From a virus: 64,000 bases of DNA. The translations under genes were made by a program, and so were the position numbers. The notes below the pieces were generated by a model. That model did no database searches and was not told the DNA's origin. It saw only the letters and a list, made by a program, of their open reading frames with translations. The stretch is taken from positions 28,495-92,494 of the IMG/VR virus record IMGVR_UViG_3300017917_003339, one strand, 5' to 3'. How positions within the stretch are numbered: position 1 is the stretch's first letter; each line of letters starts with the position of its first letter. Positions 1 through 64,000 of this stretch are shown here, piece by piece.

Positions 1-219
1 GAATTTACCACCTCTTGATTCCAAATAGGAAACCATTTTGGTCATTTCAGTACCGTAAAACTCATGATGCGAATACTTGTAAGCATCAGAACAAAGAATT
101 AAATTCTCTGGTTTTTCTAGGATTTTAGCAATTGGTTTTGCTAAGGATTCAACCAACGCCATGTCGTTGATTTCAATCGCTTCCCTAAGTCGCTCAATAA
201 GATATTTTTTTAGTCTCAT
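1..219 (-). CDS. nadV: Nicotinamide phosphoribosyltransferase, N-terminal part (runs off the window)
   Basis: The first 73 codons are visible, from ATG at 219; the rest lies beyond base 1. Residues 43-73 (SDAYKYSHHEFYG, then MVSYLESRGGKF) match the NAMPT/NadV N-terminus, where a S/TDxYKxxH segment is followed by a YFExR-like segment. By family knowledge the enzyme makes NMN from nicotinamide and PRPP. The NMN adenylyltransferase gene is at 2708-3694, so the two would complete a two-step NAD+ salvage route. It has its own TAnnTTTG promoter 17 nt upstream. The catalytic C-terminal part is not visible. Confidence 0.82.
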   Translation of the reverse strand, partial: MRLKKYLIERLREAIEINDMALVESLAKPIAKILEKPENLILCSDAYKYSHHEFYGTEMTKMVSYLESRGGKF

Positions 220-235
220 ATTAATTAAAATTTAT

Positions 236-245
236 GCAAATATAC
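236..245 (-). promoter_or_regulatory. TAnnTTTG promoter for nadV
   Basis: Minus strand reads GTATATTTGC, ending 17 nt before the nadV ATG. It matches the Bacteroidota -7 box TAnnTTTG. Confidence 0.7.
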
Positions 246-261
246 AATTTTATTTTTGTTC

Positions 262-606
262 CTACAAATTATTTGTGTTAATTATCAACACTTTTTTTCC
301 TAGTTTTTCCGCTTTGGATATGGAATCCTTGGTACCCTTAGATTCCATATCCCAGAAAGCAACTACAAATTCAGCTTCTTCAATTATTTGAGTATTGCGT
401 TTAAAACCAGCTGATTTACCATACTTTTCCCAATCAGGTAAAAAGATTTTTGTCGGTATGTTGTTTTCGTTGGCAAAGCGCTCACCTAATTTGTCAGCAC
501 CAACAGCGCCACCGCTAACTATTTCGGTTATTTTTAACCCTGATAGCGTTTCAACAACTTTATCATAGTTGTTAAACCCTCTTGAACCAACCACAGCTAC
601 TTTCAT
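262..606 (-). CDS. SLOG-family (DUF2493/YspA-like) Rossmann protein
   Basis: 114 aa. It begins KVAVVGSRGF, a Rossmann glycine loop, followed by SGGAVGADKLG and, further on, KSAGFKRNTQI, the pattern of DUF2493/YspA proteins in the SLOG superfamily. Such proteins bind nucleotides or nucleotide-derived ligands; the exact role is unknown. Its ATG overlaps the stop of the upstream glutamate-synthase fragment (ATGA), so the two are translationally coupled. It sits between NAD-salvage genes, which would suit a nucleotide or ADP-ribose ligand, but that is inference. Confidence 0.7.
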   Translation of the reverse strand: MKVAVVGSRGFNNYDKVVETLSGLKITEIVSGGAVGADKLGERFANENNIPTKIFLPDWEKYGKSAGFKRNTQIIEEAEFVVAFWDMESKGTKDSISKAEKLGKKVLIINTNNL

Positions 607-1712
607 TCTAACACACCATTTTCGTTTCTAACCGCAAAGTACTCTGTGGTTAACTTTGATGGTTCTTTAACCCCAGCAGCAGCCAATAACTCTTTCATTT
701 CGTGCATAACAGCCTTGTGGTAGTTGTACACCCTAACTTTTTTGTCTTCTGGGTTAAGACCCTTGATAAGAATTTTGTTTTGGGTTGCTATACCTACTGG
801 GCATGTGTTTTTATTGCACTCTCTAGCTTGAATACATCCAAGGCTAAGCATGAACGCTCTAGCAGCGTTTACAATGTCAGCACCGTTGGCTCTTAGCTTA
901 AGTATGTCATAAGCTGACGTGGCTTTACCAGAAGCTATAACTCTGATATCCTCTCTAAGTCCAAACAAAGACAATGTTTCATCAACATAACGCAACGCAT
1001 CCATAAGTGGCATACCAACATGGTTGGTGAATACTATTGGAGCAGCACCAGTACCGCCTTCACCACCGTCAACTGTTATGAAATCTGGCCACATTTTATG
1101 AACAGCCATTTCATTACAAAGTCTTTTAAATTCATATTCATCACCCAAACACAATTTAATTCCGATTGGAAGACCATTGCTAAGGCTACGCAAACGTGCA
1201 ATAAAGATTAATAATTCTTTTGGATTTGAAAAAGCAGAGTGAAATGGTGGGCTTAACACATCAGTGTTTGGTTCTACACCACGAATATCCGCAATTTCTT
1301 GTGTATTCTTGGCAGCTGGCAATATACCGCCGTGACCAGGTTTGGCCCCTTGTGACAGTTTAATTTCCACCAACTTAACGTTGGCTTTTTTGATAGAAGC
1401 TAAGAATGCTTTCTCATCAAAAACTCTTTTACCATCAATGGTTTTACCAGCTCCAAAATACCCTGTACCTATTTGGAAACACAAATCACCACCGTTTTTG
1501 ATATGGTATGGGGAAATCCCACCCTCACCAGTATTGTGATAAAATTGTCCCAACTTGGCACCACCATTCAAAGCCAACACAGCAGCGTTGGACAATGCGC
1601 CATAACTCATGGCGCTGATATTGAAGATAGAAGCTGAATAAGGCTTCTTACAAAATTTTGAACCTATTTGTATTCTAGGGATTGTTACATCGTCAACAGA
1701 TACTGGGTACAT
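603..1712 (-). CDS. FMN-binding glutamate synthase family protein, C-terminal part (frameshifted gene)
   Basis: 369 aa covering the FMN barrel of the GltB central domain: SAMSYGALS near residue 34, GGILPAAKN near 129, ITVDGGEGGTGAAP near 212 and ASGKATSAYDI near 260. A cysteine cluster (C293, C299, C304 in CIQARECNKNTCPVGIATQ) matches the 3Fe-4S ligands of glutamate synthase. The glutaminase domain of true GOGAT is absent, as in the short FMN-binding family. The family N-terminus is encoded by the next ORF upstream (1720-2103) in another frame. In-frame codons before this ATG encode KKGYEFLRHS, which continues the family alignment, so the two ORFs are pieces of one gene of about 495 codons. 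Substrate unknown; rare in phages. Confidence 0.85.
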   Translation of the reverse strand: MYPVSVDDVTIPRIQIGSKFCKKPYSASIFNISAMSYGALSNAAVLALNGGAKLGQFYHNTGEGGISPYHIKNGGDLCFQIGTGYFGAGKTIDGKRVFDEKAFLASIKKANVKLVEIKLSQGAKPGHGGILPAAKNTQEIADIRGVEPNTDVLSPPFHSAFSNPKELLIFIARLRSLSNGLPIGIKLCLGDEYEFKRLCNEMAVHKMWPDFITVDGGEGGTGAAPIVFTNHVGMPLMDALRYVDETLSLFGLREDIRVIASGKATSAYDILKLRANGADIVNAARAFMLSLGCIQARECNKNTCPVGIATQNKILIKGLNPEDKKVRVYNYHKAVMHEMKELLAAAGVKEPSKLTTEYFAVRNENGVLE

Positions 1713-1719
1713 AGAATGT

Positions 1720-2103
1720 CTAAGGAATTCGTACCCTTTTTTGGTATACGTCTAGCTGAGTTCCAAATGGTGTGCTATTGACATCACCCTTGGCTTTTTG
1801 GTAAACGTCAGAGCGTTTCTCTCTGTTGTAAGGCGTTCCGTTAGTATCGTGTTCAATAAAGTATTGCTGTATCTTTGAACGCTCGTGTTCAAAAACCCAT
1901 CTAAGCCTACCCAATAGTGGATAGTTTCGTAACAACGCGTGTTTTGTTTGCATAATGTCGTGAATAACAACAACCAAACAAACAGCTGAAATAGTTGCCA
2001 AAGCCCATAACACAGGACTTTGTAGGAAGTATGATGCAAATCCGAAGATAAACATCCAAGCGATAAAAAATGTCAGTATTTTATCTCTAGTAAGATTGCT
2101 CAT
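1720..2103 (-). CDS. FMN-binding glutamate synthase family protein, N-terminal membrane part
   Basis: 127 aa with two hydrophobic segments (about residues 9-27 and 31-48), then KHALLRNYPLLGRLRWVFE and PYNREKRSDVYQKAKG. These match the membrane-anchored N-terminal extension of FMN-binding glutamate synthase family proteins. The reading frame is lost at a run of six A (CAAAAAAGGG) and ends at TAG a few codons later. Removing one A would fuse it to the downstream ORF with good family agreement. Confidence 0.75.
   Translation of the reverse strand: MSNLTRDKILTFFIAWMFIFGFASYFLQSPVLWALATISAVCLVVVIHDIMQTKHALLRNYPLLGRLRWVFEHERSKIQQYFIEHDTNGTPYNREKRSDVYQKAKGDVNSTPFGTQLDVYQKRVRIP
1737..1742 (-). other. 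Frameshift site (A6 run) in the glutamate-synthase-like gene
   Basis: On the minus strand the run reads C-AAAAAA-GGG. The upstream frame reads CAA AAA AGG; the downstream frame needs one base skipped (CAA AAA GGG). A sequencing error, a true mutation, or a programmed/slippage event are all possible. Confidence 0.7.
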
Positions 2104-2105
2104 GA

Positions 2106-2711
2106 TTATTTAATTTTTACGTTCTCAAAATCAACGTGTAAGTCTGTGGTAAATTCTTTACCGAATCTGTTTTTAACAACTTTTAAAGTTGTGTTAGGTC
2201 TTTTCTTCCAAAACAAAAGAAAATCATACCATTTTTTTCCGTGGTTAACTCTTTTAATAGCGACAAACATGTCAGCAAGATGTAATTGAGAACGATTGGT
2301 TTGAAAACTATCGTTCTTTGGTGCAAAACGTTTTAACTGAGTTGAGACGAATATTGGTGTATTGTAGTCTTGAGACAGACGAGCCAAATCTTCATAATTT
2401 ATAATCGGAAAATCAATTATCACCAAATCAAATCCCTTTTGGAAAAAAGGTTTTAAGTTAGTTTCAGGTAAGACCACAGAGTCAATAGTGATAGCACCAT
2501 TAACATCTACTTTTTTACCCAAATATTTCTCAATTCTTTTTAAGATTGGTTTAGATTTTGTTTCGGTAAGATATAATACTTTCTTCCCATCTAAATAAAC
2601 CTCAGCGGCCAATATAGAAAGCAATGTGGTTTTACCACTACCAGCGTATGAACCAAAAAACACTTTTGGTTTGTCTTCTAGGTTTAGCCCTAGTAATTTT
2701 AATAATTTCAT
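2106..2711 (-). CDS. P-loop ATPase, RecA/DnaB-like
   Basis: 201 aa. Walker A is FGSYAGSGKTTLL (residues 19-31) and Walker B is FDLVIIDFP (about 94-102). The C-terminal TLKVVKNRFGKEFTTDL resembles the late strand of DnaB/gp41-type helicase ATPases (KNRxG). It is much shorter than a replicative helicase and lacks an N-terminal domain, so a stand-alone ATPase or accessory loader is more likely than the main helicase. Start is ATGA-coupled to nadM upstream. Confidence 0.65.
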   Translation of the reverse strand: MKLLKLLGLNLEDKPKVFFGSYAGSGKTTLLSILAAEVYLDGKKVLYLTETKSKPILKRIEKYLGKKVDVNGAITIDSVVLPETNLKPFFQKGFDLVIIDFPIINYEDLARLSQDYNTPIFVSTQLKRFAPKNDSFQTNRSQLHLADMFVAIKRVNHGKKWYDFLLFWKKRPNTTLKVVKNRFGKEFTTDLHVDFENVKIK

Positions 2712-3694
2712 TTTAAAGCAATCAATTTGTCGGTTACTACTTTTTTCAAGAATGTTTTCATAAGTTCAATATGCTCTGGAACGATTTTATCCTCCAATTT
2801 CCATGTGTATTTGATTGGTGGTACGTGACCGTCGCCAAGACTTGGTTCTTGTTCATGTTCAAACAAATCAGTCAAATCAAAATATTTAACCTCAGCAATA
2901 TCGTCAGAAGCCTCAGGTTTTCCCATTTGGTCCCATTCATAGAACAAGAACAATGTTGTCATGATACCAGAATCTTCTCTCTCATAACGCCAATCCTTGA
3001 TTTGTTGACTGGCAACATACGTTGGTTTAAGGCCAGATAATTTGGTTTCTTCAAACAACTCTCTACGAGCAGCGGTTTCATAACAATCATCCGTTCTGTC
3101 GACAAACCCACCAACAAATCTAAATTTGTCTTCTGCTGGTTTTCTCGCTAAAAGGATTTGTCCGTTATAGTTGGCTACAACAATGTCAACAGTTGGATAA
3201 GTTACTGGTCTTTGTTTTGAAATACCGTAGATGACCCCAGCTCTGAAATCCTCAGAGTCTAACACTTCACTAGAAGCATTTGCTCTAATATCTGTAGCGT
3301 TGTGTGAAGACACTTGGTCTAGCATTTCTGTTTTGTGTTCCCCTGAATAGAAAGGAATAAATGAATCTCTGCTACCATACAAGATAGCTTGTTTTTCAGG
3401 GAATATCGTTGCAAGAGTGTTGTCAACATTTTCAGACCATTTTTCATCGCTTCTATGGTCTGGCAACGCCATAACAATAACCTCTGGGTATCTTTCTTGG
3501 ATTAATTTTCTACGAGTTGCAAAATCCAATGGATTTCTTTTTGTGTTTTGAATTCTAGGGATTCCCAAGAAAACAACAACGTTTGAGTGCATTTCACATA
3601 CTTTGTCTAAAACGCTAGTATGTCCTTCGTGTAAATATGGTGTTTGGAATCTTCCAATCATTACACCAACTTCTGGTTTTTTAATATCTTCCAT
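2708..3694 (-). CDS. nadM: Bifunctional NMN adenylyltransferase / Nudix hydrolase
   Basis: 328 aa, two domains. The N-terminal nucleotidyltransferase has GRFQTPYLHEGH (residues 14-25, the GxFxPxHxGH motif) and a late NATDIR segment (132-137) equivalent to ISxTxIR. The C-terminal Nudix domain has the box GGFVDRTDDCYETAARRELF then EET (about 195-217). By family knowledge the first domain makes NAD+ from NMN and ATP, while the second hydrolyses ADP-ribose or a related dinucleotide. With nadV at the left edge this forms a nicotinamide-to-NAD+ route. It is first in its operon, behind a TATATTTG promoter 18 nt upstream. Confidence 0.9.
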   Translation of the reverse strand: MEDIKKPEVGVMIGRFQTPYLHEGHTSVLDKVCEMHSNVVVFLGIPRIQNTKRNPLDFATRRKLIQERYPEVIVMALPDHRSDEKWSENVDNTLATIFPEKQAILYGSRDSFIPFYSGEHKTEMLDQVSSHNATDIRANASSEVLDSEDFRAGVIYGISKQRPVTYPTVDIVVANYNGQILLARKPAEDKFRFVGGFVDRTDDCYETAARRELFEETKLSGLKPTYVASQQIKDWRYEREDSGIMTTLFLFYEWDQMGKPEASDDIAEVKYFDLTDLFEHEQEPSLGDGHVPPIKYTWKLEDKIVPEHIELMKTFLKKVVTDKLIALK

Positions 3695-3712
3695 TTTTTA
3701 TTCTTTTACGAT

Positions 3713-3722
3713 GCAAATATAC
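3713..3722 (-). promoter_or_regulatory. TAnnTTTG promoter for the nadM operon
   Basis: GTATATTTGC on the minus strand, 18 nt before the nadM ATG. Confidence 0.75.
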
Positions 3723-3726
3723 ACAA

Positions 3727-3758
3727 AAAATCCCAATAAAAAAATTTATTGGGACTTT
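3727..3758 (-). terminator. Terminator after the AAA+ gene
   Basis: Inverted repeat TCCCAATAAA / TTTATTGGGA with a following T run on the minus strand, just after the stop at 3763. Confidence 0.8.
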
Positions 3759-3762
3759 TTTT

Positions 3763-5079
3763 TTAGTTAATAAAACCCATTTTGGATTTTTCTTTGTCTA
3801 CTTGGCTCATATAGAAGCCTTTGTACGACTCTTTGATAAGACTCACAGTGTCTTCAAGGGTCCAATTTTCATCTTCTTCTGACATTTCAATGATGTTGTC
3901 AGCCAAGTTAGCAATAAACGCACCAGTAATATTTGGTTTTTTACCACCAATGTTTTCGGTTAACGCATCATATACTTCTTTGATTCTCCATTTCTCTGGT
4001 AAGTGGATATCACAAACTTTGATGATTTGTTCTTCGTTCAAGAATGTGTAATCCAAAGTGAAGTTGAAACGACCTGGTCTCTCTGCCGCTTTGTCAACAA
4101 GTCCTTTGTCGTTGGTTGAAGCCAAAAGGCTGATTTTACGTTTCTTAACACCATCAAAGAATGATAAGAATTGACCAAGCATTCTTGTGTAGGACCCGTT
4201 ATCACGAGAACCCAAGTACAAGTCGATGTCGTCCATGATGATTACAGCGCTTTCAAAAATCTCACATGCTTCCATGATTGAATTCAAGTCACCAGTAGTG
4301 GTAAAGTCTGGAATCACAAAGGTAACATCTGGGATAAGACGACGACAGATTTCACGGATACTTTCGGTTTTTCCCGTACCAGGCTCGCCATTCAATAAGT
4401 ATCTAGCACTACCACCTCTGGCCACACGAGTAATAAAGTGTTCAATGTATCTACGTTGAACAGGAGTCATAATTAACTCGTTAGACGCCTCTTTGATGTC
4501 GATTACAGAGATACCCTTAAAACGACCCTCGATAAGAGAAATTTTAATACACTTGCCTTTGTACTCAGAGTTGTTGAACGCAAGAGATTTGATTTTCTTG
4601 AACGCTTCTTCGAACTCTTTGTATTTGAGACCTTTCTTGCTTGTGATGTGGATTTGGTTAATTAAATCACCTCTACCATCTGTAAACATTTTGGTTTGGA
4701 TAAACCACTCATTTTCATCCTCGGCAAACGTACAGTTAAACCAGAAAGAATCAATGTTGTTGAAAGAACCACCAATAGTAATTCTACCGATGTTATCAGT
4801 GTCACCGTACATTCTAACACTGATGTCTTTGTTGTTTTTTTTGACGTATGCGTCATGAAGAAAAGAATTTACGATAGCAAATTCAACAAACGATACTTCT
4901 TCTGTGTGTTCGTTGCTAGTATAGTCATCAAATTCATCTTCATCTAGGTCGATTGGCTTAGATTCTGGGTCCGTATAAGTAATTTCTGGTTCTTGCATGT
5001 TTTTACTTTTTTTATTTGATTTTAAAGAGTTAACAATGTCTTCAAATGGTAACTCTATTGTTTTAATCTTATTTGACAT
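3763..5079 (-). CDS. AAA+ ATPase
   Basis: 438 aa from the ATG at 5079 (MSNKIKTIEL). An ATG 45 nt further upstream falls inside the previous gene and is less likely. Walker A is LLNGEPGTGKT (about 229-238), Walker B is AVIIMDDID (about 277-285), followed by STNDKG and an arginine-finger-like AERPGRF. The N-terminal ~220 residues are a separate, acidic-rich domain. It resembles the BCS1/proteasome-type AAA ATPases common in large phages; the substrate is unknown. A strong terminator follows. Confidence 0.8.
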   Translation of the reverse strand: MSNKIKTIELPFEDIVNSLKSNKKSKNMQEPEITYTDPESKPIDLDEDEFDDYTSNEHTEEVSFVEFAIVNSFLHDAYVKKNNKDISVRMYGDTDNIGRITIGGSFNNIDSFWFNCTFAEDENEWFIQTKMFTDGRGDLINQIHITSKKGLKYKEFEEAFKKIKSLAFNNSEYKGKCIKISLIEGRFKGISVIDIKEASNELIMTPVQRRYIEHFITRVARGGSARYLLNGEPGTGKTESIREICRRLIPDVTFVIPDFTTTGDLNSIMEACEIFESAVIIMDDIDLYLGSRDNGSYTRMLGQFLSFFDGVKKRKISLLASTNDKGLVDKAAERPGRFNFTLDYTFLNEEQIIKVCDIHLPEKWRIKEVYDALTENIGGKKPNITGAFIANLADNIIEMSEEDENWTLEDTVSLIKESYKGFYMSQVDKEKSKMGFIN

Positions 5080-5101
5080 AAAATTTGTTTTAATGGTTAT
5101 T

Positions 5102-5692
5102 TTAATGGTGGTCAACTGATTCAATTTCTCTACTTTTCATAATCTCTTTGATTTGAGAATAGCTGACTGGCTTATAATCCCATCCGTTGCAACCCATATC
5201 CAAAACTTTACGTTTGTAATACTCTGGGTTGTTTGGTACCAGACTCTGGTGACAGTGACCGTGCAAATGCCAATCACCGTGGTGTGCTTTGTCCCATGAT
5301 AATATAGGATAGTGCATTATCATTATCCCTTGATATTTTCTTGGGTTATCAGTGTCTAACACCGATAAGTTAATGTAATCGCTTACTGTTTCAAATCTGC
5401 CTAGTTTGCGTATGTCTTTTTCATTGTCATGATTACCCAATACGAAGTGTATCTTACCGTTTAGCTGGTCTACAATCGCCTTTGCAGCACCGCCAGAGCG
5501 GTCGAAGCATAAGTCACCCATGTAGATTACTGTATCGTTTACACCAACCAATTCGTTCCAATTCTCTATGAGCGTATGGTCCATCTCTTGCGAGTTGGCG
5601 AATGGTCGGTTATCGTATTTAATAACGTTAGTATGACAAAAATGATAATCAGACGCAAACCAAACGTTTTGGTTATCTATTTTTAATCTCAT
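5102..5692 (-). CDS. Calcineurin-like metallophosphoesterase
   Basis: 196 aa with the full metal-binding set: SDYHFCH (D15, H17), MGDLCFD (D60), GNHD (86-89), MHYP (H127) and HLHGHCH (H144-H148). The layout matches the phage/bacterial predicted phosphoesterases of the MJ0912/YfcE-like class. The substrate may be RNA 2',3'-cyclic phosphate or a nucleotide; the sequence does not decide. Its 5' end overlaps the upstream gene by 20 nt. Confidence 0.85.
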   Translation of the reverse strand: MRLKIDNQNVWFASDYHFCHTNVIKYDNRPFANSQEMDHTLIENWNELVGVNDTVIYMGDLCFDRSGGAAKAIVDQLNGKIHFVLGNHDNEKDIRKLGRFETVSDYINLSVLDTDNPRKYQGIMIMHYPILSWDKAHHGDWHLHGHCHQSLVPNNPEYYKRKVLDMGCNGWDYKPVSYSQIKEIMKSREIESVDHH

Positions 5693-6275
5693 TTTTTTCT
5701 AACTGTTCTTTTAATTTTAACAGCGCTTCACTGGCGTCACCCAATGAATATGTTGCACCATGTTTTTTTGTTTCTAATTTTTTTACTTTGTTTTGGATGT
5801 TCTCGTCTCCAATTTGTTTTGCTCTTTCTAAGAAAGACTCACGTCTGATGTCACCCAACAACCAATTGATGTGTTTATCACCTCTAAGTGATTTGGTGAT
5901 AACCCAATCAAAAAATTCTTGATAGGCATCGATAGACATGAACGTTGTGGTTTTTTCGCCAGTCACCCCAAGTTTTCTATCACCAACTAATTTTTTCATT
6001 GGTGTAATGCTAGGTGCCTTGTCATCCAACGCTAGTTTAAGACTTTCCAAAAAGTCTTTTTTGAACTGCTCAGTTTGTGTTCCTTCAAGGATGTCTTGGA
6101 TTGAGAATAGTTTATCCCCAGTTAAAACACAAACGAATGGTCCTTTTGGTCTGTCGAAAACTTTTTCAGCTTTGTTTATTGGTACATATGAACGTACCAA
6201 ATGGTTTAAAAAGTTTCTCTTTTTGTTGTCGGTTAGCATAGCATCTAGCTTTGCGAAAATTTCTTGTTTGTCCAT
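5673..6275 (-). CDS. Hypothetical protein, 200 aa
   Basis: Not recognised. Soluble and charged, with a predicted helical, lysine-rich C-terminus (KKLETKKHGATYSLGDASEA, then LLKLKEQLEKNE). It lies in a tight operon between DUF3307 and the metallophosphoesterase, with a 2-nt gap upstream and an overlap downstream. Confidence 0.75.
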   Translation of the reverse strand: MDKQEIFAKLDAMLTDNKKRNFLNHLVRSYVPINKAEKVFDRPKGPFVCVLTGDKLFSIQDILEGTQTEQFKKDFLESLKLALDDKAPSITPMKKLVGDRKLGVTGEKTTTFMSIDAYQEFFDWVITKSLRGDKHINWLLGDIRRESFLERAKQIGDENIQNKVKKLETKKHGATYSLGDASEALLKLKEQLEKNEIKNR

Positions 6276-6277
6276 TT

Positions 6278-6673
6278 TTATGATAAAATTATGTAATTAA
6301 ATACTGCAAAAATTTGAAGATAATGTAACCATTGGTCAAAGCCTATGGTGGTGAAAAACTGCCTATATTTTTTGTTTTTGTAATATCTTCCAGTGATACG
6401 ACTGGTGATGTAATCCGTAATAAAATGCATCACAAATATCGACAAAGCTGCTATTACGTATTGTAATAAGGTTGCATGTAAGCCAACTATCGAAAATAGT
6501 ATAAACCATGATAGAATAGTCGTTAAAGTATAAACACCTACATGCATCCCTAACCAATAATTGCTGGTACTTTTATTGTTAGCCATTTGTTCGGTTTGCA
6601 AAACGAAATCCGCAACCCAATGAACAAATAGGAAAAATAATACGTAAGCAAAAAATATAGTAACTAAATCCAT
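6278..6673 (-). CDS. DUF3307 membrane protein
   Basis: 131 aa with three to four hydrophobic segments. The sequence VHWVADFVLQTEQMA, then MHFITDYITSRITG, and FFTTIGFDQWLHYLQI carry the conserved H, D and FDQxLH positions of DUF3307, a small membrane family found in phages and bacteria. Function unknown. TAATG overlap with the upstream YqeY-like gene indicates coupling. Confidence 0.85.
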   Translation of the reverse strand: MDLVTIFFAYVLFFLFVHWVADFVLQTEQMANNKSTSNYWLGMHVGVYTLTTILSWFILFSIVGLHATLLQYVIAALSIFVMHFITDYITSRITGRYYKNKKYRQFFTTIGFDQWLHYLQIFAVFNYIILS

Positions 6674-7065
6674 TACACTTCTGCAATTATAGTAGAAACT
6701 AGCTTCATATCAGCTAACCCTTTATATTCTTTGCTAAACAAGCCCATGATTTGACCTGCGTTTGTAAAACCGCTATTTTTGTAACCACTGATGATTTCTC
6801 TGATTTGAGCTTCATCCATCAATTGTGGTAAATACGGTTTTAAGTATTCCAACTCAGTCAAAGATTGTTCGTTGTCAGTTTGTTTAAGCGATTTTTCCAA
6901 TCTACGTAGAATAGTCAATGTGTTACCGTCATTGCTAACCACATTTGGTCGCATTTCTTCATTTTGGATTTCACTCTTTAAGAGACCCAAAAAATTCTTT
7001 CTATCCATGTCCTTGGCTTTAAACGCTTCGATAAAATCTGCGTTAATTCTTTCTTTAATTGTCAT
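6673..7065 (-). CDS. yqeY: GatB/YqeY domain protein
   Basis: 130 aa, close to the usual length. It has the YqeY pattern: DFIEAFKAKDMDRKNFLGLL, then LEYLKPYLPQLMDEAQI and NAGQIMGLFSKEY. In amidotransferase GatB this domain contacts tRNA; stand-alone YqeY has an unproven tRNA-related role. That fits the tRNA-rich context, but this is inference. Confidence 0.88.
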   Translation of the reverse strand: MTIKERINADFIEAFKAKDMDRKNFLGLLKSEIQNEEMRPNVVSNDGNTLTILRRLEKSLKQTDNEQSLTELEYLKPYLPQLMDEAQIREIISGYKNSGFTNAGQIMGLFSKEYKGLADMKLVSTIIAEV

Positions 7066-7070
7066 GATAA

Positions 7071-7409
7071 TTAATGTTTGTTTATGAAATAATAATGATA
7101 AGCGTTGTCTCCGTCAACAGCATAATACGCTAAAGTTAACTCACCTTTTTGTACTCTATCGGCTATGTGTTTTCTTTCTTCGATATCAGCATTGGATGCG
7201 ACTCTTATCGTTTTAAAATCTGTTTTTTTTCTTTTTTCTTCTTTTGGTTTTGGTTCCTCTATAGAAACCTCAACGGGTTTAACTTCCTCAACTTTAGGTT
7301 TTGTAACTCTAGTCTTAACGGGTTTTGGTTCCTCAACTTTCTCCCTTTTTTTAGGAACTATGGGTTTAACCACTGGTTTAAGTTCTGCTTTTTTTCTTTC
7401 CTTAGCCAT
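7071..7409 (-). CDS. Lys/Pro/Glu-rich protein
   Basis: 112 aa. The first ~65 residues are a low-complexity K/P/E/V stretch (repeated KPxVEE and EEPKP units), probably disordered. The last ~45 residues (IRVASNADIEERKHIADR onward) look folded. No family recognised. Preceded by a TAACTTTG promoter box. Confidence 0.7.
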   Translation of the reverse strand: MAKERKKAELKPVVKPIVPKKREKVEEPKPVKTRVTKPKVEEVKPVEVSIEEPKPKEEKRKKTDFKTIRVASNADIEERKHIADRVQKGELTLAYYAVDGDNAYHYYFINKH

Positions 7410-7415
7410 ATGTTA

Positions 7416-7423
7416 CAAAGTTA
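7416..7423 (-). promoter_or_regulatory. TAnnTTTG promoter (TAACTTTG)
   Basis: Box lies 6 nt upstream of the ATG at 7409. Confidence 0.5.
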
Positions 7424-7436
7424 CTAAATTAAAATG

Positions 7437-7943
7437 TTAAAAACAATCTTTTAGTTGTTTTTTTTCGTATAATTCAAATCTGAATTTAAGACCATTTTCT
7501 TCGTGCATCTCACTACCTTCAACAAGACACCAATCTTCTGAGTTTAACCCTTCCAAAAAGACATCACCTTCAATCTCGTGGTGTATTTGAGTCAAATACA
7601 ATCTGTGAGCGTATTTAAACGCTTCTCTGTACAATTCAGCACCACCAATTATGAAAACTTGGTCATGGCTATTTTCGTTTGATGTTAGGATTTGTTCTAA
7701 GTCATTTGACACAATAGCACCGTTGGCCACATAATTTTCATCTCTAGTCATCACAATGTTCTTACGATTAGGCAAAGGTCTGAATTTTTCTGGTATACTC
7801 TCCCAACACTTACGACCCATAACCACAGTGTGTCCCTTGGTTGTGTCTTTAAAGTATTTCATGTCTGTTGGCAAATGCCATGGCAAATCGTTATCTTTAC
7901 CGATAACTAAATTAGTTGACGCTGCTACGATTATGTTTATCAT
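7437..7943 (-). CDS. folA: Dihydrofolate reductase
   Basis: 168 aa, standard length. It has IVAASTNLVIGKDNDLPWHL (substrate and Met20-loop region), VVMGRKCWESIPEKFRPLP (NADPH binding), and FIIGGAELYREA. It reduces dihydrofolate to tetrahydrofolate for nucleotide synthesis, a common phage function. Its start overlaps the upstream small ORF by 32 nt. Confidence 0.95.
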   Translation of the reverse strand: MINIIVAASTNLVIGKDNDLPWHLPTDMKYFKDTTKGHTVVMGRKCWESIPEKFRPLPNRKNIVMTRDENYVANGAIVSNDLEQILTSNENSHDQVFIIGGAELYREAFKYAHRLYLTQIHHEIEGDVFLEGLNSEDWCLVEGSEMHEENGLKFRFELYEKKQLKDCF

Positions 7944-8121
7944 CTTCTTGTTGTTTTAAGGTTTCGTCTGTTATTGATACTAGAGTGTTTTTATCGTAAG
8001 TCATTACATCAAAAACAACTGAGCGGCCTTGGTTTAGCCAGCGTTTGAAAATGAGTTCTCCTTTTCCATTGAATAAGTACAACTCGTTTCCGTGAATTTC
8101 TTTTCTAAATGTCCCTTCCAT
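7912..8121 (-). CDS. Hypothetical protein, 69 aa
   Basis: Starts at an ATG two bases from the bestrophin stop. Contains a short beta-rich segment (EIHGNELYLFNGKGELIFKR). No family recognised. The 3' end overlaps folA by 32 nt, so the C-terminus is shared DNA. Confidence 0.6.
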   Translation of the reverse strand: MEGTFRKEIHGNELYLFNGKGELIFKRWLNQGRSVVFDVMTYDKNTLVSITDETLKQQEDDKHNRSSVN

Positions 8122-8123
8122 AA

Positions 8124-9035
8124 TTATGATTTTAAGGTTTCAAGCATTGTTTTAAACAATTTATGTGTTGGTAAATCGTTAGGGTCTCCAGCAAACGGAT
8201 TTTCAATCTCACTACTGATAATCTCAACCCCAGCAATTATATAATATATCAACATTACTAGTGGAACTGACCAGATACCTAAGTCATGGAACATACCGAA
8301 TGGCAATGTTAACAAATAAATCATCACACTAACTTTGATATGAAACACGTAAGACAAAGGGATTGGTGTGTTTTTGATTCTTTCCAATTGGTTAGAATAT
8401 TCCATCAATTTTAAGAAAGAATTATTTAACATACCCTTTACGTTATCGTCTTGTTTAAGATATGAAACGTTTCTAAACAAACTTTCCAAGTAATTTTTTT
8501 GTTTTACATGAAAAGCAAGTGAATGTTGATTGTCTTGACCAATGGTAAGGTAATTTCTAAGTGATAATAGAAAATCATTCAATTGTTTCTTTATTTCACG
8601 TACATGGTCCGATTCATATATATCTAAATGTGATATTCTTAAACTATTAAGTCTAGCTGTTACGATTGATACTTCGCTGGCTACACTAGCGATAATCTTT
8701 CTACCATCCCACCAACGGTCATACGCTGTATTGGTTCTAAATACTAACAATAAACCAATCACGATACCAATAAGGCTGTGCATAGCTGATGGGATTGTAA
8801 AAGATGTTAATTCAAAATATTTTATTGAATACCAAACAACAAATGTAAACAACCCCATCCCTAGTGTTCTGTATAACAAAACCTTCAAGTAAATGTTCGG
8901 TTTAGCAAACAATAAATAAAAAATGTTACCCTTGATTTTACTCTGAATCTCGTTGGATTTAATATCTGAAATCACAACTAAGTTCTTGCCTTTTTTCGTT
9001 AAGCTTTTCAACCAATTTGGTATAAAATTCTTCAT
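8124..9035 (-). CDS. Bestrophin family (UPF0187) anion channel-like protein
   Basis: 303 aa. The signature LLVFRTNTAYDRWWDGRK (about residues 95-112) and four or more membrane segments match bacterial bestrophins, which form pentameric ion channels in the inner membrane. Length is typical. The first 77 nt overlap the upstream small ORF; no later Met fits the family start, so the overlap looks real. A channel in a phage could affect membrane potential or osmotic state; that is inference. Confidence 0.88.
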   Translation of the reverse strand: MKNFIPNWLKSLTKKGKNLVVISDIKSNEIQSKIKGNIFYLLFAKPNIYLKVLLYRTLGMGLFTFVVWYSIKYFELTSFTIPSAMHSLIGIVIGLLLVFRTNTAYDRWWDGRKIIASVASEVSIVTARLNSLRISHLDIYESDHVREIKKQLNDFLLSLRNYLTIGQDNQHSLAFHVKQKNYLESLFRNVSYLKQDDNVKGMLNNSFLKLMEYSNQLERIKNTPIPLSYVFHIKVSVMIYLLTLPFGMFHDLGIWSVPLVMLIYYIIAGVEIISSEIENPFAGDPNDLPTHKLFKTMLETLKS

Positions 9036-9159
9036 TGTTTGTTTGTTGTTTAAAATTTTCTAAATAGTTTGCAGCATTCTTTACATGCACACATGTTGTA
9101 CATGAAGCTATAATGTTACTAGCCTTGTTAACCGCTTTTGTTAAATCAAGTTTATTCAT
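8959..9159 (-). CDS. Small hypothetical protein, 66 aa
   Basis: Start chosen at MNKLDLTKAV (9159), where an AGAGGAA-like leader precedes it, rather than 30 nt upstream inside the thioesterase gene. A helical protein with IIASCTTCVHVKNAANYLEN. No function known. Overlaps the bestrophin start. Confidence 0.65.
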   Translation of the reverse strand: MNKLDLTKAVNKASNIIASCTTCVHVKNAANYLENFKQQTNNEEFYTKLVEKLNEKRQELSCDFRY

Positions 9160-9160
9160 A

Positions 9161-9580
9161 TTATTCCTCTTTAAGAGAAAGCTTTTCAAAACTCAAATTG
9201 TGGTGGTGAGATTTTTTGTTTTTCATACTAACAAACGTAAAGTTAGCAGCACATATTTCTTCAACTTCACCAGTTTGGCTTTCTCGCGTTACTGTAATTT
9301 TGATTTGGATAGAAGAACGACCTAGTCCCTTAATCTCAGCTTTCATTGTAATTAAATCACCTAAGAAGGCTGGTTTCTTGAAGTCGATTTTGTCGACACT
9401 AGCGGTAACCGCCCCATCACATTCTGTGTCATATAATGCTCTACGAACAACCTTAACACCAGCAACGTCCATCTCGGCCATTACTTTACCACCAAATAGT
9501 GTATCAGCATAATTTAAGTCTTGCGGGAACACTGTGAATGAATGAGTGGCAGTTAATCTATCACCTTTAAATTTTTCCAT
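9161..9580 (-). CDS. Acyl-CoA thioesterase, hotdog fold
   Basis: 139 aa. The segment VFPQDLNYADTLFGGKVMAE, then MD, is the hotdog active-site helix with the conserved N, G/FGG and D positions of the YciA/ACOT class. A second region (VDKIDFKKPAFLGDLITMKA) matches the family core. These enzymes hydrolyse acyl-CoA. Its role in a phage is unclear; membrane lipid or CoA metabolism is possible. Confidence 0.85.
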   Translation of the reverse strand: MEKFKGDRLTATHSFTVFPQDLNYADTLFGGKVMAEMDVAGVKVVRRALYDTECDGAVTASVDKIDFKKPAFLGDLITMKAEIKGLGRSSIQIKITVTRESQTGEVEEICAANFTFVSMKNKKSHHHNLSFEKLSLKEE

Positions 9581-9822
9581 TACTTTAATTCTTTATTTAG
9601 TCTAACAATAATTTTTGTAATCATGTCATTCCCATTGACGTATCCGTTGTCTTCGGCCACACCAACCATAAAACATAACGCTTCTGTTAAACAGTTTATG
9701 TCTGTGGTAATCACCTCTTTAGCTTCTTCAGCTGTTGTTGGTGGTGCCACATCCTCAGGTTTGTTTATTGAAATCGGAGTTTTGCTTTCTGTGTCGATGG
9801 TAATGTTTATTACGGTTTTCAT
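9580..9822 (-). CDS. Hypothetical protein, 80 aa
   Basis: Start set at MKTVINITID (9822), because the upstream in-frame ATG lies on the far side of the promoter box at 9836-9845. Contains a proline-rich linker and a helical C-terminal half. No family recognised. Confidence 0.7.
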   Translation of the reverse strand: MKTVINITIDTESKTPISINKPEDVAPPTTAEEAKEVITTDINCLTEALCFMVGVAEDNGYVNGNDMITKIIVRLNKELK

Positions 9823-9835
9823 ACTAATATTTTTT

Positions 9836-9845
9836 GCAAATATAC
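9836..9845 (-). promoter_or_regulatory. TAnnTTTG promoter
   Basis: GTATATTTGC, 13 nt before the ATG at 9822; it decides the start of that gene. Confidence 0.72.
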
Positions 9846-9866
9846 TAATTATTTCAACAAATACCA

Positions 9867-9875
9867 ATATTTATA
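9867..9875 (+). promoter_or_regulatory. ATATTTATA motif before the plus-strand basic protein
   Basis: ATATTTATA followed by GTAAAA, 15 nt before the ATG at 9891. One of three plus-strand genes in the window; all three carry this motif in sense orientation. Confidence 0.6.
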
Positions 9876-9890
9876 GTAAAAATTAATGTT

Positions 9891-10043
9891 ATGGCTAAAA
9901 CACAATCAAAATCAACAAGCGTTTCTGTTAGAATTGCAAAACCTAAGAAAAAAAGACCAGGCGTACACGCAAAGTCAAAGTCGTCAAAATTAAAGAAATC
10001 TAAAAATTACTTGAAAAAGTACAAAGGACAGGGTCAAAATTAA
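9891..10043 (+). CDS. Small basic protein, 50 aa
   Basis: A plus-strand ORF, nearly 40% Lys/Arg with a Ser-rich start and the core KKKRPGVHAKSKSSKLKKSK. Such short basic proteins are frequent in large phages and may bind nucleic acid, perhaps in the head; function unknown. Supported by an upstream ATATTTATA motif and an immediately following terminator. Confidence 0.8.
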   Translation: MAKTQSKSTSVSVRIAKPKKKRPGVHAKSKSSKLKKSKNYLKKYKGQGQN

Positions 10044-10071
10044 AAAGAGGGGTCAAACCCCTCTTTTTTTA
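10044..10071. terminator. Bidirectional terminator
   Basis: AAAAAGAGGGG-TCAAA-CCCCTCTTTTTTT serves the plus-strand gene ending at 10043 and the minus-strand gene ending at 10069. Confidence 0.88.
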
Positions 10072-11523
10072 ATATGTGTATTTAAACCACGTTTCATAAT
10101 TTTTACCTAACGCATCCAGCGCTAACTCAACTTCTTTTAAACATTCGTTGATACCGCCACCGACGAGAACTATATTGTTAAGTCTATCTATAAAATCCAT
10201 AAGGTCTGGAATGTTAATACAATCATCAGAATCTTCCATAAGTTCTCTTATGTTCTCTGAACCATATTCATCAACAAACGCCCCCCAAAAATCCTCATCT
10301 AGCTCCCTAGAATCGTTTATGTTGTTATCACGCATGAATTTAACTAAGTTTACTAGTTCTTCATCATCACCACCACGGTCCATACAATTCCTAAAGAAGG
10401 CATAACCCTTGTCGTATAAAGTAGCTTCATAAGCTATATCTTCATCAAGCCCATTTTCAAAAAGCCAATTTCTATACTCACCTTCTGATACCATACCTAA
10501 AGTGTCATAACCATTGTATAAGAATGTAAGACCAGCTAACTCATCTATGTGTTGGTTGATATATTGAAACAATTTATATTGCATACCACCCATATATGGT
10601 GCGTACTCTGGTTGAACATCTACCACGACTAAGTGTCTACCAACAGCGCTTTCTTTAATAAGGTCAGATTCTTTAAGTGTTTTTTGTTGTAATTTGTCTA
10701 CCCCTCTATTTAATAACTTTTCCCTTACAGAGATATAATAGGTGTATAGTCGTTTAATTAAACGAGTAGCCATTTTAGGTTTAATAACTTTAAACCCTTC
10801 AAATTTTTGTTCAAATTCGTTTTTTACCCTATCAAAAGGCACCATATCAAAAGAACCATCGCTTTTTTTAAAGATTAATCTTAGATTTTTAATTGTTTCT
10901 GTGAATCTAGCGTTTATTTCGTGTGGTAACCTTAAATAATCTTTGTATTGTTGTGGTGTGATTGGAGCGTTTTCATCTGGATAATCAGCTCTATATTTTG
11001 CAACAGTCTTATTAGCCACATATTTTCTTTTGCTTCTCCAAGCATCATAAGCATGTTGTAATTCATGTGCAACCGTATCACGCATATCATTGGTTATAAT
11101 ATCTTTATAAACATTATCAACCATTTGTTCAATTGATTCTTGGGTGATAGGTCCTGATAACTTTGTTAACACATGTCTTTCTAACGATTCTTTAATTTGT
11201 TGTGGAGACAACCTTAATATTAACAAACCATCATCATCTGAATATGGTTTGAATTTCCCTGCGGTGCTATCATCACCTAATGACCTACTAAATTTAACAA
11301 CTAATTTAAAATTACTTAAAAAATCATTTATTTTAGTGTATATAGCTTTGGTTTTATCAAATATATTAAAAATAGATGTAAAAACGTTTAAAGCACTTCT
11401 TTGTCGTATTGCAAGATTAACAATATTCCTAATAGCCGCTTTTAAGACATCAGCGCTCAACACACTGATATCCGTAATTGTTTCAAAATCTTCTTTTAAT
11501 AGTTTTTTGATTAAATCTCTCAT
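10069..11523 (-). CDS. CTS-tagged protein with HExxH metalloprotease motif and second domain
   Basis: 484 aa. It starts MRDLIKKLLKE, the shared head-targeting-like tag of this window. HELQHAYD (153-160) is a zinc-protease HExxH motif, with HEINARFTE (201-209) as a possible third ligand region, similar to the 61714-62925 protein. Two further L/I-x-E sites (LKES at 283-286 and IKES at 289-292) lie between the protease-like part and a C-terminal domain beginning AVGRHLVVVDVQPEYAPY. It may therefore be a precursor cut in the prohead. Function of the C-terminal domain unknown. Confidence 0.8.
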   Translation of the reverse strand: MRDLIKKLLKEDFETITDISVLSADVLKAAIRNIVNLAIRQRSALNVFTSIFNIFDKTKAIYTKINDFLSNFKLVVKFSRSLGDDSTAGKFKPYSDDDGLLILRLSPQQIKESLERHVLTKLSGPITQESIEQMVDNVYKDIITNDMRDTVAHELQHAYDAWRSKRKYVANKTVAKYRADYPDENAPITPQQYKDYLRLPHEINARFTETIKNLRLIFKKSDGSFDMVPFDRVKNEFEQKFEGFKVIKPKMATRLIKRLYTYYISVREKLLNRGVDKLQQKTLKESDLIKESAVGRHLVVVDVQPEYAPYMGGMQYKLFQYINQHIDELAGLTFLYNGYDTLGMVSEGEYRNWLFENGLDEDIAYEATLYDKGYAFFRNCMDRGGDDEELVNLVKFMRDNNINDSRELDEDFWGAFVDEYGSENIRELMEDSDDCINIPDLMDFIDRLNNIVLVGGGINECLKEVELALDALGKNYETWFKYTY

Positions 11524-11527
11524 TTGA

Positions 11528-11635
11528 TTATTTTAATTTACTTAGAATTTCTTCGTTTTGTCTGATTAATTTAATTCTTTTTACAATGTTACCTCTGTTA
11601 GGTTTTGCTTTGGGTTTTTCTTTTCTTCTTGCCAT
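11528..11635 (-). CDS. Small basic protein, 35 aa
   Basis: MARRKEKPKAKPNRGNIVKR followed by a helical tail ending ILSKLK. Ends 4 nt before the tagged protease start, forming a two-gene unit behind an ATATTTATA motif. Function unknown. Confidence 0.7.
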   Translation of the reverse strand: MARRKEKPKAKPNRGNIVKRIKLIRQNEEILSKLK

Positions 11636-11649
11636 AATATTGTTTTTAC

Positions 11650-11658
11650 TATAAATAT
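11650..11658 (-). promoter_or_regulatory. ATATTTATA motif for the 35-aa/tagged-protease operon
   Basis: Minus strand ATATTTATAGTAAAA, 14 nt before the ATG at 11635. Confidence 0.6.
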
Positions 11659-11668
11659 CTGGCCTAAA

Positions 11669-11695
11669 TAAAAAAACCCATCATATGATGGGTTT
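11669..11695 (-). terminator. Terminator at the end of the first tRNA region
   Basis: Perfect palindrome CCCATCATATGATGGG with a T run on the minus strand. Confidence 0.8.
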
Positions 11696-11697
11696 AG

Positions 11698-11822
11698 TGG
11701 AGGGGGCGGGAATCGAACCACGCGTTTTTCAAATTTACAGTTTGCTTGATAATAAATTTATTTGCTGCAAACATTCTTTAACAGAAGCAGAATGTGTGTT
11801 TAACCAACATTTCAACCCCTCC
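11698..11822 (-). tRNA. Oversized tRNA-like gene, anticodon GTA (Tyr-like)
   Basis: 125 nt. Acceptor GGAGGGG pairs perfectly with CCCCTCC. An anticodon arm CAAA-CTGTAAA-TTTG reads GTA. About 45 extra nt, including a CATTCT/AGAATG hairpin, lie between a D-arm-like hairpin and the anticodon arm. The T-arm is poorly paired. Functional status doubtful. Confidence 0.5.
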
Positions 11823-11829
11823 TTGTTTT

Positions 11830-11944
11830 AGAGCCTAGCAGAGGACTCGAACCTCTCCTTATTCACCTAACGCAGCTTGTACAATGCCACTTGGTTCTCT
11901 TTCTGCTGGGATTTGCAGCGTGCTCCCTGATACACTAACTAGGC
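11830..11944 (-). tRNA. Oversized tRNA-like gene, anticodon unclear
   Basis: GCCTAG/CTAGGC acceptor, D-arm GTGT/GCAC with GGG in the loop, and a good T-arm (AGAGG/CCTCT). The middle ~60 nt do not form a standard anticodon arm; CTGCAAA (GCA, Cys) occurs but its stem does not pair. Confidence 0.4.
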
Positions 11945-11960
11945 AAATTCATGAAGCTTT

Positions 11961-12053
11961 TTCACACCTGACAGGATTCGAACCTGCAATCTGGGGCTAT
12001 CTAAAACGCAAGTGCTGGGTCCCCATGTGATACCCTTTCACTACAAGCATAAT
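11961..12053 (-). tRNA. tRNA-like gene with enlarged anticodon loop
   Basis: D-arm GTGA/TCAC with loop AAGGGTA, T-arm GCAGG/CCTGT, and anticodon stem TGGGG/CCCCA closing a 24-nt loop instead of 7. The acceptor pairs with several G-T wobbles. Anticodon not assignable. Confidence 0.4.
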
Positions 12054-12271
12054 ACTCACTTCAAGACTACTCAGTACACGTACTAACCATACCTACGCAT
12101 CTTTTTACTCATTTACCATTCTTTACCGCTTTTTCCCAAAATACCTTATCATGCCCTTCCCATGATTTGGTTTTTAAAGCCTTTGCGTTTGATATATTCT
12201 GGAATACTCACAGCACGCCTTGATAAACTTTCAATCAACTCTCAATATGCTTTTCAACATACCTTTCATAG

Positions 12272-12304
12272 AGCGGATGACGGGATTCGAACCCGCGACC
12301 TCTG
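12272..12304 (-). tRNA. 3' half of a split tRNA
   Basis: A T-arm (CGGG-TTCGAAT-CCCG) and 3' acceptor CATCCGC, directly downstream of tRNA-Gly. The matching 5' acceptor GCGGATG is at 12861-12867, beyond an HNH gene. Confidence 0.6.
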
Positions 12305-12376
12305 AGCGACTAACCAGAATCGAACTGGCATCCTCGACTTGGCAAGCCGATGCACTAACCGTTGTGCTATAGTCGC
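12305..12376 (-). tRNA. tRNA-Gly(GCC)
   Basis: 72 nt, acceptor GCGACTA/TAGTCGC, anticodon loop TTGCCAA. Lies within the interval between two halves of another tRNA. Confidence 0.93.
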
Positions 12377-12377
12377 G

Positions 12378-12782
12378 TTATTTTTTTTCTTGTCTCTTTA
12401 CCCTACGTAATTCTCTACCATTACCTTTATTCAGCGCACCAAATGTTGGTGTTAGAGAATGACAATTAGGGCAAAGTAACTTTAAATTATCCAAAGAATT
12501 ATTATCAGAATTCCCATCAATATGTTCTAATTGTATTGGAACGTTATTGGTGATTGGGTTTCTTTCATTCCAACCACATTCCATACATTTTTCACCATAT
12601 TTGAAAATTAAATAATTTCGATAATTATTGATATAAAGAGTGGTATCACCTTTTTCAATATTTTCAAATATTAATTTTCTTTTATGTTCACCTTGGCAGT
12701 TATTATTACAGTATACATTCCTATTAGGGATTTTACCACCGCAATTTAAACATTCTTTTTCTAATTTTTCTCTTTCTCTCAC
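12378..12782 (-). CDS. HNH homing endonuclease
   Basis: 134 aa from a GTG at 12782; the longer reading frame runs back through a hairpin into a tRNA half and is not credible. It contains CLNCGGK plus a second CxxC pair (zinc-binding), ECGW, and an HNH core IQLEHIDGNSDNNSLDNLKL followed by LCPNCHS. The GTG lies in the 3' arm of a 10/11-bp hairpin whose loop carries the ATATTTATA motif. Located between halves of a split tRNA, so probably a mobile, self-spreading gene. Confidence 0.85.
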   Translation of the reverse strand: MREREKLEKECLNCGGKIPNRNVYCNNNCQGEHKRKLIFENIEKGDTTLYINNYRNYLIFKYGEKCMECGWNERNPITNNVPIQLEHIDGNSDNNSLDNLKLLCPNCHSLTPTFGALNKGNGRELRRVKRQEKK

Positions 12783-12820
12783 GGACAACCTTATTTTATT
12801 ATAAATATCGGTCGTCCGTG
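12780..12820 (-). promoter_or_regulatory. Start-codon hairpin with ATATTTATA motif in the loop (HNH)
   Basis: Arms CACGGACGACC and GGTTGTCCGTG flank a loop with the motif at 12800-12808. Read-through RNA would mask the GTG; RNA started in the loop would not. Confidence 0.65.
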
Positions 12821-12839
12821 AAAAAGTTAAAAAAAATTT

Positions 12840-12867
12840 GGCGCTCAACCAGCCGAGCTCCATCCGC
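12840..12867 (-). tRNA. 5' half of a split tRNA
   Basis: GCGGATG acceptor, then a D-arm (AGCTCGGCTGGTTGAGC). It stops before any anticodon arm, where AT-rich sequence and the HNH gene begin. Pairs with the 3' half at 12272-12304. Confidence 0.6.
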
Positions 12868-12947
12868 AGTTTGTGGCACTCTCGCCACCCGTCACCTTAT
12901 CCTGTGTTGTTTAATTTCGGACGTTTAAGGTCACACCGACGTACTTC

Positions 12948-13754
12948 TTACCAATACCACCATTTAGCTTCGTTTCTTGGTCTGTATTTGAACTCGTAGA
13001 AGTCTTGACTCCAAGCACTTGCACAAGCCCAATTGGTCCAATCACTATCGGTGATAAATTCTTTTTCAGACATCTCAACACCTTGTTCTTTATACCACTC
13101 ATAAGAGTCGTTAATGAAATCAGTGTTAAGGTTCTTTTGAAGAGCCATTTTATCATTTCTTCTGTTGGCTTTTTTGTATCTTTTCAAAAATCTAGAATAA
13201 CCGCTGTCGTTCCATGGTTTCATTCTAACTTCAATAGCCCAGATTTGGTCTTTGATAAAAGCTCTTTCACTTTCCAACTCACCATCTACCACTTTGCGGT
13301 GAGTGATGTAGCTGTTTTTGATTTTAGTAACCAAGTAGTGTTGTGGGATGTAAGGAACATAGTAACTATATTCTTGTCCCCAAACAAACTCGGTTCTTTT
13401 GTGAAGATACTCTTGAACCCATGGTAAAAAACCATCGTATTCTTTTTGAGTGACTCTTCTAAAGTATGGTCTTTTGTCCCACACTTTACCTTTTTTGTTT
13501 TTGATATAGAACTCTTTGGTTCTAGACCAAGTTTCAACTGCAAAGTTGTCAATAAAGTATTGGTATAACCAAGCTACTCTATCTTCTCGTTTTGCAACAT
13601 CTTCTCTTAGAGTTAAGAAAGCGTTGTAACCGTGATGTACTGGTTTTTCAAGCTCAACATAACCTAAATTTCTGATGGCTTGGATAAGCTCATCTTCTCT
13701 TTCGCGTAACGCTAATAAGCGTTTGTAATCTTTGTGTTTTGTGTTTTTACTCAT
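12948..13754 (-). CDS. Hypothetical protein, 268 aa
   Basis: Not recognised. Rich in Trp, Tyr and Lys/Arg, with a long helical N-terminus (KHKDYKRLLALREREDELIQ) and an aromatic C-terminus ending KWWYW. No membrane segments. Single gene next to the tRNA region. Confidence 0.75.
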   Translation of the reverse strand: MSKNTKHKDYKRLLALREREDELIQAIRNLGYVELEKPVHHGYNAFLTLREDVAKREDRVAWLYQYFIDNFAVETWSRTKEFYIKNKKGKVWDKRPYFRRVTQKEYDGFLPWVQEYLHKRTEFVWGQEYSYYVPYIPQHYLVTKIKNSYITHRKVVDGELESERAFIKDQIWAIEVRMKPWNDSGYSRFLKRYKKANRRNDKMALQKNLNTDFINDSYEWYKEQGVEMSEKEFITDSDWTNWACASAWSQDFYEFKYRPRNEAKWWYW

Positions 13755-13818
13755 TGTTCTCGGTGTTGGTAATTAGTACCTTACCACCTCGAACCTTTAA
13801 AAATTGCCATCATAGTTT

Positions 13819-14085
13819 TTATTTTAAATCAATTTTACCAACTATTGTAAAACCCTTAGGTTTCCATCTTTCTTTTTCTTTGTCACTTATTGTGTTGCCG
13901 TTTTTACCGACATGAAATTTATGACAAGACTTGCATTTATACGCCACCACTTTGAATTTTCTTTCAGGTAGTGCGTTCACACTCTTAGCGTGCTTGATAG
14001 CTTGCTCAAGTGTGTCGAAGGCTTTTTTAGGTTTATCAACCAATTGACCGTTTATTCTACTTACTACTTGAGTTGTGCAATCCAT
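13819..14085 (-). CDS. Small protein with CxxC motif, 88 aa
   Basis: Start at MDCTTQVVSR (14085), TAATG-coupled to the gene upstream. YKCKSCHKFHVG resembles a single zinc knuckle. Function unknown. Confidence 0.75.
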   Translation of the reverse strand: MDCTTQVVSRINGQLVDKPKKAFDTLEQAIKHAKSVNALPERKFKVVAYKCKSCHKFHVGKNGNTISDKEKERWKPKGFTIVGKIDLK

Positions 14086-14312
14086 TATGAATTTTCTTTG
14101 ATGTATCTTCTGATTACCGCTTCGCAATCACGCTCAACATCTGGTTGTTTTCTTTTTTTCTTTTGACTTTCCCATTTGTCTTTCTCAACTTCTTTGAAAA
14201 ACAAATCATCAAAAATTTCTACATAACCAATAATTTTATCTTGATAAAGAATATATGTTAAATTGTTGGTTGAATAGAATTTTGGTACGATTCTGAAATC
14301 TTCTCTATTCAT
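14085..14312 (-). CDS. Hypothetical protein, 75 aa
   Basis: First gene behind a TATATTTG promoter (20 nt upstream). Charged C-terminus (KKKRKQPDVERDCEAVIRRY). No family recognised. Confidence 0.75.
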   Translation of the reverse strand: MNREDFRIVPKFYSTNNLTYILYQDKIIGYVEIFDDLFFKEVEKDKWESQKKKRKQPDVERDCEAVIRRYIKENS

Positions 14313-14331
14313 AATATTTACGTTTTATGAT

Positions 14332-14341
14332 GCAAATATAC
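14332..14341 (-). promoter_or_regulatory. TAnnTTTG promoter
   Basis: GTATATTTGC before the ATG at 14312. Confidence 0.72.
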
Positions 14342-14351
14342 GAATTATTTT

Positions 14352-14621
14352 TTAAATACCAAAATTTTCTTCACCCATTTTTTTTATTAACACAGCTTCA
14401 GAAATAGCATGTTTAGCATCTTCTAAATCCTTGGCAAATGTAACAACCTCACCATCCCATAGGGTTATTTTAATATAACCATCTTCACCCTTTTCAATGA
14501 CAGTGTTTTTCATATCTTCAACCATCTTAGCCAATCGTCTATTTCTACTTTCCCAGTCTCTGAGAAATCTTTTCTTTCCTTCTTCGGTCATAAAACGACC
14601 AGTAAAACTTAACCCTTTCAT
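14352..14621 (-). CDS. Hypothetical protein, 89 aa
   Basis: Start taken at MKGLSFTGRFM (14621); the earlier ATG would overlap the 3' end of tRNA-Thr. Central helical, basic part and a short beta segment (DGYIKITLWDGEVVTF). No family recognised. Confidence 0.7.
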   Translation of the reverse strand: MKGLSFTGRFMTEEGKKRFLRDWESRNRRLAKMVEDMKNTVIEKGEDGYIKITLWDGEVVTFAKDLEDAKHAISEAVLIKKMGEENFGI

Positions 14622-14640
14622 AATACTTAAATTTAATTTG

Positions 14641-14713
14641 AGCACTAGACGGGCCTCGAACCCATGACCTCTCCCATACCAAGGGAGTGTTCTGCCTACT
14701 GAACTACAAGTGC
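14641..14713 (-). tRNA. tRNA-Thr(GGT)
   Basis: CTCCC-TTGGTAT-GGGAG anticodon arm; acceptor GCACTTG/TAGTGC; T-arm intact. Confidence 0.93.
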
Positions 14714-14719
14714 ATTTAG

Positions 14720-14793
14720 AGCCTCCGACAGGAATCGAACCTGCGACCTTCTCCTTACAAGGGAGTTGCTCTGGCCTGCTGAGCTACGGAGGC
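14720..14793 (-). tRNA. tRNA-Thr(TGT)
   Basis: Acceptor GCCTCCG/CGGAGGC; anticodon loop CTTGTAA. Confidence 0.93.
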
Positions 14794-14857
14794 ATAACGG
14801 CCTATAACGTTTGCCATTCGGTGCATTTTGTTTCTCGCAGAACACTTACTGCTTGTG

Positions 14858-14940
14858 TGAGAGTAGTAGGATTCGAACCTACTCAGGCATAGCCAACGGT
14901 TTTACAGACCGCCCCAGCTCTCCAACTCTGGCGTACTCCC
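14858..14940 (-). tRNA. tRNA-Tyr(GTA)
   Basis: Class II body with variable arm; CGGT-CTGTAAA-ACCG anticodon arm; acceptor GGGAGTA/TACTCTC. Confidence 0.9.
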
Positions 14941-14949
14941 AATATTTAG

Positions 14950-15028
14950 TGGGCCTAGTAGGAATCGAACCTACAAGAATTAACACGATTTTACAGACCG
15001 CTGAGCTCACCACCTGCTCAATAGACCC
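14950..15028 (-). tRNA. tRNA-Tyr(GTA), second copy
   Basis: Acceptor GGGTCTA/TAGGCCC with one wobble; loop CTGTAAA; variable arm about 11 nt. Diverged from its neighbour. Confidence 0.82.
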
Positions 15029-15035
15029 AAGTTCA

Positions 15036-15092
15036 GGGTGGTGTATCGGTTTCAAATTAAAAGTTTGATGATAATGATTGCTGAAACCACCC
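15036..15092 (-). ncRNA. T-arm-less tRNA-like element, anticodon TTT
   Basis: 57 nt closed by a perfect 7-bp stem GGGTGGT/ACCACCC. Inside is an anticodon-like arm CAAA-CTTTTAA-TTTG (Lys TTT). No T-arm. An alternative fold pairs GGTTTCA with TGAAACC. Confidence 0.45.
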
Positions 15093-15097
15093 TTTAG

Positions 15098-15169
15098 TTG
15101 GAGGATAGGGACTCGAACCCTAAAAACGACAGTCAAAGTGTCGTATGTTGCCAATTACATCATCCTCCA
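15098..15169 (-). tRNA. tRNA-Gln(TTG)
   Basis: TGGAGGA/TCCTCCA acceptor; CGACA-CTTTGAC-TGTCG. Confidence 0.92.
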
Positions 15170-15178
15170 ATATGTTAG

Positions 15179-15260
15179 TTGGGAAAGAGGGACTCGAACC
15201 CCCATGTACTTCGCGTCTTCTGGCTCAAAACCAGAGGTGTTACCATTACACCATTTCCCA
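15179..15260 (-). tRNA. tRNA-Gln(TTG), second copy with long variable region
   Basis: TGGGAAA/TTTCCCA acceptor; TCTGG-TTTTGAG-CCAGA; about 15-nt variable region, longer than the usual 4-5. Confidence 0.82.
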
Positions 15261-15266
15261 AAATTT

Positions 15267-15318
15267 CTAATTCTATGCTTGTCCTCACGCAACTCTATGA
15301 ATTAGTAACAGTCTCATC
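15267..15318 (-). repeat. Inter-tRNA hairpin repeat, copy 1
   Basis: Minus strand GAGACTGTTACTAATTCATAG, about 16 nt, then GCATAGAATTAG; CTAATTC pairs with GAATTAG. Copies at 15403-15455 and 31187-31238. Confidence 0.7.
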
Positions 15319-15323
15319 AACTG

Positions 15324-15396
15324 AGCGGAAGACGGGACTCGAACCCGCAACCCCCGACTTGGAAGGACGGTGCTCTACCAATTGAGCTACTTCCGC
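15324..15396 (-). tRNA. tRNA-Gly(TCC)
   Basis: GCGGAAG/CTTCCGC acceptor; loop CTTCCAA with one T-T mismatch in the anticodon stem. Confidence 0.9.
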
Positions 15397-15402
15397 AAAT
15401 TT

Positions 15403-15455
15403 TTAATTCTATGCAGACACTTACAAATGGGCCCCTATGAATTAATAACAGTCTC
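15403..15455 (-). repeat. Inter-tRNA hairpin repeat, copy 2
   Basis: Same GAGACTGTTA-TTAATTCATAG start and GCATAGAATTAA end, with a different loop. Confidence 0.7.
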
Positions 15456-15461
15456 TTCTCG

Positions 15462-15537
15462 TCGGGATGACTGGACTCGAACCAGCATGATGTCCTGCTC
15501 CCAAAGCAGGCGACTTAACCAATTAGTCCACATCCCG
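15462..15537 (-). tRNA. tRNA-Pro(TGG)
   Basis: CGGGATG/CATCCCG acceptor; CCTGC-TTTGGGA-GCAGG. Its first 15 nt are also the last codons of the HNH gene upstream. Confidence 0.93.
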
Positions 15538-16074
15538 TTTAAATTTTTCTACATATTCTAAAACCGTTTCTTCTATTAAATTTCTATACCTACTATGCCA
15601 ATAAGCATGATGTGTTGCACATAGAGGTATTAAATTCTCAGGTTTATTATTGTTTCTATCCCCATCTAAATGGTGAACATCTAACAATAATTTTTCATCA
15701 CAAACAACACATTTATGTTCGTGGTGTAAGAAACATGTTGACCTGTATGCATGTTCTTTCCAGTTTGGGTTTTTATCACCACTTCTAAAGAAAGAGTTTG
15801 CACAAGCATGAGAACATGTAATTTTTTCTCTTTTTGAACCTGATTGAGTTTCAAATTCATTCTCACAAACAGGACAAATTTTAATTATTCGTTCATATTT
15901 GAGAAAATGTTTTTTCTTTCTATTAGGTTCAAATTTTAAACCATTTATTTCAAATAACGCATCTAACTTTTTATACCCAGCACCATTATTGCTGATATTT
16001 AACCTTTTACAAGCTTCATTTTTAGAACTACATTCTAGTATAATTTTTTCTAATTCTTCTTTTTCGATATTCAT
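15523..16074 (-). CDS. HNH homing endonuclease overlapping tRNA-Pro
   Basis: 183 aa. A zinc finger (CPVCENEF...CSHACANSFF) and NPNWKEHAYR motif precede the HNH core (CVVCDEKLLLDVHHLDGDRN, then IPLCATHHAYWH). The final codons and stop lie inside the 5' end of an intact tRNA-Pro, while a T-arm-less tRNA-Pro-like copy lies just upstream of the gene. This suggests insertion into a tRNA-Pro gene with a replacement copy carried along. ATATTTATA motif 13 nt upstream. Confidence 0.87.
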   Translation of the reverse strand: MNIEKEELEKIILECSSKNEACKRLNISNNGAGYKKLDALFEINGLKFEPNRKKKHFLKYERIIKICPVCENEFETQSGSKREKITCSHACANSFFRSGDKNPNWKEHAYRSTCFLHHEHKCVVCDEKLLLDVHHLDGDRNNNKPENLIPLCATHHAYWHSRYRNLIEETVLEYVEKFKRDVD

Positions 16075-16113
16075 AACTTATTTTTATTATAAATATCATC
16101 AAATGTCGAAAAA
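16060..16113 (-). promoter_or_regulatory. Start-codon hairpin with ATATTTATA motif (HNH at 15523)
   Basis: Weaker version of the hairpin at 12780: TTTTTCG/CGAAAAA and GATATT/AATATC with a bulge, motif at 16088-16096 in the loop. Confidence 0.4.
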
Positions 16114-16121
16114 ATCACTTT

Positions 16122-16174
16122 TGGGAAATTTTATTTTCTGCATCCCAAATGCAGCGGATTAGCCAACTTTCCCA
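16122..16174 (-). ncRNA. T-arm-less tRNA-Pro-like element
   Basis: 53 nt: TGGGAAA/TTTCCCA closing stem and CTGCA-TTTGGGA-TGCAG arm (Pro TGG). AAAATAAAA stands where the T-arm should be. Confidence 0.5.
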
Positions 16175-16190
16175 CTACCCGTAATATTTG

Positions 16191-16264
16191 TACCCCCGAA
16201 GGGACTCGAACCCATGACCCCCCGCTTAAAAGGCGGGTGCTCTAACCAACTGAGCTACGAAGGC
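16191..16264 (-). tRNA. tRNA-Lys(TTT), copy 1
   Basis: CCCGC-CTTTTAA-GCGGG; acceptor GCCTTCG/CGGGGGT with wobbles. Confidence 0.92.
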
Positions 16265-16269
16265 ATTTG

Positions 16270-16342
16270 TTCCCCCGACGGGCCTCGAACCCGCTACCCA
16301 CTGGTTAAAAGCCAGTTGCCCGTCCACATGAGCTTCGAAGGA
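16270..16342 (-). tRNA. tRNA-Lys(TTT), copy 2
   Basis: ACTGG-CTTTTAA-CCAGT; acceptor TCCTTCG/CGGGGGA. Confidence 0.9.
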
Positions 16343-16359
16343 ATTTATATTTCTATTTG

Positions 16360-16431
16360 TTCCCCCGCCCAGAGTCGAACTGGATTCCGTAGATTAAAAG
16401 TCTACTGCATCACCACCAATGCTTCGAGGGA
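16360..16431 (-). tRNA. tRNA-Lys(TTT), copy 3
   Basis: GTAGA-CTTTTAA-TCTAC; acceptor TCCCTCG/CGGGGGA; T-loop TTCGACT. Confidence 0.9.
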
Positions 16432-16517
16432 ATATGTATCTTGCCCCTCAAAACATTGAGGGAATTACTGTTTACTCTTTATCTTCTTTATTGTTTTCAT
16501 TGTTTTTATTTTATTTG

Positions 16518-16592
16518 GCCTCCCAGAAGGATTCGAACCTTCCATCCATAAGCCCCCAATGGGCTGCGCTTTTCCTACTAAGCTATGGGACG
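16518..16592 (-). tRNA. tRNA, anticodon uncertain (TGG or TTG)
   Basis: Acceptor CGTCCCA/TGGGAGG (one mismatch) and a good T-arm GAAGG/CCTTC. The arm AGCCCATTGGGGGCT permits more than one register, so the anticodon is not certain. Confidence 0.65.
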
Positions 16593-16607
16593 CATATTTT
16601 ATTTTTG

Positions 16608-16702
16608 TCTGGTAAACAGGATTCGAACCTGTGGTAGACACTACCTTTGTGCCCACATCGGATTCCAAGTCCGACCGCTTAAACCATCTCGCGCATTACC
16701 AG
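16608..16702 (-). tRNA. Class II tRNA with anticodon TGG
   Basis: 95 nt. CTGGTAA/TTACCAG; TCGGA-CTTGGAA-TCCGA reads TGG (Pro), but the body has a ~25-nt variable arm typical of Ser/Leu tRNAs. One base from a Ser(TGA) loop. Confidence 0.78.
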
Positions 16703-16716
16703 TTATTTTGTTGCAT

Positions 16717-16752
16717 AAAAAAACCCAGTTTAGATTTTACTCTGAACTGGGT
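16717..16752 (-). terminator. Terminator of small-ORF cassette A
   Basis: ACCCAGTT / AACTGGGT hairpin followed by T7 on the minus strand. Confidence 0.85.
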
Positions 16753-16777
16753 CTATAATTTGTACTTGCGTACTTTA

Positions 16778-16879
16778 TTATATTGTTGTCAAGTCTGAAA
16801 ACATGACATACCCAGTCGACCTGAACGGTTTCCCGCCCTTAGGTTGATATTGCGTTTGATATGTTTTAGTTGTTTTCAT
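16778..16879 (-). CDS. Small-ORF cassette A, 33 aa
   Basis: MKTTKTYQTQYQPKGGKPFR followed by STGYVMF, then SDLTTI. It has an upstream ATATTTATA motif (22 nt), a more distant TATCTTTG promoter, and a strong terminator, so it is a stand-alone transcription unit at the edge of a tRNA region. No family recognised. Confidence 0.65.
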   Translation of the reverse strand: MKTTKTYQTQYQPKGGKPFRSTGYVMFSDLTTI

Positions 16880-16900
16880 AACTTTGTTTTTTGTTTTGTT

Positions 16901-16909
16901 TATAAATAT
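16901..16909 (-). promoter_or_regulatory. ATATTTATA motif, cassette A
   Basis: 22 nt before the ATG at 16879. Confidence 0.55.
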
Positions 16910-16955
16910 GTTGTTTTTTAAAAAAATTCTGTTTTTGTTTATTAATTTTTACAAT

Positions 16956-16965
16956 GCAAAGATAC
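16956..16965 (-). promoter_or_regulatory. TAnnTTTG promoter (TATCTTTG), cassette A and tRNAs
   Basis: GTATCTTTGC; nothing but the cassette and the tRNA region lies downstream on this strand. Confidence 0.6.
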
Positions 16966-17021
16966 TAACTATTATAATACAAGTCAAGTTTTTTTGTAAA
17001 AAAATTTAAAATATTTTATAA

Positions 17022-17501
17022 CTACTTGAATTTCAGTTTAATATCCATTGAAATTTTTTCTGGCGCTGGGGTTGAACCACCGAAATATGGGTTTAATTGG
17101 TATCTTACAAAATCCCATGATGAGGTTCTTTTTGCCGCCACAACTGATTTATTGATTCTTATCTTGTAATAATCGTCAAGAATATCAATTGCAAAATAGT
17201 GTTGTTTGTTAGGTTCCACGTGTGTTATTGCAAACACACTTCTAACGGTATTGTTGTAAATTATCCCAACTATCTCAACCATGTCTGGATATCTTGGGTT
17301 GTATCTCCAACCGATTCTAACGCTATCAATATGGTGTGACCAGCTATCTGATAACCCAATTAGTTTGTTTGAATCCTTTTGTTTTGGTATTGAATACTTG
17401 TAACCATCTATAAAGGTAAAGACCCCACTTATGGAGTCTTTGATAGTGAACGTTGGAATCAACGTACTTCTATGTTTACCTTTATTGATAGTGTATATCA
17501 T
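17022..17501 (-). CDS. Hypothetical beta-rich protein, 159 aa
   Basis: Start MIYTINKGKH at 17501, ATGA-coupled to the small membrane protein upstream; the longer frame would run through that gene. Alternating hydrophobic/polar strands suggest a beta-sandwich. Contains FVRYQLNPYFGGSTPAPEKI. No function recognised. Confidence 0.78.
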   Translation of the reverse strand: MIYTINKGKHRSTLIPTFTIKDSISGVFTFIDGYKYSIPKQKDSNKLIGLSDSWSHHIDSVRIGWRYNPRYPDMVEIVGIIYNNTVRSVFAITHVEPNKQHYFAIDILDDYYKIRINKSVVAAKRTSSWDFVRYQLNPYFGGSTPAPEKISMDIKLKFK

Positions 17502-17668
17502 TTTCTTCTGTAAGAGTTTATCGCAAAATATGTTAGTGCTATAAAGCTGTAACCGATGTATAGACCACAAGGGATTGTTATAAATTTAGACCAAGCTTCA
17601 TCTTGGAAAAGAAGACCTACAAAACCTAGTATGGCCGATGTTACTAATAAATATAAATTTACTTTCAT
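17498..17668 (-). CDS. Small membrane protein, 56 aa
   Basis: Two hydrophobic segments (NLYLLVTSAILGFVGLLF and FITIPCGLYIGYSFIALTYF). Coupled by ATGA to the next gene. Function unknown. Confidence 0.7.
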   Translation of the reverse strand: MKVNLYLLVTSAILGFVGLLFQDEAWSKFITIPCGLYIGYSFIALTYFAINSYRRK

Positions 17669-17674
17669 TTATTT

Positions 17675-18115
17675 TTATTTTTTTGCTTTATTAGCGTTTC
17701 GCTTTGCGATTCTATCTCTTAGCTTTGCCGCCAACTCGTAATTTTCTTCTTTAACCGCAGTTTCCAATTGTTGTTCCAATGGGATTCTAGGTTTCTTGGT
17801 GTTTGTTTTGTTTTTTGATTCAGAAAACGGAACATCTGATATAACCGTCTTAATAATTTTACCGTGTTGTGTTTCCCAAATTCTTTTTTGGTAATACATA
17901 CCACCTTCCTCATAGCTTTCCACCTTGTCTGGCTCACCCAAAGAAGAATCAAAATTCTTAAGAGCCTTAATGTGGTCAAAAATGTCTCTGTCGCTGATAT
18001 CACCATTATCGTTTAACTTATTAAAAAGTTTATCCATAAAGTTTTCAGCCTCGTTTTTTTTATTGTTTGACTTATCATTCATAAAGTCATTGAACAATGA
18101 ATCGAAATCACTCAT
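17675..18115 (-). CDS. Hypothetical protein with UVR-like motif, 146 aa
   Basis: Acidic helical N-terminus and a C-terminal PLEQQLETAVKEENYELAAK, then LRDRI, which matches the UVR (UvrB/UvrC interaction) helix hairpin also seen in McsA-like proteins. It may bind a partner through this motif; no catalytic domain is visible. Confidence 0.72.
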   Translation of the reverse strand: MSDFDSLFNDFMNDKSNNKKNEAENFMDKLFNKLNDNGDISDRDIFDHIKALKNFDSSLGEPDKVESYEEGGMYYQKRIWETQHGKIIKTVISDVPFSESKNKTNTKKPRIPLEQQLETAVKEENYELAAKLRDRIAKRNANKAKK

Positions 18116-18582
18116 TTTTTAGCAGATTTATTTGTTAGTTTCTTTTTTGTTTTAATAGTACTGTATTTTAGAATTCTATAAACATTTATCTTTGACAAAT
18201 AAATGAATAAACCGAAAAATACTGTAGCCAAAAAATACATTATTGACATTGTGTACCAATAGTTTTGTGTTAGTTGGTTTATACCGTAAACAACCCAATC
18301 GTAACCTAACGGATTTAAAAATAACCCTACCGTTACCAACATGTTGCCTACAGCTCTTTTGTTTGTTTTAAAGAAGTAGTAAGACAAGGATAACGCTAAC
18401 AGCGCCAACCCATATAGAACGTACATTGTACTCCAATAATCGTTGGTCAATTGAGTCAGTTTGTATACCAAAATATCGAACCCAAAAGGGTTTAGAAAGG
18501 TCGCCATCATCAAGCTGGCTGTCGCCATTTTCTTTCTCATTCCTGTAACTATCACCTTCCATACATTTGTGTTTAATGACAT
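18112..18582 (-). CDS. Four-helix membrane protein, 156 aa
   Basis: Starts at MSLNTNVWKV (18582). Two similar halves, each with a helix pair around FLNPFGFDILVYKLTQLTND and FLNPLGYDWVVYGINQLTQN, show internal duplication. Function unknown. A hairpin (GTTGGGTAAC/GTTACCCGAC) ends directly at the ATG. Confidence 0.75.
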   Translation of the reverse strand: MSLNTNVWKVIVTGMRKKMATASLMMATFLNPFGFDILVYKLTQLTNDYWSTMYVLYGLALLALSLSYYFFKTNKRAVGNMLVTVGLFLNPLGYDWVVYGINQLTQNYWYTMSIMYFLATVFFGLFIYLSKINVYRILKYSTIKTKKKLTNKSAKK

Positions 18583-18606
18583 GTCGGGTAACACATCATA
18601 TTGTTA
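18583..18606 (-). promoter_or_regulatory. Leader hairpin at the 18582 start codon
   Basis: About 10-12 bp stem (GTTGGGTAAC / GTTACCCGAC) with a 10-nt loop, ending at the ATG. It could limit ribosome access. Confidence 0.5.
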
Positions 18607-18624
18607 CCCAACATCTTATTTTAT

Positions 18625-18633
18625 TATAAATAT
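18625..18633 (-). promoter_or_regulatory. ATATTTATA motif
   Basis: Upstream of the leader hairpin of the 18582 gene. Confidence 0.5.
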
Positions 18634-18657
18634 ACTGAAATATTTATTTTTGTCAAC

Positions 18658-19479
18658 TTATGAGTTTAACAAAATTTCTTTCATTTCAGTCACTAACTTT
18701 CTATGACCCTCACCGTACTGTGTCCAAGCCAACCCCATTTGTTTTAGGTCATAGTGTTTCAATACTGTACTGTAGTCTTCAACACCCTCTGGTCTACCGA
18801 TGATATAGATACTGTCAGCTAATTCAGCCGCAAGTCTAATATCGTGTGTTGAGAACATAATGGTGTTAGACTCATGTGCAGCACCAATTCTTTCAAAGGA
18901 TTGTTTAACCTTTTCAATGTTACCAACATCCAAACCAGAGAATGGTTCATCAAGAATCATAAAGTGTTTGTTGGTAAGCATTTGCTCAATAATCGCTGTG
19001 CGCTGTCTTTGACCACCCGACAATTCACAAGGGTATTTGTCTTTGTGTTCTAACAACCCCCATTCAGTTAAGTAATCCGTGATGATTGTGTCCTTTTCAG
19101 CTTTTGATAAGTTTGATTTACGCATAGCGTATTGACAAATCTGAGTCACGGTCTTGTGTCTGAAAAGCGTGTATTTTTGGTCCACAAAACCTACATCACC
19201 CTCATCAAGTTGTTTGGCATCATTCACATCGTCTGTGTTCATGTTGGCCAAAAGGATTTGGCCAGATATTGGTTTTAACAACCCAGTTAACACTTTAAAC
19301 AATGTTGATTTACCACGTCCAGAACGACCTAATACTGCAATCACTTGACCAGTTGAGTCGATGTCTTTTCTGATAACATTCTTTTCAATAATGCTAATGT
19401 CTTTGATGATAACCTTACCATCGTAGCCAGCGCTTACGTTATCAACGTATAATAGCGTTTCATTTGTTGTATATGGCAT
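18658..19479 (-). CDS. ABC transporter ATP-binding protein
   Basis: 273 aa. Walker A GRSGRGKST (about 50-58), signature LSGGQRQR (about 153-160), Walker B HFMILDEPFSGLD (about 171-183) and H-loop STHD. Closest in style to nitrate/taurine (NitT/TauT) importers. It lies in one operon with a permease and an OmpA-fused binding protein. Substrate unknown. Confidence 0.92.
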   Translation of the reverse strand: MPYTTNETLLYVDNVSAGYDGKVIIKDISIIEKNVIRKDIDSTGQVIAVLGRSGRGKSTLFKVLTGLLKPISGQILLANMNTDDVNDAKQLDEGDVGFVDQKYTLFRHKTVTQICQYAMRKSNLSKAEKDTIITDYLTEWGLLEHKDKYPCELSGGQRQRTAIIEQMLTNKHFMILDEPFSGLDVGNIEKVKQSFERIGAAHESNTIMFSTHDIRLAAELADSIYIIGRPEGVEDYSTVLKHYDLKQMGLAWTQYGEGHRKLVTEMKEILLNS

Positions 19480-19490
19480 AATTCTTAGTT

Positions 19491-20270
19491 TTAGAAGTTA
19501 GAATATCTGAAAATTAACTTTCTTAATTTAGTCATTAAGAAGTCCAATAAAATCCCTACAAGGATAATAACAATCTGTACCGCAATAACTCTACCGTTAT
19601 CACCCACTTTGTCACCATTTTTGATAAGTACACCCAAACCACCAGCAGCGATAAGGATACTTTCAATACTTACAAGCATCATCCATACAATCGCAAGGTT
19701 TTGTCTTACCAATTCAAATACGTAGTCAAAACGACCTTTGATTACCACTTCCCAAAGCATTTCCCATCTGTTACAACCCAACGTTCTAGCATGGTCAAAT
19801 TCTTCTTGTGGAATGTCTTTAATCATCTGTACAAGGCTTGTAATCAAATAAGTCGACATGAACATTACAAGCACCCATACTTGGATAGTTCTTGCGCTAG
19901 AAAGGATAATAGTAATGTAGAACGTAATACCAGCCAGAGGTAAGAATCTAAGTTTTGAAATGAAATCAGCCCAACCCTTAAAGAATGGCAACGTACTCAA
20001 ATAGGTGAAAAACAAAGAGATAATCACCGATAGTACAACAGCTTGAGCACACAATGACAAAGAACTGAACAAATGTACAATAAGACCATCGTTCCAGATT
20101 GTACTAAAACCCTTCAACACCTGTGCTGGTGTTGGAAACAAATTTGTCGTCCCAGTAGACGATAAACCCCAAAAAGCAAACAATAGACCTAACCAAATGG
20201 TCAGCATCAATGTTTTACTAGAACCCTTTACTGACTGAAAGGGGATAAACATTTTCAATACGTTTTTCAT
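19491..20270 (-). CDS. ABC transporter permease
   Basis: 259 aa from MKNVLKMFIPF. Six hydrophobic segments and a binding-protein-dependent EAA-like loop (EFDHARTLGCNRWEMLWEVV). Matches NitT/TauT-type permeases. A TATTTTTG promoter box precedes it. Partner of the ATPase 11 nt downstream. Confidence 0.9.
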   Translation of the reverse strand: MKNVLKMFIPFQSVKGSSKTLMLTIWLGLLFAFWGLSSTGTTNLFPTPAQVLKGFSTIWNDGLIVHLFSSLSLCAQAVVLSVIISLFFTYLSTLPFFKGWADFISKLRFLPLAGITFYITIILSSARTIQVWVLVMFMSTYLITSLVQMIKDIPQEEFDHARTLGCNRWEMLWEVVIKGRFDYVFELVRQNLAIVWMMLVSIESILIAAGGLGVLIKNGDKVGDNGRVIAVQIVIILVGILLDFLMTKLRKLIFRYSNF

Positions 20271-20293
20271 TATTGTTATTTTTAAATTCTTTA

Positions 20294-20301
20294 CAAAAAT
20301 A
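20294..20301 (-). promoter_or_regulatory. TAnnTTTG promoter (TATTTTTG)
   Basis: 23 nt before the permease ATG. Confidence 0.5.
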
Positions 20302-20339
20302 CGATTTAATTTCCATTCTACCAAATAATTAGGTAAAAA

Positions 20340-20370
20340 AAAAAATCCCTGATTTCTCAGGGACTTTTTA
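20340..20370 (-). terminator. Terminator after the OmpA-fusion gene
   Basis: TCCCTGA-GAAA-TCAGGGA with an 11-T run on the minus strand. Confidence 0.88.
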
Positions 20371-20384
20371 ATTAAGCATAAGCA

Positions 20385-22199
20385 TTATTTCAAGAGAGTA
20401 ATTTCTACACGTCTGTTTTTAGCTTTACCTGACACGGTGTTGTTGTCACCGATAGGTTGAGTATCACCTCTACCGTCTACCAATTGGAAACGTTCTTTTG
20501 AGATACCACGGCTAGTTAAGTATTCAACTACTGAGTTAGCACGACCTCTAGACAATACTAAGTTTGAATCTGGGTTACCTACGTTGTCAGTGTGACCAAC
20601 AATTTTAAGTTTAGTTTCCTCAGCTTGAACTAACAAGTTGTAAATGGTTTCTAAGTCTTTTTCGGAACCTTGGATAGCAGTACTACCAGTTGCGAAGTTG
20701 ATATTCCATTGACCGTTAGCCAATACTTTAGTTTTTGTTTCAGCATATGAAATCTTTTCAACTTTACCAGCATCACCGATGTTGATTGATTTCAAGAAGT
20801 ACAAGTTAACTGCATCATCGTAAGGTACTACACCGTCAGGACACATACCGTTGAAATCCATAGGGTTCAAGTCGGTTAAGTAAGCAGAAACTTGGTCGTA
20901 CACAGCTTTATATCTGTTGTTACCGTCAGAGATACCGTTGTATTGCATCGCATCAGCGTAGTTGAATACTCTTGTACCACCGATATCGTAACCTAAACCA
21001 GCTTTGGTACCTTTTTGCCCTTTGAACATGTTGTACCAATATTCAGGTGTTTCAGCATTGTATGTTTTAGCGACACATTCAGCAGCTTTACGAGCCCACT
21101 CGTCATATTGTTTGATTTGGTTACAAGCCACGTAAGTTTGTTTCAATAAGTTGATAACTTCTTTATCGTGTTGTACAGCCCACTCTTTGATGATTACAAG
21201 TGTAGTAGCCATTTGATTTACGAACTCTTTAGTTGATACCACATCGGTGAAACCTGTTAGAGCATCGAAAGCCATTTTGTCACCTGGAGTCCACGTAGTG
21301 GCACCATCAATTTTACGGTTAACTGTTTTACCAGTCAATTTACCATCTTTAACCTCTTTCAAAGGCACAGTGTAACCTGCGGTTTGAGATTTAATTAAGT
21401 CTTTTACAGACTCAATGAAATCATCGTTTGGTGATGGAACGAAGTTAATCGCATTAGGGTCGTAAGTTTTAGGGTCTGGGTTTACTGGAATTTTGTTAGC
21501 GAACGCATAGTTACAAGCTACAACCCAGTCACCGTCACCGATTACAGAAGAGATAACACAACCTTTCATCGATTGAGGATTATCTTTCCAAATTTGTGGA
21601 CCAATCAACTTGTCCTCACCGTATGATAAACCATATTGTGCGATAGCTTGAACGTGGTATTTACCCTTACCGAATTTTTCGTCTAATGATTTCTGAGTAG
21701 TTGTGATATAGAACGGTACACCATCACCCATGATAGATACAGCTACAGCTGATTTATCAGATTTAGGATAAGCGGCACCACCGTCAAATTCCTCAACAAA
21801 CTTGATTTGCATATCACGTAAACCACCAACCATGTCTTGACGAACGATTTCTAAGTTTACACCTGCGGCTTCCATAAGTGACCCCTCAGTTGTACGAGGA
21901 CCACCGTTGGCTACAATCATACCAGAGTTACCATTCCATGCATACTCTGCAATTCTAATAAGACCTTTTGAAGCAACTTCACTTGATGGAGCGCTAGATG
22001 GCAAAGGCAATTTAGCACCAGCCGTTACGTTGTTCAAGTTTTCGGAATTAAGTTCCAAACCACCAAGGGTTTTTGAAACTTCCACTCGTAGACCTGGTGA
22101 AACGAAATACACCACAGCCATTACCAATACTGCTCCAAGAGCAACTAAAGCACCTTCTGCGAAGGTTGTCAATTTCTGAATTTTAAGGATTCTTCCCAT
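20385..22199 (-). CDS. Substrate-binding protein fused to an OmpA domain
   Basis: 604 aa. A single membrane anchor (about 13-34), then a periplasmic-binding-protein-like region of ~430 residues, then an OmpA peptidoglycan-binding domain (about 490-604) with INFATGSTAI, VGHTDNVGNPDSNLVLSRGR, and NRRVEITLL. The layout suggests a binding protein held between inner membrane and cell wall, feeding the permease/ATPase pair. Full ABC systems are rare in phages. The ligand is not evident. Confidence 0.85.
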   Translation of the reverse strand: MGRILKIQKLTTFAEGALVALGAVLVMAVVYFVSPGLRVEVSKTLGGLELNSENLNNVTAGAKLPLPSSAPSSEVASKGLIRIAEYAWNGNSGMIVANGGPRTTEGSLMEAAGVNLEIVRQDMVGGLRDMQIKFVEEFDGGAAYPKSDKSAVAVSIMGDGVPFYITTTQKSLDEKFGKGKYHVQAIAQYGLSYGEDKLIGPQIWKDNPQSMKGCVISSVIGDGDWVVACNYAFANKIPVNPDPKTYDPNAINFVPSPNDDFIESVKDLIKSQTAGYTVPLKEVKDGKLTGKTVNRKIDGATTWTPGDKMAFDALTGFTDVVSTKEFVNQMATTLVIIKEWAVQHDKEVINLLKQTYVACNQIKQYDEWARKAAECVAKTYNAETPEYWYNMFKGQKGTKAGLGYDIGGTRVFNYADAMQYNGISDGNNRYKAVYDQVSAYLTDLNPMDFNGMCPDGVVPYDDAVNLYFLKSINIGDAGKVEKISYAETKTKVLANGQWNINFATGSTAIQGSEKDLETIYNLLVQAEETKLKIVGHTDNVGNPDSNLVLSRGRANSVVEYLTSRGISKERFQLVDGRGDTQPIGDNNTVSGKAKNRRVEITLLK

Positions 22200-22232
22200 T
22201 TTGTTATAAATTTTAATGTTATTGTTTTACGG

Positions 22233-22243
22233 TACAAATATAC
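22233..22243 (-). promoter_or_regulatory. TAnnTTTG promoter
   Basis: GTATATTTGTA, 33 nt before the ATG at 22199. Confidence 0.65.
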
Positions 22244-22291
22244 GAACTAATTTTTAATGTACCAAATTTTCTTTTGTTTGTTAACTTTTTT

Positions 22292-22378
22292 TTAATGTTC
22301 GCCAGTTAGAGGAACTACCCATGCGGTATAAAACTCTTCTGACTTCCTACTTACGTATATTGGCTCGGCAATCCTCAT
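22292..22378 (-). CDS. Possible small ORF, 28 aa
   Basis: MRIAEPIYVSRKSEEFYTAW then VVPLTGEH. It fills the otherwise empty 22.25-22.45 kb gap. No promoter of its own; could be chance. Confidence 0.4.
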   Translation of the reverse strand: MRIAEPIYVSRKSEEFYTAWVVPLTGEH

Positions 22379-22452
22379 TATTATGTCCACCACTTTGCTT
22401 GGGGATACATGGTCAACCCACAGCTACTCGAACAGTTCTTTATTGTTTTTGA

Positions 22453-23583
22453 TTAGAACAACTCACCAAAACCACCAGATTTTTGTCTGTCAGTTGATGA
22501 CAACACATACTCTGGGTTGTTGTATTGTTTTGCGCTAGGGATGATATCTTCTCCCACTTTGATTTTGTCAGCAACAGCATTCAAGTTAGCGAACAACTCA
22601 TCAGAGTCTAACGTGTAGTTAGTGGTAAGTGTTTCGATATCCTTCAAATTACCAGCGGTAATTGCGATATCAGCGGCAATTGTTGATGTTACTACGTCAA
22701 GGGCATAGTCGAACTCCCATCCTTTGGTGAAGCCCATTGCGTTTTTAGCGGCAGTTGTAGCAGCGTTTGATTTACGACCAAACTCGTAGTCTTTCTTAAG
22801 CATTTCAACGGTAGCGTCAAAATCAGAGATTTTAATCTCCATGGCAGTTTCAACCATTGTCAACTTGTGACCCATTTTCTTCATGATGTTGGCACGGGTA
22901 CCATATTTTTGCACGAAGTCTTTGGCTTGAGTCAATTTGTTTGACACACGCAACGCTTCAGCGTTTACTTTTTGGAATTCAGCGGCCAAGTTTACATATT
23001 CATCTTCACCTCTAGCTTCAACACCACCCTTTTGAACCATTTCGTCCATTCTGGTTTTGATTTTTTGTGCTTTAGCTTGAAGTCTTAGAATAGACTTTTG
23101 CCCTTCCTCAGCTTCTGTTTGTGCTCTACTAGCTTCCAATTCCATGTCGTTTTTCAACTGAGCGATGTTACCCTTAGCAACTCTAAATGTTTGTTGGTTG
23201 GCAATCATCTTTTGACGCTCAATGTCCAACTGAGCAAAAGGGTCGTGACGGATAATCATCTTGTGAAGACCTCTTGTAAGCGCTCTAAGACCCTTAAGGA
23301 TTACTGGTGCAGCGATTATAAGACCTACAATCATTACCCCAGTTGCGGCAACAGCAAGCATGTGACCGATGGCTTGGAATACGGTTGGTAATACATATTT
23401 CCATAACCCGTATCCAATAGCACCAAATGCGGCTAATTTAATGAACCAGAAAAGGTTTTTTTCACCTTTACGGAAAGTGTCTACCTTAGTAGCAATTTGA
23501 TTTTGGTCAAAGTGCTTAAGGATTGGTAACTCCATCAAATTGGCATTCAATGTAGTTTGTTTGAATTGTGTTTGTGTACTCAT
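22453..23583 (-). CDS. Membrane coiled-coil protein, 376 aa
   Basis: Two hydrophobic segments (about 45-65 and 70-95), then a long coiled-coil region (about 125-260) rich in Gln/Glu/Lys, then a C-terminal helical part. Loosely similar in layout to PspA-type membrane-stress proteins, though not clearly homologous. In one operon with the ABC genes; probably a structural partner of that system. Confidence 0.7.
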   Translation of the reverse strand: MSTQTQFKQTTLNANLMELPILKHFDQNQIATKVDTFRKGEKNLFWFIKLAAFGAIGYGLWKYVLPTVFQAIGHMLAVAATGVMIVGLIIAAPVILKGLRALTRGLHKMIIRHDPFAQLDIERQKMIANQQTFRVAKGNIAQLKNDMELEASRAQTEAEEGQKSILRLQAKAQKIKTRMDEMVQKGGVEARGEDEYVNLAAEFQKVNAEALRVSNKLTQAKDFVQKYGTRANIMKKMGHKLTMVETAMEIKISDFDATVEMLKKDYEFGRKSNAATTAAKNAMGFTKGWEFDYALDVVTSTIAADIAITAGNLKDIETLTTNYTLDSDELFANLNAVADKIKVGEDIIPSAKQYNNPEYVLSSTDRQKSGGFGELF

Positions 23584-23584
23584 C

Positions 23585-24307
23585 TTATTTAATGTTTATG
23601 TTAATTCCAGATTTTACTGTTTCGATAGCTTCAACAATTTTGTTTTTAGCAATAGTGTTAGCATTTAACTTGCTATCAACTTCATCCAACTGTGGTTGGT
23701 ATTTACCATCAATGTCTTGAAGCTTGGATTGTCTGTCAGCAATTTGAATTTGCAACGCTTCCAATTGTTGTTGGAACATTGTCAATTCGTTAGCTAGAGT
23801 TTGATTCTCAGATTCTTTTTGTTTCAAAAGATTGTCTTTTTTACCCTTACCCTTAGCAACGTTTTCATCGTATACTTTGGTAATCTCACCAATATAGAAA
23901 TCAGCTTGAGAGATAAGTTTCTCTTTGCTAATCGTTTTATCCATTGCCGTACCCATAGCGTATGCCATTGCATATACTTGTGGATTGGTCATACCACCAT
24001 GTGATACTGATTGGAAAAACTCATAGAAATCAAAACCATCTTGGTTAAGGGAGTTAAAACCATTCTCATACAATTCAACAGCTTTTTCTAAGTGTTCTTG
24101 AGACACGTTAGCTTGCGATGCAAATGTTGGTTGTGGAGTTGGTGCTGAAGTTGGAAACGAGAAAACAGGTGTTGCAACCTCAGATGTTTGCGCATTTTCA
24201 GGAAACTTTGTAGCAGTTTGCTGTTTAGCAGGTGCTGGCGCTTGTTGACTAGTACCCTCACTAGAATTTTCATCTTGAGTGAAGATTAGATTTCTTAAAA
24301 AACTCAT
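23585..24307 (-). CDS. Hypothetical protein with coiled coil, 240 aa
   Basis: Low-complexity P/Q/T/A N-terminus (about 15-70), a folded helical middle (HLEKAVELYENGFNSL onward) and a coiled coil at about 165-225. First gene of the operon, 1 nt before the membrane coiled-coil gene. Function unknown. Confidence 0.72.
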   Translation of the reverse strand: MSFLRNLIFTQDENSSEGTSQQAPAPAKQQTATKFPENAQTSEVATPVFSFPTSAPTPQPTFASQANVSQEHLEKAVELYENGFNSLNQDGFDFYEFFQSVSHGGMTNPQVYAMAYAMGTAMDKTISKEKLISQADFYIGEITKVYDENVAKGKGKKDNLLKQKESENQTLANELTMFQQQLEALQIQIADRQSKLQDIDGKYQPQLDEVDSKLNANTIAKNKIVEAIETVKSGININIK

Positions 24308-24332
24308 TTTGTAATTGTTTATGTTTTACGAT

Positions 24333-24342
24333 GCAAATATAC
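24333..24342 (-). promoter_or_regulatory. TAnnTTTG promoter for the ABC-system operon
   Basis: GTATATTTGC, 25 nt before the ATG at 24307. Confidence 0.7.
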
Positions 24343-24478
24343 GAAGTGTTTTTGTGTGTACCAAATTTTTAATGTTAACTGATTGTTAACAAAGACAGCG
24401 GCACGTGGGAATGACAAAACCTAAGTTCTAGAAACCGTTCACTCGTAAACGAGCTACACGCGCTTGTCTTTTTTATTA

Positions 24479-24538
24479 AGTTTAGAGGTAGCTTTACCGA
24501 TAAAGTCAATGGACGATATCAATACATTTTACTAAACT
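24479..24538 (-). ncRNA. Stem-closed spacer element
   Basis: 60 nt between AGTTTAG and CTAAACT (perfect 7 bp). No T-loop, no ORF. Confidence 0.4.
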
Positions 24539-24540
24539 AG

Positions 24541-24625
24541 TACAAGGAGCAGGACTCGAACCTGCGACCCTTCGGTCTGGGATTTCTCCCTCGCCAACCG
24601 CTCTAACCAACTGAGCTACCCCCGT
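24541..24625 (-). tRNA. tRNA-like gene, enlarged anticodon loop (Ala GGC or Phe GAA possible)
   Basis: Good D-arm and T-arm (GCAGG/CCTGC); acceptor ACGGGGG/TCCTTGT with wobbles. Anticodon stem CGGT/ACCG closes a ~20-nt loop with an inner GGGA/TCCC hairpin. Confidence 0.5.
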
Positions 24626-24653
24626 ATATAGGCAACAAGATTAACTTTTTAAT

Positions 24654-24684
24654 ACGCGCTCTAAACCAACTGAGCTACCACCCG
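24654..24684 (-). tRNA. 5' half of a permuted or broken tRNA-Lys(CTT)
   Basis: CGGGTGG acceptor and D-arm GCTC...GAGC, then CGT of the anticodon stem. Its acceptor partner CCACCCA lies 16 nt upstream on the same strand. Confidence 0.5.
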
Positions 24685-24699
24685 AAATCTTTAATCTAG

Positions 24700-24743
24700 T
24701 TGGGTGGGAAGGACTCGAACCTCCGACCTCGTGCTTAAGAGGC
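24700..24743 (-). tRNA. 3' half of a permuted or broken tRNA-Lys(CTT)
   Basis: GC-CTCTTAA-GCACG (anticodon CTT), T-arm GGAGG/CCTTC, acceptor CCACCCA. It precedes, rather than follows, the matching 5' half. Confidence 0.5.
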
Positions 24744-24784
24744 TATTGATTTAAATTGCTGAAATAATCTTTTATACCTATTTT

Positions 24785-24964
24785 TTAAGCCTTAACTTTG
24801 GCTTTTAAAATGTCAATCTGTTTGTTGATGCGTTGTCTATCCGCATCGGTCAAAGCAACCTTTACGTCACTTGTACCCTTTTGGGTTTTTACACCACTTT
24901 TAAGTTGCGCCTCAAATTGCGCTAATGCTCTAGCTTGTCTAGATTTTTGTGCTAATGTAGCCAT
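24785..24964 (-). CDS. Small protein within a tRNA region, 59 aa
   Basis: MATLAQKSRQARALAQFEAQ, then a loop and a second helix (RQRINKQIDILKAKVKA). Ala/Lys/Gln-rich helical hairpin, resembling small ribosome- or RNA-binding proteins in composition only. No family recognised. Confidence 0.68.
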   Translation of the reverse strand: MATLAQKSRQARALAQFEAQLKSGVKTQKGTSDVKVALTDADRQRINKQIDILKAKVKA

Positions 24965-24985
24965 ATTTAAAAATTAATAATTTAG

Positions 24986-25062
24986 TCGAGGAGAAGGGAC
25001 TCGAACCCTTCAGCAACTAGTATACACCCCGCAATGAGGCTGCCGCACCAATACCATCCCCG
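24986..25062 (-). tRNA. tRNA-like gene, anticodon not assignable
   Basis: 77 nt with acceptor CGGGGAT/CTCCTCG and T-arm AAGGG/CCCTT, but no 7-nt anticodon loop with a 5-bp stem can be drawn. Confidence 0.45.
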
Positions 25063-25235
25063 TGTTTTGGTGCTAACTTTCCCACGATAGCACCGTTGCA
25101 GTCTTTTCTTTGGGAGAGGGTCCGAACTGCAAACCCAGAAGTTGTAGCACTTCCTCAGCTGTTACGCTCATTTCCTTTTAACACCTTCCATGGTATGTTA
25201 AAATTCTTTACGTAAGTGTAACCGTCTTACTGTAG

Positions 25236-25308
25236 TGGTACCGACTGGAATCGAACCAGTGACACATGGATTTTCAGTCCATTGCTCTACCAACTGAGCT
25301 ACGGTACC
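25236..25308 (-). tRNA. tRNA-Phe(GAA), copy 1
   Basis: GGTACCG/CGGTACC; ATGGA-CTGAAAA-TCCAT. Confidence 0.94.
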
Positions 25309-25536
25309 TTGAATGGATAAACATTTCCAAGTGTTTACCCTAGCAGTTTTTACGCACTAGCACGGCTAAAAAACTACAAAAAACCTACTCGATGTTTTAT
25401 GCTTGGACAAGGGGCTGCACGAGCAACAACCCAGTTGTTCTGGTACAACTTTAAACCCCAAACTTGAGTCGTTGGCACTGAGTCAATAGTTCCGACACAA
25501 AGATTCCTAGGTTTTTGTGTGTTTCCTATTTAGTCG
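25309..25536 (-). other. 228-nt inter-tRNA gap
   Basis: No ORF or canonical tRNA seen. Two hairpins: GGGTAAACA/TGTTTATCC (25315-25340) and AGTTTTT/AAAAACT (25345-25375). Confidence 0.5.
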
Positions 25537-25613
25537 TGGGGGAAGCTGGACTCGAACCAGCGACCTTTCGCTCTCCTAAGACAGCGAACATCTGCCAACT
25601 GAAATATTCCCCC
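25537..25613 (-). tRNA. tRNA, anticodon loop enlarged (Leu TAG or other)
   Basis: GGGGGAA/TTCCCCC acceptor and GCTGG/CCAGC T-arm; TTCGCT/AGCGAA anticodon stem closes a 10-nt loop. Confidence 0.55.
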
Positions 25614-25662
25614 GATTGCCTCGGTTAAAAACCGAGGGCTTGTTCCGTGACGCTACCGCCCC
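25614..25662 (-). tRNA. Truncated tRNA-Lys(TTT) fragment
   Basis: D-arm-like segment and a perfect CTCGG-TTTTTAA-CCGAG arm, but no T-arm; the next tRNA starts at once. Confidence 0.45.
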
Positions 25663-25790
25663 AGAGATTTACGTCTTTGTGTTTGATACCACCGCCAGTA
25701 CAAAGTTTCATTATCACAAAGATAAGAGGAGGAACTTTCCTATTGGCTACTACTCTCAAACACCCTACGATGTCTAATTAAAATTACAAT

Positions 25791-25800
25791 GCAAATATAC
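25791..25800 (-). promoter_or_regulatory. TAnnTTTG promoter for the second tRNA region
   Basis: GTATATTTGC, with only tRNA-region DNA downstream on this strand. Confidence 0.65.
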
Positions 25801-25842
25801 TAAGTGTTTTTCAATCTTGCAAGTTTTTTAAAAGTTTTTTTT

Positions 25843-26469
25843 TTAAGAGTTAGGGTAATTTATCAACTTTTCACTAAAATAGTAAAAACTTGTTTTACCC
25901 ATTCTTTTAAACCCTAAATTTTCCCAAAACTTTTTAACTCTTTTATGGCTTGCTTTGTTTTCTCTGTCGTCAATCGCAAAAGGTATAACAACAAACAAAC
26001 TATCAGGTTTACCTATAGTGTCTATTATTTCATGTATTACAGCAGAACCAATACCCATACCTCTATTTTTTTCATTTATTCTAAATAAATCAATATAGAT
26101 ATATTCACTAAACTCTTCCAAACTAAATTTAGTTTTGCTTCTGCTATCAGAATCTTTGAAACACGCATCGAAACCATCCACAAAGTTTTGTGATATAATA
26201 TCACAAAAATCATAAGCTTCTTCAAACCCCATCCAAGAAATGTGACGCATAAAATTTATTTTAACTTCACCAATTTCTTCAACGACATCTTTATTTGTCT
26301 CTTCGTCATATGAATAATTATCAACTATTTTAACGTTAATATCTTTTATATGACCCTCACATTCATAATGGATAGATGTTGAATAGTTTATTTCTATCAA
26401 GTTTTCTCTCAAAAGTTCAATAGAATCTGCCACATCTTCACCTAGCATTAACTCAAAGTATTGTTCCAT
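25843..26469 (-). CDS. GNAT-like acetyltransferase, 208 aa
   Basis: NRGMGIGSAVIHEII (about 138-152) is the acetyl-CoA-binding motif A (R/QxxGxG/A), and KKFWENLGFKRMGKTSFYYF is motif B. The first ~120 residues are poorly conserved. Target unknown. Own TATATTTG promoter 31 nt upstream. Confidence 0.72.
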   Translation of the reverse strand: MEQYFELMLGEDVADSIELLRENLIEINYSTSIHYECEGHIKDINVKIVDNYSYDEETNKDVVEEIGEVKINFMRHISWMGFEEAYDFCDIISQNFVDGFDACFKDSDSRSKTKFSLEEFSEYIYIDLFRINEKNRGMGIGSAVIHEIIDTIGKPDSLFVVIPFAIDDRENKASHKRVKKFWENLGFKRMGKTSFYYFSEKLINYPNS

Positions 26470-26499
26470 TTTTTTTATTATTATTATTATTAATACAAT

Positions 26500-26509
26500 G
26501 CAAATATAC
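26500..26509 (-). promoter_or_regulatory. TAnnTTTG promoter
   Basis: Before the acetyltransferase gene at 26469. Confidence 0.7.
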
Positions 26510-26537
26510 TAAGTGTTTTTTAATGTTACAAGTATTT

Positions 26538-27053
26538 TTAAAATTTTTTTCCAATCAACAGATAATAGTTTGAATTTGTTTTTCTTACAGATGTTGATTC
26601 TGATGCGTATATAGGTTCATCAGAATCAATATAGTAATCACGTACTATATCATCTAAAACCTCTTTCAAACTACAACCATCTTCTGAAAAATAAAGTTCA
26701 GCATAGTTTACGTAATCATCCTCATCGATTCCAACAGTGTCTTCAATCATCGATGTATCACAATCATCACTAGTGATGACAATAATGTTATCCGAATTAT
26801 GTAAACTTTTTCTTGAAAAAGCTTCAATTTGTTCATAAAGACCCTTACCGATAATCGCGAAATCTTCACACGCATCAACTTCTGCTGGTACGATAACCAT
26901 TTGGTCACATTCCAATAATTGTTTATGTGAATAGGTACCACCTTTGAATTCAACTATTTCCAAGTTGTAATTGGAAAGAGTTTGGCGAACTCTAGCCACC
27001 ACATCTGGGTTAGCTTTGTTAGACTTCGCCAAGTACACTTTCATCTTTTTCAT
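26538..27053 (-). CDS. Rossmann-like protein, 171 aa
   Basis: KVYLAKSNKANPDVVARVRQ then a CDQMVIVPAE segment resembles SLOG or nucleoside deoxyribosyltransferase-like folds (beta-strand, helix with Pro/Asp, then a V-x-V-P-AE strand). Ends 6 nt upstream of the next promoter-less gap. Function not assigned. Confidence 0.6.
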   Translation of the reverse strand: MKKMKVYLAKSNKANPDVVARVRQTLSNYNLEIVEFKGGTYSHKQLLECDQMVIVPAEVDACEDFAIIGKGLYEQIEAFSRKSLHNSDNIIVITSDDCDTSMIEDTVGIDEDDYVNYAELYFSEDGCSLKEVLDDIVRDYYIDSDEPIYASESTSVRKTNSNYYLLIGKKF

Positions 27054-27059
27054 AGCAGA

Positions 27060-27395
27060 TTACTTTTCAGTTTCTTCTTCACCGAAGTATTCGTTGTAGA
27101 TAGCTTCGGCTTCAGCCAATTCAACCTCTTTCAAAGCTAAATCCATACGACATTGGTGTAATTCGGAAACCCATTTAGCTGGTTCGAAATCTGGATGACC
27201 AGGTCTCAACGATGTTGTGTTTTCTGGTGCCAAGTCGGTTAACTTGTTGATAGTGCTTTTTAATTTAGATTTCTCTTTTTTCAAGTTGTTGATGAAAGAG
27301 TTTAACTCCAATACAACATCTTCTGCCAAGTCGCTTGCTCTATTAGCCAATGTAGCTGAATTGCTAGACGAAATCATTTTTTCAAATTTACTCAT
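27060..27395 (-). CDS. Coiled-coil protein, 111 aa
   Basis: Start MSKFEKMISS at 27395 because the promoter box at 27429-27438 lies between it and an earlier ATG. Helical throughout (FINNLKKEKSKLKSTINKL). Operon with the Rossmann-like gene. Confidence 0.72.
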   Translation of the reverse strand: MSKFEKMISSSNSATLANRASDLAEDVVLELNSFINNLKKEKSKLKSTINKLTDLAPENTTSLRPGHPDFEPAKWVSELHQCRMDLALKEVELAEAEAIYNEYFGEEETEK

Positions 27396-27428
27396 AAAGT
27401 TTATTTTTAATGTTATAATTAATACATT

Positions 27429-27438
27429 GCAAATATAC
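27429..27438 (-). promoter_or_regulatory. TAnnTTTG promoter
   Basis: GTATATTTGC, 33 nt before the ATG at 27395. Confidence 0.7.
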
Positions 27439-27463
27439 GAGTAATTTTCCAATCTAGCAAATC

Positions 27464-29791
27464 TTACTTAAGAAATTTTTTGATTTTTTTGATTTCTTCA
27501 AATAATTTGTAGTTTTTGAAGTAAGAAGGGATATCTTTGATAAACATGAATCCATTATAGGTGCTGTTATCATCCTTATGGACCACAGTGGTATATATTG
27601 AACCGTTGGTTTTGATTTTGCTTCTGTCGAAGACAATTCTAACCAATTCGTTTTCTATCTCATTGGTGTTTTCATCTTGACCTAAATTTTTAAGTGTTTT
27701 TTCAAAAGCGGTAAGAATATCGTACTTGGTTTTCTTCAGAGCTTCAATTTCATCTTCTGAACGTTCATCTTCCTCATCGTTATCATATATTTTGTCATCT
27801 ATGATTTCGTAGATTTCATCTTTTATACGTTGCTCTATCGCAGCACTATCAATATTCATGTTATTATGTTCTCTTATGGTTTCCCATAATTCATCATAAC
27901 TGCTCGGTAACTCAGCTTGTTCAAGCATGTCCTCCAACAAAGATTCAAAAGCACTTTCAAAGTCTGTTTTGTCTTTGGTTAAAATATCAGCATCTGAAAT
28001 CAACGCACCAATAAAATTAGGTATTGCTATTGTTATCTCTTTATAGTCTCTACTACGATAACTATATCTATTTGATTCATATGTTATTATTTTTTGAAAC
28101 TTATTACTAAGGTCTGTAAAGGTTTCTTCTTCAGCTTCATCTTGAGCATTTGAATATACTTCGTCTATGTATTCTTTGATTGAATCTTCTACCCCAAATT
28201 TTTCTAACATAGAAGCTACAATTTCTTGTGTTGGGTTGATTCCATTTTTTCTTAACCTCGTAACCAATTCTGAATCTGTTAAGACTCTTTCAATAAAATG
28301 CTGATATTCTTCGTCAAGACCATCTCTCCATCCTTCAAAATAACTATCATTCCATGACTGCCAATTGCTATCTGACAATTCAGACATTAAGTCTTCCAAA
28401 TTATGACCAAACTTAACATCAGAACCAAATTCAAATGTAAGTTTATCTGAATAATCGCCATATGTAACAGATACTGTATCTGGTAGCATTTCATTTAAAG
28501 TTTCAATGGTCGCATCATCTTCTTTATACCTATGTTCAGCACTATGTTTTAACCCATCGATAATTGGTTTAATTTCAGAATAGTTTTTTACCAATTTACC
28601 AGAAGCATGTTTTTCAAGCATTTCTAATTTATCAGCACCGTTAATAGCAATGAAATTACCAATTTGTTTTTTGTTTAGGCTACTTAAATACGCTGAAATT
28701 CTATCGTCTGGTAAAACAACCAACTCAGTATACATCATACGTAGCCTTTTTCTATTCCAATTGTCAGCGTTCAAATAAGTGTCCAATTTTCTATCACTAA
28801 TTTGTGCATAACGCTTAACAAGTTTAGAATTGTTTTTGATACTAGCAAATTGCTCATCATCCAATCCAATACCAAATGAAACATACAAATTCTTTAAGTC
28901 ATCTGGCAGCATCAAGAATTGGTTAGTTGAAATTGGCCTTGCAATTGTTGGGTATATATCCAAATAAGCCTTTTTATCTTCGTAGCTAAGACTTTTAAAT
29001 TCGTTGTCGCTTATCCCTTTTTTGAATCTCTCATGTTGAGCTCTTTCTTCTGGTGTGAACGGTTTTGGTTTTAATACTTCTTTGATACCAGCTAACTTAG
29101 GGTTTATTTCAAGTATTTGGTTCCAACTCATTTGATTATCACCATCATTGTTTGCTGATGTAACTATGTATTGTGGTGTTTCGTTATCCTCAGGGTTAAG
29201 GTTCTTAGGTACTTGAATAACAAAGAAGTGGTATCTATTTTCAAAACCACCACTAACACCGCCTTTTTTTGCAATAGCAGCCAATTCTGTTTCAGTTGCT
29301 TTAACATCCTTAACAAAATAAAATGCTGGTTCGTATGGTTTAAATCTGTAAGTATAGAACATGTTTGAAGAGTCTGACCTTGCGACACACCAGCTATATG
29401 GCATACTACCCTTGTATTTGATACAAGCTCTTGGGCTATCAGCATAAAACACTTCTATACCATTTTTGTTGTACACAGCTTCACCAGTAACTTCAATGTC
29501 ATTTTGTTTCGACATAGTTGTTTTTACTGGTCTTTGACCTGACACATAATCTACAAGAGTTTCAAGGGAATTAAATGTTGGATAAGCGTCAATATCAAAA
29601 CGCTTTTCAACTGGAACGTTGATATTTAAGTCTGGATTAAGAGCTTCACGGTATTTACCATCTCTAATGTGTTTGAATTTTTCAATATAACTTCTAACAA
29701 TCTCTGGGTCATAATTTTGAGATATGAATTTCTGAGTTTGACTCTTGAAATCTTCGTTTAATAAATCCTTGAATATATGTGATAATTTCAT
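27464..29791 (-). CDS. Large CTS-tagged protein, 775 aa
   Basis: Starts MKLSHIFKDLLNE (L-L-N-E, residues 10-13). A conserved-looking region at about 125-165 (KYKGSMPYSWCVARSDSSNM, then YTYRF and AFYFVKD) resembles the WC segment in the tagged 60537-61730 protein. The rest is helical and acidic, with possible repeats at about 255-400. Function unknown; size, tag and ATATTTATA motif suggest a head-packaged protein. Confidence 0.75.
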   Translation of the reverse strand: MKLSHIFKDLLNEDFKSQTQKFISQNYDPEIVRSYIEKFKHIRDGKYREALNPDLNINVPVEKRFDIDAYPTFNSLETLVDYVSGQRPVKTTMSKQNDIEVTGEAVYNKNGIEVFYADSPRACIKYKGSMPYSWCVARSDSSNMFYTYRFKPYEPAFYFVKDVKATETELAAIAKKGGVSGGFENRYHFFVIQVPKNLNPEDNETPQYIVTSANNDGDNQMSWNQILEINPKLAGIKEVLKPKPFTPEERAQHERFKKGISDNEFKSLSYEDKKAYLDIYPTIARPISTNQFLMLPDDLKNLYVSFGIGLDDEQFASIKNNSKLVKRYAQISDRKLDTYLNADNWNRKRLRMMYTELVVLPDDRISAYLSSLNKKQIGNFIAINGADKLEMLEKHASGKLVKNYSEIKPIIDGLKHSAEHRYKEDDATIETLNEMLPDTVSVTYGDYSDKLTFEFGSDVKFGHNLEDLMSELSDSNWQSWNDSYFEGWRDGLDEEYQHFIERVLTDSELVTRLRKNGINPTQEIVASMLEKFGVEDSIKEYIDEVYSNAQDEAEEETFTDLSNKFQKIITYESNRYSYRSRDYKEITIAIPNFIGALISDADILTKDKTDFESAFESLLEDMLEQAELPSSYDELWETIREHNNMNIDSAAIEQRIKDEIYEIIDDKIYDNDEEDERSEDEIEALKKTKYDILTAFEKTLKNLGQDENTNEIENELVRIVFDRSKIKTNGSIYTTVVHKDDNSTYNGFMFIKDIPSYFKNYKLFEEIKKIKKFLK

Positions 29792-29804
29792 GCTAATTTT
29801 TTAA

Positions 29805-29813
29805 TATAAATAT
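29805..29813 (-). promoter_or_regulatory. ATATTTATA motif
   Basis: 13 nt before the ATG at 29791. Confidence 0.6.
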
Positions 29814-29823
29814 CACAAAAAAA

Positions 29824-30348
29824 CTAAACAGACATCCTTTTAACCATCTTTCTGTATATTCTATCTTCAAAATCTTTCATCAAAGAATCTGGGATTCTAA
29901 TTCCTTTAGATTCGAATTCACCTATAATCTCACGTTTAAGAAATGTACCCTCAACAATTCCATCACCCCATTGGTCACACCAAAGTCCCCAGCTTTTCTT
30001 ACCAACAATCACAGCCTTGACTATGTTTGGGTGTCTGGTTACTATGGGTTTTCCACCAGAGTATTGTCCGTTATCGAATTTTCTAAATGTGTTTTTACCT
30101 TCGGATTCATTGACATCAAATTCAACATTGACGATAGAACCGCAAAAGGTAAGAATACCTTTCCTATAAGAAGATAGAAAGAAATTGAAGATTTCATTGA
30201 AGTTGTCGGAATACTTTGATAACTTTCTATCAAGTCTGTTACCAGTTTCCTTTTTGCGTAATTCAATACGCTCTTGTTTTGTTAGGCTCCCAAGCGGTCG
30301 CCTCCTGATTGTGTTGTTTTCATATTCTTGTGTTTTTTGTTTAACCAA
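29824..30348 (-). CDS. Hypothetical protein, about 174 aa (start uncertain)
   Basis: The frame opens at a TTG (30348) inside the GluRS gene; no ATG exists before the last quarter. The core (GILTFCGSIVNVEFDVNES, SWGLWCDQWGDGIVEGTFLK) looks like a real folded domain. Possibly translated by re-initiation after GluRS. Confidence 0.6.
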   Translation of the reverse strand: MVKQKTQEYENNTIRRRPLGSLTKQERIELRKKETGNRLDRKLSKYSDNFNEIFNFFLSSYRKGILTFCGSIVNVEFDVNESEGKNTFRKFDNGQYSGGKPIVTRHPNIVKAVIVGKKSWGLWCDQWGDGIVEGTFLKREIIGEFESKGIRIPDSLMKDFEDRIYRKMVKRMSV

Positions 30349-31085
30349 TTTAATTTATTCAAGTCAATACTTGAATTAGATTTTACAATATGACCATCTG
30401 GAAAATGTTTTATCATATCAGACATACTCAATACTGGAAAATCTTTGTCAAAGTTTGCGTTTGGATGTGACCAACCAAATTTAAACAACCAATTCAACAA
30501 CGCATCAACATCATAGTCATTATAATCATCCGTAGTACAGTTACCAGTTCTTTTAGATAACTTACTACCCTTATAAAACAATAAACCAGCATGTTGAACA
30601 TTTGGAAATTGTTTTTGACCATATACGTTGCAAATCATATCCCACAACTTTTGTTGTTTTGGTAAATTTGTAATGTGGTCCACACCTCTGATTATGTCTG
30701 TAATGTCATAATCATAGTCATCTAATATCGAAGCAAAATTATAGGTTGGATAACCGTTATCTCTAAGGATAACCATATCGTAATCTCCCATGTTTACGTT
30801 TAACGTACCATCGTCTTTTTTAAACCCTATAGCTGTTGCCACTTGTTTGTATCGGTCAAGTCTGCTACTTTGCTTAAATGTTACATCATAATTTAACCCA
30901 AAGTAATTCATTTGTTGATATATGAAATCTACATCTGAATCATTGTTCCTAGACAAATCTGTGTCATCGATTCTAAGGATAAAATTACCATCATTTGATT
31001 TACTCAATAAATAATTGAATAAAGCAGTACGTAATGTCCCTAAATGAAATTTGCCCGTTGGTGAAGGGGCAATTCTTGTTTTCAT
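30282..31085 (-). CDS. gltX: Glutamyl-tRNA synthetase catalytic domain
   Basis: 267 aa starting MKTRIAPSPTG. HIGH-type motif is FHLGT (in PSPTGKFHLGTLRTALFNYL), followed by LRIDDTD, IRGVDHITN, and KMSKS-type SKLSKR. The anticodon-binding C-terminal half of a full GltX is missing, so it is either a stand-alone catalytic core or a GluQ-like enzyme acting on tRNA or another acceptor. It lies at the mouth of a region with two tRNA-Glu genes. Confidence 0.88.
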   Translation of the reverse strand: MKTRIAPSPTGKFHLGTLRTALFNYLLSKSNDGNFILRIDDTDLSRNNDSDVDFIYQQMNYFGLNYDVTFKQSSRLDRYKQVATAIGFKKDDGTLNVNMGDYDMVILRDNGYPTYNFASILDDYDYDITDIIRGVDHITNLPKQQKLWDMICNVYGQKQFPNVQHAGLLFYKGSKLSKRTGNCTTDDYNDYDVDALLNWLFKFGWSHPNANFDKDFPVLSMSDMIKHFPDGHIVKSNSSIDLNKLNWLNKKHKNMKTTQSGGDRLGA

Positions 31086-31106
31086 AATACTATTTTTTAT
31101 ATTTTG

Positions 31107-31179
31107 TGGAGCTGACGGGAGTTGAACCCGCATCCTCTACCTTGCAAAGGTAGCGCTCAGCCAGTTGAGCTACAGCCCC
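31107..31179 (-). tRNA. tRNA-Ala(TGC), copy 1
   Basis: GGGGCTG/CAGCTCC; CTACC-TTTGCAA-GGTAG. Confidence 0.93.
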
Positions 31180-31186
31180 AAAATTT

Positions 31187-31238
31187 CTAATTCTACGCTT
31201 ACAATATGTAGTTCTATGAATTAGTAACAGTCTCATCT
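31187..31238 (-). repeat. Inter-tRNA hairpin repeat, copy 3
   Basis: GATGAGACTGTTACTAATTC ... GAATTAG, 16 kb from copies 1 and 2. Confidence 0.7.
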
Positions 31239-31241
31239 GTG

Positions 31242-31362
31242 CGGACGCAGTGGGACTCGAACCCACAGCTTTTTCGTGACAGGAAAATTAACTAATGCTG
31301 CTGGAGATAACCTTGTCAGGTTATGACTTGTTTTTAACATGTTACCCTTACACCATACGTCC
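31242..31362 (-). tRNA. Oversized tRNA-Asp(GTC)
   Basis: 121 nt. Perfect anticodon arm TTTTC-CTGTCAC-GAAAA, T-arm GTGGG/CCCAC and GGACG/CGTCC acceptor. About 48 extra nt, with an ATAACC/GGTTAT hairpin, lie between the D-arm and the anticodon arm. Confidence 0.6.
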
Positions 31363-31500
31363 AAAAATACCTTTACATTTCAAAGGTTAAGCAGGTTTAG
31401 TTGCGGACTTTCCTTCCAGTCAGTGCTTCTTTTTCCAGAGATTGCCTCTATACGCACGTTATCTGACAATTTTAACACGAAGCGACCGTGTTAGCAATCG

Positions 31501-31574
31501 TGGAGACTGCGGGAGTCGAACCCGCGACCTTCTGCGTGCAAGGCAGACGCTCTAGCCAGCTGAGCTAAGTCCCC
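31501..31574 (-). tRNA. tRNA-Ala(TGC), copy 2
   Basis: GGGGACT/AGTCTCC; TCTGC-CTTGCAC-GCAGA. Confidence 0.93.
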
Positions 31575-31584
31575 AAATATTTTA

Positions 31585-31655
31585 GAAGCGCAATTGGTTT
31601 CGAACCAATGTTTCCAGCTACGCGCCAGCGTCCTAAGCCCCTAGACGATACACTT
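31585..31655 (-). tRNA. tRNA-like gene, defective anticodon arm
   Basis: AAGTGTA/TGCGCTT acceptor, Glu-like D-arm (GTCTAGGGGCTTAGGAC), T-arm ATTGG/CCAAT. No paired 5-bp anticodon stem. Confidence 0.5.
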
Positions 31656-31757
31656 TAACTACTCTCAATACAACTGCCATCATATATTGAGTAGAATGGC
31701 CTTGTTACTTCACCTTTCAGTTGGCAGACCTACTTGGTTTTTCACTCACCTTTTTTG

Positions 31758-31831
31758 CCGAGATACTGGGATTCGAACCCAGTTCGCACGCCGTGACAGG
31801 GCGGCATCCTTCGCCAGTGGACCTTACCTCG
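31758..31831 (-). tRNA. tRNA-Asp(GTC)
   Basis: CGAGGTA/TATCTCG; loop CTGTCAC. Confidence 0.92.
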
Positions 31832-31840
31832 AATCTATGG

Positions 31841-31914
31841 CGGTCTGTACGGGACTCGAACCCGTGACCTTCGCCGTGACAGGGCGACATTGTAACCAAC
31901 TCTACTAACAGACC
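31841..31914 (-). tRNA. tRNA-Asp(GTC), further copy
   Basis: GGTCTGT/ACAGACC; CGCC-CTGTCAC-GGCG. Confidence 0.93.
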
Positions 31915-31923
31915 AAATATTGG

Positions 31924-31996
31924 TAGTCTGTACGGGATTCGAACCCGTGTTTTACCCGTGAAAGGGGCACGTCCTGACCAACTAGACGAACAGACC
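31924..31996 (-). tRNA. tRNA-Glu(TTC), copy 1
   Basis: GGTCTGT/ACAGACT; TGCCC-CTTTCAC-GGGTA. Confidence 0.92.
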
Positions 31997-32030
31997 ATTT
32001 AGATTTTTGATTACTGGAATCTTAACCAGA

Positions 32031-32669
32031 TTATTTTCTCCCTTTTAACCAACCTTCGTTTAAATAAGTTTCAAGGTCTTCTTTTTTAATTTTTTTGTTA
32101 GTACCATCCTTGGTTATCCAACATGTACCATATTGACTGTTTGTTTCACCAGTCCCAGTACCTTTTCTTTTTTCTGATATTAATTGTTTAGTTTCTTCCG
32201 AATGACATTTACCTTCAAAAGTATTATAATTAATTTTACCTAATTTATGTGCTTTTTTTAATGTTTCAGATGATATTTCTGTATGTTTTTTAAAAAACTC
32301 TTCATCAATTTTTAATTTGTCAGAAAACGCTTTTCCACCAGCCTTAATACATTTCTCCATATGTTCTTTATTAGCAAAACCACCTTGACCACCTTCTTTT
32401 AAATTCATACATAAACCATCAGATATCAACTCTTTTGTTATAATTTCAATCTCTCTAAGAACTAATTTTTCTCTTGTTGGTAAAAATTCTAATATTTCTT
32501 TTGTATGGTTTTCAACACCATATTTCCTAATACTATATCTTAATATCTTACCACTTCCCATGTAACCGTCATCTAATTTCGTAGTTGAATGCATTCCAAT
32601 ATACCATCTTCCTGTTACATTACATGTTGTTTTATATATGTAATGTATATTTGCTTTTTTTCTTGCCAT
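32031..32669 (-). CDS. GIY-YIG homing endonuclease, copy 1
   Basis: 212 aa. HYIYKTTCNVTGRWYIGMHS is the GIY-YIG core (Y, YIG), followed by GSGKILRYSIRKYG and E-containing LREIEIITKE. The C-terminal KCHSEETKQLISEKRKGTGT resembles a NUMOD-type DNA-binding segment. About half identical to 55480-56127, chiefly at both ends. Its ATG closes a 14-bp hairpin. Inserted among tRNA genes. Confidence 0.88.
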   Translation of the reverse strand: MARKKANIHYIYKTTCNVTGRWYIGMHSTTKLDDGYMGSGKILRYSIRKYGVENHTKEILEFLPTREKLVLREIEIITKELISDGLCMNLKEGGQGGFANKEHMEKCIKAGGKAFSDKLKIDEEFFKKHTEISSETLKKAHKLGKINYNTFEGKCHSEETKQLISEKRKGTGTGETNSQYGTCWITKDGTNKKIKKEDLETYLNEGWLKGRK

Positions 32670-32710
32670 TTCAGTTTATCTTTAATAATAAATATCAAGA
32701 TAAACTGAAA
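32669..32710 (-). promoter_or_regulatory. Start-codon hairpin with ATATTTATT motif in the loop (GIY-YIG copy 1)
   Basis: Perfect 14-bp arms TTTCAGTTTATCTT / AAGATAAACTGAAA; motif at 32687-32695; ATG begins within the 3' arm end. Confidence 0.75.
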
Positions 32711-32729
32711 AGTACAAAAAAGTTTATGG

Positions 32730-32805
32730 TAGCCTCGACGGGGCTCGAACCCGCATTGCACACCTTGAAAGGATGGCTTCCTAGTCCGATTTAGAAGACA
32801 AGGCC
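32730..32805 (-). tRNA. tRNA-Glu(TTC), copy 2
   Basis: GGCCTTG/CGAGGCT; loop CTTTCAA. Confidence 0.85.
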
Positions 32806-32862
32806 ATGTTTATCGTTTCGGTTACCCCCACGCAGTGCACTTACGCAGGGACCTACTCCTTG

Positions 32863-33026
32863 TAGGAATGAGTGGATTCGAACCACTGACCTTCTCCCTT
32901 ATGATGGGAGTCGTTCTGAATGTGTTTTTTCAACCAACTTAATGGTAATTCATTAAGCACACACCCCGATTGTTGTTATTTACCATCTCCTTAAGGAGCC
33001 AATCAGACCGCTGAACGTACATTCCT
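32863..33026 (-). tRNA. tRNA-Met(CAT) with ~90-nt D-loop insertion
   Basis: Perfect acceptor AGGAATG/CATTCCT, D-stem CGTTC/GAACG, anticodon arm CTCCC-ATCATAA-GGGAG and T-arm AGTGG/CCACT. About 100 nt separate the D-stem arms; within them ATGGTAA pairs with TTACCAT. Confidence 0.65.
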
Positions 33027-33028
33027 AG

Positions 33029-33101
33029 TGGTACCTCCCAGATTCGAACTGGGGACACCTGCATCTTCAGTGCAGTGCTCTACCAACTGAGCTAAGGTAC
33101 C
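33029..33101 (-). tRNA. tRNA-Phe(GAA), copy 2
   Basis: GGTACCT/AGGTACC; CTGCA-CTGAAGA-TGCAG. Confidence 0.94.
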
Positions 33102-33114
33102 TTTTAATTTCGTT

Positions 33115-33124
33115 GCAAAGATAC
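33115..33124 (-). promoter_or_regulatory. TAnnTTTG promoter (TATCTTTG) for the third tRNA region
   Basis: GTATCTTTGC, 14 nt before tRNA-Phe. Confidence 0.7.
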
Positions 33125-33179
33125 AACTTATTTTTTAATCTCCAAATTTTCAATGAACTTTTTTTATTTTTTTTTTCTT

Positions 33180-33252
33180 GTGGAATCAACGGGAGTCGAC
33201 CCCGTGTCTCTGGCTCTTCAGGCCAGCGCTAAACCCCTCAGCTATGACTCCA
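33180..33252 (-). tRNA. tRNA-Phe(GAA), copy 3
   Basis: TGGAGTC/GATTCCA; CTGGC-CTGAAGA-GCCAG. T-loop starts GTC instead of TTC. Confidence 0.88.
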
Positions 33253-33264
33253 ATTTTTGTACAT

Positions 33265-33294
33265 AAAAAAAGCCTGACTTATTAGGGTCAGGCT
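33265..33294 (-). terminator. Terminator of small-ORF cassette B
   Basis: AGCCTGACC/..GTCAGGCT hairpin and T7 on the minus strand. Confidence 0.85.
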
Positions 33295-33323
33295 TGTTAC
33301 TATGGTTGAGTTATTTCTAACTG

Positions 33324-33413
33324 TTAACTATTGGCAACACACGACCCTCCAGAAGAGCAATCCTCCTCGGCAGCAAAAAATGCAAAATCAAATATGTTAG
33401 CAAAAGTTCTCAT
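33324..33413 (-). CDS. Small-ORF cassette B, 29 aa
   Basis: MRTFANIFDFAFFAAEEDCS then SGGSCVANS. Hydrophobic first half and a Cys pair at the end. Has both motif types upstream and its own terminator. N-terminus resembles cassettes C and D. Confidence 0.65.
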   Translation of the reverse strand: MRTFANIFDFAFFAAEEDCSSGGSCVANS

Positions 33414-33434
33414 AGTAATATTTTTATGTTTGTT

Positions 33435-33443
33435 TATAAATAT
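33435..33443 (-). promoter_or_regulatory. ATATTTATA motif, cassette B
   Basis: 21 nt before the ATG at 33413. Confidence 0.55.
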
Positions 33444-33489
33444 GTTCTTTTTTTAAAAAGTTTATTTTTTGTTTGTTTTTAAATTCTTT

Positions 33490-33499
33490 GCAAATATAC
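33490..33499 (-). promoter_or_regulatory. TAnnTTTG promoter, cassette B
   Basis: GTATATTTGC. Confidence 0.65.
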
Positions 33500-33548
33500 G
33501 AACTATTTTAATACTAGTCAAGTTTTTTTGCAACTTTTTTAAATTATT

Positions 33549-34136
33549 TTATAATTCGTTGTTTCTCAATTGATTAAGATAAGCTTCCATTTCATCTTTT
33601 TCATCGTATTTGAATGTTTTTAACACTCTCACGCTTTTGGTTGAAATTGATTTACCACCAGCTGCTCCTTTCCTAACATATATTCTATCAGAATCTAACT
33701 GATGTGCTGGTACAGCTTGATAGTAATATTTAGGGTCTAAATATGCCATTGGTATTATGATTTCAATAACTGCATAATCTGGACCTTCAAATTCTTCTGT
33801 CATGTTGAATAAATCATCGTGGTGTTTATGTTTGAATTTAACACCTAAGTCAGTCATCATAGAAGGAACGTATTTTGCATCTGGATGTTGTTGTTTAATA
33901 TACTGCATCATCTTAGAACCAATTCCTAACCTTCTATATTTTGGTAAGACTATAATATTACCAACAGTCAATTCACCATCGTATATTGTGTATTGTACCA
34001 TTCCAAGAATGTCATCATTCAAATACACACCCAACTCATAATCATCTTGACCATGGTGATAACCCATGTGTTCTGTTCTATAATCTAACTCGCCAGTGAG
34101 CCCTTCTCTTAACAATTTTTTTATTAGTGCTTTCAT
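33549..34136 (-). CDS. CTS-tagged GNAT acetyltransferase
   Basis: 195 aa from MKALIKKLLREG (34136). After the tag comes a GNAT domain with LPKYRRLGIGSKMMQYIKQQ (motif A) around residues 82-101. The reading frame upstream runs through a tRNA-Leu and is not used. The ATATTTATT motif ends 3 nt before the ATG, so the message may be leaderless. A head-carried acetyltransferase could modify host proteins or toxins at infection (inference). Confidence 0.8.
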   Translation of the reverse strand: MKALIKKLLREGLTGELDYRTEHMGYHHGQDDYELGVYLNDDILGMVQYTIYDGELTVGNIIVLPKYRRLGIGSKMMQYIKQQHPDAKYVPSMMTDLGVKFKHKHHDDLFNMTEEFEGPDYAVIEIIIPMAYLDPKYYYQAVPAHQLDSDRIYVRKGAAGGKSISTKSVRVLKTFKYDEKDEMEAYLNQLRNNEL

Positions 34137-34139
34137 ACT

Positions 34140-34148
34140 AATAAATAT
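34140..34148 (-). promoter_or_regulatory. ATATTTATT motif
   Basis: 3 nt before the ATG at 34136. Confidence 0.55.
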
Positions 34149-34165
34149 GTCAAAGAATTGATTTG

Positions 34166-34248
34166 TACCGCTGACTGGACTCGAACCAGCACACCCTTTC
34201 GGGCACCAGATTCTTAGTCTGGCGTGTCTACCATTCCACCACAGCGGC
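34166..34248 (-). tRNA. tRNA-Leu(AAG)
   Basis: Class II; CCAGA-CTAAGAA-TCTGG. An A34 Leu anticodon is unusual in bacteria. Confidence 0.88.
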
Positions 34249-34255
34249 AGGTACA

Positions 34256-34338
34256 AGATAGTTAATTTTGTGGATTTGAACCACTTCGTTCGCATTTTAA
34301 GTGTGAATTTTTAACCAATTTTGTTTGCTGAAACTATC
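34256..34338 (-). tRNA. Degenerate tRNA-Leu-like gene (TAA)
   Basis: GATAGTT/AACTATC acceptor and GTGG-TTCAAAT-CCAC T-arm, separated by six unpaired nt; loop CTTAAAA with a mismatched stem. Confidence 0.45.
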
Positions 34339-34343
34339 TTTTG

Positions 34344-34418
34344 TAGGTCTGGAGGGATTCGAACCCCCGACTTTTTCCTTGTAAGAGAAACACTCTGAAC
34401 CAACTGAGTTACAGACCC
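34344..34418 (-). tRNA. tRNA-Val(TAC), copy 1
   Basis: GGGTCTG/CAGACCT; TTTCT-CTTACAA-GGAAA. Confidence 0.9.
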
Positions 34419-34427
34419 ATTATATTG

Positions 34428-34510
34428 TACCGCTGGCGAGACTCGAACTCGCACGCTTATTTCAGCACTGGTTTCTAAGACCAGCGGGTCTACCATTCCC
34501 CCACAGCGGC
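34428..34510 (-). tRNA. tRNA-Leu(TAG)
   Basis: Class II; CTGGT-CTTAGAA-ACCAG. Confidence 0.93.
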
Positions 34511-34520
34511 ATATATGATG

Positions 34521-34661
34521 TTAAGCTTCTTCTAGCTCAACATCTTCAATTTCTTTATCTTGTTCTAATTTTTTAGCACATGTAATGTGCATAAATTTTT
34601 TGTCTACTACTAAAGCAGCACCGTGGATAACACCACCACATTCACAACAATTAAACTTCAT
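34521..34661 (-). CDS. Small zinc-ribbon-like protein, 46 aa
   Basis: MKFNCCECGGVIHGAALVVD then MHITCAKKLEQD. CCxC...C spacing suggests one metal site. Sits between Leu tRNAs. Function unknown. Confidence 0.7.
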   Translation of the reverse strand: MKFNCCECGGVIHGAALVVDKKFMHITCAKKLEQDKEIEDVELEEA

Positions 34662-34694
34662 ACTTCCATAATTTTAATTAACACGTTATTTTTG

Positions 34695-34778
34695 TAGCCA
34701 GAGTGGGAATCGAACCCACACGTCCTTGCGGACACCAGATTTTGAGTCTGGCGCGTCTACCAATTCCGCCATCTGGCC
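34695..34778 (-). tRNA. tRNA-Leu(CAA)
   Basis: Class II; CCAGA-CTCAAAA-TCTGG. Confidence 0.93.
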
Positions 34779-34783
34779 AGTTG

Positions 34784-34869
34784 TAGCCGAGGAGGGACTC
34801 GAACCCTCACGCCCATTACTGAGCACGGGATTTTAAGTCCCGCGTGTCTACCAATTCCACCACTCGGCC
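34784..34869 (-). tRNA. tRNA-Leu(TAA)
   Basis: Class II; CGGGA-CTTAAAA-TCCCG. Confidence 0.94.
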
Positions 34870-34873
34870 ATTT

Positions 34874-34965
34874 ATGTGTTGTGAGAACTGTACCGTAGGC
34901 TATTCTCCGCATACCACATGGGTATTGTTCTATCGCCATAGCAGCCTCCATAAAGGACAACACAT
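34874..34965 (-). ncRNA. Stem-closed, branched spacer element
   Basis: 92 nt closed by ATGTGTTGT/ACAACACAT (9 bp). Inner hairpins CTAT/ATAG and ATACC/GGTAT. No T-loop. Confidence 0.5.
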
Positions 34966-34973
34966 ATTTTTGG

Positions 34974-35048
34974 TACACCCAACTGGATTCGAACCAGTGG
35001 CCTCTTGCGTGTAAAACAAGCGCTCTCAACCAACTGAGCTATGGGTGC
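34974..35048 (-). tRNA. tRNA-Val(TAC), copy 2
   Basis: GCACCCA/TGGGTGT; CTTGT-TTTACAC-GCAAG. Confidence 0.93.
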
Positions 35049-35060
35049 ATATGGTAGGGT

Positions 35061-35360
35061 TTAACCTACCTTGATAAAATCTTCATTATCGATGGCTCTT
35101 TCAATCCATCTGATTAATTCTGAACCCTTGATTTCTGCATCGAATGTGGTTGTACCCAAATCCTCAGCCAATACTAGTGTTGCAATTTTTTCTCTTTCAA
35201 AAGAATCCATTACAAATGATTTTTGTACAGTTTTGATTGGAAACTGATAGGTTCCATCCAACACATCAACTTTATAATATAGGTTCCCACCTACATAGTG
35301 ACTAAATTTAGCCAGATTCTTTGACTTATACAAGTCTTTTTTAATTTCATTCTTTTCCAT
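35061..35360 (-). CDS. Hypothetical protein, 99 aa
   Basis: Start taken at MEKNEIKKDL; an ATG 18 nt upstream is possible but lies 2 nt from tRNA-Cys. Mixed alpha/beta sequence (LYYKVDVLDGTYQFPIKTVQ). Between tRNA-Cys and tRNA-Val. Function unknown. Confidence 0.68.
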   Translation of the reverse strand: MEKNEIKKDLYKSKNLAKFSHYVGGNLYYKVDVLDGTYQFPIKTVQKSFVMDSFEREKIATLVLAEDLGTTTFDAEIKGSELIRWIERAIDNEDFIKVG

Positions 35361-35380
35361 TGTTTCACTCTTTATCATTG

Positions 35381-35451
35381 AGGCGCCGACTGGATTCGAA
35401 CCAGTGTACGGGGTTTTGCAGACCCCTGCCTAGCCACTCGGCCACGGCGCC
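35381..35451 (-). tRNA. tRNA-Cys(GCA)
   Basis: GGCGCCG/CGGCGCC; GGGGT-CTGCAAA-ACCCC. Confidence 0.94.
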
Positions 35452-35464
35452 ATTGTTATAAAAT

Positions 35465-35496
35465 AAAAAACCCATCTGGTTAGGATGGGCTTTTTG
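35465..35496 (-). terminator. Terminator of small-ORF cassette C
   Basis: CCCATC/GATGGG hairpin with T6 on the minus strand. Confidence 0.82.
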
Positions 35497-35518
35497 AGAG
35501 ATACTTATCTTATTCAGA

Positions 35519-35602
35519 TTAGTTAACACACAAGTAGCCCAGCTGTGTTTCCACTAGCAAGCATAAACCTAAAAGGACTAATATGTTAAAAGTATTTCTC
35601 AT
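35519..35602 (-). CDS. Small-ORF cassette C, 27 aa membrane peptide
   Basis: MRNTFNILVLLGLCLLVETQ then LGYLCVN: one short membrane helix or signal-like segment with two Cys. Own TATCTTTG promoter and terminator. Confidence 0.62.
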   Translation of the reverse strand: MRNTFNILVLLGLCLLVETQLGYLCVN

Positions 35603-35632
35603 TGTTTTTTATGTGTTTCTAATTAAATATAT

Positions 35633-35642
35633 GCAAAGATAC
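35633..35642 (-). promoter_or_regulatory. TAnnTTTG promoter (TATCTTTG), cassette C and tRNAs
   Basis: GTATCTTTGC, 30 nt before the ATG at 35602. Confidence 0.65.
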
Positions 35643-35694
35643 TAAAAGTTCTAATACAAGTCAAGTTTTTTTTGAAAAAAATTTTTAAAAAATT

Positions 35695-36147
35695 TTAATT
35701 TACGTCTTTTAGTGAGTCACCACCCATGGTTTGTCCAGTAGAACAACTACCCTTTTTCTCCCCACGTTTACAAGCCTTATTCACTTCTAGGCCGTCTAAC
35801 CCAACATCTGGTTTTCTAGCTAATTTTTTTAAATATCTCTTGTATTCCTCTTCATCTGTAAAACCAGCCGCTGCCATAGTTCTTAAGAAGTCTTCACGTT
35901 TTTTACCAGATATTTCATCACGGTTTAATTGAACTATTTTTTGAATTTCAGCTCTTTTCTCTTGTGGTGAAAGAGTGGTGATTTTTTGGATTGAATCAAT
36001 CTTAGCTTTATATTCTGGTTTTATTTGTCCCCATGATAATCCAGTCATCATAAGAAGACCAGCCAAGAATGGTTTTATACCTTCTTCTATTGGTTCTTCT
36101 TTTTTCAATAAGGATTCTCTAAGTAGTTGTTTTATTAAAGGTTTCAT
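35695..36147 (-). CDS. CTS-tagged hypothetical protein, 150 aa
   Basis: MKPLIKQLLRESL tag, then a hydrophobic segment (KPFLAGLLMMTGLSW, about 25-39), a helical basic middle, and a Cys-containing tail (KACKRGEKKGSCSTGQTMGG). The tail resembles a small bacterial signature but no domain was recognised. ATATTTATT motif 14 nt upstream. Confidence 0.75.
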   Translation of the reverse strand: MKPLIKQLLRESLLKKEEPIEEGIKPFLAGLLMMTGLSWGQIKPEYKAKIDSIQKITTLSPQEKRAEIQKIVQLNRDEISGKKREDFLRTMAAAGFTDEEEYKRYLKKLARKPDVGLDGLEVNKACKRGEKKGSCSTGQTMGGDSLKDVN

Positions 36148-36161
36148 ATCTTTGTTTTAGT

Positions 36162-36170
36162 AATAAATAT
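36162..36170 (-). promoter_or_regulatory. ATATTTATT motif
   Basis: 14 nt before the ATG at 36147; back-to-back with the plus-strand motif at 36194. Confidence 0.6.
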
Positions 36171-36193
36171 TTACATATCATAAAAACATCGAT

Positions 36194-36202
36194 ATATTTA
36201 TG
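36194..36202 (+). promoter_or_regulatory. ATATTTATG motif (plus strand)
   Basis: Ends just before ATG 36206 of the plus-strand nuclease-like gene. Confidence 0.5.
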
Positions 36203-36205
36203 ATT

Positions 36206-36529
36206 ATGGGATATGTTTATTTACTACTACAGATTGATTTTGAAGGCAAAGAGTCTTATAAGATTGGTATTACCAAAAATGACCCAAACCTTAGAGTTAA
36301 ACAACTTCAAACGGGGAACCCAAACAAGATTAGTCTTCATAGAAAATATGAAACACCTAACTACTTAAAGGTAGAAAAATGGCTTCATAGACAATACTTT
36401 GAAAAGACTGAGGCTAAAAATGAATGGAGAACACTTACAGATGAGCAAGTATTCTCCTTTCTTGATGACTGCCAAGCAGCCGATAATACCATTCAATTCT
36501 TGTTAGACAACAACAGCTTCTACAAATAA
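36206..36529 (+). CDS. T5orf172/Mug113-like GIY-YIG protein
   Basis: 107 aa from MGYVYLLLQI; an ATG 6 nt earlier overlaps the motif. GYVYLLLQ ... SYKIGITKN and LRVKQLQTGNP match the T5orf172 branch of the GIY-YIG superfamily. Later KVEKWLHRQYFEKTEAKNEW, then F, supplies the E/N region. May be a nuclease or DNA-binding regulator. Its 3' end overlaps the convergent HD gene by 27 nt. Confidence 0.82.
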   Translation: MGYVYLLLQIDFEGKESYKIGITKNDPNLRVKQLQTGNPNKISLHRKYETPNYLKVEKWLHRQYFEKTEAKNEWRTLTDEQVFSFLDDCQAADNTIQFLLDNNSFYK

Positions 36530-37021
36530 TACGTTGTACGCTTCTAAGAATGTTTTTTTGGCTTTTGCGTGGTCCCAACATTGAAAAATTTTGGTATCAT
36601 CTAATACCAAATTTTCCCATTCAATTTGTAACATTCTAGCATCAATTTCTTTTACCGTTTCATTCAACGGATATTCAAAACCAAATTTGTCAGCAATCAT
36701 AAGCATAAGATTGTGTTCACATTCTTTGTATTCTGGTAGTCTAGCTTTTATGGGTGTTGGAATGTCGCCCAAATAAGCTTCACTCGCATCATGCATAAGT
36801 GCAGCTTTTTTGTCTTCAAAAGAAGATGCTTTCATCATACACATAACACTGTGTTGTGCTACGGAATAATGCCTGTTCAAATGACCACCAAATCTAGGCA
36901 CCGATGCCAATGCATGTGCTATGTCTTCAATAGCGATGACATCTTTTGTTGGTTCAAAAACATTTATAAAGAGTCCAGAATTAGTTCTGATACATCCTTT
37001 AGGTGATTCGTGTATATCCAT
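36503..37021 (-). CDS. HD-domain hydrolase (YfbR-like)
   Basis: 172 aa. Motif order H...HD...D: RHYSVAQHSVMC, ALMHDASEAYLGDIPTPIK, and EIDARMLQIEWENL. Matches phage and bacterial HD proteins related to the 5'-nucleotidase YfbR. Probably acts on nucleotides. Operon with the nucleotidyltransferase upstream (3-nt gap). Confidence 0.85.
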   Translation of the reverse strand: MDIHESPKGCIRTNSGLFINVFEPTKDVIAIEDIAHALASVPRFGGHLNRHYSVAQHSVMCMMKASSFEDKKAALMHDASEAYLGDIPTPIKARLPEYKECEHNLMLMIADKFGFEYPLNETVKEIDARMLQIEWENLVLDDTKIFQCWDHAKAKKTFLEAYNVLFVEAVVV

Positions 37022-37024
37022 AGA

Positions 37025-38254
37025 TTAAAAATTAAATGGCCAAAAATTGAATTTGGACTTTTTAGGTTTGTAAAACTCTTTTCTGATTTTGGTAAGAAGT
37101 TTATTTACCAACTCTTTGTCTACGTTATTAGGTAGATTTGAGTTTTCGAATACTTCATCCATATTTTCAATGGCTTTGTCAGCGATGTCAATGAGCGAGT
37201 CTAAATCAACTTCACCACGTCTGATTGCTAGAAGTTCTTGAGCATCTGGTCGTCTTACGATAATACCCTTACCTTCACCAATTTCAGTAGCCATTCTAAT
37301 AAGACGCATACAGTGCATCATATTCTTACCGTCAATTCTTTGACCATGTTCTTGAGTTTCAACGTAACGAGCTTCGTTACGGTTCTCAAGCCATTCTTGG
37401 TATTCTTTGTAATCCTTACAGTGTTCTGAATAACCGTCTTTGTTATAAACGATTGTACAGATTGATTTCTCACCCTTTGGAATACTAGAAAGACGTAGTT
37501 GGTTAGAGATACCGTAGTTAACCTTACCATCTTCATCTTCATGACCAGTGTTAACAAGTCCTTTATACCCAAGACCCATTGGCTTGCCAGCATCTTTGAG
37601 AATTTGTTTCATTTTCTCTCTGGTTTCTTCATCATTAGCATTTGTATGAATCATTGCTGCTGTTCTATCATAAAACAAAGCATAAACATCTCTAGCGTTT
37701 GGTACATTTACAGCACCGATGAATTTTTCGTTGAAACCACGACCTTTGTTCCATTTTCTCCATGGGATTGATTTTTCACCTTCAAGAACATAACAGAAGT
37801 CTAACAAGTCTTTTCTTGTTACCTTGTCTTTCTCCCAGTTTTGTTTCTTGTTAAGACCCTTGGCTTTCTTGATTTGCTGTCTTGCATAACCACCAAATGA
37901 ATCCTTACAGATTTTGGTAATGAAGTCTTCTTTGTGCGCAAGAATAAGGTCAAAAAGCGGGTGCTTATGAACAATACAATCCTCTGGGCTGTTAAGAAGT
38001 TCAAGAACTGTTGGGTTGTTAGAACCCATTAGTTCAAGGAAACGCCTAATCTCCCAACCAGTGTAATCTTTATTTACGTTAATTTGTTCTACATACCCAG
38101 TACCTAGGATGTAATCCTCAGGCAATATGTAAACAAATTTCTTGTCGATGTCACTTGCAGGTGTTTGCGTACCGTATGCTTGAGAACCGATAATGGTTTC
38201 AAACAAGATAAGGCCGTTTTCCACAAGGAACTCATGTGTTATTTGTTTACTCAT
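37025..38254 (-). CDS. Predicted nucleotidyltransferase (Pol beta superfamily)
   Basis: 409 aa from MSKQITHEFL. ETIIGSQAYGTQTPASDIDK is the GS...D-x-D motif of the Pol-beta superfamily (COG3541 type), followed by a large helical domain. Frequent in large phages; substrate unknown, perhaps tRNA or another RNA. TATCTTTG promoter 17 nt upstream. Confidence 0.85.
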   Translation of the reverse strand: MSKQITHEFLVENGLILFETIIGSQAYGTQTPASDIDKKFVYILPEDYILGTGYVEQINVNKDYTGWEIRRFLELMGSNNPTVLELLNSPEDCIVHKHPLFDLILAHKEDFITKICKDSFGGYARQQIKKAKGLNKKQNWEKDKVTRKDLLDFCYVLEGEKSIPWRKWNKGRGFNEKFIGAVNVPNARDVYALFYDRTAAMIHTNANDEETREKMKQILKDAGKPMGLGYKGLVNTGHEDEDGKVNYGISNQLRLSSIPKGEKSICTIVYNKDGYSEHCKDYKEYQEWLENRNEARYVETQEHGQRIDGKNMMHCMRLIRMATEIGEGKGIIVRRPDAQELLAIRRGEVDLDSLIDIADKAIENMDEVFENSNLPNNVDKELVNKLLTKIRKEFYKPKKSKFNFWPFNF

Positions 38255-38271
38255 AATTCTTTTAATTTTTT

Positions 38272-38281
38272 GCAAAGATAC
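38272..38281 (-). promoter_or_regulatory. TAnnTTTG promoter (TATCTTTG)
   Basis: 17 nt before the ATG at 38254. Confidence 0.7.
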
Positions 38282-38303
38282 ATAATTTATTTCTAACCAC
38301 CAA

Positions 38304-38312
38304 ATATTTATA
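38304..38312 (+). promoter_or_regulatory. ATATTTATA motif (plus strand)
   Basis: ATATTTATAATAAAA, 11 nt before the ATG at 38324. Confidence 0.65.
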
Positions 38313-38323
38313 ATAAAAACGTC

Positions 38324-38665
38324 ATGTGGAAAGAAATTAAAAAATTTTTTGGAGAGACATTTAAGGATGAGCGTGGTCGTTATTCATCTAAGCGTCTTAT
38401 TGGTATTATCGCAGGTTTAACACTATGCGTTACTCTAGTTTTAAATAGTTTTTACAATGAATCAATTAAACCATCAGATACGCTAGTCTATGCTGTAGCT
38501 ATGTTGTCATTTGGTTGTTTGGGGCTTGCCTCAATTGATAAAATCTGGGGTAGAGTGCAAATGCCATATACACCAAAAGAAAACGAATATAATTCAGATA
38601 CTTACCCTGACACTGGGACCAACACAGTACCAGATAGTGAAGAACCACTTATTACACCACAATAA
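38324..38665 (+). CDS. Two-helix membrane protein, holin-like
   Basis: 113 aa. Basic N-terminus (KDERGRYSSKRL), two membrane helices (about 28-45 and 58-76) and a charged, Pro/Thr-rich tail. This is the layout of a class II holin; the ATATTTATA motif and nearby terminator make a separate, perhaps late, unit. Function inferred from architecture only. Confidence 0.65.
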   Translation: MWKEIKKFFGETFKDERGRYSSKRLIGIIAGLTLCVTLVLNSFYNESIKPSDTLVYAVAMLSFGCLGLASIDKIWGRVQMPYTPKENEYNSDTYPDTGTNTVPDSEEPLITPQ

Positions 38666-38668
38666 TTT

Positions 38669-38697
38669 AAAAGGGCTATTTTATGTAGCCCTTTTTT
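38669..38697. terminator. Bidirectional terminator
   Basis: AAAAGGGCTA-TTTTATG-TAGCCCTTTTTT between the convergent holin-like and 2H genes. Confidence 0.85.
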
Positions 38698-39200
38698 ATT
38701 AACTCATGCAAGTATTCTGAGTGTTCTATATTTTTTTCGTTGGCATACCCAATACTCATGTGCATTCCAAAAAAGGGTCTCCCTAATCCTAACTCAGTTC
38801 TTATGGATTGTAACAATTCTCTTTCTTCGTGAGGAATATTAAACCACCATGTTCTACCATCAGTCCTTGGGTCCAAATCAATCACAAGTGGAATTTTTTT
38901 CCCATGCCATTTTTGTTTGGTAGTTTCCCACGCATTTAAAACCTCTTCCTCGGACTTTTCTCCGTTCTGGGTTAAATCCTTCATACTGTCGTTAATAAAC
39001 GAAATATGAGCCCCTCTGAGTGGTTTATTGAGCGGTAAGTTGTATCTTCTTTTTATAAACCATGCGTAATATTCGCATATCTCACCATCCACCATAACCA
39101 TGGCTACTTTTTTCCATGATGCTTGATTTAAGTGTTTCTTTGTCTTGTCCTCAGGCTCAAACTCAATCTTGCCTGTAAGGTGTAATATTTTGGTTTCCAT
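38676..39200 (-). CDS. 2H phosphoesterase-like protein
   Basis: 174 aa. Two H-x-S motifs, AHISFI (about 63-68) and MHMSIG (about 147-152), are the pair that defines 2H phosphoesterases (RNA 2',3'-cyclic phosphodiesterase/ligase fold). Acts on RNA or nucleotide cyclic phosphates by family. Its 3' end lies in the terminator. Confidence 0.72.
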   Translation of the reverse strand: METKILHLTGKIEFEPEDKTKKHLNQASWKKVAMVMVDGEICEYYAWFIKRRYNLPLNKPLRGAHISFINDSMKDLTQNGEKSEEEVLNAWETTKQKWHGKKIPLVIDLDPRTDGRTWWFNIPHEERELLQSIRTELGLGRPFFGMHMSIGYANEKNIEHSEYLHELIKKGYIK

Positions 39201-39576
39201 TGATTGCTAATAAATCGTTAATAATTTGTCTATCAATCTCGTTTGCTATTTCTTGGGCTAATAAATTTTCTAGTTCAGCTGTTACATCAATTCCATGGAA
39301 CTCTTGTAAGTCTTGTGCCATTTCAACAGACCAATAAACTGGTCTCTTGTAGGCTGAACCAAAAGAATCTTTATCTAATCCATTAGCAAACGCCCATCTT
39401 CTAAATACTTTTTCACAAGCTAAAATGTCAAAATCAAAAACAATATGACACTCAAGGACTATGTCCTGACCATATTCTAATTGAGTTGTGTTGACATGAT
39501 AAAATTTATTATCACGAACGTAATAATGTCTGTCTAAGTATTTGTTTAGGGTTTTTTTAATGTCAATGGGTTTCAT
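39163..39576 (-). CDS. Small protein with T4 gp23-like segment, 137 aa
   Basis: Start at MKPIDIKKTL (the preceding TTG is less likely). Residues ~83-125 (VEMAQDLQEFHGIDVTAELE, then LLAQEIANEIDRQII) strongly resemble the helix of T4-type major capsid proteins that reads AQDLxxxHGLDxxAEL..IL..EI..EINR. The N-terminal ~80 residues are different. It is far too short for a capsid protein. Confidence 0.7.
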   Translation of the reverse strand: MKPIDIKKTLNKYLDRHYYVRDNKFYHVNTTQLEYGQDIVLECHIVFDFDILACEKVFRRWAFANGLDKDSFGSAYKRPVYWSVEMAQDLQEFHGIDVTAELENLLAQEIANEIDRQIINDLLAINGNQNITPYRQD

Positions 39577-39612
39577 ACACAATTATACGAAACCCATAGA
39601 TATTAGTAAATG

Positions 39613-40338
39613 TTAAGCTAACCTAAGTGGTTTTAAATAATCTCTTAAAAAGACATTTTTTTCACCACCAACTCTTTCAACCCATGCAGCGTAGTTTTTG
39701 TTGTTGGCTTCTTCCCACTTTGCATACTCTTTGTCAGATGGTGTTTTGTGTGATGGCCAAGTGTATGGTGTTCCAACAAAGTCTGGGTATAACTCTCGGT
39801 TGAATACTCTTTCATCCACCAAGAATACAACAGCTGTTAATTGGTCACCCAAGTCTGGTTCGTTAAACTCTGCTGTTAACACACCGTTGTCTTTTAGAGT
39901 CTGAGCGTGTTTGTTTAGAGTACCAAGTCTGTCAATCGTATTGTTGGTTGTACCACCGTTAAGGATAATAAATGTTTTATCATTCTTAGCCCATTTGTTG
40001 TAAATATCAACATGCGGCTTCATATCACGAGTGTTTTGTTGGTACTCAACCACAGCATGACCAAACTGAATACCTTGTTGAATCGGACTCAAATTGTAAG
40101 GTACGAGACCGTACATTCTGTATTCCAAATACATTTCAGTTTTTCTTGGCATCGAGTTCGCTTTTACCTTGCATTGTGACAACGCTTCAAGAAATTCATC
40201 CTTAGGCATTGATGGAAATGTAAAGTAATGTTTCTCTTTTGAACCGTCCAATTCTAGTGGCCATTCATTTAGGTCCAAGACTCTTATTTTAAGTTCTAAA
40301 CACCATTGGTATGGTGATTTAAATTCTAATTCTTCCAT
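39613..40338 (-). CDS. Peptidyl-tRNA hydrolase 2-like protein
   Basis: 241 aa from MEELEFKSPY, TAATG-coupled to the PARP gene. The central part (SPIQQGIQFGHAVVEYQQN ... KTFIILNGGTTN ... LTAVVFLVDERVF) follows the PTH2 pattern, where a G-x-x-(A/F)xHA helix precedes a KK(I/V) strand and a late gt-TvlA strand. PTH2 frees tRNA stuck on peptides. Match is by pattern only. Confidence 0.6.
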   Translation of the reverse strand: MEELEFKSPYQWCLELKIRVLDLNEWPLELDGSKEKHYFTFPSMPKDEFLEALSQCKVKANSMPRKTEMYLEYRMYGLVPYNLSPIQQGIQFGHAVVEYQQNTRDMKPHVDIYNKWAKNDKTFIILNGGTTNNTIDRLGTLNKHAQTLKDNGVLTAEFNEPDLGDQLTAVVFLVDERVFNRELYPDFVGTPYTWPSHKTPSDKEYAKWEEANNKNYAAWVERVGGEKNVFLRDYLKPLRLA

Positions 40339-41627
40339 TAGTTTTCCATTTGTATTAAGTGAGAAATTGTACATTGCGCTGGGTTGTAAACGATGAACTC
40401 ATCATTTCTTAAGTCAGCACCACCATGAGCATACACACTATCAAAATTGTCTTTTTGAATGTTTGAATAACTCAAAGTGTAGCATGAAGAATCATGCTTG
40501 TAGATGTGTTTCTCGTTTCCTAAATGCACATCAAACAAGGCTAGGAAACCTACGTTAGAGTTACCTCTGGTCCAATAAGAACCAGAGAGTGAACTGTAGC
40601 CTAACGATTTTTGGCTTTTGTTGGCGAAATAAATACCGTCACCAAACATCGAACCTGTGTAAACAGCACCTGAAGGTCTAATCATAAGACCAGTCTGGAT
40701 GATGTTAAACCAGTTCTCATTTCTTGAACCGTGCCAGTAAAGTCTTTTCTTTTTAACTCTGGCCGTGTTAAAGTGTTTGTCGAAGCGTTCTTGGGTTGCA
40801 ATGTTAACAACCTTGAAAATCTTCTTGGCTTTGCTGGCGTTATCACCCAACAATTTGGTAATAAGACTTAGCATTTCAGCGTCTTTCTCAACCTCAACCT
40901 TAAGACCCATTTGAGTAAGAATGTCAATGTCTGACATTTCTTTACCAGTAGTCTCCACAGATTGTTTTTGTTGTTTGATAAGCTTAACTTGACCAGCCAT
41001 GGTGTCCAACGCACTTTGTTCTTCACCCAAGAGTCTTTGGGCTTTTTCCAATTGGTCGTCATTGTCAAGACCTTGCACCAAGTGGTTCTTTACGTTGTCC
41101 ATTTTACGTGGAATGATTGTAAATAAACGTAACAACTCGTTGTTCACCTCTTTGGTATCACCACCAACCTTAAGCATAGCGGTAATCTTAGATAACACTT
41201 CTTGTGCGGCATCAACTTGTTGTTCAGAAACAGCGTCTTGAGTAACCTTATAGTTCTTCTGAATGGATTTATTCGCGTATGCCATAAGGTCTTGAACCAA
41301 TTTCTTAACCATGGCATCTTTGATGGCATCTACCGCATTGTTTTTTGGGTCACCGTTTGTGTTATCAACAACTGGTTCGGCCAATAACTCAGTTACATCA
41401 GTGTAACCCTTGGTAGATGAGGTTTTTTCTCTTAAGATTTTATCCCATTCATGTTTGTTTTTGTAAACAACAGACATGTTTTTACCAACACGACCGTATT
41501 CACATTTAATTCTACCATCAGCAAGCTCTTCCATGATATAGACTTTGTTGCTGTTATCTGTTTTGCCATTGTCGACCGATACGTGAATCAACTTGGCATA
41601 TCTTAAACCGTTTTCTTTAACAATCAT
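40338..41627 (-). CDS. WGR-domain poly(ADP-ribose) polymerase
   Basis: 429 aa. WGR domain (about 10-80), helical regulatory-like region (about 95-240) and PARP catalytic domain (about 250-429). The H-Y-E triad is complete: LYWHGSRNENW (H299), GDGIYFANKSQKS (Y333) and LRNDEFIVYNPAQ (E410). The glutamate supports true PAR-chain activity rather than mono-ADP-ribosylation. It uses NAD+, whose synthesis genes are also in the window. TATCTTTG promoter 19 nt upstream. Confidence 0.93.
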   Translation of the reverse strand: MIVKENGLRYAKLIHVSVDNGKTDNSNKVYIMEELADGRIKCEYGRVGKNMSVVYKNKHEWDKILREKTSSTKGYTDVTELLAEPVVDNTNGDPKNNAVDAIKDAMVKKLVQDLMAYANKSIQKNYKVTQDAVSEQQVDAAQEVLSKITAMLKVGGDTKEVNNELLRLFTIIPRKMDNVKNHLVQGLDNDDQLEKAQRLLGEEQSALDTMAGQVKLIKQQKQSVETTGKEMSDIDILTQMGLKVEVEKDAEMLSLITKLLGDNASKAKKIFKVVNIATQERFDKHFNTARVKKKRLYWHGSRNENWFNIIQTGLMIRPSGAVYTGSMFGDGIYFANKSQKSLGYSSLSGSYWTRGNSNVGFLALFDVHLGNEKHIYKHDSSCYTLSYSNIQKDNFDSVYAHGGADLRNDEFIVYNPAQCTISHLIQMEN

Positions 41628-41645
41628 ACTTTCACATTTATTTTT

Positions 41646-41655
41646 GCAAAGATAT
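41646..41655 (-). promoter_or_regulatory. TAnnTTTG promoter (TATCTTTG) for PARP
   Basis: ATATCTTTGC, 18 nt before the ATG at 41627. Confidence 0.68.
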
Positions 41656-41679
41656 TAAATCTTTTTTATACTTCCAAAT

Positions 41680-41886
41680 TTATTTCCATTTTTTTGTAAC
41701 GTCTTCCAAGATACTTTGATTCTCATTGACAAAACGTAAGAATAATGGTTGTAGTTCTGGTGGCAATGGATAACCATTCATATAAACCACATCCATAACG
41801 ACTTCGATTTCTTGACCAGCTTGAAGTGGCATATTTCTAGCCACCTCAACATTTTTGGTCAATTTAAAAACTTTCTCAGTAATCAT
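41680..41886 (-). CDS. Hypothetical protein, 68 aa
   Basis: Not recognised. Short beta-rich start (EKVFKLTKNVEVARNMPLQA). TAATG-type overlap with the next gene upstream. Confidence 0.7.
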   Translation of the reverse strand: MITEKVFKLTKNVEVARNMPLQAGQEIEVVMDVVYMNGYPLPPELQPLFLRFVNENQSILEDVTKKWK

Positions 41887-42323
41887 TATGCACCAAGAGA
41901 TTTTCTGATTTCTTCAAGCTCCATTTGTGCTCTAAGCTCTGGGCTGATTAATTTGTTAAGACGTTCCTCAAGCATTTCCAACTCTTTTTTCTTCATTGTA
42001 ATCTCGATTTTGTCGATTCTTGTTTTGATGTCTTCAGCCCAATCATCAAATGTGAAGTTAAACCATTTGAACTCTAAGTTGGTTCCGATGATTTTTTGTG
42101 CCTCATTGAACGCGTTGCGTTTCTCACATAAGAACCCTAAGATGTTAACCAAGTCTTCCACGTTACCACATACTTGTAGGTTGATGCTGGCAGCTGAATC
42201 TTTGCTGTATCTGAAAGCACAGTTAGTGTTCCAGTTAGGTCTTTCAGCCTTAGCGATGGCTGCTTTTTTCTCGTTAACAATCTTGGTTAACTCTTGTACT
42301 AATTTGTCGTTGTTTGCACTCAT
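41886..42323 (-). CDS. Hypothetical protein, 145 aa
   Basis: Helical, with a C-terminal coiled coil (KIEITMKKKELEMLEERLNK). No family recognised. Two-nt gap from the 448-aa gene upstream. Confidence 0.72.
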   Translation of the reverse strand: MSANNDKLVQELTKIVNEKKAAIAKAERPNWNTNCAFRYSKDSAASINLQVCGNVEDLVNILGFLCEKRNAFNEAQKIIGTNLEFKWFNFTFDDWAEDIKTRIDKIEITMKKKELEMLEERLNKLISPELRAQMELEEIRKSLGA

Positions 42324-42325
42324 AA

Positions 42326-43672
42326 TTAAAATACTAATACTCTGTTTTTGTTATTTTTATTTACTGTTACTAATTTTAGTTTCATATCCTTAAGTGTTTG
42401 GTATGAAATCTTTTCGATTAATTTTGGTTTGATGGTTTTCAATTTAATATCACCATCTTTAATAGTGACAACTTTTTTAGCTGTCAACTTGTAAGTCTTA
42501 ATTCTATTTCTAGAATTTCTATTGTAATAATAGCTAGCGTTAGGATACTCAACATCATCTGTTTCTAAAACATATTCTTCGTATTGGTTATTACCCAAAG
42601 GTAAATAACAATGACCAATAGTCTCATGTGAATGATGTGAATACATTAACTCTGTTGGGATATAAGCATCAATCTCTTCAACGTTGCTAATAACACCACT
42701 GTGTTTAGAAGCGTTGAATTCATCCAATAATTCAGCATAGTTTGATACTGGGGTGTCACTTGTTCTCATCGCAAATTTGGTAAGACCATTAAACGATTCA
42801 ACTCTTTCACCATATCTAGGTTTTTCAACCTTGTAGAATACATGTCTTTTTACACAGCTAACTTTATCATGTCTGTCAGAACTGTATCTGTAATGTTCTT
42901 CAAACCAATTGAATCTACCCAAATATATGTAATCTTCCATTTGTTTGGTTCTGTATGTACAACCCTCAACCAAGTCTTTAACACCGATTTTTTGTGATTG
43001 CATTTCAGTGAACTTCTGTGATTCTTGGTAATCAGAACTGGTTGTTGGTAACAATACCAAATCCTTACCATCCCAAGCGTAAACAAAAGTACCTTCAAGA
43101 CCCTTACCTTTCATCGCGTTGCATTCTTGAAGAATGAACAATAAGTTAGGAACACTGATTTCAAATTCGAAACCTCTTGGGTCGTAAACACGACAATAAG
43201 TTGACCTGTGGTCCCAACCATTAGAATAACCACCAACTTTTTTGTTCAATACAAAACCCTCAGTTGGTACGTTGTCAAACTCGATTGGTTTTAAACCTTC
43301 ATCAGAAGAAACTCTACCAAGACTAGGTTGGTATTTTTCATAAGCAGGGACTCTTTGATTAATATACTCTTCTTCTGTCATTTCAGCATATTGTTTATAC
43401 CAAGAATATCTGTTAGGGTCTTGAGCATAAGACTTAACATAATCAGCATGGTTTTTTTTCTCTCTAGCAATATTGTCGTTATATTGCTGTCTTCTTTTTT
43501 GTTGATAAGTATCATCATCCATAAAATGATATCTCCAACCATCCCATGATGGTTCTTTACGCCATTTTTTACCGTCAAAGCCGATAACATAACCCAATTT
43601 TCCACTATAAGTATCGGTTCTTGGGTTAAAACCAACCTTAACTTTTTCTGCAATAAATAGTTTTGAATTCAT
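42326..43672 (-). CDS. Hypothetical protein, 448 aa
   Basis: Tyr- and Asn-rich, mixed alpha/beta. Start MNSKLFIAEKVKVGFNPRTD. Not recognised. An ATATTAATA variant lies upstream near 43685. Heads a three-gene operon. Confidence 0.75.
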   Translation of the reverse strand: MNSKLFIAEKVKVGFNPRTDTYSGKLGYVIGFDGKKWRKEPSWDGWRYHFMDDDTYQQKRRQQYNDNIAREKKNHADYVKSYAQDPNRYSWYKQYAEMTEEEYINQRVPAYEKYQPSLGRVSSDEGLKPIEFDNVPTEGFVLNKKVGGYSNGWDHRSTYCRVYDPRGFEFEISVPNLLFILQECNAMKGKGLEGTFVYAWDGKDLVLLPTTSSDYQESQKFTEMQSQKIGVKDLVEGCTYRTKQMEDYIYLGRFNWFEEHYRYSSDRHDKVSCVKRHVFYKVEKPRYGERVESFNGLTKFAMRTSDTPVSNYAELLDEFNASKHSGVISNVEEIDAYIPTELMYSHHSHETIGHCYLPLGNNQYEEYVLETDDVEYPNASYYYNRNSRNRIKTYKLTAKKVVTIKDGDIKLKTIKPKLIEKISYQTLKDMKLKLVTVNKNNKNRVLVF

Positions 43673-43766
43673 TCGTTTTTTTTATTATTAATATACGTTA
43701 TTTTCTAAAAAAATAAAGAGTTTTCACCAAAAAAAGCGAACTTTTTTCAGCTACTAACTCTTTGAT

Positions 43767-44807
43767 TTACACCAACTTAAAGAACATATCTCTAACCTTA
43801 GAAGAGATATATTTGTTCACATCTTTTGGTTCAATTTTGTTGTCAACCATGGTATCCATTTCCTCTTTGATAACGTCATTTACCACCCATCTGATTACAT
43901 CACCCAACTTGTTGTTTTGGATTGGTTCTTCGTTAGGGAAAACGTTTTCAAGCGCTTGGTTGAAACGGCTTTCAGTTACAGCGTATTCAACAAACTTTTG
44001 GATTGATTCCAATTTTTCGGTATCAACAGCAGCAAGTGTTTTTACTTTGCTTGAACTGTGTTTCTCACCCTTTACTTTGAAACGGTGTACGTTTCCGTTG
44101 AGAGTTGTTGACCATACGATACCTTCACCAATACCAGAGAAACCAAATGCCTTAGCAACTGGACATTCTTCTTCAACCGCAAGGGTAAGTTCTGACAATT
44201 TGTTTTGAACCAACTGAGGCATGTTGAAGTCGATATCGATTGTCCATGTTGGGTAATCGTCAATGTTGAAAATTCTGTTTTCTGGGCTTTTCAAGTATGA
44301 GTAATCAACCCAATAAGCTGGTTTAACTTTAGCATCTTCTTCTGTTGTGGTGTGAGGTGTAACTTTAACACCAAAGATGAAGAATGATTTTTCAATGTTA
44401 GTGATACCAACACCCTTTTGAATGTTACCACCAGCCCATTCACCGTAAATAGTTACAGTATTTTCAAGCATGTCGATTTCGTTTTTGGTGAAAATGCTAG
44501 CAATCAACTCAGTGAATAGTTCTTTGTTTGATTCAACAAAAAATGCGAAACCAGCGTTGTCTTTTTTAGGTGTGATAATGTTTTCACGAGACTGAGCCCA
44601 AATACCATCTGATAAATTACCAGATACAGCAGCGTTTGTACCGTGAAGTTTAACGGTACCCTTAAACGTAAGCGTTGGCTTTGGTCTGGTGGTATCATAG
44701 ATTGCATCACCGTTTTCGTCAAGACCAGCAAAATTGTATTGTCTAAGAACAGTAGCAACTACACTTCTGAATTGTTCAATAGACGGAAATTTAATCATTT
44801 TTTTCAT
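43767..44807 (-). CDS. RNA ligase, Rnl2 type
   Basis: 346 aa. Nucleotidyltransferase motif I TVKLHGTNAAV (Lys nucleophile about residue 53), motif III/IIIa IYGEWAGGNIQKGV, motif IV GEGIVW and motif V HRFKVKGEKHS. A C-terminal helical domain matches T4 Rnl2. Seals nicked or annealed RNA ends. No TAnnTTTG box is visible just upstream; it may be read from a farther promoter. Confidence 0.88.
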   Translation of the reverse strand: MKKMIKFPSIEQFRSVVATVLRQYNFAGLDENGDAIYDTTRPKPTLTFKGTVKLHGTNAAVSGNLSDGIWAQSRENIITPKKDNAGFAFFVESNKELFTELIASIFTKNEIDMLENTVTIYGEWAGGNIQKGVGITNIEKSFFIFGVKVTPHTTTEEDAKVKPAYWVDYSYLKSPENRIFNIDDYPTWTIDIDFNMPQLVQNKLSELTLAVEEECPVAKAFGFSGIGEGIVWSTTLNGNVHRFKVKGEKHSSSKVKTLAAVDTEKLESIQKFVEYAVTESRFNQALENVFPNEEPIQNNKLGDVIRWVVNDVIKEEMDTMVDNKIEPKDVNKYISSKVRDMFFKLV

Positions 44808-44828
44808 AATCGTTAATTTTTACCTAGA

Positions 44829-44860
44829 AAAAATGGGTGCTGTTACACACCCATTTTTGT
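44829..44860 (-). terminator. Terminator after the outer-membrane-like gene
   Basis: ATGGGTG/CACCCAT hairpin with T6 on the minus strand. Confidence 0.85.
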
Positions 44861-44887
44861 TTAAATTTATAATAAAATGGTTTGTGT

Positions 44888-45382
44888 TTAGAACGCTAAA
44901 CTAACACTTGGTGTTACATAATTCACACCATTCCAGTTGCTGTATGATAAACCGTAGCTTAAATCACCATAGCTTTTAGATACACCTAAACCGTATTCAA
45001 TAAAACCAGCGTCAGATGTTGCAAAGTAGCTACCAGCACCTAAAATTACACTACCAGTTACTGAACCCAAAGGAAATGTTGGTTGTACTCTTACTTCCCA
45101 GAAATAGTTTCTGAAATTTTCACCAGTTGTGTTTGACATTACATCACCGTTTAACTGGCCACGACCAACTGCTAAACCGTACATAACACCCTTACGAACG
45201 ATACCATACTCAACGCTGGCATAAGTGCTTTGACTGAAAGCTTGATGGTTATCACCTGTTCCAGCATTTGCCAAGGACAAACTTGCCGATACGTAATTTG
45301 TTTTTTCTTTTTTAGTTTCTTGGGCTTGTGCCGTAACTGTTAACGCGATGAACGCGATTAATGCATAAAATAAATTTTTCAT
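44888..45382 (-). CDS. Outer-membrane beta-barrel protein with signal peptide
   Basis: 164 aa. Signal peptide MKNLFYALIAFIALTVTAQA, then alternating strands ending in VTPSVSLAF with a C-terminal Phe, typical of outer-membrane barrels. A phage-made outer-membrane protein could block superinfection or change the host surface (inference). Own TAACTTTG promoter and a terminator make a single-gene unit. Confidence 0.8.
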   Translation of the reverse strand: MKNLFYALIAFIALTVTAQAQETKKEKTNYVSASLSLANAGTGDNHQAFSQSTYASVEYGIVRKGVMYGLAVGRGQLNGDVMSNTTGENFRNYFWEVRVQPTFPLGSVTGSVILGAGSYFATSDAGFIEYGLGVSKSYGDLSYGLSYSNWNGVNYVTPSVSLAF

Positions 45383-45430
45383 AATTTTCTTGTTTTTGTG
45401 TTTAAAATTAAATTTTTTGTTATTAGGTTA

Positions 45431-45438
45431 CAAAGTTA
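45431..45438 (-). promoter_or_regulatory. TAnnTTTG promoter (TAACTTTG)
   Basis: 48 nt before the ATG at 45382. Confidence 0.5.
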
Positions 45439-45482
45439 CGAATTTATTTTAACTCTGTCAAATTTTTAATGTTATTTTTTTG

Positions 45483-46883
45483 TTATTCTACCAAAAGAGT
45501 CTTTGCCATGTTCTCAATTTCTTTGATAGACTCAAGTGTATCACAAGTGTCTTTATCATCTCTGAACCCAGCAAATGAAGGGTATAACAATGAATAGTTA
45601 CCGTCAACATCATGTGACAAACCGTTACATTTACATTGAATTACAGACCCCAACAAATTCTCTTGGTTGTCAGTAACATACTGCATCAATTCTTCAGTAA
45701 GACCTTGTGGTCTTGTCTTAACAAGTCCATCAGCAGATTCACAGTTAAGACTTGAGATTACATTCTCGTTCTTGGTACCCTTGGTCCCGTAGTTAAACCC
45801 AACGATACGTAAATCGACATCCATTTCAAGTTTCATTTTGATTTGCCATGTTGGTTTACCGTCTTTCCACTCACCGTCCCATGCTTTAAGGATTGTACCT
45901 TCTTCGCCAGCTGACAACACTTCTTGGAAATGTGTCATGGCTTGTGCATAGTTGTGAACAATCAAACCTTCGATGATGTTTACGTGAGTTGAACCGACCT
46001 TCTCAATCGCTCTTTCCAAATAAGCTAAACGCTCAGCATATTTAAGTTTTGATGATTTGTTGAAGTATTCATCAACTGTGATACGGTCCCAAACAGTGTA
46101 ACGGATTTTATCCAACGCCTCTTCAACTGAACCATGTTTGTCAGTAAACGCTTTTAATTTCTTCTCGTTTTCTTTTTCAGTTCTTGAATCTTTTTTACCC
46201 AAGATATCAATAAGAGAAGCGATGATACCGTTTGATTCATAACGAGGTGTATCAATCATTGTTAACTCACCATTTAACACACAATCTTCGAAGTATGTTA
46301 ATTCTTCCAAGAACTTAGCGCCAGTAAGAATTGTTGGTTCACCTTGACGAGATTCCAATTCCACTTCACCGCTACGGATAACAGCGTTACAGTAACGACC
46401 ATCCATTTTGATTTGAGAAATACCCTTACCGCCTTTTTCAAAGATTTTACGAGCTTTCTTCTCATCGAAAGAGACAGCGCCCATATAAGGTGTTTCTTCA
46501 ATAAGACCCTTGAATACTTTGTTCATGAATGTGGTACCCATACCAATCTTACAATCTTTCTCGATGATACGTTCGATAATATAAGCATCATCATGAGAAA
46601 CACCACTTAACAAAACTACTAACCAGTTTATCGCTTGGGTTCCAGTGTATTCTCTGTTCGATATTTTTTCAAGTCCAGCTAAAGCCCATTCAAGGGTTTC
46701 TGAACCTTCATTATCTGGTGTGTATTCTGGAACACGTTTCAAATAGAATTTAACTCGTTTAGAGTTTGCCATGTAAAGGACTTTCTTTAATAACTCATTG
46801 TCTGAGTATTTTCTAAGGATATCAACCTTAGCGTTGTTACCGCTCTCAGCGGCAATCTCGTCAAATATTTGTTTTATCGTCAT
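45483..46883 (-). CDS. ATP-dependent DNA ligase
   Basis: 466 aa, T4 gp30-like. Motif I SQIKMDGRYCN (Lys about residue 158), motif III-like VLNGELTM, motif IV EGTILKAWDG and motif V WQIKMKLEMDVDLRI. Joins DNA nicks in replication and repair. Usual length for the family. Confidence 0.93.
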   Translation of the reverse strand: MTIKQIFDEIAAESGNNAKVDILRKYSDNELLKKVLYMANSKRVKFYLKRVPEYTPDNEGSETLEWALAGLEKISNREYTGTQAINWLVVLLSGVSHDDAYIIERIIEKDCKIGMGTTFMNKVFKGLIEETPYMGAVSFDEKKARKIFEKGGKGISQIKMDGRYCNAVIRSGEVELESRQGEPTILTGAKFLEELTYFEDCVLNGELTMIDTPRYESNGIIASLIDILGKKDSRTEKENEKKLKAFTDKHGSVEEALDKIRYTVWDRITVDEYFNKSSKLKYAERLAYLERAIEKVGSTHVNIIEGLIVHNYAQAMTHFQEVLSAGEEGTILKAWDGEWKDGKPTWQIKMKLEMDVDLRIVGFNYGTKGTKNENVISSLNCESADGLVKTRPQGLTEELMQYVTDNQENLLGSVIQCKCNGLSHDVDGNYSLLYPSFAGFRDDKDTCDTLESIKEIENMAKTLLVE

Positions 46884-46888
46884 GTTGA

Positions 46889-47140
46889 TTAAAGTTTTGT
46901 TATTGGGTCTACTTCACATGTAACTTCGTCACCAGTGAATTCTTTTTGTAATTTTGCCAAAGCATCAATAAATTCTTTTACAGTTTGCTTCGCATTTTCA
47001 CCGTGAGCCTTTAGGGTTATCTCCCATTCACCAGTAATAGTTTGTTTTGCTTTAAACTCAGCAGCAGCCTTGGCCATGTTCTTGGCTTCTTGTTCACGCA
47101 TAGAGGCTTCAGCTCTGTCGTTTTTCCAATCGTCACTCAT
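46889..47140 (-). CDS. Hypothetical protein, 83 aa
   Basis: Helical N-terminus (EASMREQEAKNMAKAAAEFK) and a small beta segment. Six nt before the ligase start. Not recognised. Confidence 0.72.
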   Translation of the reverse strand: MSDDWKNDRAEASMREQEAKNMAKAAAEFKAKQTITGEWEITLKAHGENAKQTVKEFIDALAKLQKEFTGDEVTCEVDPITKL

Positions 47141-47147
47141 ATTTGTA

Positions 47148-47456
47148 TTAATTTAAGATTATCGAATCACCCTCTTTCTTGTTTAGGTACAAGTCTGGGT
47201 TTATTGTATAGACATCCTCACCCTTTTGGGTTCTGATTACCATTTTATTGTTAGGGAGTTTTTTGGTCACAAGACCACGTGTTGGCGGTTCTGGTTCTCT
47301 TGTCGCTAAGAAGTATACACCACCAATAATCAAACATAATATGATTGTCATAAATAAACAACCCATACCAGATTTCTTGTTACCAGAACCACTAGCGGCC
47401 TCAAGGCCTAATTCTGCAACACCTACTATTATCTCACCGATTGCTTCGTGTGCCAT
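47148..47456 (-). CDS. Single-pass membrane protein, 102 aa
   Basis: One membrane helix (MGCLFMTIILCLIIGGVYFL) and a short beta-rich tail. TATATTTG box 20 nt upstream. Function unknown. Confidence 0.72.
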   Translation of the reverse strand: MAHEAIGEIIVGVAELGLEAASGSGNKKSGMGCLFMTIILCLIIGGVYFLATREPEPPTRGLVTKKLPNNKMVIRTQKGEDVYTINPDLYLNKKEGDSIILN

Positions 47457-47476
47457 GATGTTATTGTTTTAGGTTA

Positions 47477-47484
47477 CAAATATA
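47477..47484 (-). promoter_or_regulatory. TAnnTTTG promoter
   Basis: TATATTTG before the ATG at 47456; heads the operon ending in DNA ligase. Confidence 0.65.
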
Positions 47485-47494
47485 CGAAAAATAT

Positions 47495-47998
47495 TTAACC
47501 CTCCAAACTTTTACCCAATAATTTTTCCAAGTGGTCCCACATTGGTCTAGCCCCTATTGGTGTGTTTAAATACAAAGCACCTTTAAACTCAGCGTATTCC
47601 TTGGCATACATGTCAATTTTACCACCATGTTCAATGTTGGCAATTCTATCAGCCAATTTAAGAATAATCGCATCTGGATTGCTGGCAGTCTTAGGAAGAG
47701 TTTTCTCTTTTTTCTCTTTTCTGTTTCTACCAAGCTCGTCAGTTACACAGAAAACCATTTCAGCAACTTCAATACCGAAGTGTTTTTTGATGTCGTTATA
47801 GCTAATACCATCGTCCTCTATGCTATCATGTAGATAACCAGAAACAATGTATTTTCCAGAATACCCAAAACGCTTCAACACATCAACAACATCGTCTAAG
47901 TGTTTTTCGTATGGGAATATTTCGTCATAGGATTGGTTGCTGTGTGCTTTAACAGCTACCATTCTAGCTTCTTTGTATGTTTTATCTGTGTAAATCAT
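47495..47998 (-). CDS. HD-domain hydrolase, MESH1/SpoT-like
   Basis: 167 aa. VKAHSNQSYDEIFPYEKHLD (first H), GYLHDSIEDDG (HD-x-xED), then VTDELGRNRKEKK and LKLADRIANIEHGG (late D) follow the ppGpp-hydrolase HD pattern. The synthetase domain of SpoT is absent, as in MESH1. It may cleave (p)ppGpp or a related nucleotide. Confidence 0.8.
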   Translation of the reverse strand: MIYTDKTYKEARMVAVKAHSNQSYDEIFPYEKHLDDVVDVLKRFGYSGKYIVSGYLHDSIEDDGISYNDIKKHFGIEVAEMVFCVTDELGRNRKEKKEKTLPKTASNPDAIILKLADRIANIEHGGKIDMYAKEYAEFKGALYLNTPIGARPMWDHLEKLLGKSLEG

Positions 47999-48183
47999 TA
48001 TCGTCTGATTAAAAGGTATTTGTATTTGTTTTCTTTCTCTTTGACTTCTGGTAAATCAATACCAGTCGCTGGACTAATTTTAATATCTGGAAAATTCCAG
48101 TTAGGGTAATAGTTATTATAACCCATTAGTTGTCCATATTCGTTGATTACATTACCGTATTGGTCTATTTTGTTCATCTTCAT
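47998..48183 (-). CDS. Small protein with YKYLLIRR C-terminus, 61 aa
   Basis: Asn/Tyr-rich. Its last ten residues (NKYKYLLIRR) nearly match the end of the upstream gene (NNYKYLLIRR), including a shared ~20-nt stretch. ATGA-coupled upstream, TAATG-type overlap downstream. Confidence 0.7.
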   Translation of the reverse strand: MKMNKIDQYGNVINEYGQLMGYNNYYPNWNFPDIKISPATGIDLPEVKEKENKYKYLLIRR

Positions 48184-48521
48184 CGTCTGATTAAAAGGTA
48201 TTTATAATTATTTTTTGGTACTTCTTGTGATGGAACATCAGTTGCTTCTAATTCCCAACCGTATCGTTCAAATTTACGTGGAGCGTAACCTCCATTACAT
48301 TTTCTCCACCTTTTTTCAGTGGTTGCTGTAAGATTACAACCATTTAGAGAACCAATGTGACTAGCGGTAGTTAAACTCCCGTCATTGTGTCTAACCACAT
48401 CTACTTCCCAACCACCACCATCTCGGAAATAACCATAATGTTTACCATCATAAGTTAACCTTAACGCAGTATTACCGTTCATCAATACGAACTGTGGATA
48501 TAAGGGTGTTATTTTTGCCAT
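48180..48521 (-). CDS. Hypothetical protein, 113 aa
   Basis: Gly/Trp/Arg-rich beta-like core (YGYFRDGGGWEVDVVRHNDG). Ends NNYKYLLIRR, shared with the next gene. Not recognised. Confidence 0.7.
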   Translation of the reverse strand: MAKITPLYPQFVLMNGNTALRLTYDGKHYGYFRDGGGWEVDVVRHNDGSLTTASHIGSLNGCNLTATTEKRWRKCNGGYAPRKFERYGWELEATDVPSQEVPKNNYKYLLIRR

Positions 48522-48537
48522 ATTTTTTATTTTAAGA

Positions 48538-48572
48538 GTTATGCTCTAACCCCTTAGGATTAGAGCATTTTG
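48538..48572 (-). terminator. Terminator-like hairpin after Rnl1
   Basis: GCTCTAATCC/GGGTTAGAGC stem at the end of the ligase gene; the T run is weak. Confidence 0.5.
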
Positions 48573-49684
48573 TATAACAATTTGTCATCGTAGTTAACAA
48601 TGAAGTTTTCTACTGAATCAACTTTACCATCAACAAGACCGAAATACAACCCAGTGAATTGTTTCAAGTCATATTTACCACAAACTTCAAAGACAGCCGC
48701 AGCATATCTTTTCTTTTCTTCTTTGGTAATGTTTTTTGGTTTACGAGCGCTTAACTCAACCCAAACTTCATTCAACTTATCAACCAACTTATCGTAATTT
48801 TCTTTAAGTCTGAATAATTCATCTTTTCTTTCTGGGAAAGTTGAAGCGAATTCTTCAATCTCGTTAGATTTAACGATAGTTATGATGTTGTGTTCAGCTG
48901 TTTTACCTTTCAAGTGGTGAACCGCAACGTAAGCTGGGTTTTTTATCTTGATACGGTTGAAGTTAGCGTCAACTACAACGTAGCCTTCGTCGTGCCATAT
49001 CATGTTTTCAAAGGTTCTTAACAAAACACCAACGTTGTTAGCGTTTAAGTCAAATCTTTTAACAAGTGGTACTCTCAACGATTCTGCAATCATAGTTAAG
49101 TCTTTCCATGAAACTTCTTGCAAAGTAACAAGGTTTCTAACAGTCAACAAAGTTGCTGATGATTCACCGTGTGGTTTTACAACGATGTTGTATGGAGTTG
49201 TTAACTCGAATACATACACGTGGTCTTTATCAAGCATGCATGGGTTTAACGCATATTGTTTTGTAACAGTGTCCCAAAACAACGAGTTGAATGTAGTTCC
49301 CATTTTGTTGTTAACTTCACCTTCACCCTCAGCTGTACCAGTGGTACCAGCAAACCATTCGTTTTTATGCCAATCCCAATATAGTTGGATAAGTGTACCG
49401 TCAAGTTTTTCTAATACGTGCGCTGTGTTCCAATCTACTTTATGTGCGTTTGATTCCTCAGCGTTGAAGAATTTGGTGAACGCCAATGACATAACATCCC
49501 ATGAACCTTTTTCAAGGATAAGTCCTCTACATTCTTGAACTTCTATGTTTGACATAAGAGTTGGTGCAGACAATTGGTCGTATTTCAATAACACTTTGTA
49601 GTCGTATTCACGAACCTTTAATTGAAATTTGTTAACGGCTGCATTTAAACCGTGTTGTCTTATGTAATTTTGTATCTGTAACAT
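48560..49684 (-). CDS. rnlA: RNA ligase 1 (T4 RnlA-like)
   Basis: 374 aa, same length as T4 Rnl1. ECRGLILE precedes the nucleophile motif I VLEKLDGTLIQLYW (Lys about residue 93). Motif III is YVFELTTPYN, motif IV HDEGYVVVD and motif V RIKIKNPAYVA. By family it re-seals tRNAs cut in the anticodon loop. A TATATTTG box lies 17 nt upstream. Confidence 0.93.
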   Translation of the reverse strand: MLQIQNYIRQHGLNAAVNKFQLKVREYDYKVLLKYDQLSAPTLMSNIEVQECRGLILEKGSWDVMSLAFTKFFNAEESNAHKVDWNTAHVLEKLDGTLIQLYWDWHKNEWFAGTTGTAEGEGEVNNKMGTTFNSLFWDTVTKQYALNPCMLDKDHVYVFELTTPYNIVVKPHGESSATLLTVRNLVTLQEVSWKDLTMIAESLRVPLVKRFDLNANNVGVLLRTFENMIWHDEGYVVVDANFNRIKIKNPAYVAVHHLKGKTAEHNIITIVKSNEIEEFASTFPERKDELFRLKENYDKLVDKLNEVWVELSARKPKNITKEEKKRYAAAVFEVCGKYDLKQFTGLYFGLVDGKVDSVENFIVNYDDKLLYKML

Positions 49685-49701
49685 AACTTTTTATTTTTTG
49701 T

Positions 49702-49711
49702 GCAAATATAT
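49702..49711 (-). promoter_or_regulatory. TAnnTTTG promoter for rnlA
   Basis: ATATATTTGC, 17 nt before the ATG at 49684. Confidence 0.65.
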
Positions 49712-49747
49712 GTGTTTTTTTCTAATGCACAAAAATATTTGCGTTAA

Positions 49748-50131
49748 TTATTTATCATCTTCTTCATCATCGATATCATCATCGTTGTCAAGGTCATCGA
49801 GTTTACCGTTTCTGGCATCATCGATTAAACCATCAATACCACCTAGGATGTTTTCGTAAGTGTCCGATTCAGCTTTTTTTCTGATAGCCATAAGCACTGG
49901 GTCTCTGTCTTCTTCTAGCGATTCAACCAATTTTTTTGCTGAATACATTGAAACCAAATCACCAAATTTCATAACGTCTTCGTCATCAAAACAAATACCA
50001 CCTAAAAAAATAATCATACTCCCTAATTGAGCTATGATAGGGTCCTCTTTTTCTCTACCTTCTTCAACTAAGGCTTTACCCATTTGAACAAATTTTGACG
50101 TAAGTTGAAGACGTCTTTCTGGATTTTTCAT
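49748..50131 (-). CDS. Hypothetical protein with acidic tail, 127 aa
   Basis: Start MKNPERRLQL at 50131, because the promoter at 50146-50155 lies upstream of it. Helical, ending in a strongly acidic DNDDDIDDEEDD tail. Not recognised. Confidence 0.75.
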   Translation of the reverse strand: MKNPERRLQLTSKFVQMGKALVEEGREKEDPIIAQLGSMIIFLGGICFDDEDVMKFGDLVSMYSAKKLVESLEEDRDPVLMAIRKKAESDTYENILGGIDGLIDDARNGKLDDLDNDDDIDDEEDDK

Positions 50132-50145
50132 ATAATAAGATTTTT

Positions 50146-50155
50146 GCAAATATAC
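50146..50155 (-). promoter_or_regulatory. TAnnTTTG promoter
   Basis: GTATATTTGC, 14 nt before the ATG at 50131; lies just downstream of the Nudix stop. Confidence 0.7.
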
Positions 50156-50177
50156 TAAATAAACAAATACGATACAA

Positions 50178-50810
50178 CTATTTGCTGTAATAATAACGTG
50201 GTACACTAACCTTTACACCATATCTAGCACCTATGGCTTCTATACCATCTGTAAATTTTGTGTCAATATCACATGTTTCTTCAGAAACACCTCTTAAATA
50301 AAGCGTGTATTGAGACTTTCCTAGCCAATTTTTTTCTTTTCGTAAATCTTTAACACTTACAGTATTACCATCAAATTTGTGGATTTCCATGAAAGCGTTT
50401 AAGTCGTCTTTTAGTGTTTCTACATCAATATCCATTTGAAATGGTACACCCATTGACAGCAAGGATTCACTTACCAATTCATTGTATCTACCAAAACTTC
50501 CGTTGATTAGAACTTGCATAGGAACCCATTTAACAACATGTGGTTCGTTATGGTTTATTTCACCAGAATACTTGGCCAAATATGTATAACCCATATTACC
50601 GCTCTTGTGGATAGCAAAAACCAATTGTAAATCTGAAACATCTAAACCAGTTTCTTCTTTACATTCTCTTATGGCTGTAACCATTGGGTCGTTGTTATCC
50701 TCTGGGTCCATCTTACCACCTGGTAAACCGAAATCAGTGTGGTTGTCTTTTCTAGACACACCAAGGATGAGTCCTAGTTCGTTAATTAAAACTACTTGTG
50801 CTGTTATCAT
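50178..50810 (-). CDS. Nudix hydrolase with C-terminal extension
   Basis: 210 aa from MITAQVVLIN. Nudix box GLPGGKMDPEDNNDPMVTAI then RECKEETGL (about 28-57). The last ~70 residues (TVSVKDLRKEKNWLGKSQYT onward) are an added domain. Substrate unknown. TATATTTG promoter 13 nt upstream. Confidence 0.88.
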   Translation of the reverse strand: MITAQVVLINELGLILGVSRKDNHTDFGLPGGKMDPEDNNDPMVTAIRECKEETGLDVSDLQLVFAIHKSGNMGYTYLAKYSGEINHNEPHVVKWVPMQVLINGSFGRYNELVSESLLSMGVPFQMDIDVETLKDDLNAFMEIHKFDGNTVSVKDLRKEKNWLGKSQYTLYLRGVSEETCDIDTKFTDGIEAIGARYGVKVSVPRYYYSK

Positions 50811-50823
50811 AATATCTTTTTTT

Positions 50824-50833
50824 GCAAATATAC
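50824..50833 (-). promoter_or_regulatory. TAnnTTTG promoter for the Nudix gene
   Basis: GTATATTTGC, 13 nt before the ATG at 50810. Confidence 0.7.
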
Positions 50834-50861
50834 GATATATTATCAATATATGCAAATAAAA

Positions 50862-50886
50862 AAAGGGGTCTTAAGACCCCTTTTTA
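50862..50886. terminator. Terminator (palindromic)
   Basis: AAAAAGGGGTC-TTAA-GACCCCTTTTT. Confidence 0.88.
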
Positions 50887-51809
50887 ACATCCGTTACAAC
50901 ACCCATTATATTAAATGGTTTTATTTTTTTCCAGTTGGTTATGTCATTGGACATAACTGGTTTTCCACCATCTGGATTTATGGCAATTGTAACGTGTGGT
51001 ATTTGTTTGGTTGATGGATATCCATCAACCTTTACAGCCATTGCCATATCTGACAACCCTAACTCAGTTACAGTTAAAGTTACTTGCTTACCCAAGTCTT
51101 CTTGGTTTGGTACTGGTTTACCCAACGCAATAGTCATGTGGTGAGCAATAACTTTCCAATCATCAGGAATTAAATCATCAACTCTCGACAACAAAGCTGC
51201 TCTGGACCCTTCATCCAATACAACAGCTGAGTATAAGATATCAGACTGTTTGTACATGTCTTTGGATTCCAACACGCTTTTAAGTGTCATAGCACCTTGT
51301 CCTTTGTGTGATTCAATCATTGATTTAATTTTTTCAAGAGGAACACCGTGAGTGTTTCTTCCAGCCAATTGCTCAGCTGTAAGACCACCAGTACCAACAT
51401 CAACGAATTTTATGTTGTGGTCCGCTAAACCCAATTCCAATGCAGCCTTAACAGCGGCCTTTGGTTCGTTTTGTTTGATGTTTGTGTTATCAAGGATAAC
51501 TGGTGAAACACCTTCTTTTAACGAAGCTACAACGTTTTTCAAGTTGGTTGAGTGCGCACGTGACAATGGTGTGAAATCCTTAGATTCAACCATCAATTCG
51601 AAAAATTTGTTGTAGTCACCTTGTGATTCTATAACAGTATCTGTTGAATGGATAACTCCTTCACCTACTAGTTCTTTGGCTTTTGTTGATTTGCCAGAAC
51701 CAGGTATACCACGCATCACGATAAGCACTTGGTCTGGTCTTGAAACCGAAACCCCTAATGAGTTTTTTAACATACCTTCTCTTAATATTGTTCTTATTTC
51801 TTTTTTCAT
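50871..51809 (-). CDS. CTS-tagged P-loop kinase fused to a 2H phosphoesterase-like domain
   Basis: 312 aa. Tag MKKEIRTILREG. Kinase part: VLIVMRGIPGSGKSTKAKEL (Walker A), then VILDNTNI, as in T4 polynucleotide-kinase-type proteins. C-terminal part: two H-x-T motifs, HHMTIALGKP (about 221-230) and PHVTIAIN (about 271-278), typical of 2H cyclic phosphodiesterases. The order kinase then CPDase recalls the end-healing half of fungal tRNA ligase Trl1. With Rnl1/Rnl2 this would heal and seal cut tRNA. The promoter box ends about 4 nt before the ATG; Met13 is an alternative start without the tag. Confidence 0.85.
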   Translation of the reverse strand: MKKEIRTILREGMLKNSLGVSVSRPDQVLIVMRGIPGSGKSTKAKELVGEGVIHSTDTVIESQGDYNKFFELMVESKDFTPLSRAHSTNLKNVVASLKEGVSPVILDNTNIKQNEPKAAVKAALELGLADHNIKFVDVGTGGLTAEQLAGRNTHGVPLEKIKSMIESHKGQGAMTLKSVLESKDMYKQSDILYSAVVLDEGSRAALLSRVDDLIPDDWKVIAHHMTIALGKPVPNQEDLGKQVTLTVTELGLSDMAMAVKVDGYPSTKQIPHVTIAINPDGGKPVMSNDITNWKKIKPFNIMGVVTDVKKGS

Positions 51810-51812
51810 GAT

Positions 51813-51822
51813 GCAAATATAC
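51813..51822 (-). promoter_or_regulatory. TAnnTTTG promoter, near-leaderless (kinase-2H gene)
   Basis: GTATATTTGC then ATC-ATG; little or no leader is possible. Confidence 0.65.
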
Positions 51823-51836
51823 TACTTATTTTTAAA

Positions 51837-52598
51837 CTACAAAACTTTTTTAGGTTTTGCATACATTAATTTTTTAACGTTCGGGGTTATTGAGAAATTT
51901 GGGACTTCTTTTTCACACCATCTTAAATAATTTGGATTTGTTTTGGCAACTTCACCAAGGGTTTTACCCTTATGTTTTCCAAACGGTAAAACGTCATCCT
52001 CATCTAAGGGTTTATATTTCTTTGTCGGTTTAGGTTTTTTATCTTCTTTTAACACATCTTTGGTGTTTTTTAAACCGACCATGTGTAAAAGTATCTTAGC
52101 CTCATCTTTAGCATCAACCCCAGCCCTATGTTCTTCAATGTAAACTTCCCCATCTTTCATGAAAAACTGGTTGTAAATTTCTTCTACTGATGGTTTTTTA
52201 ACTTTGCCATTTTTGTCTTTGTATTGTGAATATTGAGTCGCGGTATGCATTAAGCACTTAACATCATCCATTTTAAAACCAGCCGCTTTTAAAAACCTAA
52301 GGTCAAACGACTTATTATAAGCTGTCATTTTGTATTTATCAAACAACGCTTGAATCTCGTCTTTATAATCACTTAATGGCTTTGCGTTTTCAACATCCTC
52401 AACTGTGAGGGTTGTGTTTTGGAATATCCAAGCGTTTTTATGTTTTTTTGAGTTAAATTTATCGTGTTTGATAACATTATCAAATACCAATTCAATTTGT
52501 TTTGTTTCAGTGTCAACTAGAGCAATACCTATTTCTACTATTGCATCCGAATTAACAAAAAACCCTGTTGTTTCAATGTCTACTACTAATAATTTCAT
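51837..52598 (-). CDS. DEDDh exonuclease
   Basis: 253 aa. LVVDIETTG (motif I), TAYNKSFDLRFL (motif II region) and HRAGVDAKDEA (motif III, H...D) form the DnaQ/RNase T active site. The C-terminal LPFGKHKGKTLGEVAKTNPN, then YLRWC, is the PFGKxKG domain found after exonuclease X-type enzymes. Likely a 3'-5' exonuclease on DNA or RNA ends, possibly tRNA 3' trimming. Confidence 0.9.
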   Translation of the reverse strand: MKLLVVDIETTGFFVNSDAIVEIGIALVDTETKQIELVFDNVIKHDKFNSKKHKNAWIFQNTTLTVEDVENAKPLSDYKDEIQALFDKYKMTAYNKSFDLRFLKAAGFKMDDVKCLMHTATQYSQYKDKNGKVKKPSVEEIYNQFFMKDGEVYIEEHRAGVDAKDEAKILLHMVGLKNTKDVLKEDKKPKPTKKYKPLDEDDVLPFGKHKGKTLGEVAKTNPNYLRWCEKEVPNFSITPNVKKLMYAKPKKVL

Positions 52599-52614
52599 GT
52601 TTTTGTGTTAAAAA

Positions 52615-52622
52615 CAAAGATA
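52615..52622 (-). promoter_or_regulatory. TAnnTTTG promoter (TATCTTTG)
   Basis: 16 nt before the exonuclease ATG. Confidence 0.62.
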
Positions 52623-52649
52623 CTAATTTTGTTTTAAACTGTAAACATT

Positions 52650-53333
52650 TTAACTGTAATAAGTGTCAATACCATCCCAAGTTATCCCATAATCAATAAG
52701 AACAATAGTATCAACACCATCTCTTTTAACAAGCCCATATGAACTAAGTCTTTTTAAGTCACCAACTGGTGTGTCATAACCACCCATAAACGTGAAAATA
52801 TCGTAAATAAATTCGTTGTCCCACATGGCATCATATTTTGCTTGGTCTAAATCTGAACGACTCCAACTTCTACGAGCTCTTTGTGGGTTAGCAGCTTCAA
52901 AGTATTTGTCTAAACCAGCACAATAGTCGTCAAAACTAACACCAACAACTTTTTCAAATATCTTGGGTGTTACTTTTCTAGCCAATTCCATCTCAACCCA
53001 TAAGTTGTTTTGGTCATATGCGAATACTTGAGCTGTAATGTCTTTTATGTCGTAGTAGTTTGAATACTCAGCTTCAATCTCATTTTGATTAAGACCCTTC
53101 TCATTTCTTGCAATCTTAAGCACTTTGGTATCATCAACCATATACACAATTCTAGACGAACCAGATGATATTCTTTTAAGCCTTTCTTGACAGTATTGGA
53201 TTCTTTTGTTGAAGCTAGTTAATTTTGAGAATTCTTCCAAATCAAAATTAGACGGGTAATCCTCTTCAAGATATGACTCGATTACCTCGTAAACTAAACT
53301 CTCTGATAATTTTTGTTTAATAAAATGTTTCAT
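52650..53333 (-). CDS. CTS-tagged protein-kinase-like protein
   Basis: 227 aa from MKHFIKQKLSESL (53333); the longer frame crosses tRNA-Ser. After the tag, GSSRIVYMVDDTKVLKIARN carries a glycine-loop/Lys pair, followed by NQNEIEAEYSNY (possible alpha-C Glu), and near the end IVLIDYGITWDG resembles a DFG metal-binding loop. Suggests an ePK/APH-fold kinase; the HRD-type loop is not clear. ATATTTATT motif 14 nt upstream. Confidence 0.7.
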   Translation of the reverse strand: MKHFIKQKLSESLVYEVIESYLEEDYPSNFDLEEFSKLTSFNKRIQYCQERLKRISSGSSRIVYMVDDTKVLKIARNEKGLNQNEIEAEYSNYYDIKDITAQVFAYDQNNLWVEMELARKVTPKIFEKVVGVSFDDYCAGLDKYFEAANPQRARRSWSRSDLDQAKYDAMWDNEFIYDIFTFMGGYDTPVGDLKRLSSYGLVKRDGVDTIVLIDYGITWDGIDTYYS

Positions 53334-53347
53334 TACCGATATTTTTA

Positions 53348-53356
53348 AATAAATAT
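53348..53356 (-). promoter_or_regulatory. ATATTTATT motif
   Basis: 14 nt before the ATG at 53333. Confidence 0.6.
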
Positions 53357-53378
53357 CTGAAAATAATGAATAAGACAG

Positions 53379-53463
53379 CGGAGAGTGTGGGATTCGAACC
53401 CACGGGCCCCTTTCGAGGCCACGGTTTAGCAAACCGCTCCAATAACCACTCTGGCAACTCTCC
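53379..53463 (-). tRNA. tRNA-Ser(GCT)
   Basis: Class II; GGAGAGT/ACTCTCC; GCGGT-TTGCTAA-ACCGT. Confidence 0.93.
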
Positions 53464-53465
53464 AT

Positions 53466-53666
53466 AAATAAAATAACAATCCCACCCTTGGGTCGTGACG
53501 GGCTACAAAGGGATTAGTGGAATTCCGTGTGTAAGTCACCACTGTACCAGTCCGTATCTACCTTGAATTTAATCAGTCACTGTTGGGAGGCTACCCCTAT
53601 CAACACACCTAGTTTCTTTTCAGGAATATCTTGAAGGTGAAACAAACCTTGATTGTTATTTTATTT
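53466..53666 (-). ncRNA. 201-nt spacer closed by a perfect 16-bp inverted repeat
   Basis: AAATAAAATAACAATC and GATTGTTATTTTATTT end the element, which exactly fills the gap between tRNA-Ser and tRNA-Arg. No ORF. Possibly a structured RNA. Confidence 0.5.
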
Positions 53667-53667
53667 G

Positions 53668-53740
53668 TACCCCCACAGGGATTCGAACCCCGATTATACA
53701 TCTTAGAAGGATGTTGCATTTCCATTTATGCTATGAAGGC
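53668..53740 (-). tRNA. tRNA-Arg(TCT), copy 1
   Basis: GCCTTCA/TGGGGGT; ACATC-CTTCTAA-GATGT. Confidence 0.9.
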
Positions 53741-53750
53741 ATGTATTTGG

Positions 53751-53824
53751 TGACTCTGGTAGGACTCGAACCTACGACCCACAGATTAGAAATCTGTTGC
53801 TCTATCCAACTGAGCTACAGAGCC
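53751..53824 (-). tRNA. tRNA-Arg(TCT), copy 2
   Basis: GGCTCTG/CAGAGTC; ACAGA-TTTCTAA-TCTGT. Confidence 0.93.
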
Positions 53825-53834
53825 AATTATTTAG

Positions 53835-53908
53835 TGACCACGGTAGGATTCGAACCTACAACCTCCGCAGTCGTAATGCGGTGCGCTATCCAGTTGCGCC
53901 ACGTGGCC
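53835..53908 (-). tRNA. tRNA-Arg(ACG)
   Basis: GGCCACG/CGTGGTC; CCGCA-TTACGAC-TGCGG. Confidence 0.94.
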
Positions 53909-53916
53909 AATTTTAG

Positions 53917-53986
53917 TACCGCATTCGGGAGTCGAACCCGATTATTCATCTTTATGAGGGATGAACGTTTTCCAATAACCTGCGGC
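53917..53986 (-). tRNA. tRNA-Met(CAT)
   Basis: 70 nt; CCGCA/TGCGG in the acceptor; loop CTCATAA with a C-A mismatch at the top of the stem. Its 5' half is also the end of the CDS at 53952. Confidence 0.75.
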
Positions 53987-54116
53987 TTCTTTCAATCTTT
54001 GCTTTAATCTCAGCAATCTTTTCTGGACTTGGATTTCGGTCTACTGTATAGGTAACACCCATTTTATCCAAGTAATCATAAAGACGCTGCATATCAGCTT
54101 CACTTGTCTTTTCCAT
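53952..54116 (-). CDS. Small protein overlapping tRNA-Met, 54 aa
   Basis: MEKTSEADMQRLYDYLDKMG onward, helical and charged. The last 35 nt lie inside tRNA-Met, and its TAA stop is read from the anticodon loop. Function unknown. Confidence 0.6.
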   Translation of the reverse strand: MEKTSEADMQRLYDYLDKMGVTYTVDRNPSPEKIAEIKAKIERSRRLLENVHPS

Positions 54117-54131
54117 TTTTGTTTTATTTTG

Positions 54132-54205
54132 CGGCCTCGACAGGACTCGAACCTGTAACCCTTGAGTTAACAACTCACCGCTCTAACCATTATAGCTACG
54201 AGGCC
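54132..54205 (-). tRNA. tRNA-Asn(GTT), copy 1
   Basis: GGCCTCG/CGAGGCC; GTGAG-TTGTTAA-CTCAA. Confidence 0.92.
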
Positions 54206-54215
54206 TTATTATTTG

Positions 54216-54288
54216 AGGGCGGAGTGGGACTCGAACCCACGACCAGTTGATTAACAGTCAACTGCTCTACCGACTGAGCTATCCACCC
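54216..54288 (-). tRNA. tRNA-Asn(GTT), copy 2
   Basis: GGGTGGA/TCCGCCC; GTTGA-CTGTTAA-TCAAC. Confidence 0.94.
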
Positions 54289-54296
54289 TTTTCTTG

Positions 54297-54368
54297 CTCT
54301 TCGGGGGAATTTTGAAATCCCGACCATCGCCTTAACAGGGCGCCGCTCTGCCTCTGAGCTACCGAAGA
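54297..54368 (-). tRNA. tRNA-Asn(GTT), copy 3
   Basis: TCTTCGG/CCGAAGA; CGCC-CTGTTAA-GGCG; T-loop TTCAAAA rather than TTCGA. Confidence 0.85.
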
Positions 54369-54380
54369 ATTTAATATTTT

Positions 54381-54470
54381 TACCGAAACACCGAGTACCA
54401 CAATTACGGTGTGCCTCCACGCCATTCCGTGGACCAATGCTGTTTTTACCCGTGGTTACACCATTCGGTA
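54381..54470 (-). ncRNA. Cloverleaf-like spacer element without T-loop
   Basis: 90 nt closed by TACCGAA/TTCGGTA. Inner arms TGGT/ACCA, CCACG/CGTGG and ACACCG/CGGTGT give a four-way layout like a tRNA, but no canonical anticodon or T-loop. Confidence 0.5.
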
Positions 54471-54476
54471 GGGTAG

Positions 54477-54574
54477 TGGATGTACTGGGACTCGAACCCA
54501 GACTAACGGTACAGACTTACCTCTCCATAGAGTAATTCCAATTGATTATGTCAGTCTTATTAGTAATTACACCC
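54477..54574 (-). tRNA. Oversized class II tRNA-like gene (Ser GGA possible)
   Basis: 98 nt; GGGTGTA/TACATCC acceptor, T-arm CTGGG/CCCAG, variable arm GGTA/TACC. D-stem GTAATT/AATTAC encloses ~26 nt. Anticodon register unclear. Confidence 0.5.
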
Positions 54575-54579
54575 TTTAG

Positions 54580-54653
54580 TGGTCCATACAGGGCTCGAAC
54601 CTGTGACCTTCGCGTTATGAGCGCGCCGCTCTAACCAACTGAGCTAATGGACC
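54580..54653 (-). tRNA. tRNA-Met(CAT)
   Basis: GGTCCAT/ATGGACC; CGCG-CTCATAA-CGCG. Could also be tRNA-Ile2 if C34 is lysidinylated. Confidence 0.92.
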
Positions 54654-54896
54654 CTATTTTAATTTATCGAAAAGATACCTTAAATAATCTTCGTTAATAT
54701 CATCATTGAATTCATCTTCTTCTAAATAGCTTTCTTCTATTTCAACATTTTCGTCTAATCTTTTATCCAGAACATCAAGAGCAATTTTTGTTACTTCTTT
54801 TTCTCTACCTTTTAATTCTGGAGCGTCAATCAAAATAAATAAACCAACCAACGATTCAACAATTTTTATTACGTTCTCACTGTATTCTCTTTTCAT
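54654..54896 (-). CDS. Hypothetical acidic protein, 80 aa
   Basis: From MKREYSENVI. Helical with an acidic C-terminus (EIEESYLEEDEFNDDINEDY). Its stop touches tRNA-Met. Not recognised. Confidence 0.7.
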   Translation of the reverse strand: MKREYSENVIKIVESLVGLFILIDAPELKGREKEVTKIALDVLDKRLDENVEIEESYLEEDEFNDDINEDYLRYLFDKLK

Positions 54897-54899
54897 AGT

Positions 54900-54981
54900 T
54901 GTGACGATGGGACTCGAACCCATATTGTGCTATAAGCACCCAGCGTATCAGGCTGGTGACTAAACCATTCATCCACGTCAC
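54900..54981 (-). tRNA. Class II tRNA with anticodon GAT
   Basis: CCAGC-CTGATAC-GCTGG reads GAT (Ile), but a GTGC-TTATA-GCAC variable arm and the D-arm are of Ser/Leu type. Acceptor GTGACG/CGTCAC. Confidence 0.8.
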
Positions 54982-54989
54982 AGTGTTTG

Positions 54990-55063
54990 TAGGACCGAGC
55001 GGACTCGAACCGCTAACCTCTTGAGTATCAGTCAAGTGCTCTAACCAGTTGAGCTACGGTCCT
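54990..55063 (-). tRNA. tRNA-Ile(GAT)
   Basis: AGGACCG/CGGTCCT; CTTGA-CTGATAC-TCAAG; ordinary class I. Confidence 0.94.
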
Positions 55064-55073
55064 ATAATTCGTT

Positions 55074-55083
55074 GCAAAGATAC
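55074..55083 (-). promoter_or_regulatory. TAnnTTTG promoter (TATCTTTG) in the fourth tRNA region
   Basis: 11 nt before tRNA-Ile. Confidence 0.7.
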
Positions 55084-55126
55084 AACTTATTTTTTAATTT
55101 CCAAATTTTTCAACGAACTTTTTTTG

Positions 55127-55213
55127 AAGAGAGGGTGGGACTCGAACCCACACACCTCTAGGGCCTACCGCTTTCAAGGCGGTTGCAGTTAGGCCAACTC
55201 TGCTTACCTCTCC
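55127..55213 (-). tRNA. tRNA-Ser(TGA), copy 1
   Basis: Class II; ACCGC-CTTGAAA-GCGGT. Confidence 0.93.
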
Positions 55214-55222
55214 ATTATTTAG

Positions 55223-55293
55223 CACGGCCACTAGGACTCGAACCTAGAACTTTGGTTTTGGAGACCAAGATTATACCATTTCACTATGGCCGT
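55223..55293 (-). tRNA. tRNA-Trp(CCA)
   Basis: ACGGCCA/TGGCCGT; TTGGT-CTCCAAA-ACCAA. Confidence 0.94.
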
Positions 55294-55300
55294 ATTTAAT

Positions 55301-55395
55301 TTGTTATCGAGGGATTCGAACCCTCACACCCTCACAGGGGTTACGGTTTACCTGCCGCAGTCATTACCCAGTTTACTCTTTTGACTCAGATAACA
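55301..55395 (-). tRNA. Oversized class II tRNA-like gene, anticodon unclear
   Basis: TGTTATC/GATAACA acceptor, AGTCA/TGACT D-stem with an 18-nt loop, ACCC/GGGT variable arm, GAGGG/CCCTC T-arm. The anticodon arm is irregular (CGG-CAGGTAAA-CCG). Confidence 0.5.
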
Positions 55396-55401
55396 AATTT
55401 A

Positions 55402-55475
55402 GGGTGAACGAGGAATTTTGAAATCCCGACCTTCTGAATCACAATCAGACGCTCTGCCTCTGAGCTACGCACACC
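55402..55475 (-). tRNA. tRNA-His(GTG), copy 1
   Basis: TCTGA-TTGTGAT-TCAGA; T-loop TTCAAAA. Confidence 0.88.
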
Positions 55476-55479
55476 ATGT

Positions 55480-56127
55480 TTATTTTCTCCCTTTTAACCA
55501 ACCATCATTTAGATAAGTTTCAAGGTCTTCTTTTTTAATCTTTTTATTAGCACCATCCTTGGTTATCCAACAAGTACCATATTGACTATTTGATTCACCA
55601 ACACCAGTACCTTTTCTTATTTCAGATATCAACTGTTTAGTTTCTTCAGAATGTTTTTTCCCATTCCAATCATAATTAACATTCCTATCAATTTTACCTT
55701 CTTCATATGCTTTTTTAATCGATTTAGACAACGTATCACTTTTTTTCTTATTCCACTCTGGGTCTTGTCTTAAAAGTTTTTGTTTTTCATTTGATTTAAT
55801 AGCATTTAATTTTTGTTCTTCACTAGTAAACCCACGACCACCTTCACCGCCAACAATTAAATTCATACATAAGTACTCTTTAATTAATTCTTTATTAACT
55901 ATCTCACGTTCTCGCTTAGCTAATTTTTCTCTAGTTGGTAAATATTCAAGGATTTCTTTTGTGTGGTTTTCTACGCCATACTTTCTAATTGAATATCTCA
56001 ACCTTTTACCACTTCCCATATAACCATCTTCTAGGTTACACGTACTATGCATCCCTACATAATATTTTCCAGTTACATTACATGTTGTTTTATATATGTA
56101 ATGTATTGTTTTTTCTTTTCTTGCCAT
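55480..56127 (-). CDS. GIY-YIG homing endonuclease, copy 2
   Basis: 215 aa from MARKEKTIHYIYKTT. Same family as 32031-32669: YIYKTTCNVTGKYYVGMHST (GIY-YIG), E-containing KREREIVNKE, and C-terminal KKHSEETKQLISEIRKGTGV. The middle differs (QKLNAIKSNEKQKLLRQDPE). The ATG sits at the end of an 11-bp hairpin. Flanked by two tRNA-His genes. Confidence 0.88.
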   Translation of the reverse strand: MARKEKTIHYIYKTTCNVTGKYYVGMHSTCNLEDGYMGSGKRLRYSIRKYGVENHTKEILEYLPTREKLAKREREIVNKELIKEYLCMNLIVGGEGGRGFTSEEQKLNAIKSNEKQKLLRQDPEWNKKKSDTLSKSIKKAYEEGKIDRNVNYDWNGKKHSEETKQLISEIRKGTGVGESNSQYGTCWITKDGANKKIKKEDLETYLNDGWLKGRK

Positions 56128-56161
56128 TGTCGTATATCTTTTTAATATAAATATACGACAA
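56127..56161 (-). promoter_or_regulatory. Start-codon hairpin with ATATTTATA motif in the loop (GIY-YIG copy 2)
   Basis: Perfect arms TTGTCGTATAT / ATATACGACAA; motif at 56146-56154. Confidence 0.75.
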
Positions 56162-56180
56162 AGTACAAAAAAGTCAAGTG

Positions 56181-56254
56181 GGTGACTGATGGGGTTCGAA
56201 CCCACGGCCTTCTGAACCACAATCAGACGCTCTAACCAGCTGAGCTACAGCCAC
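56181..56254 (-). tRNA. tRNA-His(GTG), copy 2
   Basis: GTGGCTG/CAGTCAC; TCTGA-TTGTGGT-TCAGA. Confidence 0.93.
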
Positions 56255-56261
56255 CATGTTT

Positions 56262-56321
56262 AATTTACTTTCACCGCATTTTTGCGGTGATTATCACCGC
56301 TATTCACCGCATGTGTAAATT
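56262..56321 (-). ncRNA. Stem-closed spacer element
   Basis: AATTTAC/GTAAATT closing stem; inside, GCGGTGAT/ATCACCGC hairpin and a third GCGGTG copy. Confidence 0.45.
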
Positions 56322-56324
56322 TTG

Positions 56325-56415
56325 CGGAGGAGGTGAGACTCGAACTCACACGTCCCTTTCGGGTACCCTCGGTTTTCAAGACCGCTGCCGCTAGGCCAAC
56401 TCGGCTTACTCCTCC
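56325..56415 (-). tRNA. tRNA-Ser(TGA), copy 2
   Basis: Class II; GGAGGAG/CTCCTCC; CGGT-CTTGAAA-ACCG. Confidence 0.94.
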
Positions 56416-56585
56416 GTATTTATAATAACAAAAATTTCAATGAACCCACCTTCTTTTTTAAATTTCAGTTCGCCAGTATATCCACTAGCATCTGCCATTT
56501 TTCTGTACTTGTCAACTATGAGGTCAAAATTCTCTGTTAAGTCGACAGCTTTTTCTCTACCTAAACATTTTACTAATTCACCCAT
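56406..56585 (-). CDS. Small protein overlapping tRNA-Ser, 59 aa
   Basis: MGELVKCLGREKAVDLTENF onward, ending FIEIFVIINTEE. The last codons GAG GAG TAA are the first bases of tRNA-Ser (10-nt overlap). Not recognised. Confidence 0.65.
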   Translation of the reverse strand: MGELVKCLGREKAVDLTENFDLIVDKYRKMADASGYTGELKFKKEGGFIEIFVIINTEE

Positions 56586-56596
56586 AGTCTTAAAAT

Positions 56597-56631
56597 AAAA
56601 AAACCCGACTTAGTTTTAACTTGTCGGGTTT
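56597..56631 (-). terminator. Terminator of small-ORF cassette D
   Basis: AACCCGAC/GTCGGGTT hairpin with T7. Confidence 0.86.
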
Positions 56632-56653
56632 ATGTTTTATATTGTTTTAAGGT

Positions 56654-56755
56654 TTAGGTCCAAGTCCCTCCACCTTTACAATTAGACATACCCGACTCTG
56701 GGTGACTATTGCGTCTCCAATTTCTCGAAATCATATGTATGTTAATTGTTCTCAT
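56654..56755 (-). CDS. Small-ORF cassette D, 33 aa
   Basis: MRTINIHMISRNWRRNSHPE then SGMSNCKGGGTWT. An in-frame upstream extension would cross the promoter at 56793 and is rejected. Own promoter and terminator. Confidence 0.62.
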   Translation of the reverse strand: MRTINIHMISRNWRRNSHPESGMSNCKGGGTWT

Positions 56756-56792
56756 TGTTGTTTTATTTTTAATGTTGTTTTTTAAATTCTTT

Positions 56793-56802
56793 GCAAAGAT
56801 AC
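56793..56802 (-). promoter_or_regulatory. TAnnTTTG promoter (TATCTTTG), cassette D
   Basis: 37 nt before the ATG at 56755. Confidence 0.65.
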
Positions 56803-56844
56803 GAAGACTTTTTATACGAGTCAAGTTTTTTTGCAATTTTTTTT

Positions 56845-56958
56845 CTATTTTTTTCTTTTTACCGTTGCTCTAGAAACTTGAACTGTTTTTCTACTGTTAG
56901 TTGTACCTTTTCTTGTTTCTATAACTCTAGTGTGCGCTTTTCTTTTATGTGTCGGCAT
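56845..56958 (-). CDS. Small basic protein, 37 aa
   Basis: MPTHKRKAHTRVIETRKGTT then NSRKTVQVSRATVKRKK. Very basic, Thr-rich; similar in type to the 50-aa basic protein at 9891. An ATATTTAAT variant lies upstream. Confidence 0.68.
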   Translation of the reverse strand: MPTHKRKAHTRVIETRKGTTNSRKTVQVSRATVKRKK

Positions 56959-57045
56959 ATCGTTTTATATTAAATATGCTTAAAGATAAAAAAGTTTCAA
57001 AAAATGTAAATATTATTTTAATTATATATGACCATTTAAATTTCG

Positions 57046-57354
57046 TTAGCGTTCAATATATTTTTTACCGTTAAAAGAAACTTCAACAAAAGACCATGTT
57101 GGGTTTAATACTTCTTTTAATATTTCATTAACTTTTTCATGAACTTGTGACACACAAAGATTAACCCTTTCATCGGTTGTAACTTCTGGGTTATCATAGT
57201 TTATATTTATTTTAGCAAATGAATATTGACCGATATTTTCATTTAAACTAGTTTCATCAGTATTTTCATTTATCAACCCCTTTGATTCTAAATATCTTTG
57301 TTCAGTCAGCAAATTAGCTTTTTTAATATTTTTAATTTTATCAAATCTTCTCAT
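57046..57354 (-). CDS. Hypothetical protein, 102 aa
   Basis: MRRFDKIKNIKKANLLTEQR, then YLESKGLINE. The start is unlike the LLRE tag but also ends in I-N-E and is followed by a folded C-terminal half. It may be a second kind of N-terminal tag. ATATTTATA motif 14 nt upstream. Confidence 0.72.
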   Translation of the reverse strand: MRRFDKIKNIKKANLLTEQRYLESKGLINENTDETSLNENIGQYSFAKININYDNPEVTTDERVNLCVSQVHEKVNEILKEVLNPTWSFVEVSFNGKKYIER

Positions 57355-57368
57355 ATCAATAATTTAAT

Positions 57369-57377
57369 TATAAATAT
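57369..57377 (-). promoter_or_regulatory. ATATTTATA motif
   Basis: 14 nt before the ATG at 57354. Confidence 0.6.
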
Positions 57378-57386
57378 CATAAAAAT

Positions 57387-57836
57387 TTAAAAAATTTCTG
57401 CTGTGATATAAACTTCATTTGTAGTTCCAACCAATTCTCTTCGTTTGAGCCAATCGTTTAAGTTATTAAGACCCTTGAATTGTTGGCCCCAGATATAACC
57501 ATAACCCAAAGATTTTGGGTAGTCTTTTAGTTTGTTACCCCAGCCTTGTCCTCTCACTGATTCATCAACAGCTAGAAGTAAACCTTCAACACCTATAAGA
57601 CCAACGTATTTGTCTTGTACGTATTGTGATGGCAACTGATGGTTTCCTAGTATATAAACACCCTTTATATTGTCATCATCATCCAACAGCAAGGCTGATT
57701 GTTTCCAATTAGCATTGGCTAGGTCTCTCATATAATAATCAAAACCACCTCTGGAGATTACGTGTTTAAAAAAAGGGAAACTGAAATCTAAGACTTCTTG
57801 AACTTGGTTTAAATTGATACCTTGTTTAATTTTCAT
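57387..57836 (-). CDS. GNAT-like acetyltransferase, 149 aa
   Basis: GLLLAVDESVRGQGWGNKLK (about 84-103) is a GNAT motif A (RGQGxGxxL). Overlaps the cysteine-peptidase-like gene upstream by 11 nt. Target unknown. Confidence 0.75.
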   Translation of the reverse strand: MKIKQGINLNQVQEVLDFSFPFFKHVISRGGFDYYMRDLANANWKQSALLLDDDDNIKGVYILGNHQLPSQYVQDKYVGLIGVEGLLLAVDESVRGQGWGNKLKDYPKSLGYGYIWGQQFKGLNNLNDWLKRRELVGTTNEVYITAEIF

Positions 57837-58305
57837 TTGTTAATATTTCAAAAAATTGATACTGTCTTGGGGACCAAATGTGGTCGAGTTGTTCTTGTGT
57901 GTATTGTATTTGACCGAGCCATGGGTCAAGTATGTTGTATTTTTCGTTATCATACCCATTTACAATTATCCAATGTGGAACCCCTTGTGTGATTGTTCTA
58001 ACAATTGGAATATTTTCAGAATCAATAACACTTTTTAACAATAAGTATGGGTTGGGAGAGTGTACGTATTCAACATATTTCATATCGTACTTCTCAAAGC
58101 CTCTTACCATTCTTTCTGGTGGCGTTCCTACCACCCAATCAGTTCCACAATCTTCAGCGATTTCTTCTATGGGCTTTGTGATAAATACGTCAAAAGGTAA
58201 GTCGTTGGGTTTATTGATTATGTAGTTAAGCGCCATGTACAAACATGTTGGTCCACATGTGTTGCCAGTTGGTTGCTGCTTATAACTAATCGTAATCTTC
58301 TTCAT
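57826..58305 (-). CDS. C39-like cysteine peptidase
   Basis: 159 aa from MKKITISYKQ. QQPTGNTCGPTCLYMALNYI holds the Gln/Cys pair; GVPHWIIVNGYDNEKYNILD then PW holds the His and Asp/Asn, as in peptidase C39-like domains. Transporter parts are absent, so this is a free protease or peptidase-like protein. Confidence 0.8.
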   Translation of the reverse strand: MKKITISYKQQPTGNTCGPTCLYMALNYIINKPNDLPFDVFITKPIEEIAEDCGTDWVVGTPPERMVRGFEKYDMKYVEYVHSPNPYLLLKSVIDSENIPIVRTITQGVPHWIIVNGYDNEKYNILDPWLGQIQYTQEQLDHIWSPRQYQFFEILTNEN

Positions 58306-58672
58306 AATCGTCACCGTAGTTGTCGTACATATCGTCTATATCGTCTTCGTCGTCATCAAAGTCTGAATCATCTTCATCGCCTATGATTTCTTCTAAGAAT
58401 GCTTCATCAATAAATACTCCGAATGAATCACCAAACAATTTTTTAAGTGATTTAGCTTCTTCGTTTGTGATTTCTTTAAAATCGATTCTTGATAAGAAAT
58501 CATCTCCACTTGAAAATTCTAATTCGTCTTGACCCATTGCGTATACGAAAGGCCATGTAATGCTCATCGCGGTTTCTTCAAAGCTATCAACCTCTTTTTC
58601 GGTCATAACGGTAAAACCGTTGATTTCAATATCATCTAACGTGTCAGTAAATGTTACTAAAAATTTTGTCAT
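58286..58672 (-). CDS. Acidic hypothetical protein, 128 aa
   Basis: First ~80 residues folded; the last ~30 almost all D/E/Y. An ATATTTATT motif lies 19 nt upstream. Overlaps the peptidase start by 20 nt. Confidence 0.72.
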   Translation of the reverse strand: MTKFLVTFTDTLDDIEINGFTVMTEKEVDSFEETAMSITWPFVYAMGQDELEFSSGDDFLSRIDFKEITNEEAKSLKKLFGDSFGVFIDEAFLEEIIGDEDDSDFDDDEDDIDDMYDNYGDDYEEDYD

Positions 58673-58691
58673 ATTCTTTTTGGTTTATACG

Positions 58692-58700
58692 AATAAATAT
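58692..58700 (-). promoter_or_regulatory. ATATTTATT motif
   Basis: 19 nt before the ATG at 58672. Confidence 0.55.
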
Positions 58701-58709
58701 ACTAACACG

Positions 58710-59288
58710 TTAGTTGAAATCAAGTTTATTTTTCATAAATTGTTTAAAACGTTCAAAGTCTTTTTTTGAACCTAATATATGAGTTTTATTTGCAAATCTT
58801 ATTGCAAAATCTGCCGAATGTAAAGACAACACAAATTCTAACGATTTTGGTTTATTGATATCAAATGTTTGATATATTAAATCAGCGCCTTCTGGAAATA
58901 TACCACGTTGAAAATCATCAAAAGACACAGCTTTTGGGTTCGATACGTCAATGACAACCGCTTTAGTGTTTCTACCCCAATGATTTACATTTTCTTCATC
59001 TCTATTATTCGTTAAAAATATACCTTCTCTAGCAGTAAAGTCTTTATCAACAAATTTTCTTCTTGGTGCTCTGTCATTGAATTCATCAAAATCGTTATTT
59101 GTACCATGATAAAGAATATTTTTAACTTTACTATTAGGAAAAATAGTTTTTAAATATTCGGAATATTCTTTTGGTGTCCCAATTGAATTAAATTCAGGGT
59201 GTTGTTCATATACAAAATACACACCAGAATCAATGTCATTATTAATGTCATTGACTTTGTCTATCATTTTACGAATATTTTCACTCAT
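58710..59288 (-). CDS. ADP-ribosyltransferase-like protein
   Basis: 192 aa. VKNILYHGTNNDFDEFNDRA (H-G-T), EGIFLTNNRDEENVNHWG and AVVIDVSNPKAVSFDDFQRG match the ART-like domains of phage and polyvalent proteins (H...Y/F...E/D pattern). Catalytic residues beyond the HGT are not certain. Would use NAD+. Immediately downstream of the CCA enzyme gene. Confidence 0.68.
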   Translation of the reverse strand: MSENIRKMIDKVNDINNDIDSGVYFVYEQHPEFNSIGTPKEYSEYLKTIFPNSKVKNILYHGTNNDFDEFNDRAPRRKFVDKDFTAREGIFLTNNRDEENVNHWGRNTKAVVIDVSNPKAVSFDDFQRGIFPEGADLIYQTFDINKPKSLEFVLSLHSADFAIRFANKTHILGSKKDFERFKQFMKNKLDFN

Positions 59289-59296
59289 GTGTTTAA

Positions 59297-60514
59297 CTAT
59301 TTTAATAATTTTTCAAAGTTAGCTGTTTCCATTTTTTGAATGGCTTTACCCAACTCAGGACCTGGTTTCAAGTCGAACTTCTCCATTGCCTCAGGGCCGC
59401 TAACACTAAGTCTGTATTGTTCAAAAGCGTTTAGCAATTTTTCTGGTATGTTTTCTTTCTCACCAAATTCTATAATTTGTTTATCAGAAACACCCGCAGT
59501 TTGTTGCATCTTTTTAAGCAAGTATGCTGTATCAACACTCAACTTTAACAATGAAATCAAAAACACAATAGCTTTGATTTCGTTATCTGAGTATTTCAAT
59601 TCATTTAGCTTTTTTCTTAATAAATCAATATCATTATCCTTTAACAAACTAGCCAATTCAACAATATAACTATCAGCTTTACCAGATTTATTAGTGTACG
59701 CTTTTTTGTTCAATAACATGTTAGGTAATATCCATCTGAATAAATCATATTTATCTAACATTTCCATGTATTTTTTAAGTGATTTAGCTGATATGATACC
59801 TTTAATGAATTCATCTCTTATACGCTCTTGGGAAATATTTTTTGAAGTTTTTGAACCATCTGGATTTATATAAACTGGAAAACCACCTAATCTAGAATCT
59901 TTTTTTAGGGCAGCATCTGTTTCTGGTTCTAAATCTTTCCCAAATAAACCAGCAAATCGTACTGCTCTAAGTATTCTAAGTCTATCTTCACCAAATCTAT
60001 CTTCTGGGGCACCAACTGTTCTAACTGTACCGTTTTTAAGGTCATCAACACCACCTACAAGGTCAACAATTTCTTTTGTATCTATGTCATAGAACAATGC
60101 GTTGATTGTTAAGTCACGTCTTTTAACGTCACCTTCTATGTTGGTAAATGAAACTGCGTCTGGTCTTCTGCCACTAGATAAATCTTCTCTAAATGTTGCG
60201 ATTTCGTATTCCCCTTGGTCTGTAAACACGTTGATAACACCGAATGCTTTACCCGTTGGTAGAGTTCTGAACCCCGCATCTTGCATTATTTCTTCAACTT
60301 TGTCAGGAACAGCGTCTGTTGCTAAGTCAAAGTCTTTAGGTGTTTTACCCAAAAGAGCATCACGCACAGCGCCACCAACCACATATAATTTGTATCCGTT
60401 TTTGGTAAACACCTTTTGGATTTCAATTATATCTGACGGTATCTGGAAGTCGAATTTAATTCTTTCTTCCATGACAAGCCCTTCTCTAAGTATTTGTTTT
60501 ATTTGTGTTTTCAT
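59297..60514 (-). CDS. cca: CTS-tagged CCA-adding tRNA nucleotidyltransferase
   Basis: 405 aa. Tag MKTQIKQILREG, then the class II nucleotidyltransferase core: VVGGAVRDALLGKTPKDFDL, ATFRED, RRDLTINALFYD and EDRLRILRAVRFAG. Repairs or adds the tRNA 3' CCA. The TATCTTTG box ends 4 nt before the ATG, so mRNA may be leaderless; Met15 would give an untagged form. Confidence 0.92.
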   Translation of the reverse strand: MKTQIKQILREGLVMEERIKFDFQIPSDIIEIQKVFTKNGYKLYVVGGAVRDALLGKTPKDFDLATDAVPDKVEEIMQDAGFRTLPTGKAFGVINVFTDQGEYEIATFREDLSSGRRPDAVSFTNIEGDVKRRDLTINALFYDIDTKEIVDLVGGVDDLKNGTVRTVGAPEDRFGEDRLRILRAVRFAGLFGKDLEPETDAALKKDSRLGGFPVYINPDGSKTSKNISQERIRDEFIKGIISAKSLKKYMEMLDKYDLFRWILPNMLLNKKAYTNKSGKADSYIVELASLLKDNDIDLLRKKLNELKYSDNEIKAIVFLISLLKLSVDTAYLLKKMQQTAGVSDKQIIEFGEKENIPEKLLNAFEQYRLSVSGPEAMEKFDLKPGPELGKAIQKMETANFEKLLK

Positions 60515-60517
60515 TTT

Positions 60518-60527
60518 GCAAAGATAC
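60518..60527 (-). promoter_or_regulatory. TAnnTTTG promoter (TATCTTTG), near-leaderless (cca)
   Basis: GTATCTTTGC-AAA-ATG. Confidence 0.65.
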
Positions 60528-60536
60528 GAATTGTTT

Positions 60537-61730
60537 TTAAATAAAAAAATTTCTTAGTGATTTTTTTATTTCATTTAAATTTCTAGACACTTGTTTTTTC
60601 TCTTTTGGTTGTTTAATTCCAAAATCCATTATCTTCATGGCCGTTGGTAAATCTAGATAAGTTTCAATCATTCTATTTACAAAGCTATCATAAATTTCAC
60701 CATCATCGTTAGAATCACCCATATCTCTGTTAGCCATATTGTATAATCTTCCAGCATCCCCACCATAATCTGAATAATCATACATAAGCGGTTTTGTAAG
60801 CACATGCATGAAATTTTCTGAGTCTGAAGGATATGAAAAATCTATAATTATGTAACAATATCCGTTGGTAGAATTTTTATACCAATCTTCCAGATTATTA
60901 GAACTACCTTTTTTATTGTAAGTAAAACACCAAACAGAATTACAACCAATTTGTTTTATACCTTCTGGTCCAGAAACTTCGATAATCATTATGTTACCTT
61001 TGTTGTATTTAACTTTTAACTCATTAGCGTTCTGTTTATCTTGTTTAAGGATTTGTTGTATTTGTTCTCTACTTAAATCGAAACCACCCAATAGACTATC
61101 TTTGTTGTAAAGGAAATCCATTACGTCATCAAGCGTTGTGTTGTTTGTGAATATCTTAGCTAGAATTCTACGTCTGGCATCTTCATTTCTATTGTTTAAT
61201 TGACTAAGATATCTATCACCATTTTCCAACATATCTCTATAACGGTTCATTTCGTTACCATCTCTCTCTTTTCGTATATCAGCTTTCATGTTTCGCTTTG
61301 CGATTGATGGCCATTCGTTAAAAATGTTAATTATCTTTGCGCGCTGAGTTAATGCTCTGATTAAACCATTTGTATCTTGAACACCGTTTATGTTGAATCC
61401 TTTGATTGGAAAGACATTTTTATTATATTCTTTTAATTGGTTGTATAACGGTCTTAATTTTTTTAAGTCTTCAATATTCATAACATCATTCTCTGGTTTT
61501 TCAGTTTCTTGATGTTCTGGGTCAATCTGTTTTAAAGCCCAATCACCAGTTCTATGATTATTCATTAACATTGTATGATAAATGTCAGTCATAATTTTAG
61601 TGTATGGGTCTCCATTGGTGACGCGTAATATTATTTCTCTAACTCTAGGTGATAATTCACCAGAATTAAAATAAACTTTATCAGCCAATTGTAGGTTTTC
61701 TTTAAGTAATTTCTTAATCAGTTGTTTCAT
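60537..61730 (-). CDS. CTS-tagged hypothetical protein, 397 aa
   Basis: From MKQLIKKLLKEN. Helical N-terminal two thirds; the C-terminal part has CNSVWCFTYNKKGSSNNLED then GYCYIIIDFS, similar to the WC segment of the tagged 775-aa protein. Overlaps the upstream tagged gene by 17 nt, so they are co-translated. Confidence 0.78.
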   Translation of the reverse strand: MKQLIKKLLKENLQLADKVYFNSGELSPRVREIILRVTNGDPYTKIMTDIYHTMLMNNHRTGDWALKQIDPEHQETEKPENDVMNIEDLKKLRPLYNQLKEYNKNVFPIKGFNINGVQDTNGLIRALTQRAKIINIFNEWPSIAKRNMKADIRKERDGNEMNRYRDMLENGDRYLSQLNNRNEDARRRILAKIFTNNTTLDDVMDFLYNKDSLLGGFDLSREQIQQILKQDKQNANELKVKYNKGNIMIIEVSGPEGIKQIGCNSVWCFTYNKKGSSNNLEDWYKNSTNGYCYIIIDFSYPSDSENFMHVLTKPLMYDYSDYGGDAGRLYNMANRDMGDSNDDGEIYDSFVNRMIETYLDLPTAMKIMDFGIKQPKEKKQVSRNLNEIKKSLRNFFI

Positions 61731-62925
61731 CTTTTTTAAATGGATTTGTGTTGCCAATTCCGTTGGCCTCATAATACAGGTCCCAATCCAATATTGATTC
61801 GTTGGTAGCTCTAGCGTTTATTTTTGACATAACATCTGATTGTTCATCATCCTTAGCCAGAGCATATAGTTTGTGTATTTTTTTTATCATTTTATCACTA
61901 AAATACTTGAAACGTTTTTCTTCATATTTAAAGAATTGTTGGTAAGAATCGAATTTATCTAAGTTTTTTTGATATTTTTGTATTTCTTTTCTAGCAACTC
62001 TATTCATTTGTAATAACATACTAATAAATGGGTCGTTTAATCTAGCTGAGGATTTGTAGCTTTCAACCTTATGACTTCTGATTAGGTCAAATGTTACTTT
62101 CAATAGTAAACTAATCAATTCGTCTTCAGTCGGTGGAATATCATAACCAGCATCATCTAATATTTTTGCTATGCGTCTTCTATATGGTCTTAAATCGTTT
62201 ATAAGACCTTCTAATGAGAATGAATTTATTTTCTTTAAATTGTTGTAAGTATCATTTGTTTTTAAGAACTCCAAGAATTGTTTTTTGGTAATGTCTAATT
62301 GCTCAATATATGAGGCAACTTCAGTGGCTCTAACAGCATATTCTATTTCTGTCATAAAATACAAATCATGAATGAATTCATCCAATGGTGGTATTTGTGT
62401 TTGTATCTGTGTATAGACTCTATACTCACTATCCGATTGTATTGGCCTAGATTTGATTTTTGTGAGGTCAAAAGCGTGTTTAAGTTCATGAGTTATCGCC
62501 ATTGTAAGTTTAGGTTGTTCTTTTTCCAAGGAAGCAAGAACATCACCAACAGTCGTTGTTGGGCTCACAGCGATGTTTATAAATAATTTTGTTTGACCTT
62601 CTTTATTTATAACAATGTTTCTAAATTTATCTGGGTCAAAACTACTTCGATTTCTTACACTCATACCATATACTACTGGTAACGATGGGTCTGGTCTTTG
62701 GATTGTATTTAAATTGATTTCAAGTTTTATCTTACTAAACACTACATCACCGATTTTATATTCACCTCTTAATGTAGTTTTTTTCTTTATTGCAAAGATA
62801 CTTGCATCAGAAGGTTGTTGTCTAAAATATTCCAATAATTCACCATATACTTGAATTCCAACTTTGGTCAAGTTTTCTGGTACCCCTAGGGCTTCTCTAA
62901 GTAATTGTTTAATTATATTTTTCAT
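61714..62925 (-). CDS. CTS-tagged protein with HExxH motif, 403 aa
   Basis: Tag MKNIIKQLLREAL. ITHELKHAFD (about 144-153) is a zinc-protease motif; EIEYAVRATEV (about 193-203) may supply the third ligand. Related in layout to the 10069-11523 protein. Remaining C-terminus helical. ATATTTATA motif ends 3 nt before the ATG. Confidence 0.8.
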   Translation of the reverse strand: MKNIIKQLLREALGVPENLTKVGIQVYGELLEYFRQQPSDASIFAIKKKTTLRGEYKIGDVVFSKIKLEINLNTIQRPDPSLPVVYGMSVRNRSSFDPDKFRNIVINKEGQTKLFINIAVSPTTTVGDVLASLEKEQPKLTMAITHELKHAFDLTKIKSRPIQSDSEYRVYTQIQTQIPPLDEFIHDLYFMTEIEYAVRATEVASYIEQLDITKKQFLEFLKTNDTYNNLKKINSFSLEGLINDLRPYRRRIAKILDDAGYDIPPTEDELISLLLKVTFDLIRSHKVESYKSSARLNDPFISMLLQMNRVARKEIQKYQKNLDKFDSYQQFFKYEEKRFKYFSDKMIKKIHKLYALAKDDEQSDVMSKINARATNESILDWDLYYEANGIGNTNPFKKDETTD

Positions 62926-62928
62926 ACC

Positions 62929-62937
62929 TATAAATAT
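62929..62937 (-). promoter_or_regulatory. ATATTTATA motif
   Basis: 3 nt before the ATG at 62925; the mRNA may be leaderless. Confidence 0.58.
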
Positions 62938-62945
62938 TCAGTAAA

Positions 62946-62972
62946 ATAAAAAAGGGCTTGTTACAGCCCTTA
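62946..62972 (-). terminator. Terminator
   Basis: AAGGGCTGTAACAAGCCCTT with T6 on the minus strand. Confidence 0.85.
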
Positions 62973-62975
62973 TTT

Positions 62976-63347
62976 TTATTGTTTTACCAACTCTAATTCT
63001 TTAACTTTAGATTTGATTTTTTCAACTAAGTTCTTGTTGTCAGTAAGACTTAATTCGCTTTCAATCGATTCTACCAAATTTCTCATCGCTTTGAAATATG
63101 GAATTGATGAAGTCTTAACGTATTGTGGGAACAAACTGTGTTTTAAATCCCATTTATATCCGTTGGTGTTAACCACTCTGATATTTACGTTTTCACCAGC
63201 AATTGTAAGTGTTGCGTAGTGTAATTCACCATCTCTAGTAAAAGGGATGATTTTGTAAAATGTTTTTTCGTTGATAACGAATAAGTGTTGTGCTGATTTA
63301 GCAATGTAAGCCTTAGCTTCTTTGATTTTTTGTTCTTGTGTTTTCAT
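62976..63347 (-). CDS. Hypothetical protein, 123 aa
   Basis: MKTQEQKIKEAKAYIAKSAQ onward; a beta-rich centre and a helical end (LVEKIKSKVKELELVKQ). A TTGTCCAAG/CTTGGACAA hairpin ends 2 nt before the ATG. Not recognised. Confidence 0.75.
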   Translation of the reverse strand: MKTQEQKIKEAKAYIAKSAQHLFVINEKTFYKIIPFTRDGELHYATLTIAGENVNIRVVNTNGYKWDLKHSLFPQYVKTSSIPYFKAMRNLVESIESELSLTDNKNLVEKIKSKVKELELVKQ

Positions 63348-63349
63348 TT

Positions 63350-63398
63350 TTGTCCAAGTTTAAGTTTATTTTTATTATTTTTCGTTAGTCTTGGACAA
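63350..63398 (-). promoter_or_regulatory. Leader hairpin TTGTCCAAG/CTTGGACAA
   Basis: Perfect 9-bp arms with a ~31-nt loop, just before the ATG at 63347; the same repeat recurs upstream of the HNH gene. Confidence 0.55.
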
Positions 63399-63410
63399 TA
63401 ATTAAAACTT
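63390..63410. repeat. Left inverted repeat flanking the HNH gene
   Basis: CTTGGACAATAATTAAAACT, 20 of 21 bases complementary to 63901-63921. Confidence 0.75.
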
Positions 63411-63864
63411 AACATCTTTTTTTACCACAATATGTTTCTGTTTGAGAATGACAATTAGCACACAAAAACCTTAAGTTTTCTAATCTATTGTCATTATTAA
63501 CACCATTTATATGGTCTAACTGTAATGAAAGAGGTTTACCCATCCATTCACCTAAGTTTCCGCAAGTTTTACATTTGTATTCTAATTTTTCTTCTTGTAC
63601 TAACCTAATTTTTAATCTAAAATTATTTGTGTATTCAGAATTTTCTACTAATATATCTTCCAACGGTACTCTATGGTTTCCACAAACCCATCTATTTGAG
63701 GTTATGGTTAACCCCTCACTGGTGATTCTTTCTTTTATTCTTTTAAAATTGTAACCAGTTTTGGTATAGTTTAGTTTTTGACAAATCTCACCAATACTAG
63801 TTGACGTATCAACTAAATATTTAATTTGTTCAGATGTTTGTTCGTCTATTTTTGTTTTTTTCAT
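63409..63864 (-). CDS. HNH homing endonuclease
   Basis: 151 aa. KCKTCGNLGEW (zinc pair) and HNH core LSLQLDHINGVNNDNRLENL followed by RFLCANCHSQT. Helical N-terminal region with a helix-turn-helix-like SIGEICQKLNYTKTGYNFKR, as in the 15523 HNH. Flanked by a 21-bp inverted repeat; ATATTTATA motif 13 nt upstream. Likely a mobile insertion in the leader of the next gene. Confidence 0.88.
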   Translation of the reverse strand: MKKTKIDEQTSEQIKYLVDTSTSIGEICQKLNYTKTGYNFKRIKERITSEGLTITSNRWVCGNHRVPLEDILVENSEYTNNFRLKIRLVQEEKLEYKCKTCGNLGEWMGKPLSLQLDHINGVNNDNRLENLRFLCANCHSQTETYCGKKRC

Positions 63865-63877
63865 AATATTTTTTTAT

Positions 63878-63886
63878 TATAAATAT
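63878..63886 (-). promoter_or_regulatory. ATATTTATA motif
   Basis: 13 nt before the HNH ATG at 63864. Confidence 0.6.
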
Positions 63887-63900
63887 ACAATAAAGACAAA

Positions 63901-63921
63901 AAGTTTTAATTGTTGTCCAAG
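63901..63921. repeat. Right inverted repeat flanking the HNH gene
   Basis: AAGTTTTAATTGTTGTCCAA(G); a further GTGTCCAAG follows at once. Confidence 0.75.
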
Positions 63922-64000
63922 ATAGTGTCCAAGTTAAAACAAACTTAATTTGGTGGTCGTGCAATCTACATCATGATTTCTATGTTTTAAGTGTTAATAA

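What the first reader, a model, noticed from the sequence alone, without database searches (positions are those of the whole stretch)
40338..41627. Phage WGR-PARP with intact H-Y-E triad
A complete eukaryote-like WGR/regulatory/catalytic layout with H299, Y333 and E410 in a phage genome. Together with an ART-like protein (58710-59288), two Nudix domains and NAD+ synthesis, it points to a phage that both makes and spends NAD+. Possible roles: modifying host RNA polymerase or ribosomes (as T4 Alt/Mod do by mono-ADP-ribosylation) or responding to DNA ends, which WGR domains bind.
Basis: partly seen in the sequence, partly recalled or inferred. Interest (0 to 1): 0.77.

Follow-up and report, generated by a model that had tools for sequence, protein, structure and literature searches.

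The report
Phage break-sensing PARP in repair island
This large phage carries a complete PARP enzyme, of the kind that in animals senses broken DNA and tags molecules with ADP-ribose; phage PARPs were already known, but here the break-sensing residues are intact and the gene sits in a conserved cluster of DNA and RNA repair genes, which makes its role testable.

Summary
Window 40338-41627 (minus strand) encodes a 429-aa PARP with H299, Y333 and E410, laid out as WGR, helical domain and ART domain. A confident model (pLDDT 89.9) best matches human PARP1 and PARP2 bound to broken DNA. In the 81-sequence family, N27, K28, R46 and K68 are invariant and align with PARP2 N129, K130, R153 and K183, residues that read 5'-phosphate breaks and relay activation.
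Phage PARPs have been in print since 2014 (Cellulophaga phi4:1), so the protein is a new member of a known kind. I found no report of its setting. In about 30 related phages the gene lies in one fixed block: ATP-dependent DNA ligase, Rnl2-type RNA ligase, PARP, a conserved 253-aa protein, a 2H-like phosphoesterase, RlaP. More distant phages place PARP near RlaP more often than chance.
The same phage makes NAD+ (NadV, NadM-Nudix) and encodes Sir2, NADAR and macrodomain proteins; no KptA or ADP-ribosyl glycohydrolase was found.
Best reading: an ADP-ribosyltransferase switched on by broken ends, acting in phage nucleic-acid repair rather than as a T4 Alt/Mod-like modifier. Activity, activator and target are untested.

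The parts
40338..41627 (-). WGR-PARP, 429 aa (P0001)
   Evidence: PF00644 E=1.3e-26; PARP2 full-length profile match; AF2 pLDDT 89.9
41388..41627 (-). WGR domain, residues 1-80; Y44-G45-R46; invariant N27, K28, R46, K68
   Evidence: Alignment to PARP2 WGR; conservation
40908..41339 (-). Helical (regulatory) domain, about residues 97-240
   Evidence: Profile alignment to PARP1/PARP2 HD; helices in model
40341..40907 (-). ART catalytic domain, residues 241-429, with H299 (40731-40733), Y333 (40629-40631), E410 (40398-40400)
39613..40374 (-). Conserved 253-aa protein overlapping the PARP 3' end by 37 bp; PHROG_3668 'hydrolase' (peptidyl-tRNA-hydrolase-2-like by eye only)
   Evidence: synteny; overlap in relatives; no Pfam or PDB match
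38676..39200 (-). 2H-phosphoesterase-like protein (invariant H65 and H147; HIS and HMS motifs)
   Evidence: weak 2H-SAK match in 3 of 11 relatives
37025..38275 (-). RlaP (RNA-repair nucleotidyltransferase)
   Evidence: PF10127 E=2.4e-24
43767..44807 (-). RNA ligase, Rnl2-type
   Evidence: PF09414 E=8.6e-10; PHROG_548; TIGR02307 E=1.1e-8, below its cut-off
45483..46883 (-). ATP-dependent DNA ligase (53% identical to the one beside PARP in Cellulophaga phi4:1)
48560..49684 (-). T4 Rnl1-type RNA ligase
   Evidence: PF09511 E=3.5e-14
50871..51809 (-). P-loop kinase plus tRNA-ligase phosphodiesterase-like domain
   Evidence: PF13671 E=5.6e-10, PF08302 E=2.5e-4
50178..50855 (-). Nudix protein
   Evidence: PF00293 E=1.5e-11
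47495..47998 (-). HD-domain protein in the same block
   Evidence: PF13328 E=3.7e-10
41680..41886 (-). Conserved 68-aa protein directly upstream of PARP
   Evidence: Conserved position
2708..3694 (-). NadM-like adenylyltransferase-Nudix (NAD+ synthesis)
   Evidence: PF00293 E=1.4e-14, PF01467 E=0.0013
58710..59288 (-). Weak ART-PolyVal-like protein beside the CCA enzyme
   Evidence: PF18760 E=1.1e-4, below cut-off
59297..60514 (-). tRNA nucleotidyltransferase (CCA enzyme)
   Evidence: PF01743 E=7.6e-37

Best explanation
A phage ADP-ribosyltransferase of the WGR-HD-ART type, switched on by broken 5'-phosphorylated nucleic-acid ends and working inside the phage's nucleic-acid repair island. Shown here: the domain layout, the intact catalytic triad, invariance of the break-sensing and relay residues, and a fixed gene block with DNA ligase, RNA ligase, 2H-like and RlaP genes. 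Inferred: the WGR domain binds a nick or cleaved end of phage DNA, or of a cleaved tRNA; the helical domain then opens; the enzyme uses NAD+ to ADP-ribosylate itself, nearby proteins or the end, marking or holding the end for the co-encoded ligases. Products could be cleared by the phage's macrodomain and NADAR proteins, with NAD+ refilled by NadV and NadM. Whether chains or single units are made is open; the H-Y-E triad alone does not decide it (PARP3 has it and adds single units; own knowledge).
For: Catalytic domain PF00644 E=1.3e-26. Profile match through WGR, HD and ART to human PARP2, about 1e-51. Model pLDDT 89.9, best fold matches PARP1 and PARP2 on DNA breaks. PARP2 N129, K130, R153 and K183 align with invariant N27, K28, R46 and K68; N127 with N25 (N in 75/81); W151 with Y44 (aromatic in 81/81). 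Enrichment of these positions among invariant WGR columns p=5e-4. Their roles in 5'-phosphate recognition and signal relay are in PMC8190142. DNA ligase, RNA ligase, 253-aa protein and 2H-like genes flank PARP in about 29-32 of 66 non-redundant phage loci. Cellulophaga phi4:1, with a PARP about 32% identical, has a CCA enzyme and the same DNA ligase family beside it. In 13 more distant genomes RlaP lies within 10 kb in 7, against 1.4 expected (p=6.5e-5; about 0.006-0.03 after collapsing lineages). NAD+ salvage and ADP-ribose enzymes on the same contig.
Against: No biochemical evidence. PARP2 Tyr201, a 5'-phosphate contact, has no aligned counterpart. Many distant phage PARPs (for example L075-L086) do not sit beside recognised repair genes. 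Jumbo phages cluster nucleic-acid genes anyway, so proximity may be generic; in a small control NadV was within 10 kb in 2 of 6 genomes (0.4 expected) and KptA in 1 of 4. DNA-ligase proximity is only marginal (p=0.05) and Rnl1 not significant. Fixed synteny within one clade is one inherited arrangement, not about 30 independent events.
Confidence: 0.5

Rival explanations
1. Host-takeover enzyme: it ADP-ribosylates host proteins such as RNA polymerase or ribosomal proteins, as T4 Alt and Mod do, and the repair neighbourhood is incidental.
For: ARTs of many phages are predicted to act on host proteins, and PMC7824862 suggests this for phage PARPs. An ART-PolyVal-like protein lies elsewhere in the window.
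Against: Different ART clade from Alt/Mod (H-Y-E, not R-S-E). A WGR and helical gate with conserved break-sensing residues would be unneeded. Not in a head-gene context and not fused to a capsid domain.
Confidence: 0.2
2. Anti-competitor or toxin-like module: a PARP kept in check by an ADP-ribose eraser, like DarT/DarG.
For: In four phage contigs and three Firmicutes genomes a TARG1-like macrodomain gene lies directly upstream of the PARP (A6 vs human TARG1 E=1.4e-32).
Against: No eraser gene is adjacent in this window; the macrodomain and NADAR genes sit about 43 kb away beside NadV and Sir2. No PADLOC match to the PARP.
Confidence: 0.1
3. KptA-like RNA end cleaner: it removes the 2'-phosphate left by the 2H-like enzyme, in place of the missing KptA.
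For: 2H-like, RNA ligase and RlaP genes are adjacent, and no KptA was found in G000-G004. PMC9503650 proposes sirtuins for this job in other phages.
Against: Triad and domains are those of PARP, not Tpt1/KptA. G005, which has PARP with the RNA ligase, 253-aa and 2H-like genes, also has KptA. A Sir2 is already present.
Confidence: 0.06
4. Recently captured host gene with no role in the phage (cargo).
For: Bacteroidota and Firmicutes carry relatives at 36-47% identity.
Against: Phage-only clade of 19 rows with full support; intact active site and synteny kept down to about 57-60% protein identity.
Confidence: 0.05

Closest known systems
Cellulophaga phage phi4:1 PARP (KT962245; reported in Perina et al. 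2014, PMC4245714)
   Same: WGR-type PARP; beside a CCA enzyme and the same DNA ligase family
   Different: About 31% identical; 383 aa; no RNA ligase, 2H-like or RlaP homologue in the 13 kb stretch examined
Xanthomonas phage XacN1 PARP (BBA65562.1; named in PMC7824862) and Stenotrophomonas phage RAS14
   Same: Phage WGR-PARP with the triad; RlaP within 9 kb
   Different: About 25-27% identical, separate branch of the tree
Human PARP2 / PARP1 (PDB 7aeo, 6x0l, 4dqy)
   Same: WGR-HD-ART layout, H-Y-E, WGR residues N129, K130, R153, K183
   Different: About 20% identity; Tyr for Trp in WGR; no aligned Tyr201; no zinc fingers
Bacteroidota chromosomal PARPs (Saprospiraceae, Cytophagales)
   Same: Full-length relatives, 36-47% identical
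   Different: Usually followed by a small winged-helix-like protein instead of repair genes
T4 Alt/ModA/ModB
   Same: Phage ADP-ribosyltransferases
   Different: R-S-E clade, no WGR or helical domain

Membership tests
Break-dependent PARP (WGR-HD-ART, PARP1-3 type) | ART domain with H-Y-E triad | tested here: met
   PF00644 E=1.3e-26; H299, Y333, E410
Break-dependent PARP (WGR-HD-ART, PARP1-3 type) | N-terminal WGR domain | tested here: met
   Profile alignment to PARP2 WGR, model; not called by Pfam at E<=0.01
Break-dependent PARP (WGR-HD-ART, PARP1-3 type) | Helical regulatory domain between WGR and ART | tested here: met
Break-dependent PARP (WGR-HD-ART, PARP1-3 type) | Break-contact and relay residues (PARP2 N127, N129, K130, W151, R153, K183, Y201) | tested here: met
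   Six of seven conserved or conservatively replaced; Y201 not alignable
Break-dependent PARP (WGR-HD-ART, PARP1-3 type) | NAD+ turnover stimulated by broken nucleic acid | not testable with these tools
   Needs enzyme assay
T4 Alt/Mod ADP-ribosyltransferases | R-S-E active site, no WGR or helical domain | tested here: not met
   H-Y-E with WGR and HD
KptA/Tpt1 RNA 2'-phosphotransferase | PF01885 domain | tested here: not met
   Only PF00644 matches P0001; PF01885 finds nothing in G000
DarT/DarG-like writer-eraser pair | Adjacent ADP-ribosyl hydrolase gene | tested here: not met
   Nearest macrodomain found is about 43 kb away

The most novel reading that the evidence does not exclude
The phage PARP senses 5'-phosphate ends of cleaved tRNAs or nicked DNA and ADP-ribosylates the end itself, protecting or pre-activating it for the co-encoded RNA and DNA ligases, which would be an NAD+-driven repair route not described for phages in what I could read. 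PARP3-made ADP-ribose ends are reported to be usable by ATP-dependent DNA ligases without ATP (PMC8053099).
Probability: 0.12. Interest if true: 0.82.

Novelty: new member of a known kind. Interest (0 to 1): 0.45.

Why it matters
What PARPs do in bacteria and phages is largely unknown. This clade ties a full WGR-HD-ART enzyme with intact break-sensing residues to ligases, an RNA-end polymerase and a 2H-like enzyme in one fixed gene block, and to NAD+ synthesis and ADP-ribose removal in the same genome. That turns a vague guess into a concrete test: does a broken end switch on a phage PARP, and does this help the phage survive DNA damage or tRNA-cleaving defences?

Tried and rejected
A first model from 12 close sequences was poor (pLDDT 64.5); 81 diverse sequences gave 89.9. 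The 253-aa neighbour looked like peptidyl-tRNA hydrolase 2 by eye, but no Pfam or PDB match supports it. The 174-aa neighbour as a 2H enzyme rests on two HxS motifs and weak Pfam hits. KptA substitution was tested by looking for mutual exclusion and not supported, since G005 has both. ADP-ribosyl glycohydrolase was not found in G000-G004. The microbial PARG search rang nowhere, not even in controls, so it is inconclusive. A defence role by PADLOC gave nothing for the PARP. Papers: no report of PARP in a phage repair neighbourhood in the open library; subscription papers are mostly not covered.

Full report
Observation. The ORF at 40338-41627 on the minus strand encodes 429 aa. Pfam finds the PARP catalytic domain at E=1.3e-26, well over its cut-off, and the three catalytic residues are H299, Y333 and E410 as stated. 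Chance is excluded. The window lies at 28495-92494 of a 92,494-base virus record, with 46 predicted tRNA genes in the window. The closest relatives are 88-89% identical PARPs on contigs up to 362 kb, so the source is very likely a jumbo phage.

Architecture. Pfam names only the catalytic part, so the WGR and regulatory domains were tested separately. A profile of 81 relatives matches human PARP2 across WGR, helical domain and ART at about 1e-51. An AlphaFold2 model from the same alignment has pLDDT 89.9 and pTM 0.85, and its best PDB matches are PARP1 and PARP2 on DNA breaks (TM about 0.6, as expected for an enzyme whose domains can move).

Break sensing. In PARP2 the 5'-phosphate end is held by Trp151, Lys130, Lys183 and Tyr201, while Arg153, Asn127 and Asn129 relay the signal to the regulatory domain (PMC8190142). 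Using the alignment these fall on Y44, K28, K68, (no counterpart for Tyr201), R46, N25 and N27. N27, K28, R46 and K68 are invariant in all 81 sequences, N25 is N in 75, and position 44 is always aromatic. Invariant WGR columns are enriched for these positions (p=5e-4). The mapping is by sequence alignment, not superposition. Tyr in place of Trp is the usual bacterial form (PMC5966428).

Setting. The PARP gene is flanked by an Rnl2-type RNA ligase and an ATP-dependent DNA ligase upstream, and by a 253-aa conserved protein, a small protein with a capsid slice, a 2H-like phosphoesterase and RlaP downstream. The 253-aa gene overlaps the PARP end by 37 bp here and in several relatives, which suggests coupled expression. 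The block is kept in about 30 of 66 non-redundant phage loci, but these are one clade and count as one inherited arrangement. Independent support: Cellulophaga phi4:1 has PARP between a CCA enzyme and the same DNA ligase family, with one small gene between PARP and the ligase. Among 13 more distant genomes RlaP lies within 10 kb of PARP in 7 (1.4 expected, p=6.5e-5), and p is about 0.006-0.03 when lineages are collapsed. DNA ligase is marginal and Rnl1 not significant. Generic clustering of nucleic-acid genes in jumbo phages is not excluded; controls were few.

NAD+ economy. The window has a NadM-like-Nudix protein and a second Nudix. Just outside it the contig encodes NadV, PRPP synthetase, Sir2, NADAR, a macrodomain protein and Thg1. 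The NadV-NADAR-macrodomain-Sir2 set recurs in G001, G002, G003, G007 and G008. KptA and ADP-ribosyl glycohydrolase were not found in G000-G004; these records may be incomplete, so absence is not proof.

Origin. In the tree (quick method) the window PARP lies in a phage-only clade of 19 with full support. Bacteroidota and Firmicutes PARPs fall among phage lineages, and the direction of transfer is not resolved.

What is known. Perina et al. 2014 (PMC4245714) reported PARPs in Cellulophaga phi4:1 and Aeromonas phage Aeh1, with the triad intact in three of their four viral PARPs. The jumbo-phage and NAD+-ADPr surveys of 2021 and 2022 (PMC7824862, PMC9503650) list phage PARPs, suggest host-protein modification, and discuss KptA and sirtuins, but in the passages read not PARPs, in RNA-repair neighbourhoods. 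The protein is therefore a new member of a known kind; the new points are the conserved break-sensing set and the repair setting.

Verdict. An end-activated ADP-ribosyltransferase in the phage's repair island is the best reading (0.5). Host takeover (0.2), a toxin-like module (0.1) and a KptA substitute (0.06) are weaker. All functional steps are inference.

Noticed in passing
window 39163-39582 (-): A 139-aa protein whose residues 84-127 match a 44-residue slice of the T4 Gp23 major capsid protein (PF07068 E=1.7e-14), about 54% identical to the true capsid proteins of sister phages (68% in two relatives' versions). The slice recurs at the same place in relatives, while the full capsid gene lies elsewhere; a second small ORF (contig 11432-11551) carries another capsid slice. 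Possibly a decoy for capsid-sensing defences.
   Followed up: partly
L099, L102, L103, L104 (phages); L141, L144, L150 (Firmicutes): TARG1-like macrodomain gene directly upstream of a WGR-PARP: a candidate writer-eraser module.
   Followed up: partly
27 bacterial (mostly Bacteroidota) loci and 7 phage loci, e.g. L130 6173-7207: A small winged-helix-like protein with a TTTLEVKNxLR motif, mostly adjacent to the PARP, sometimes with a long C-terminal extension; no Pfam match in the L130 copy.
   Followed up: partly
G000 contig 17654-28500 (just left of the window): NadV, NADAR, macrodomain, Sir2, PRPP synthetase and Thg1 genes in one stretch.
   Followed up: yes
window 12304-16702, 25235-35451, 53378-56415: 46 predicted tRNA genes in 64 kb, several in tandem duplicates or triplicates for the same anticodon.
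   Followed up: no
window 8124-9035 and 603-1712: Bestrophin-like channel (PF25539 E=4.3e-47) and glutamate synthase-like protein (PF01645 E=2.4e-84), unusual phage cargo.
   Followed up: no
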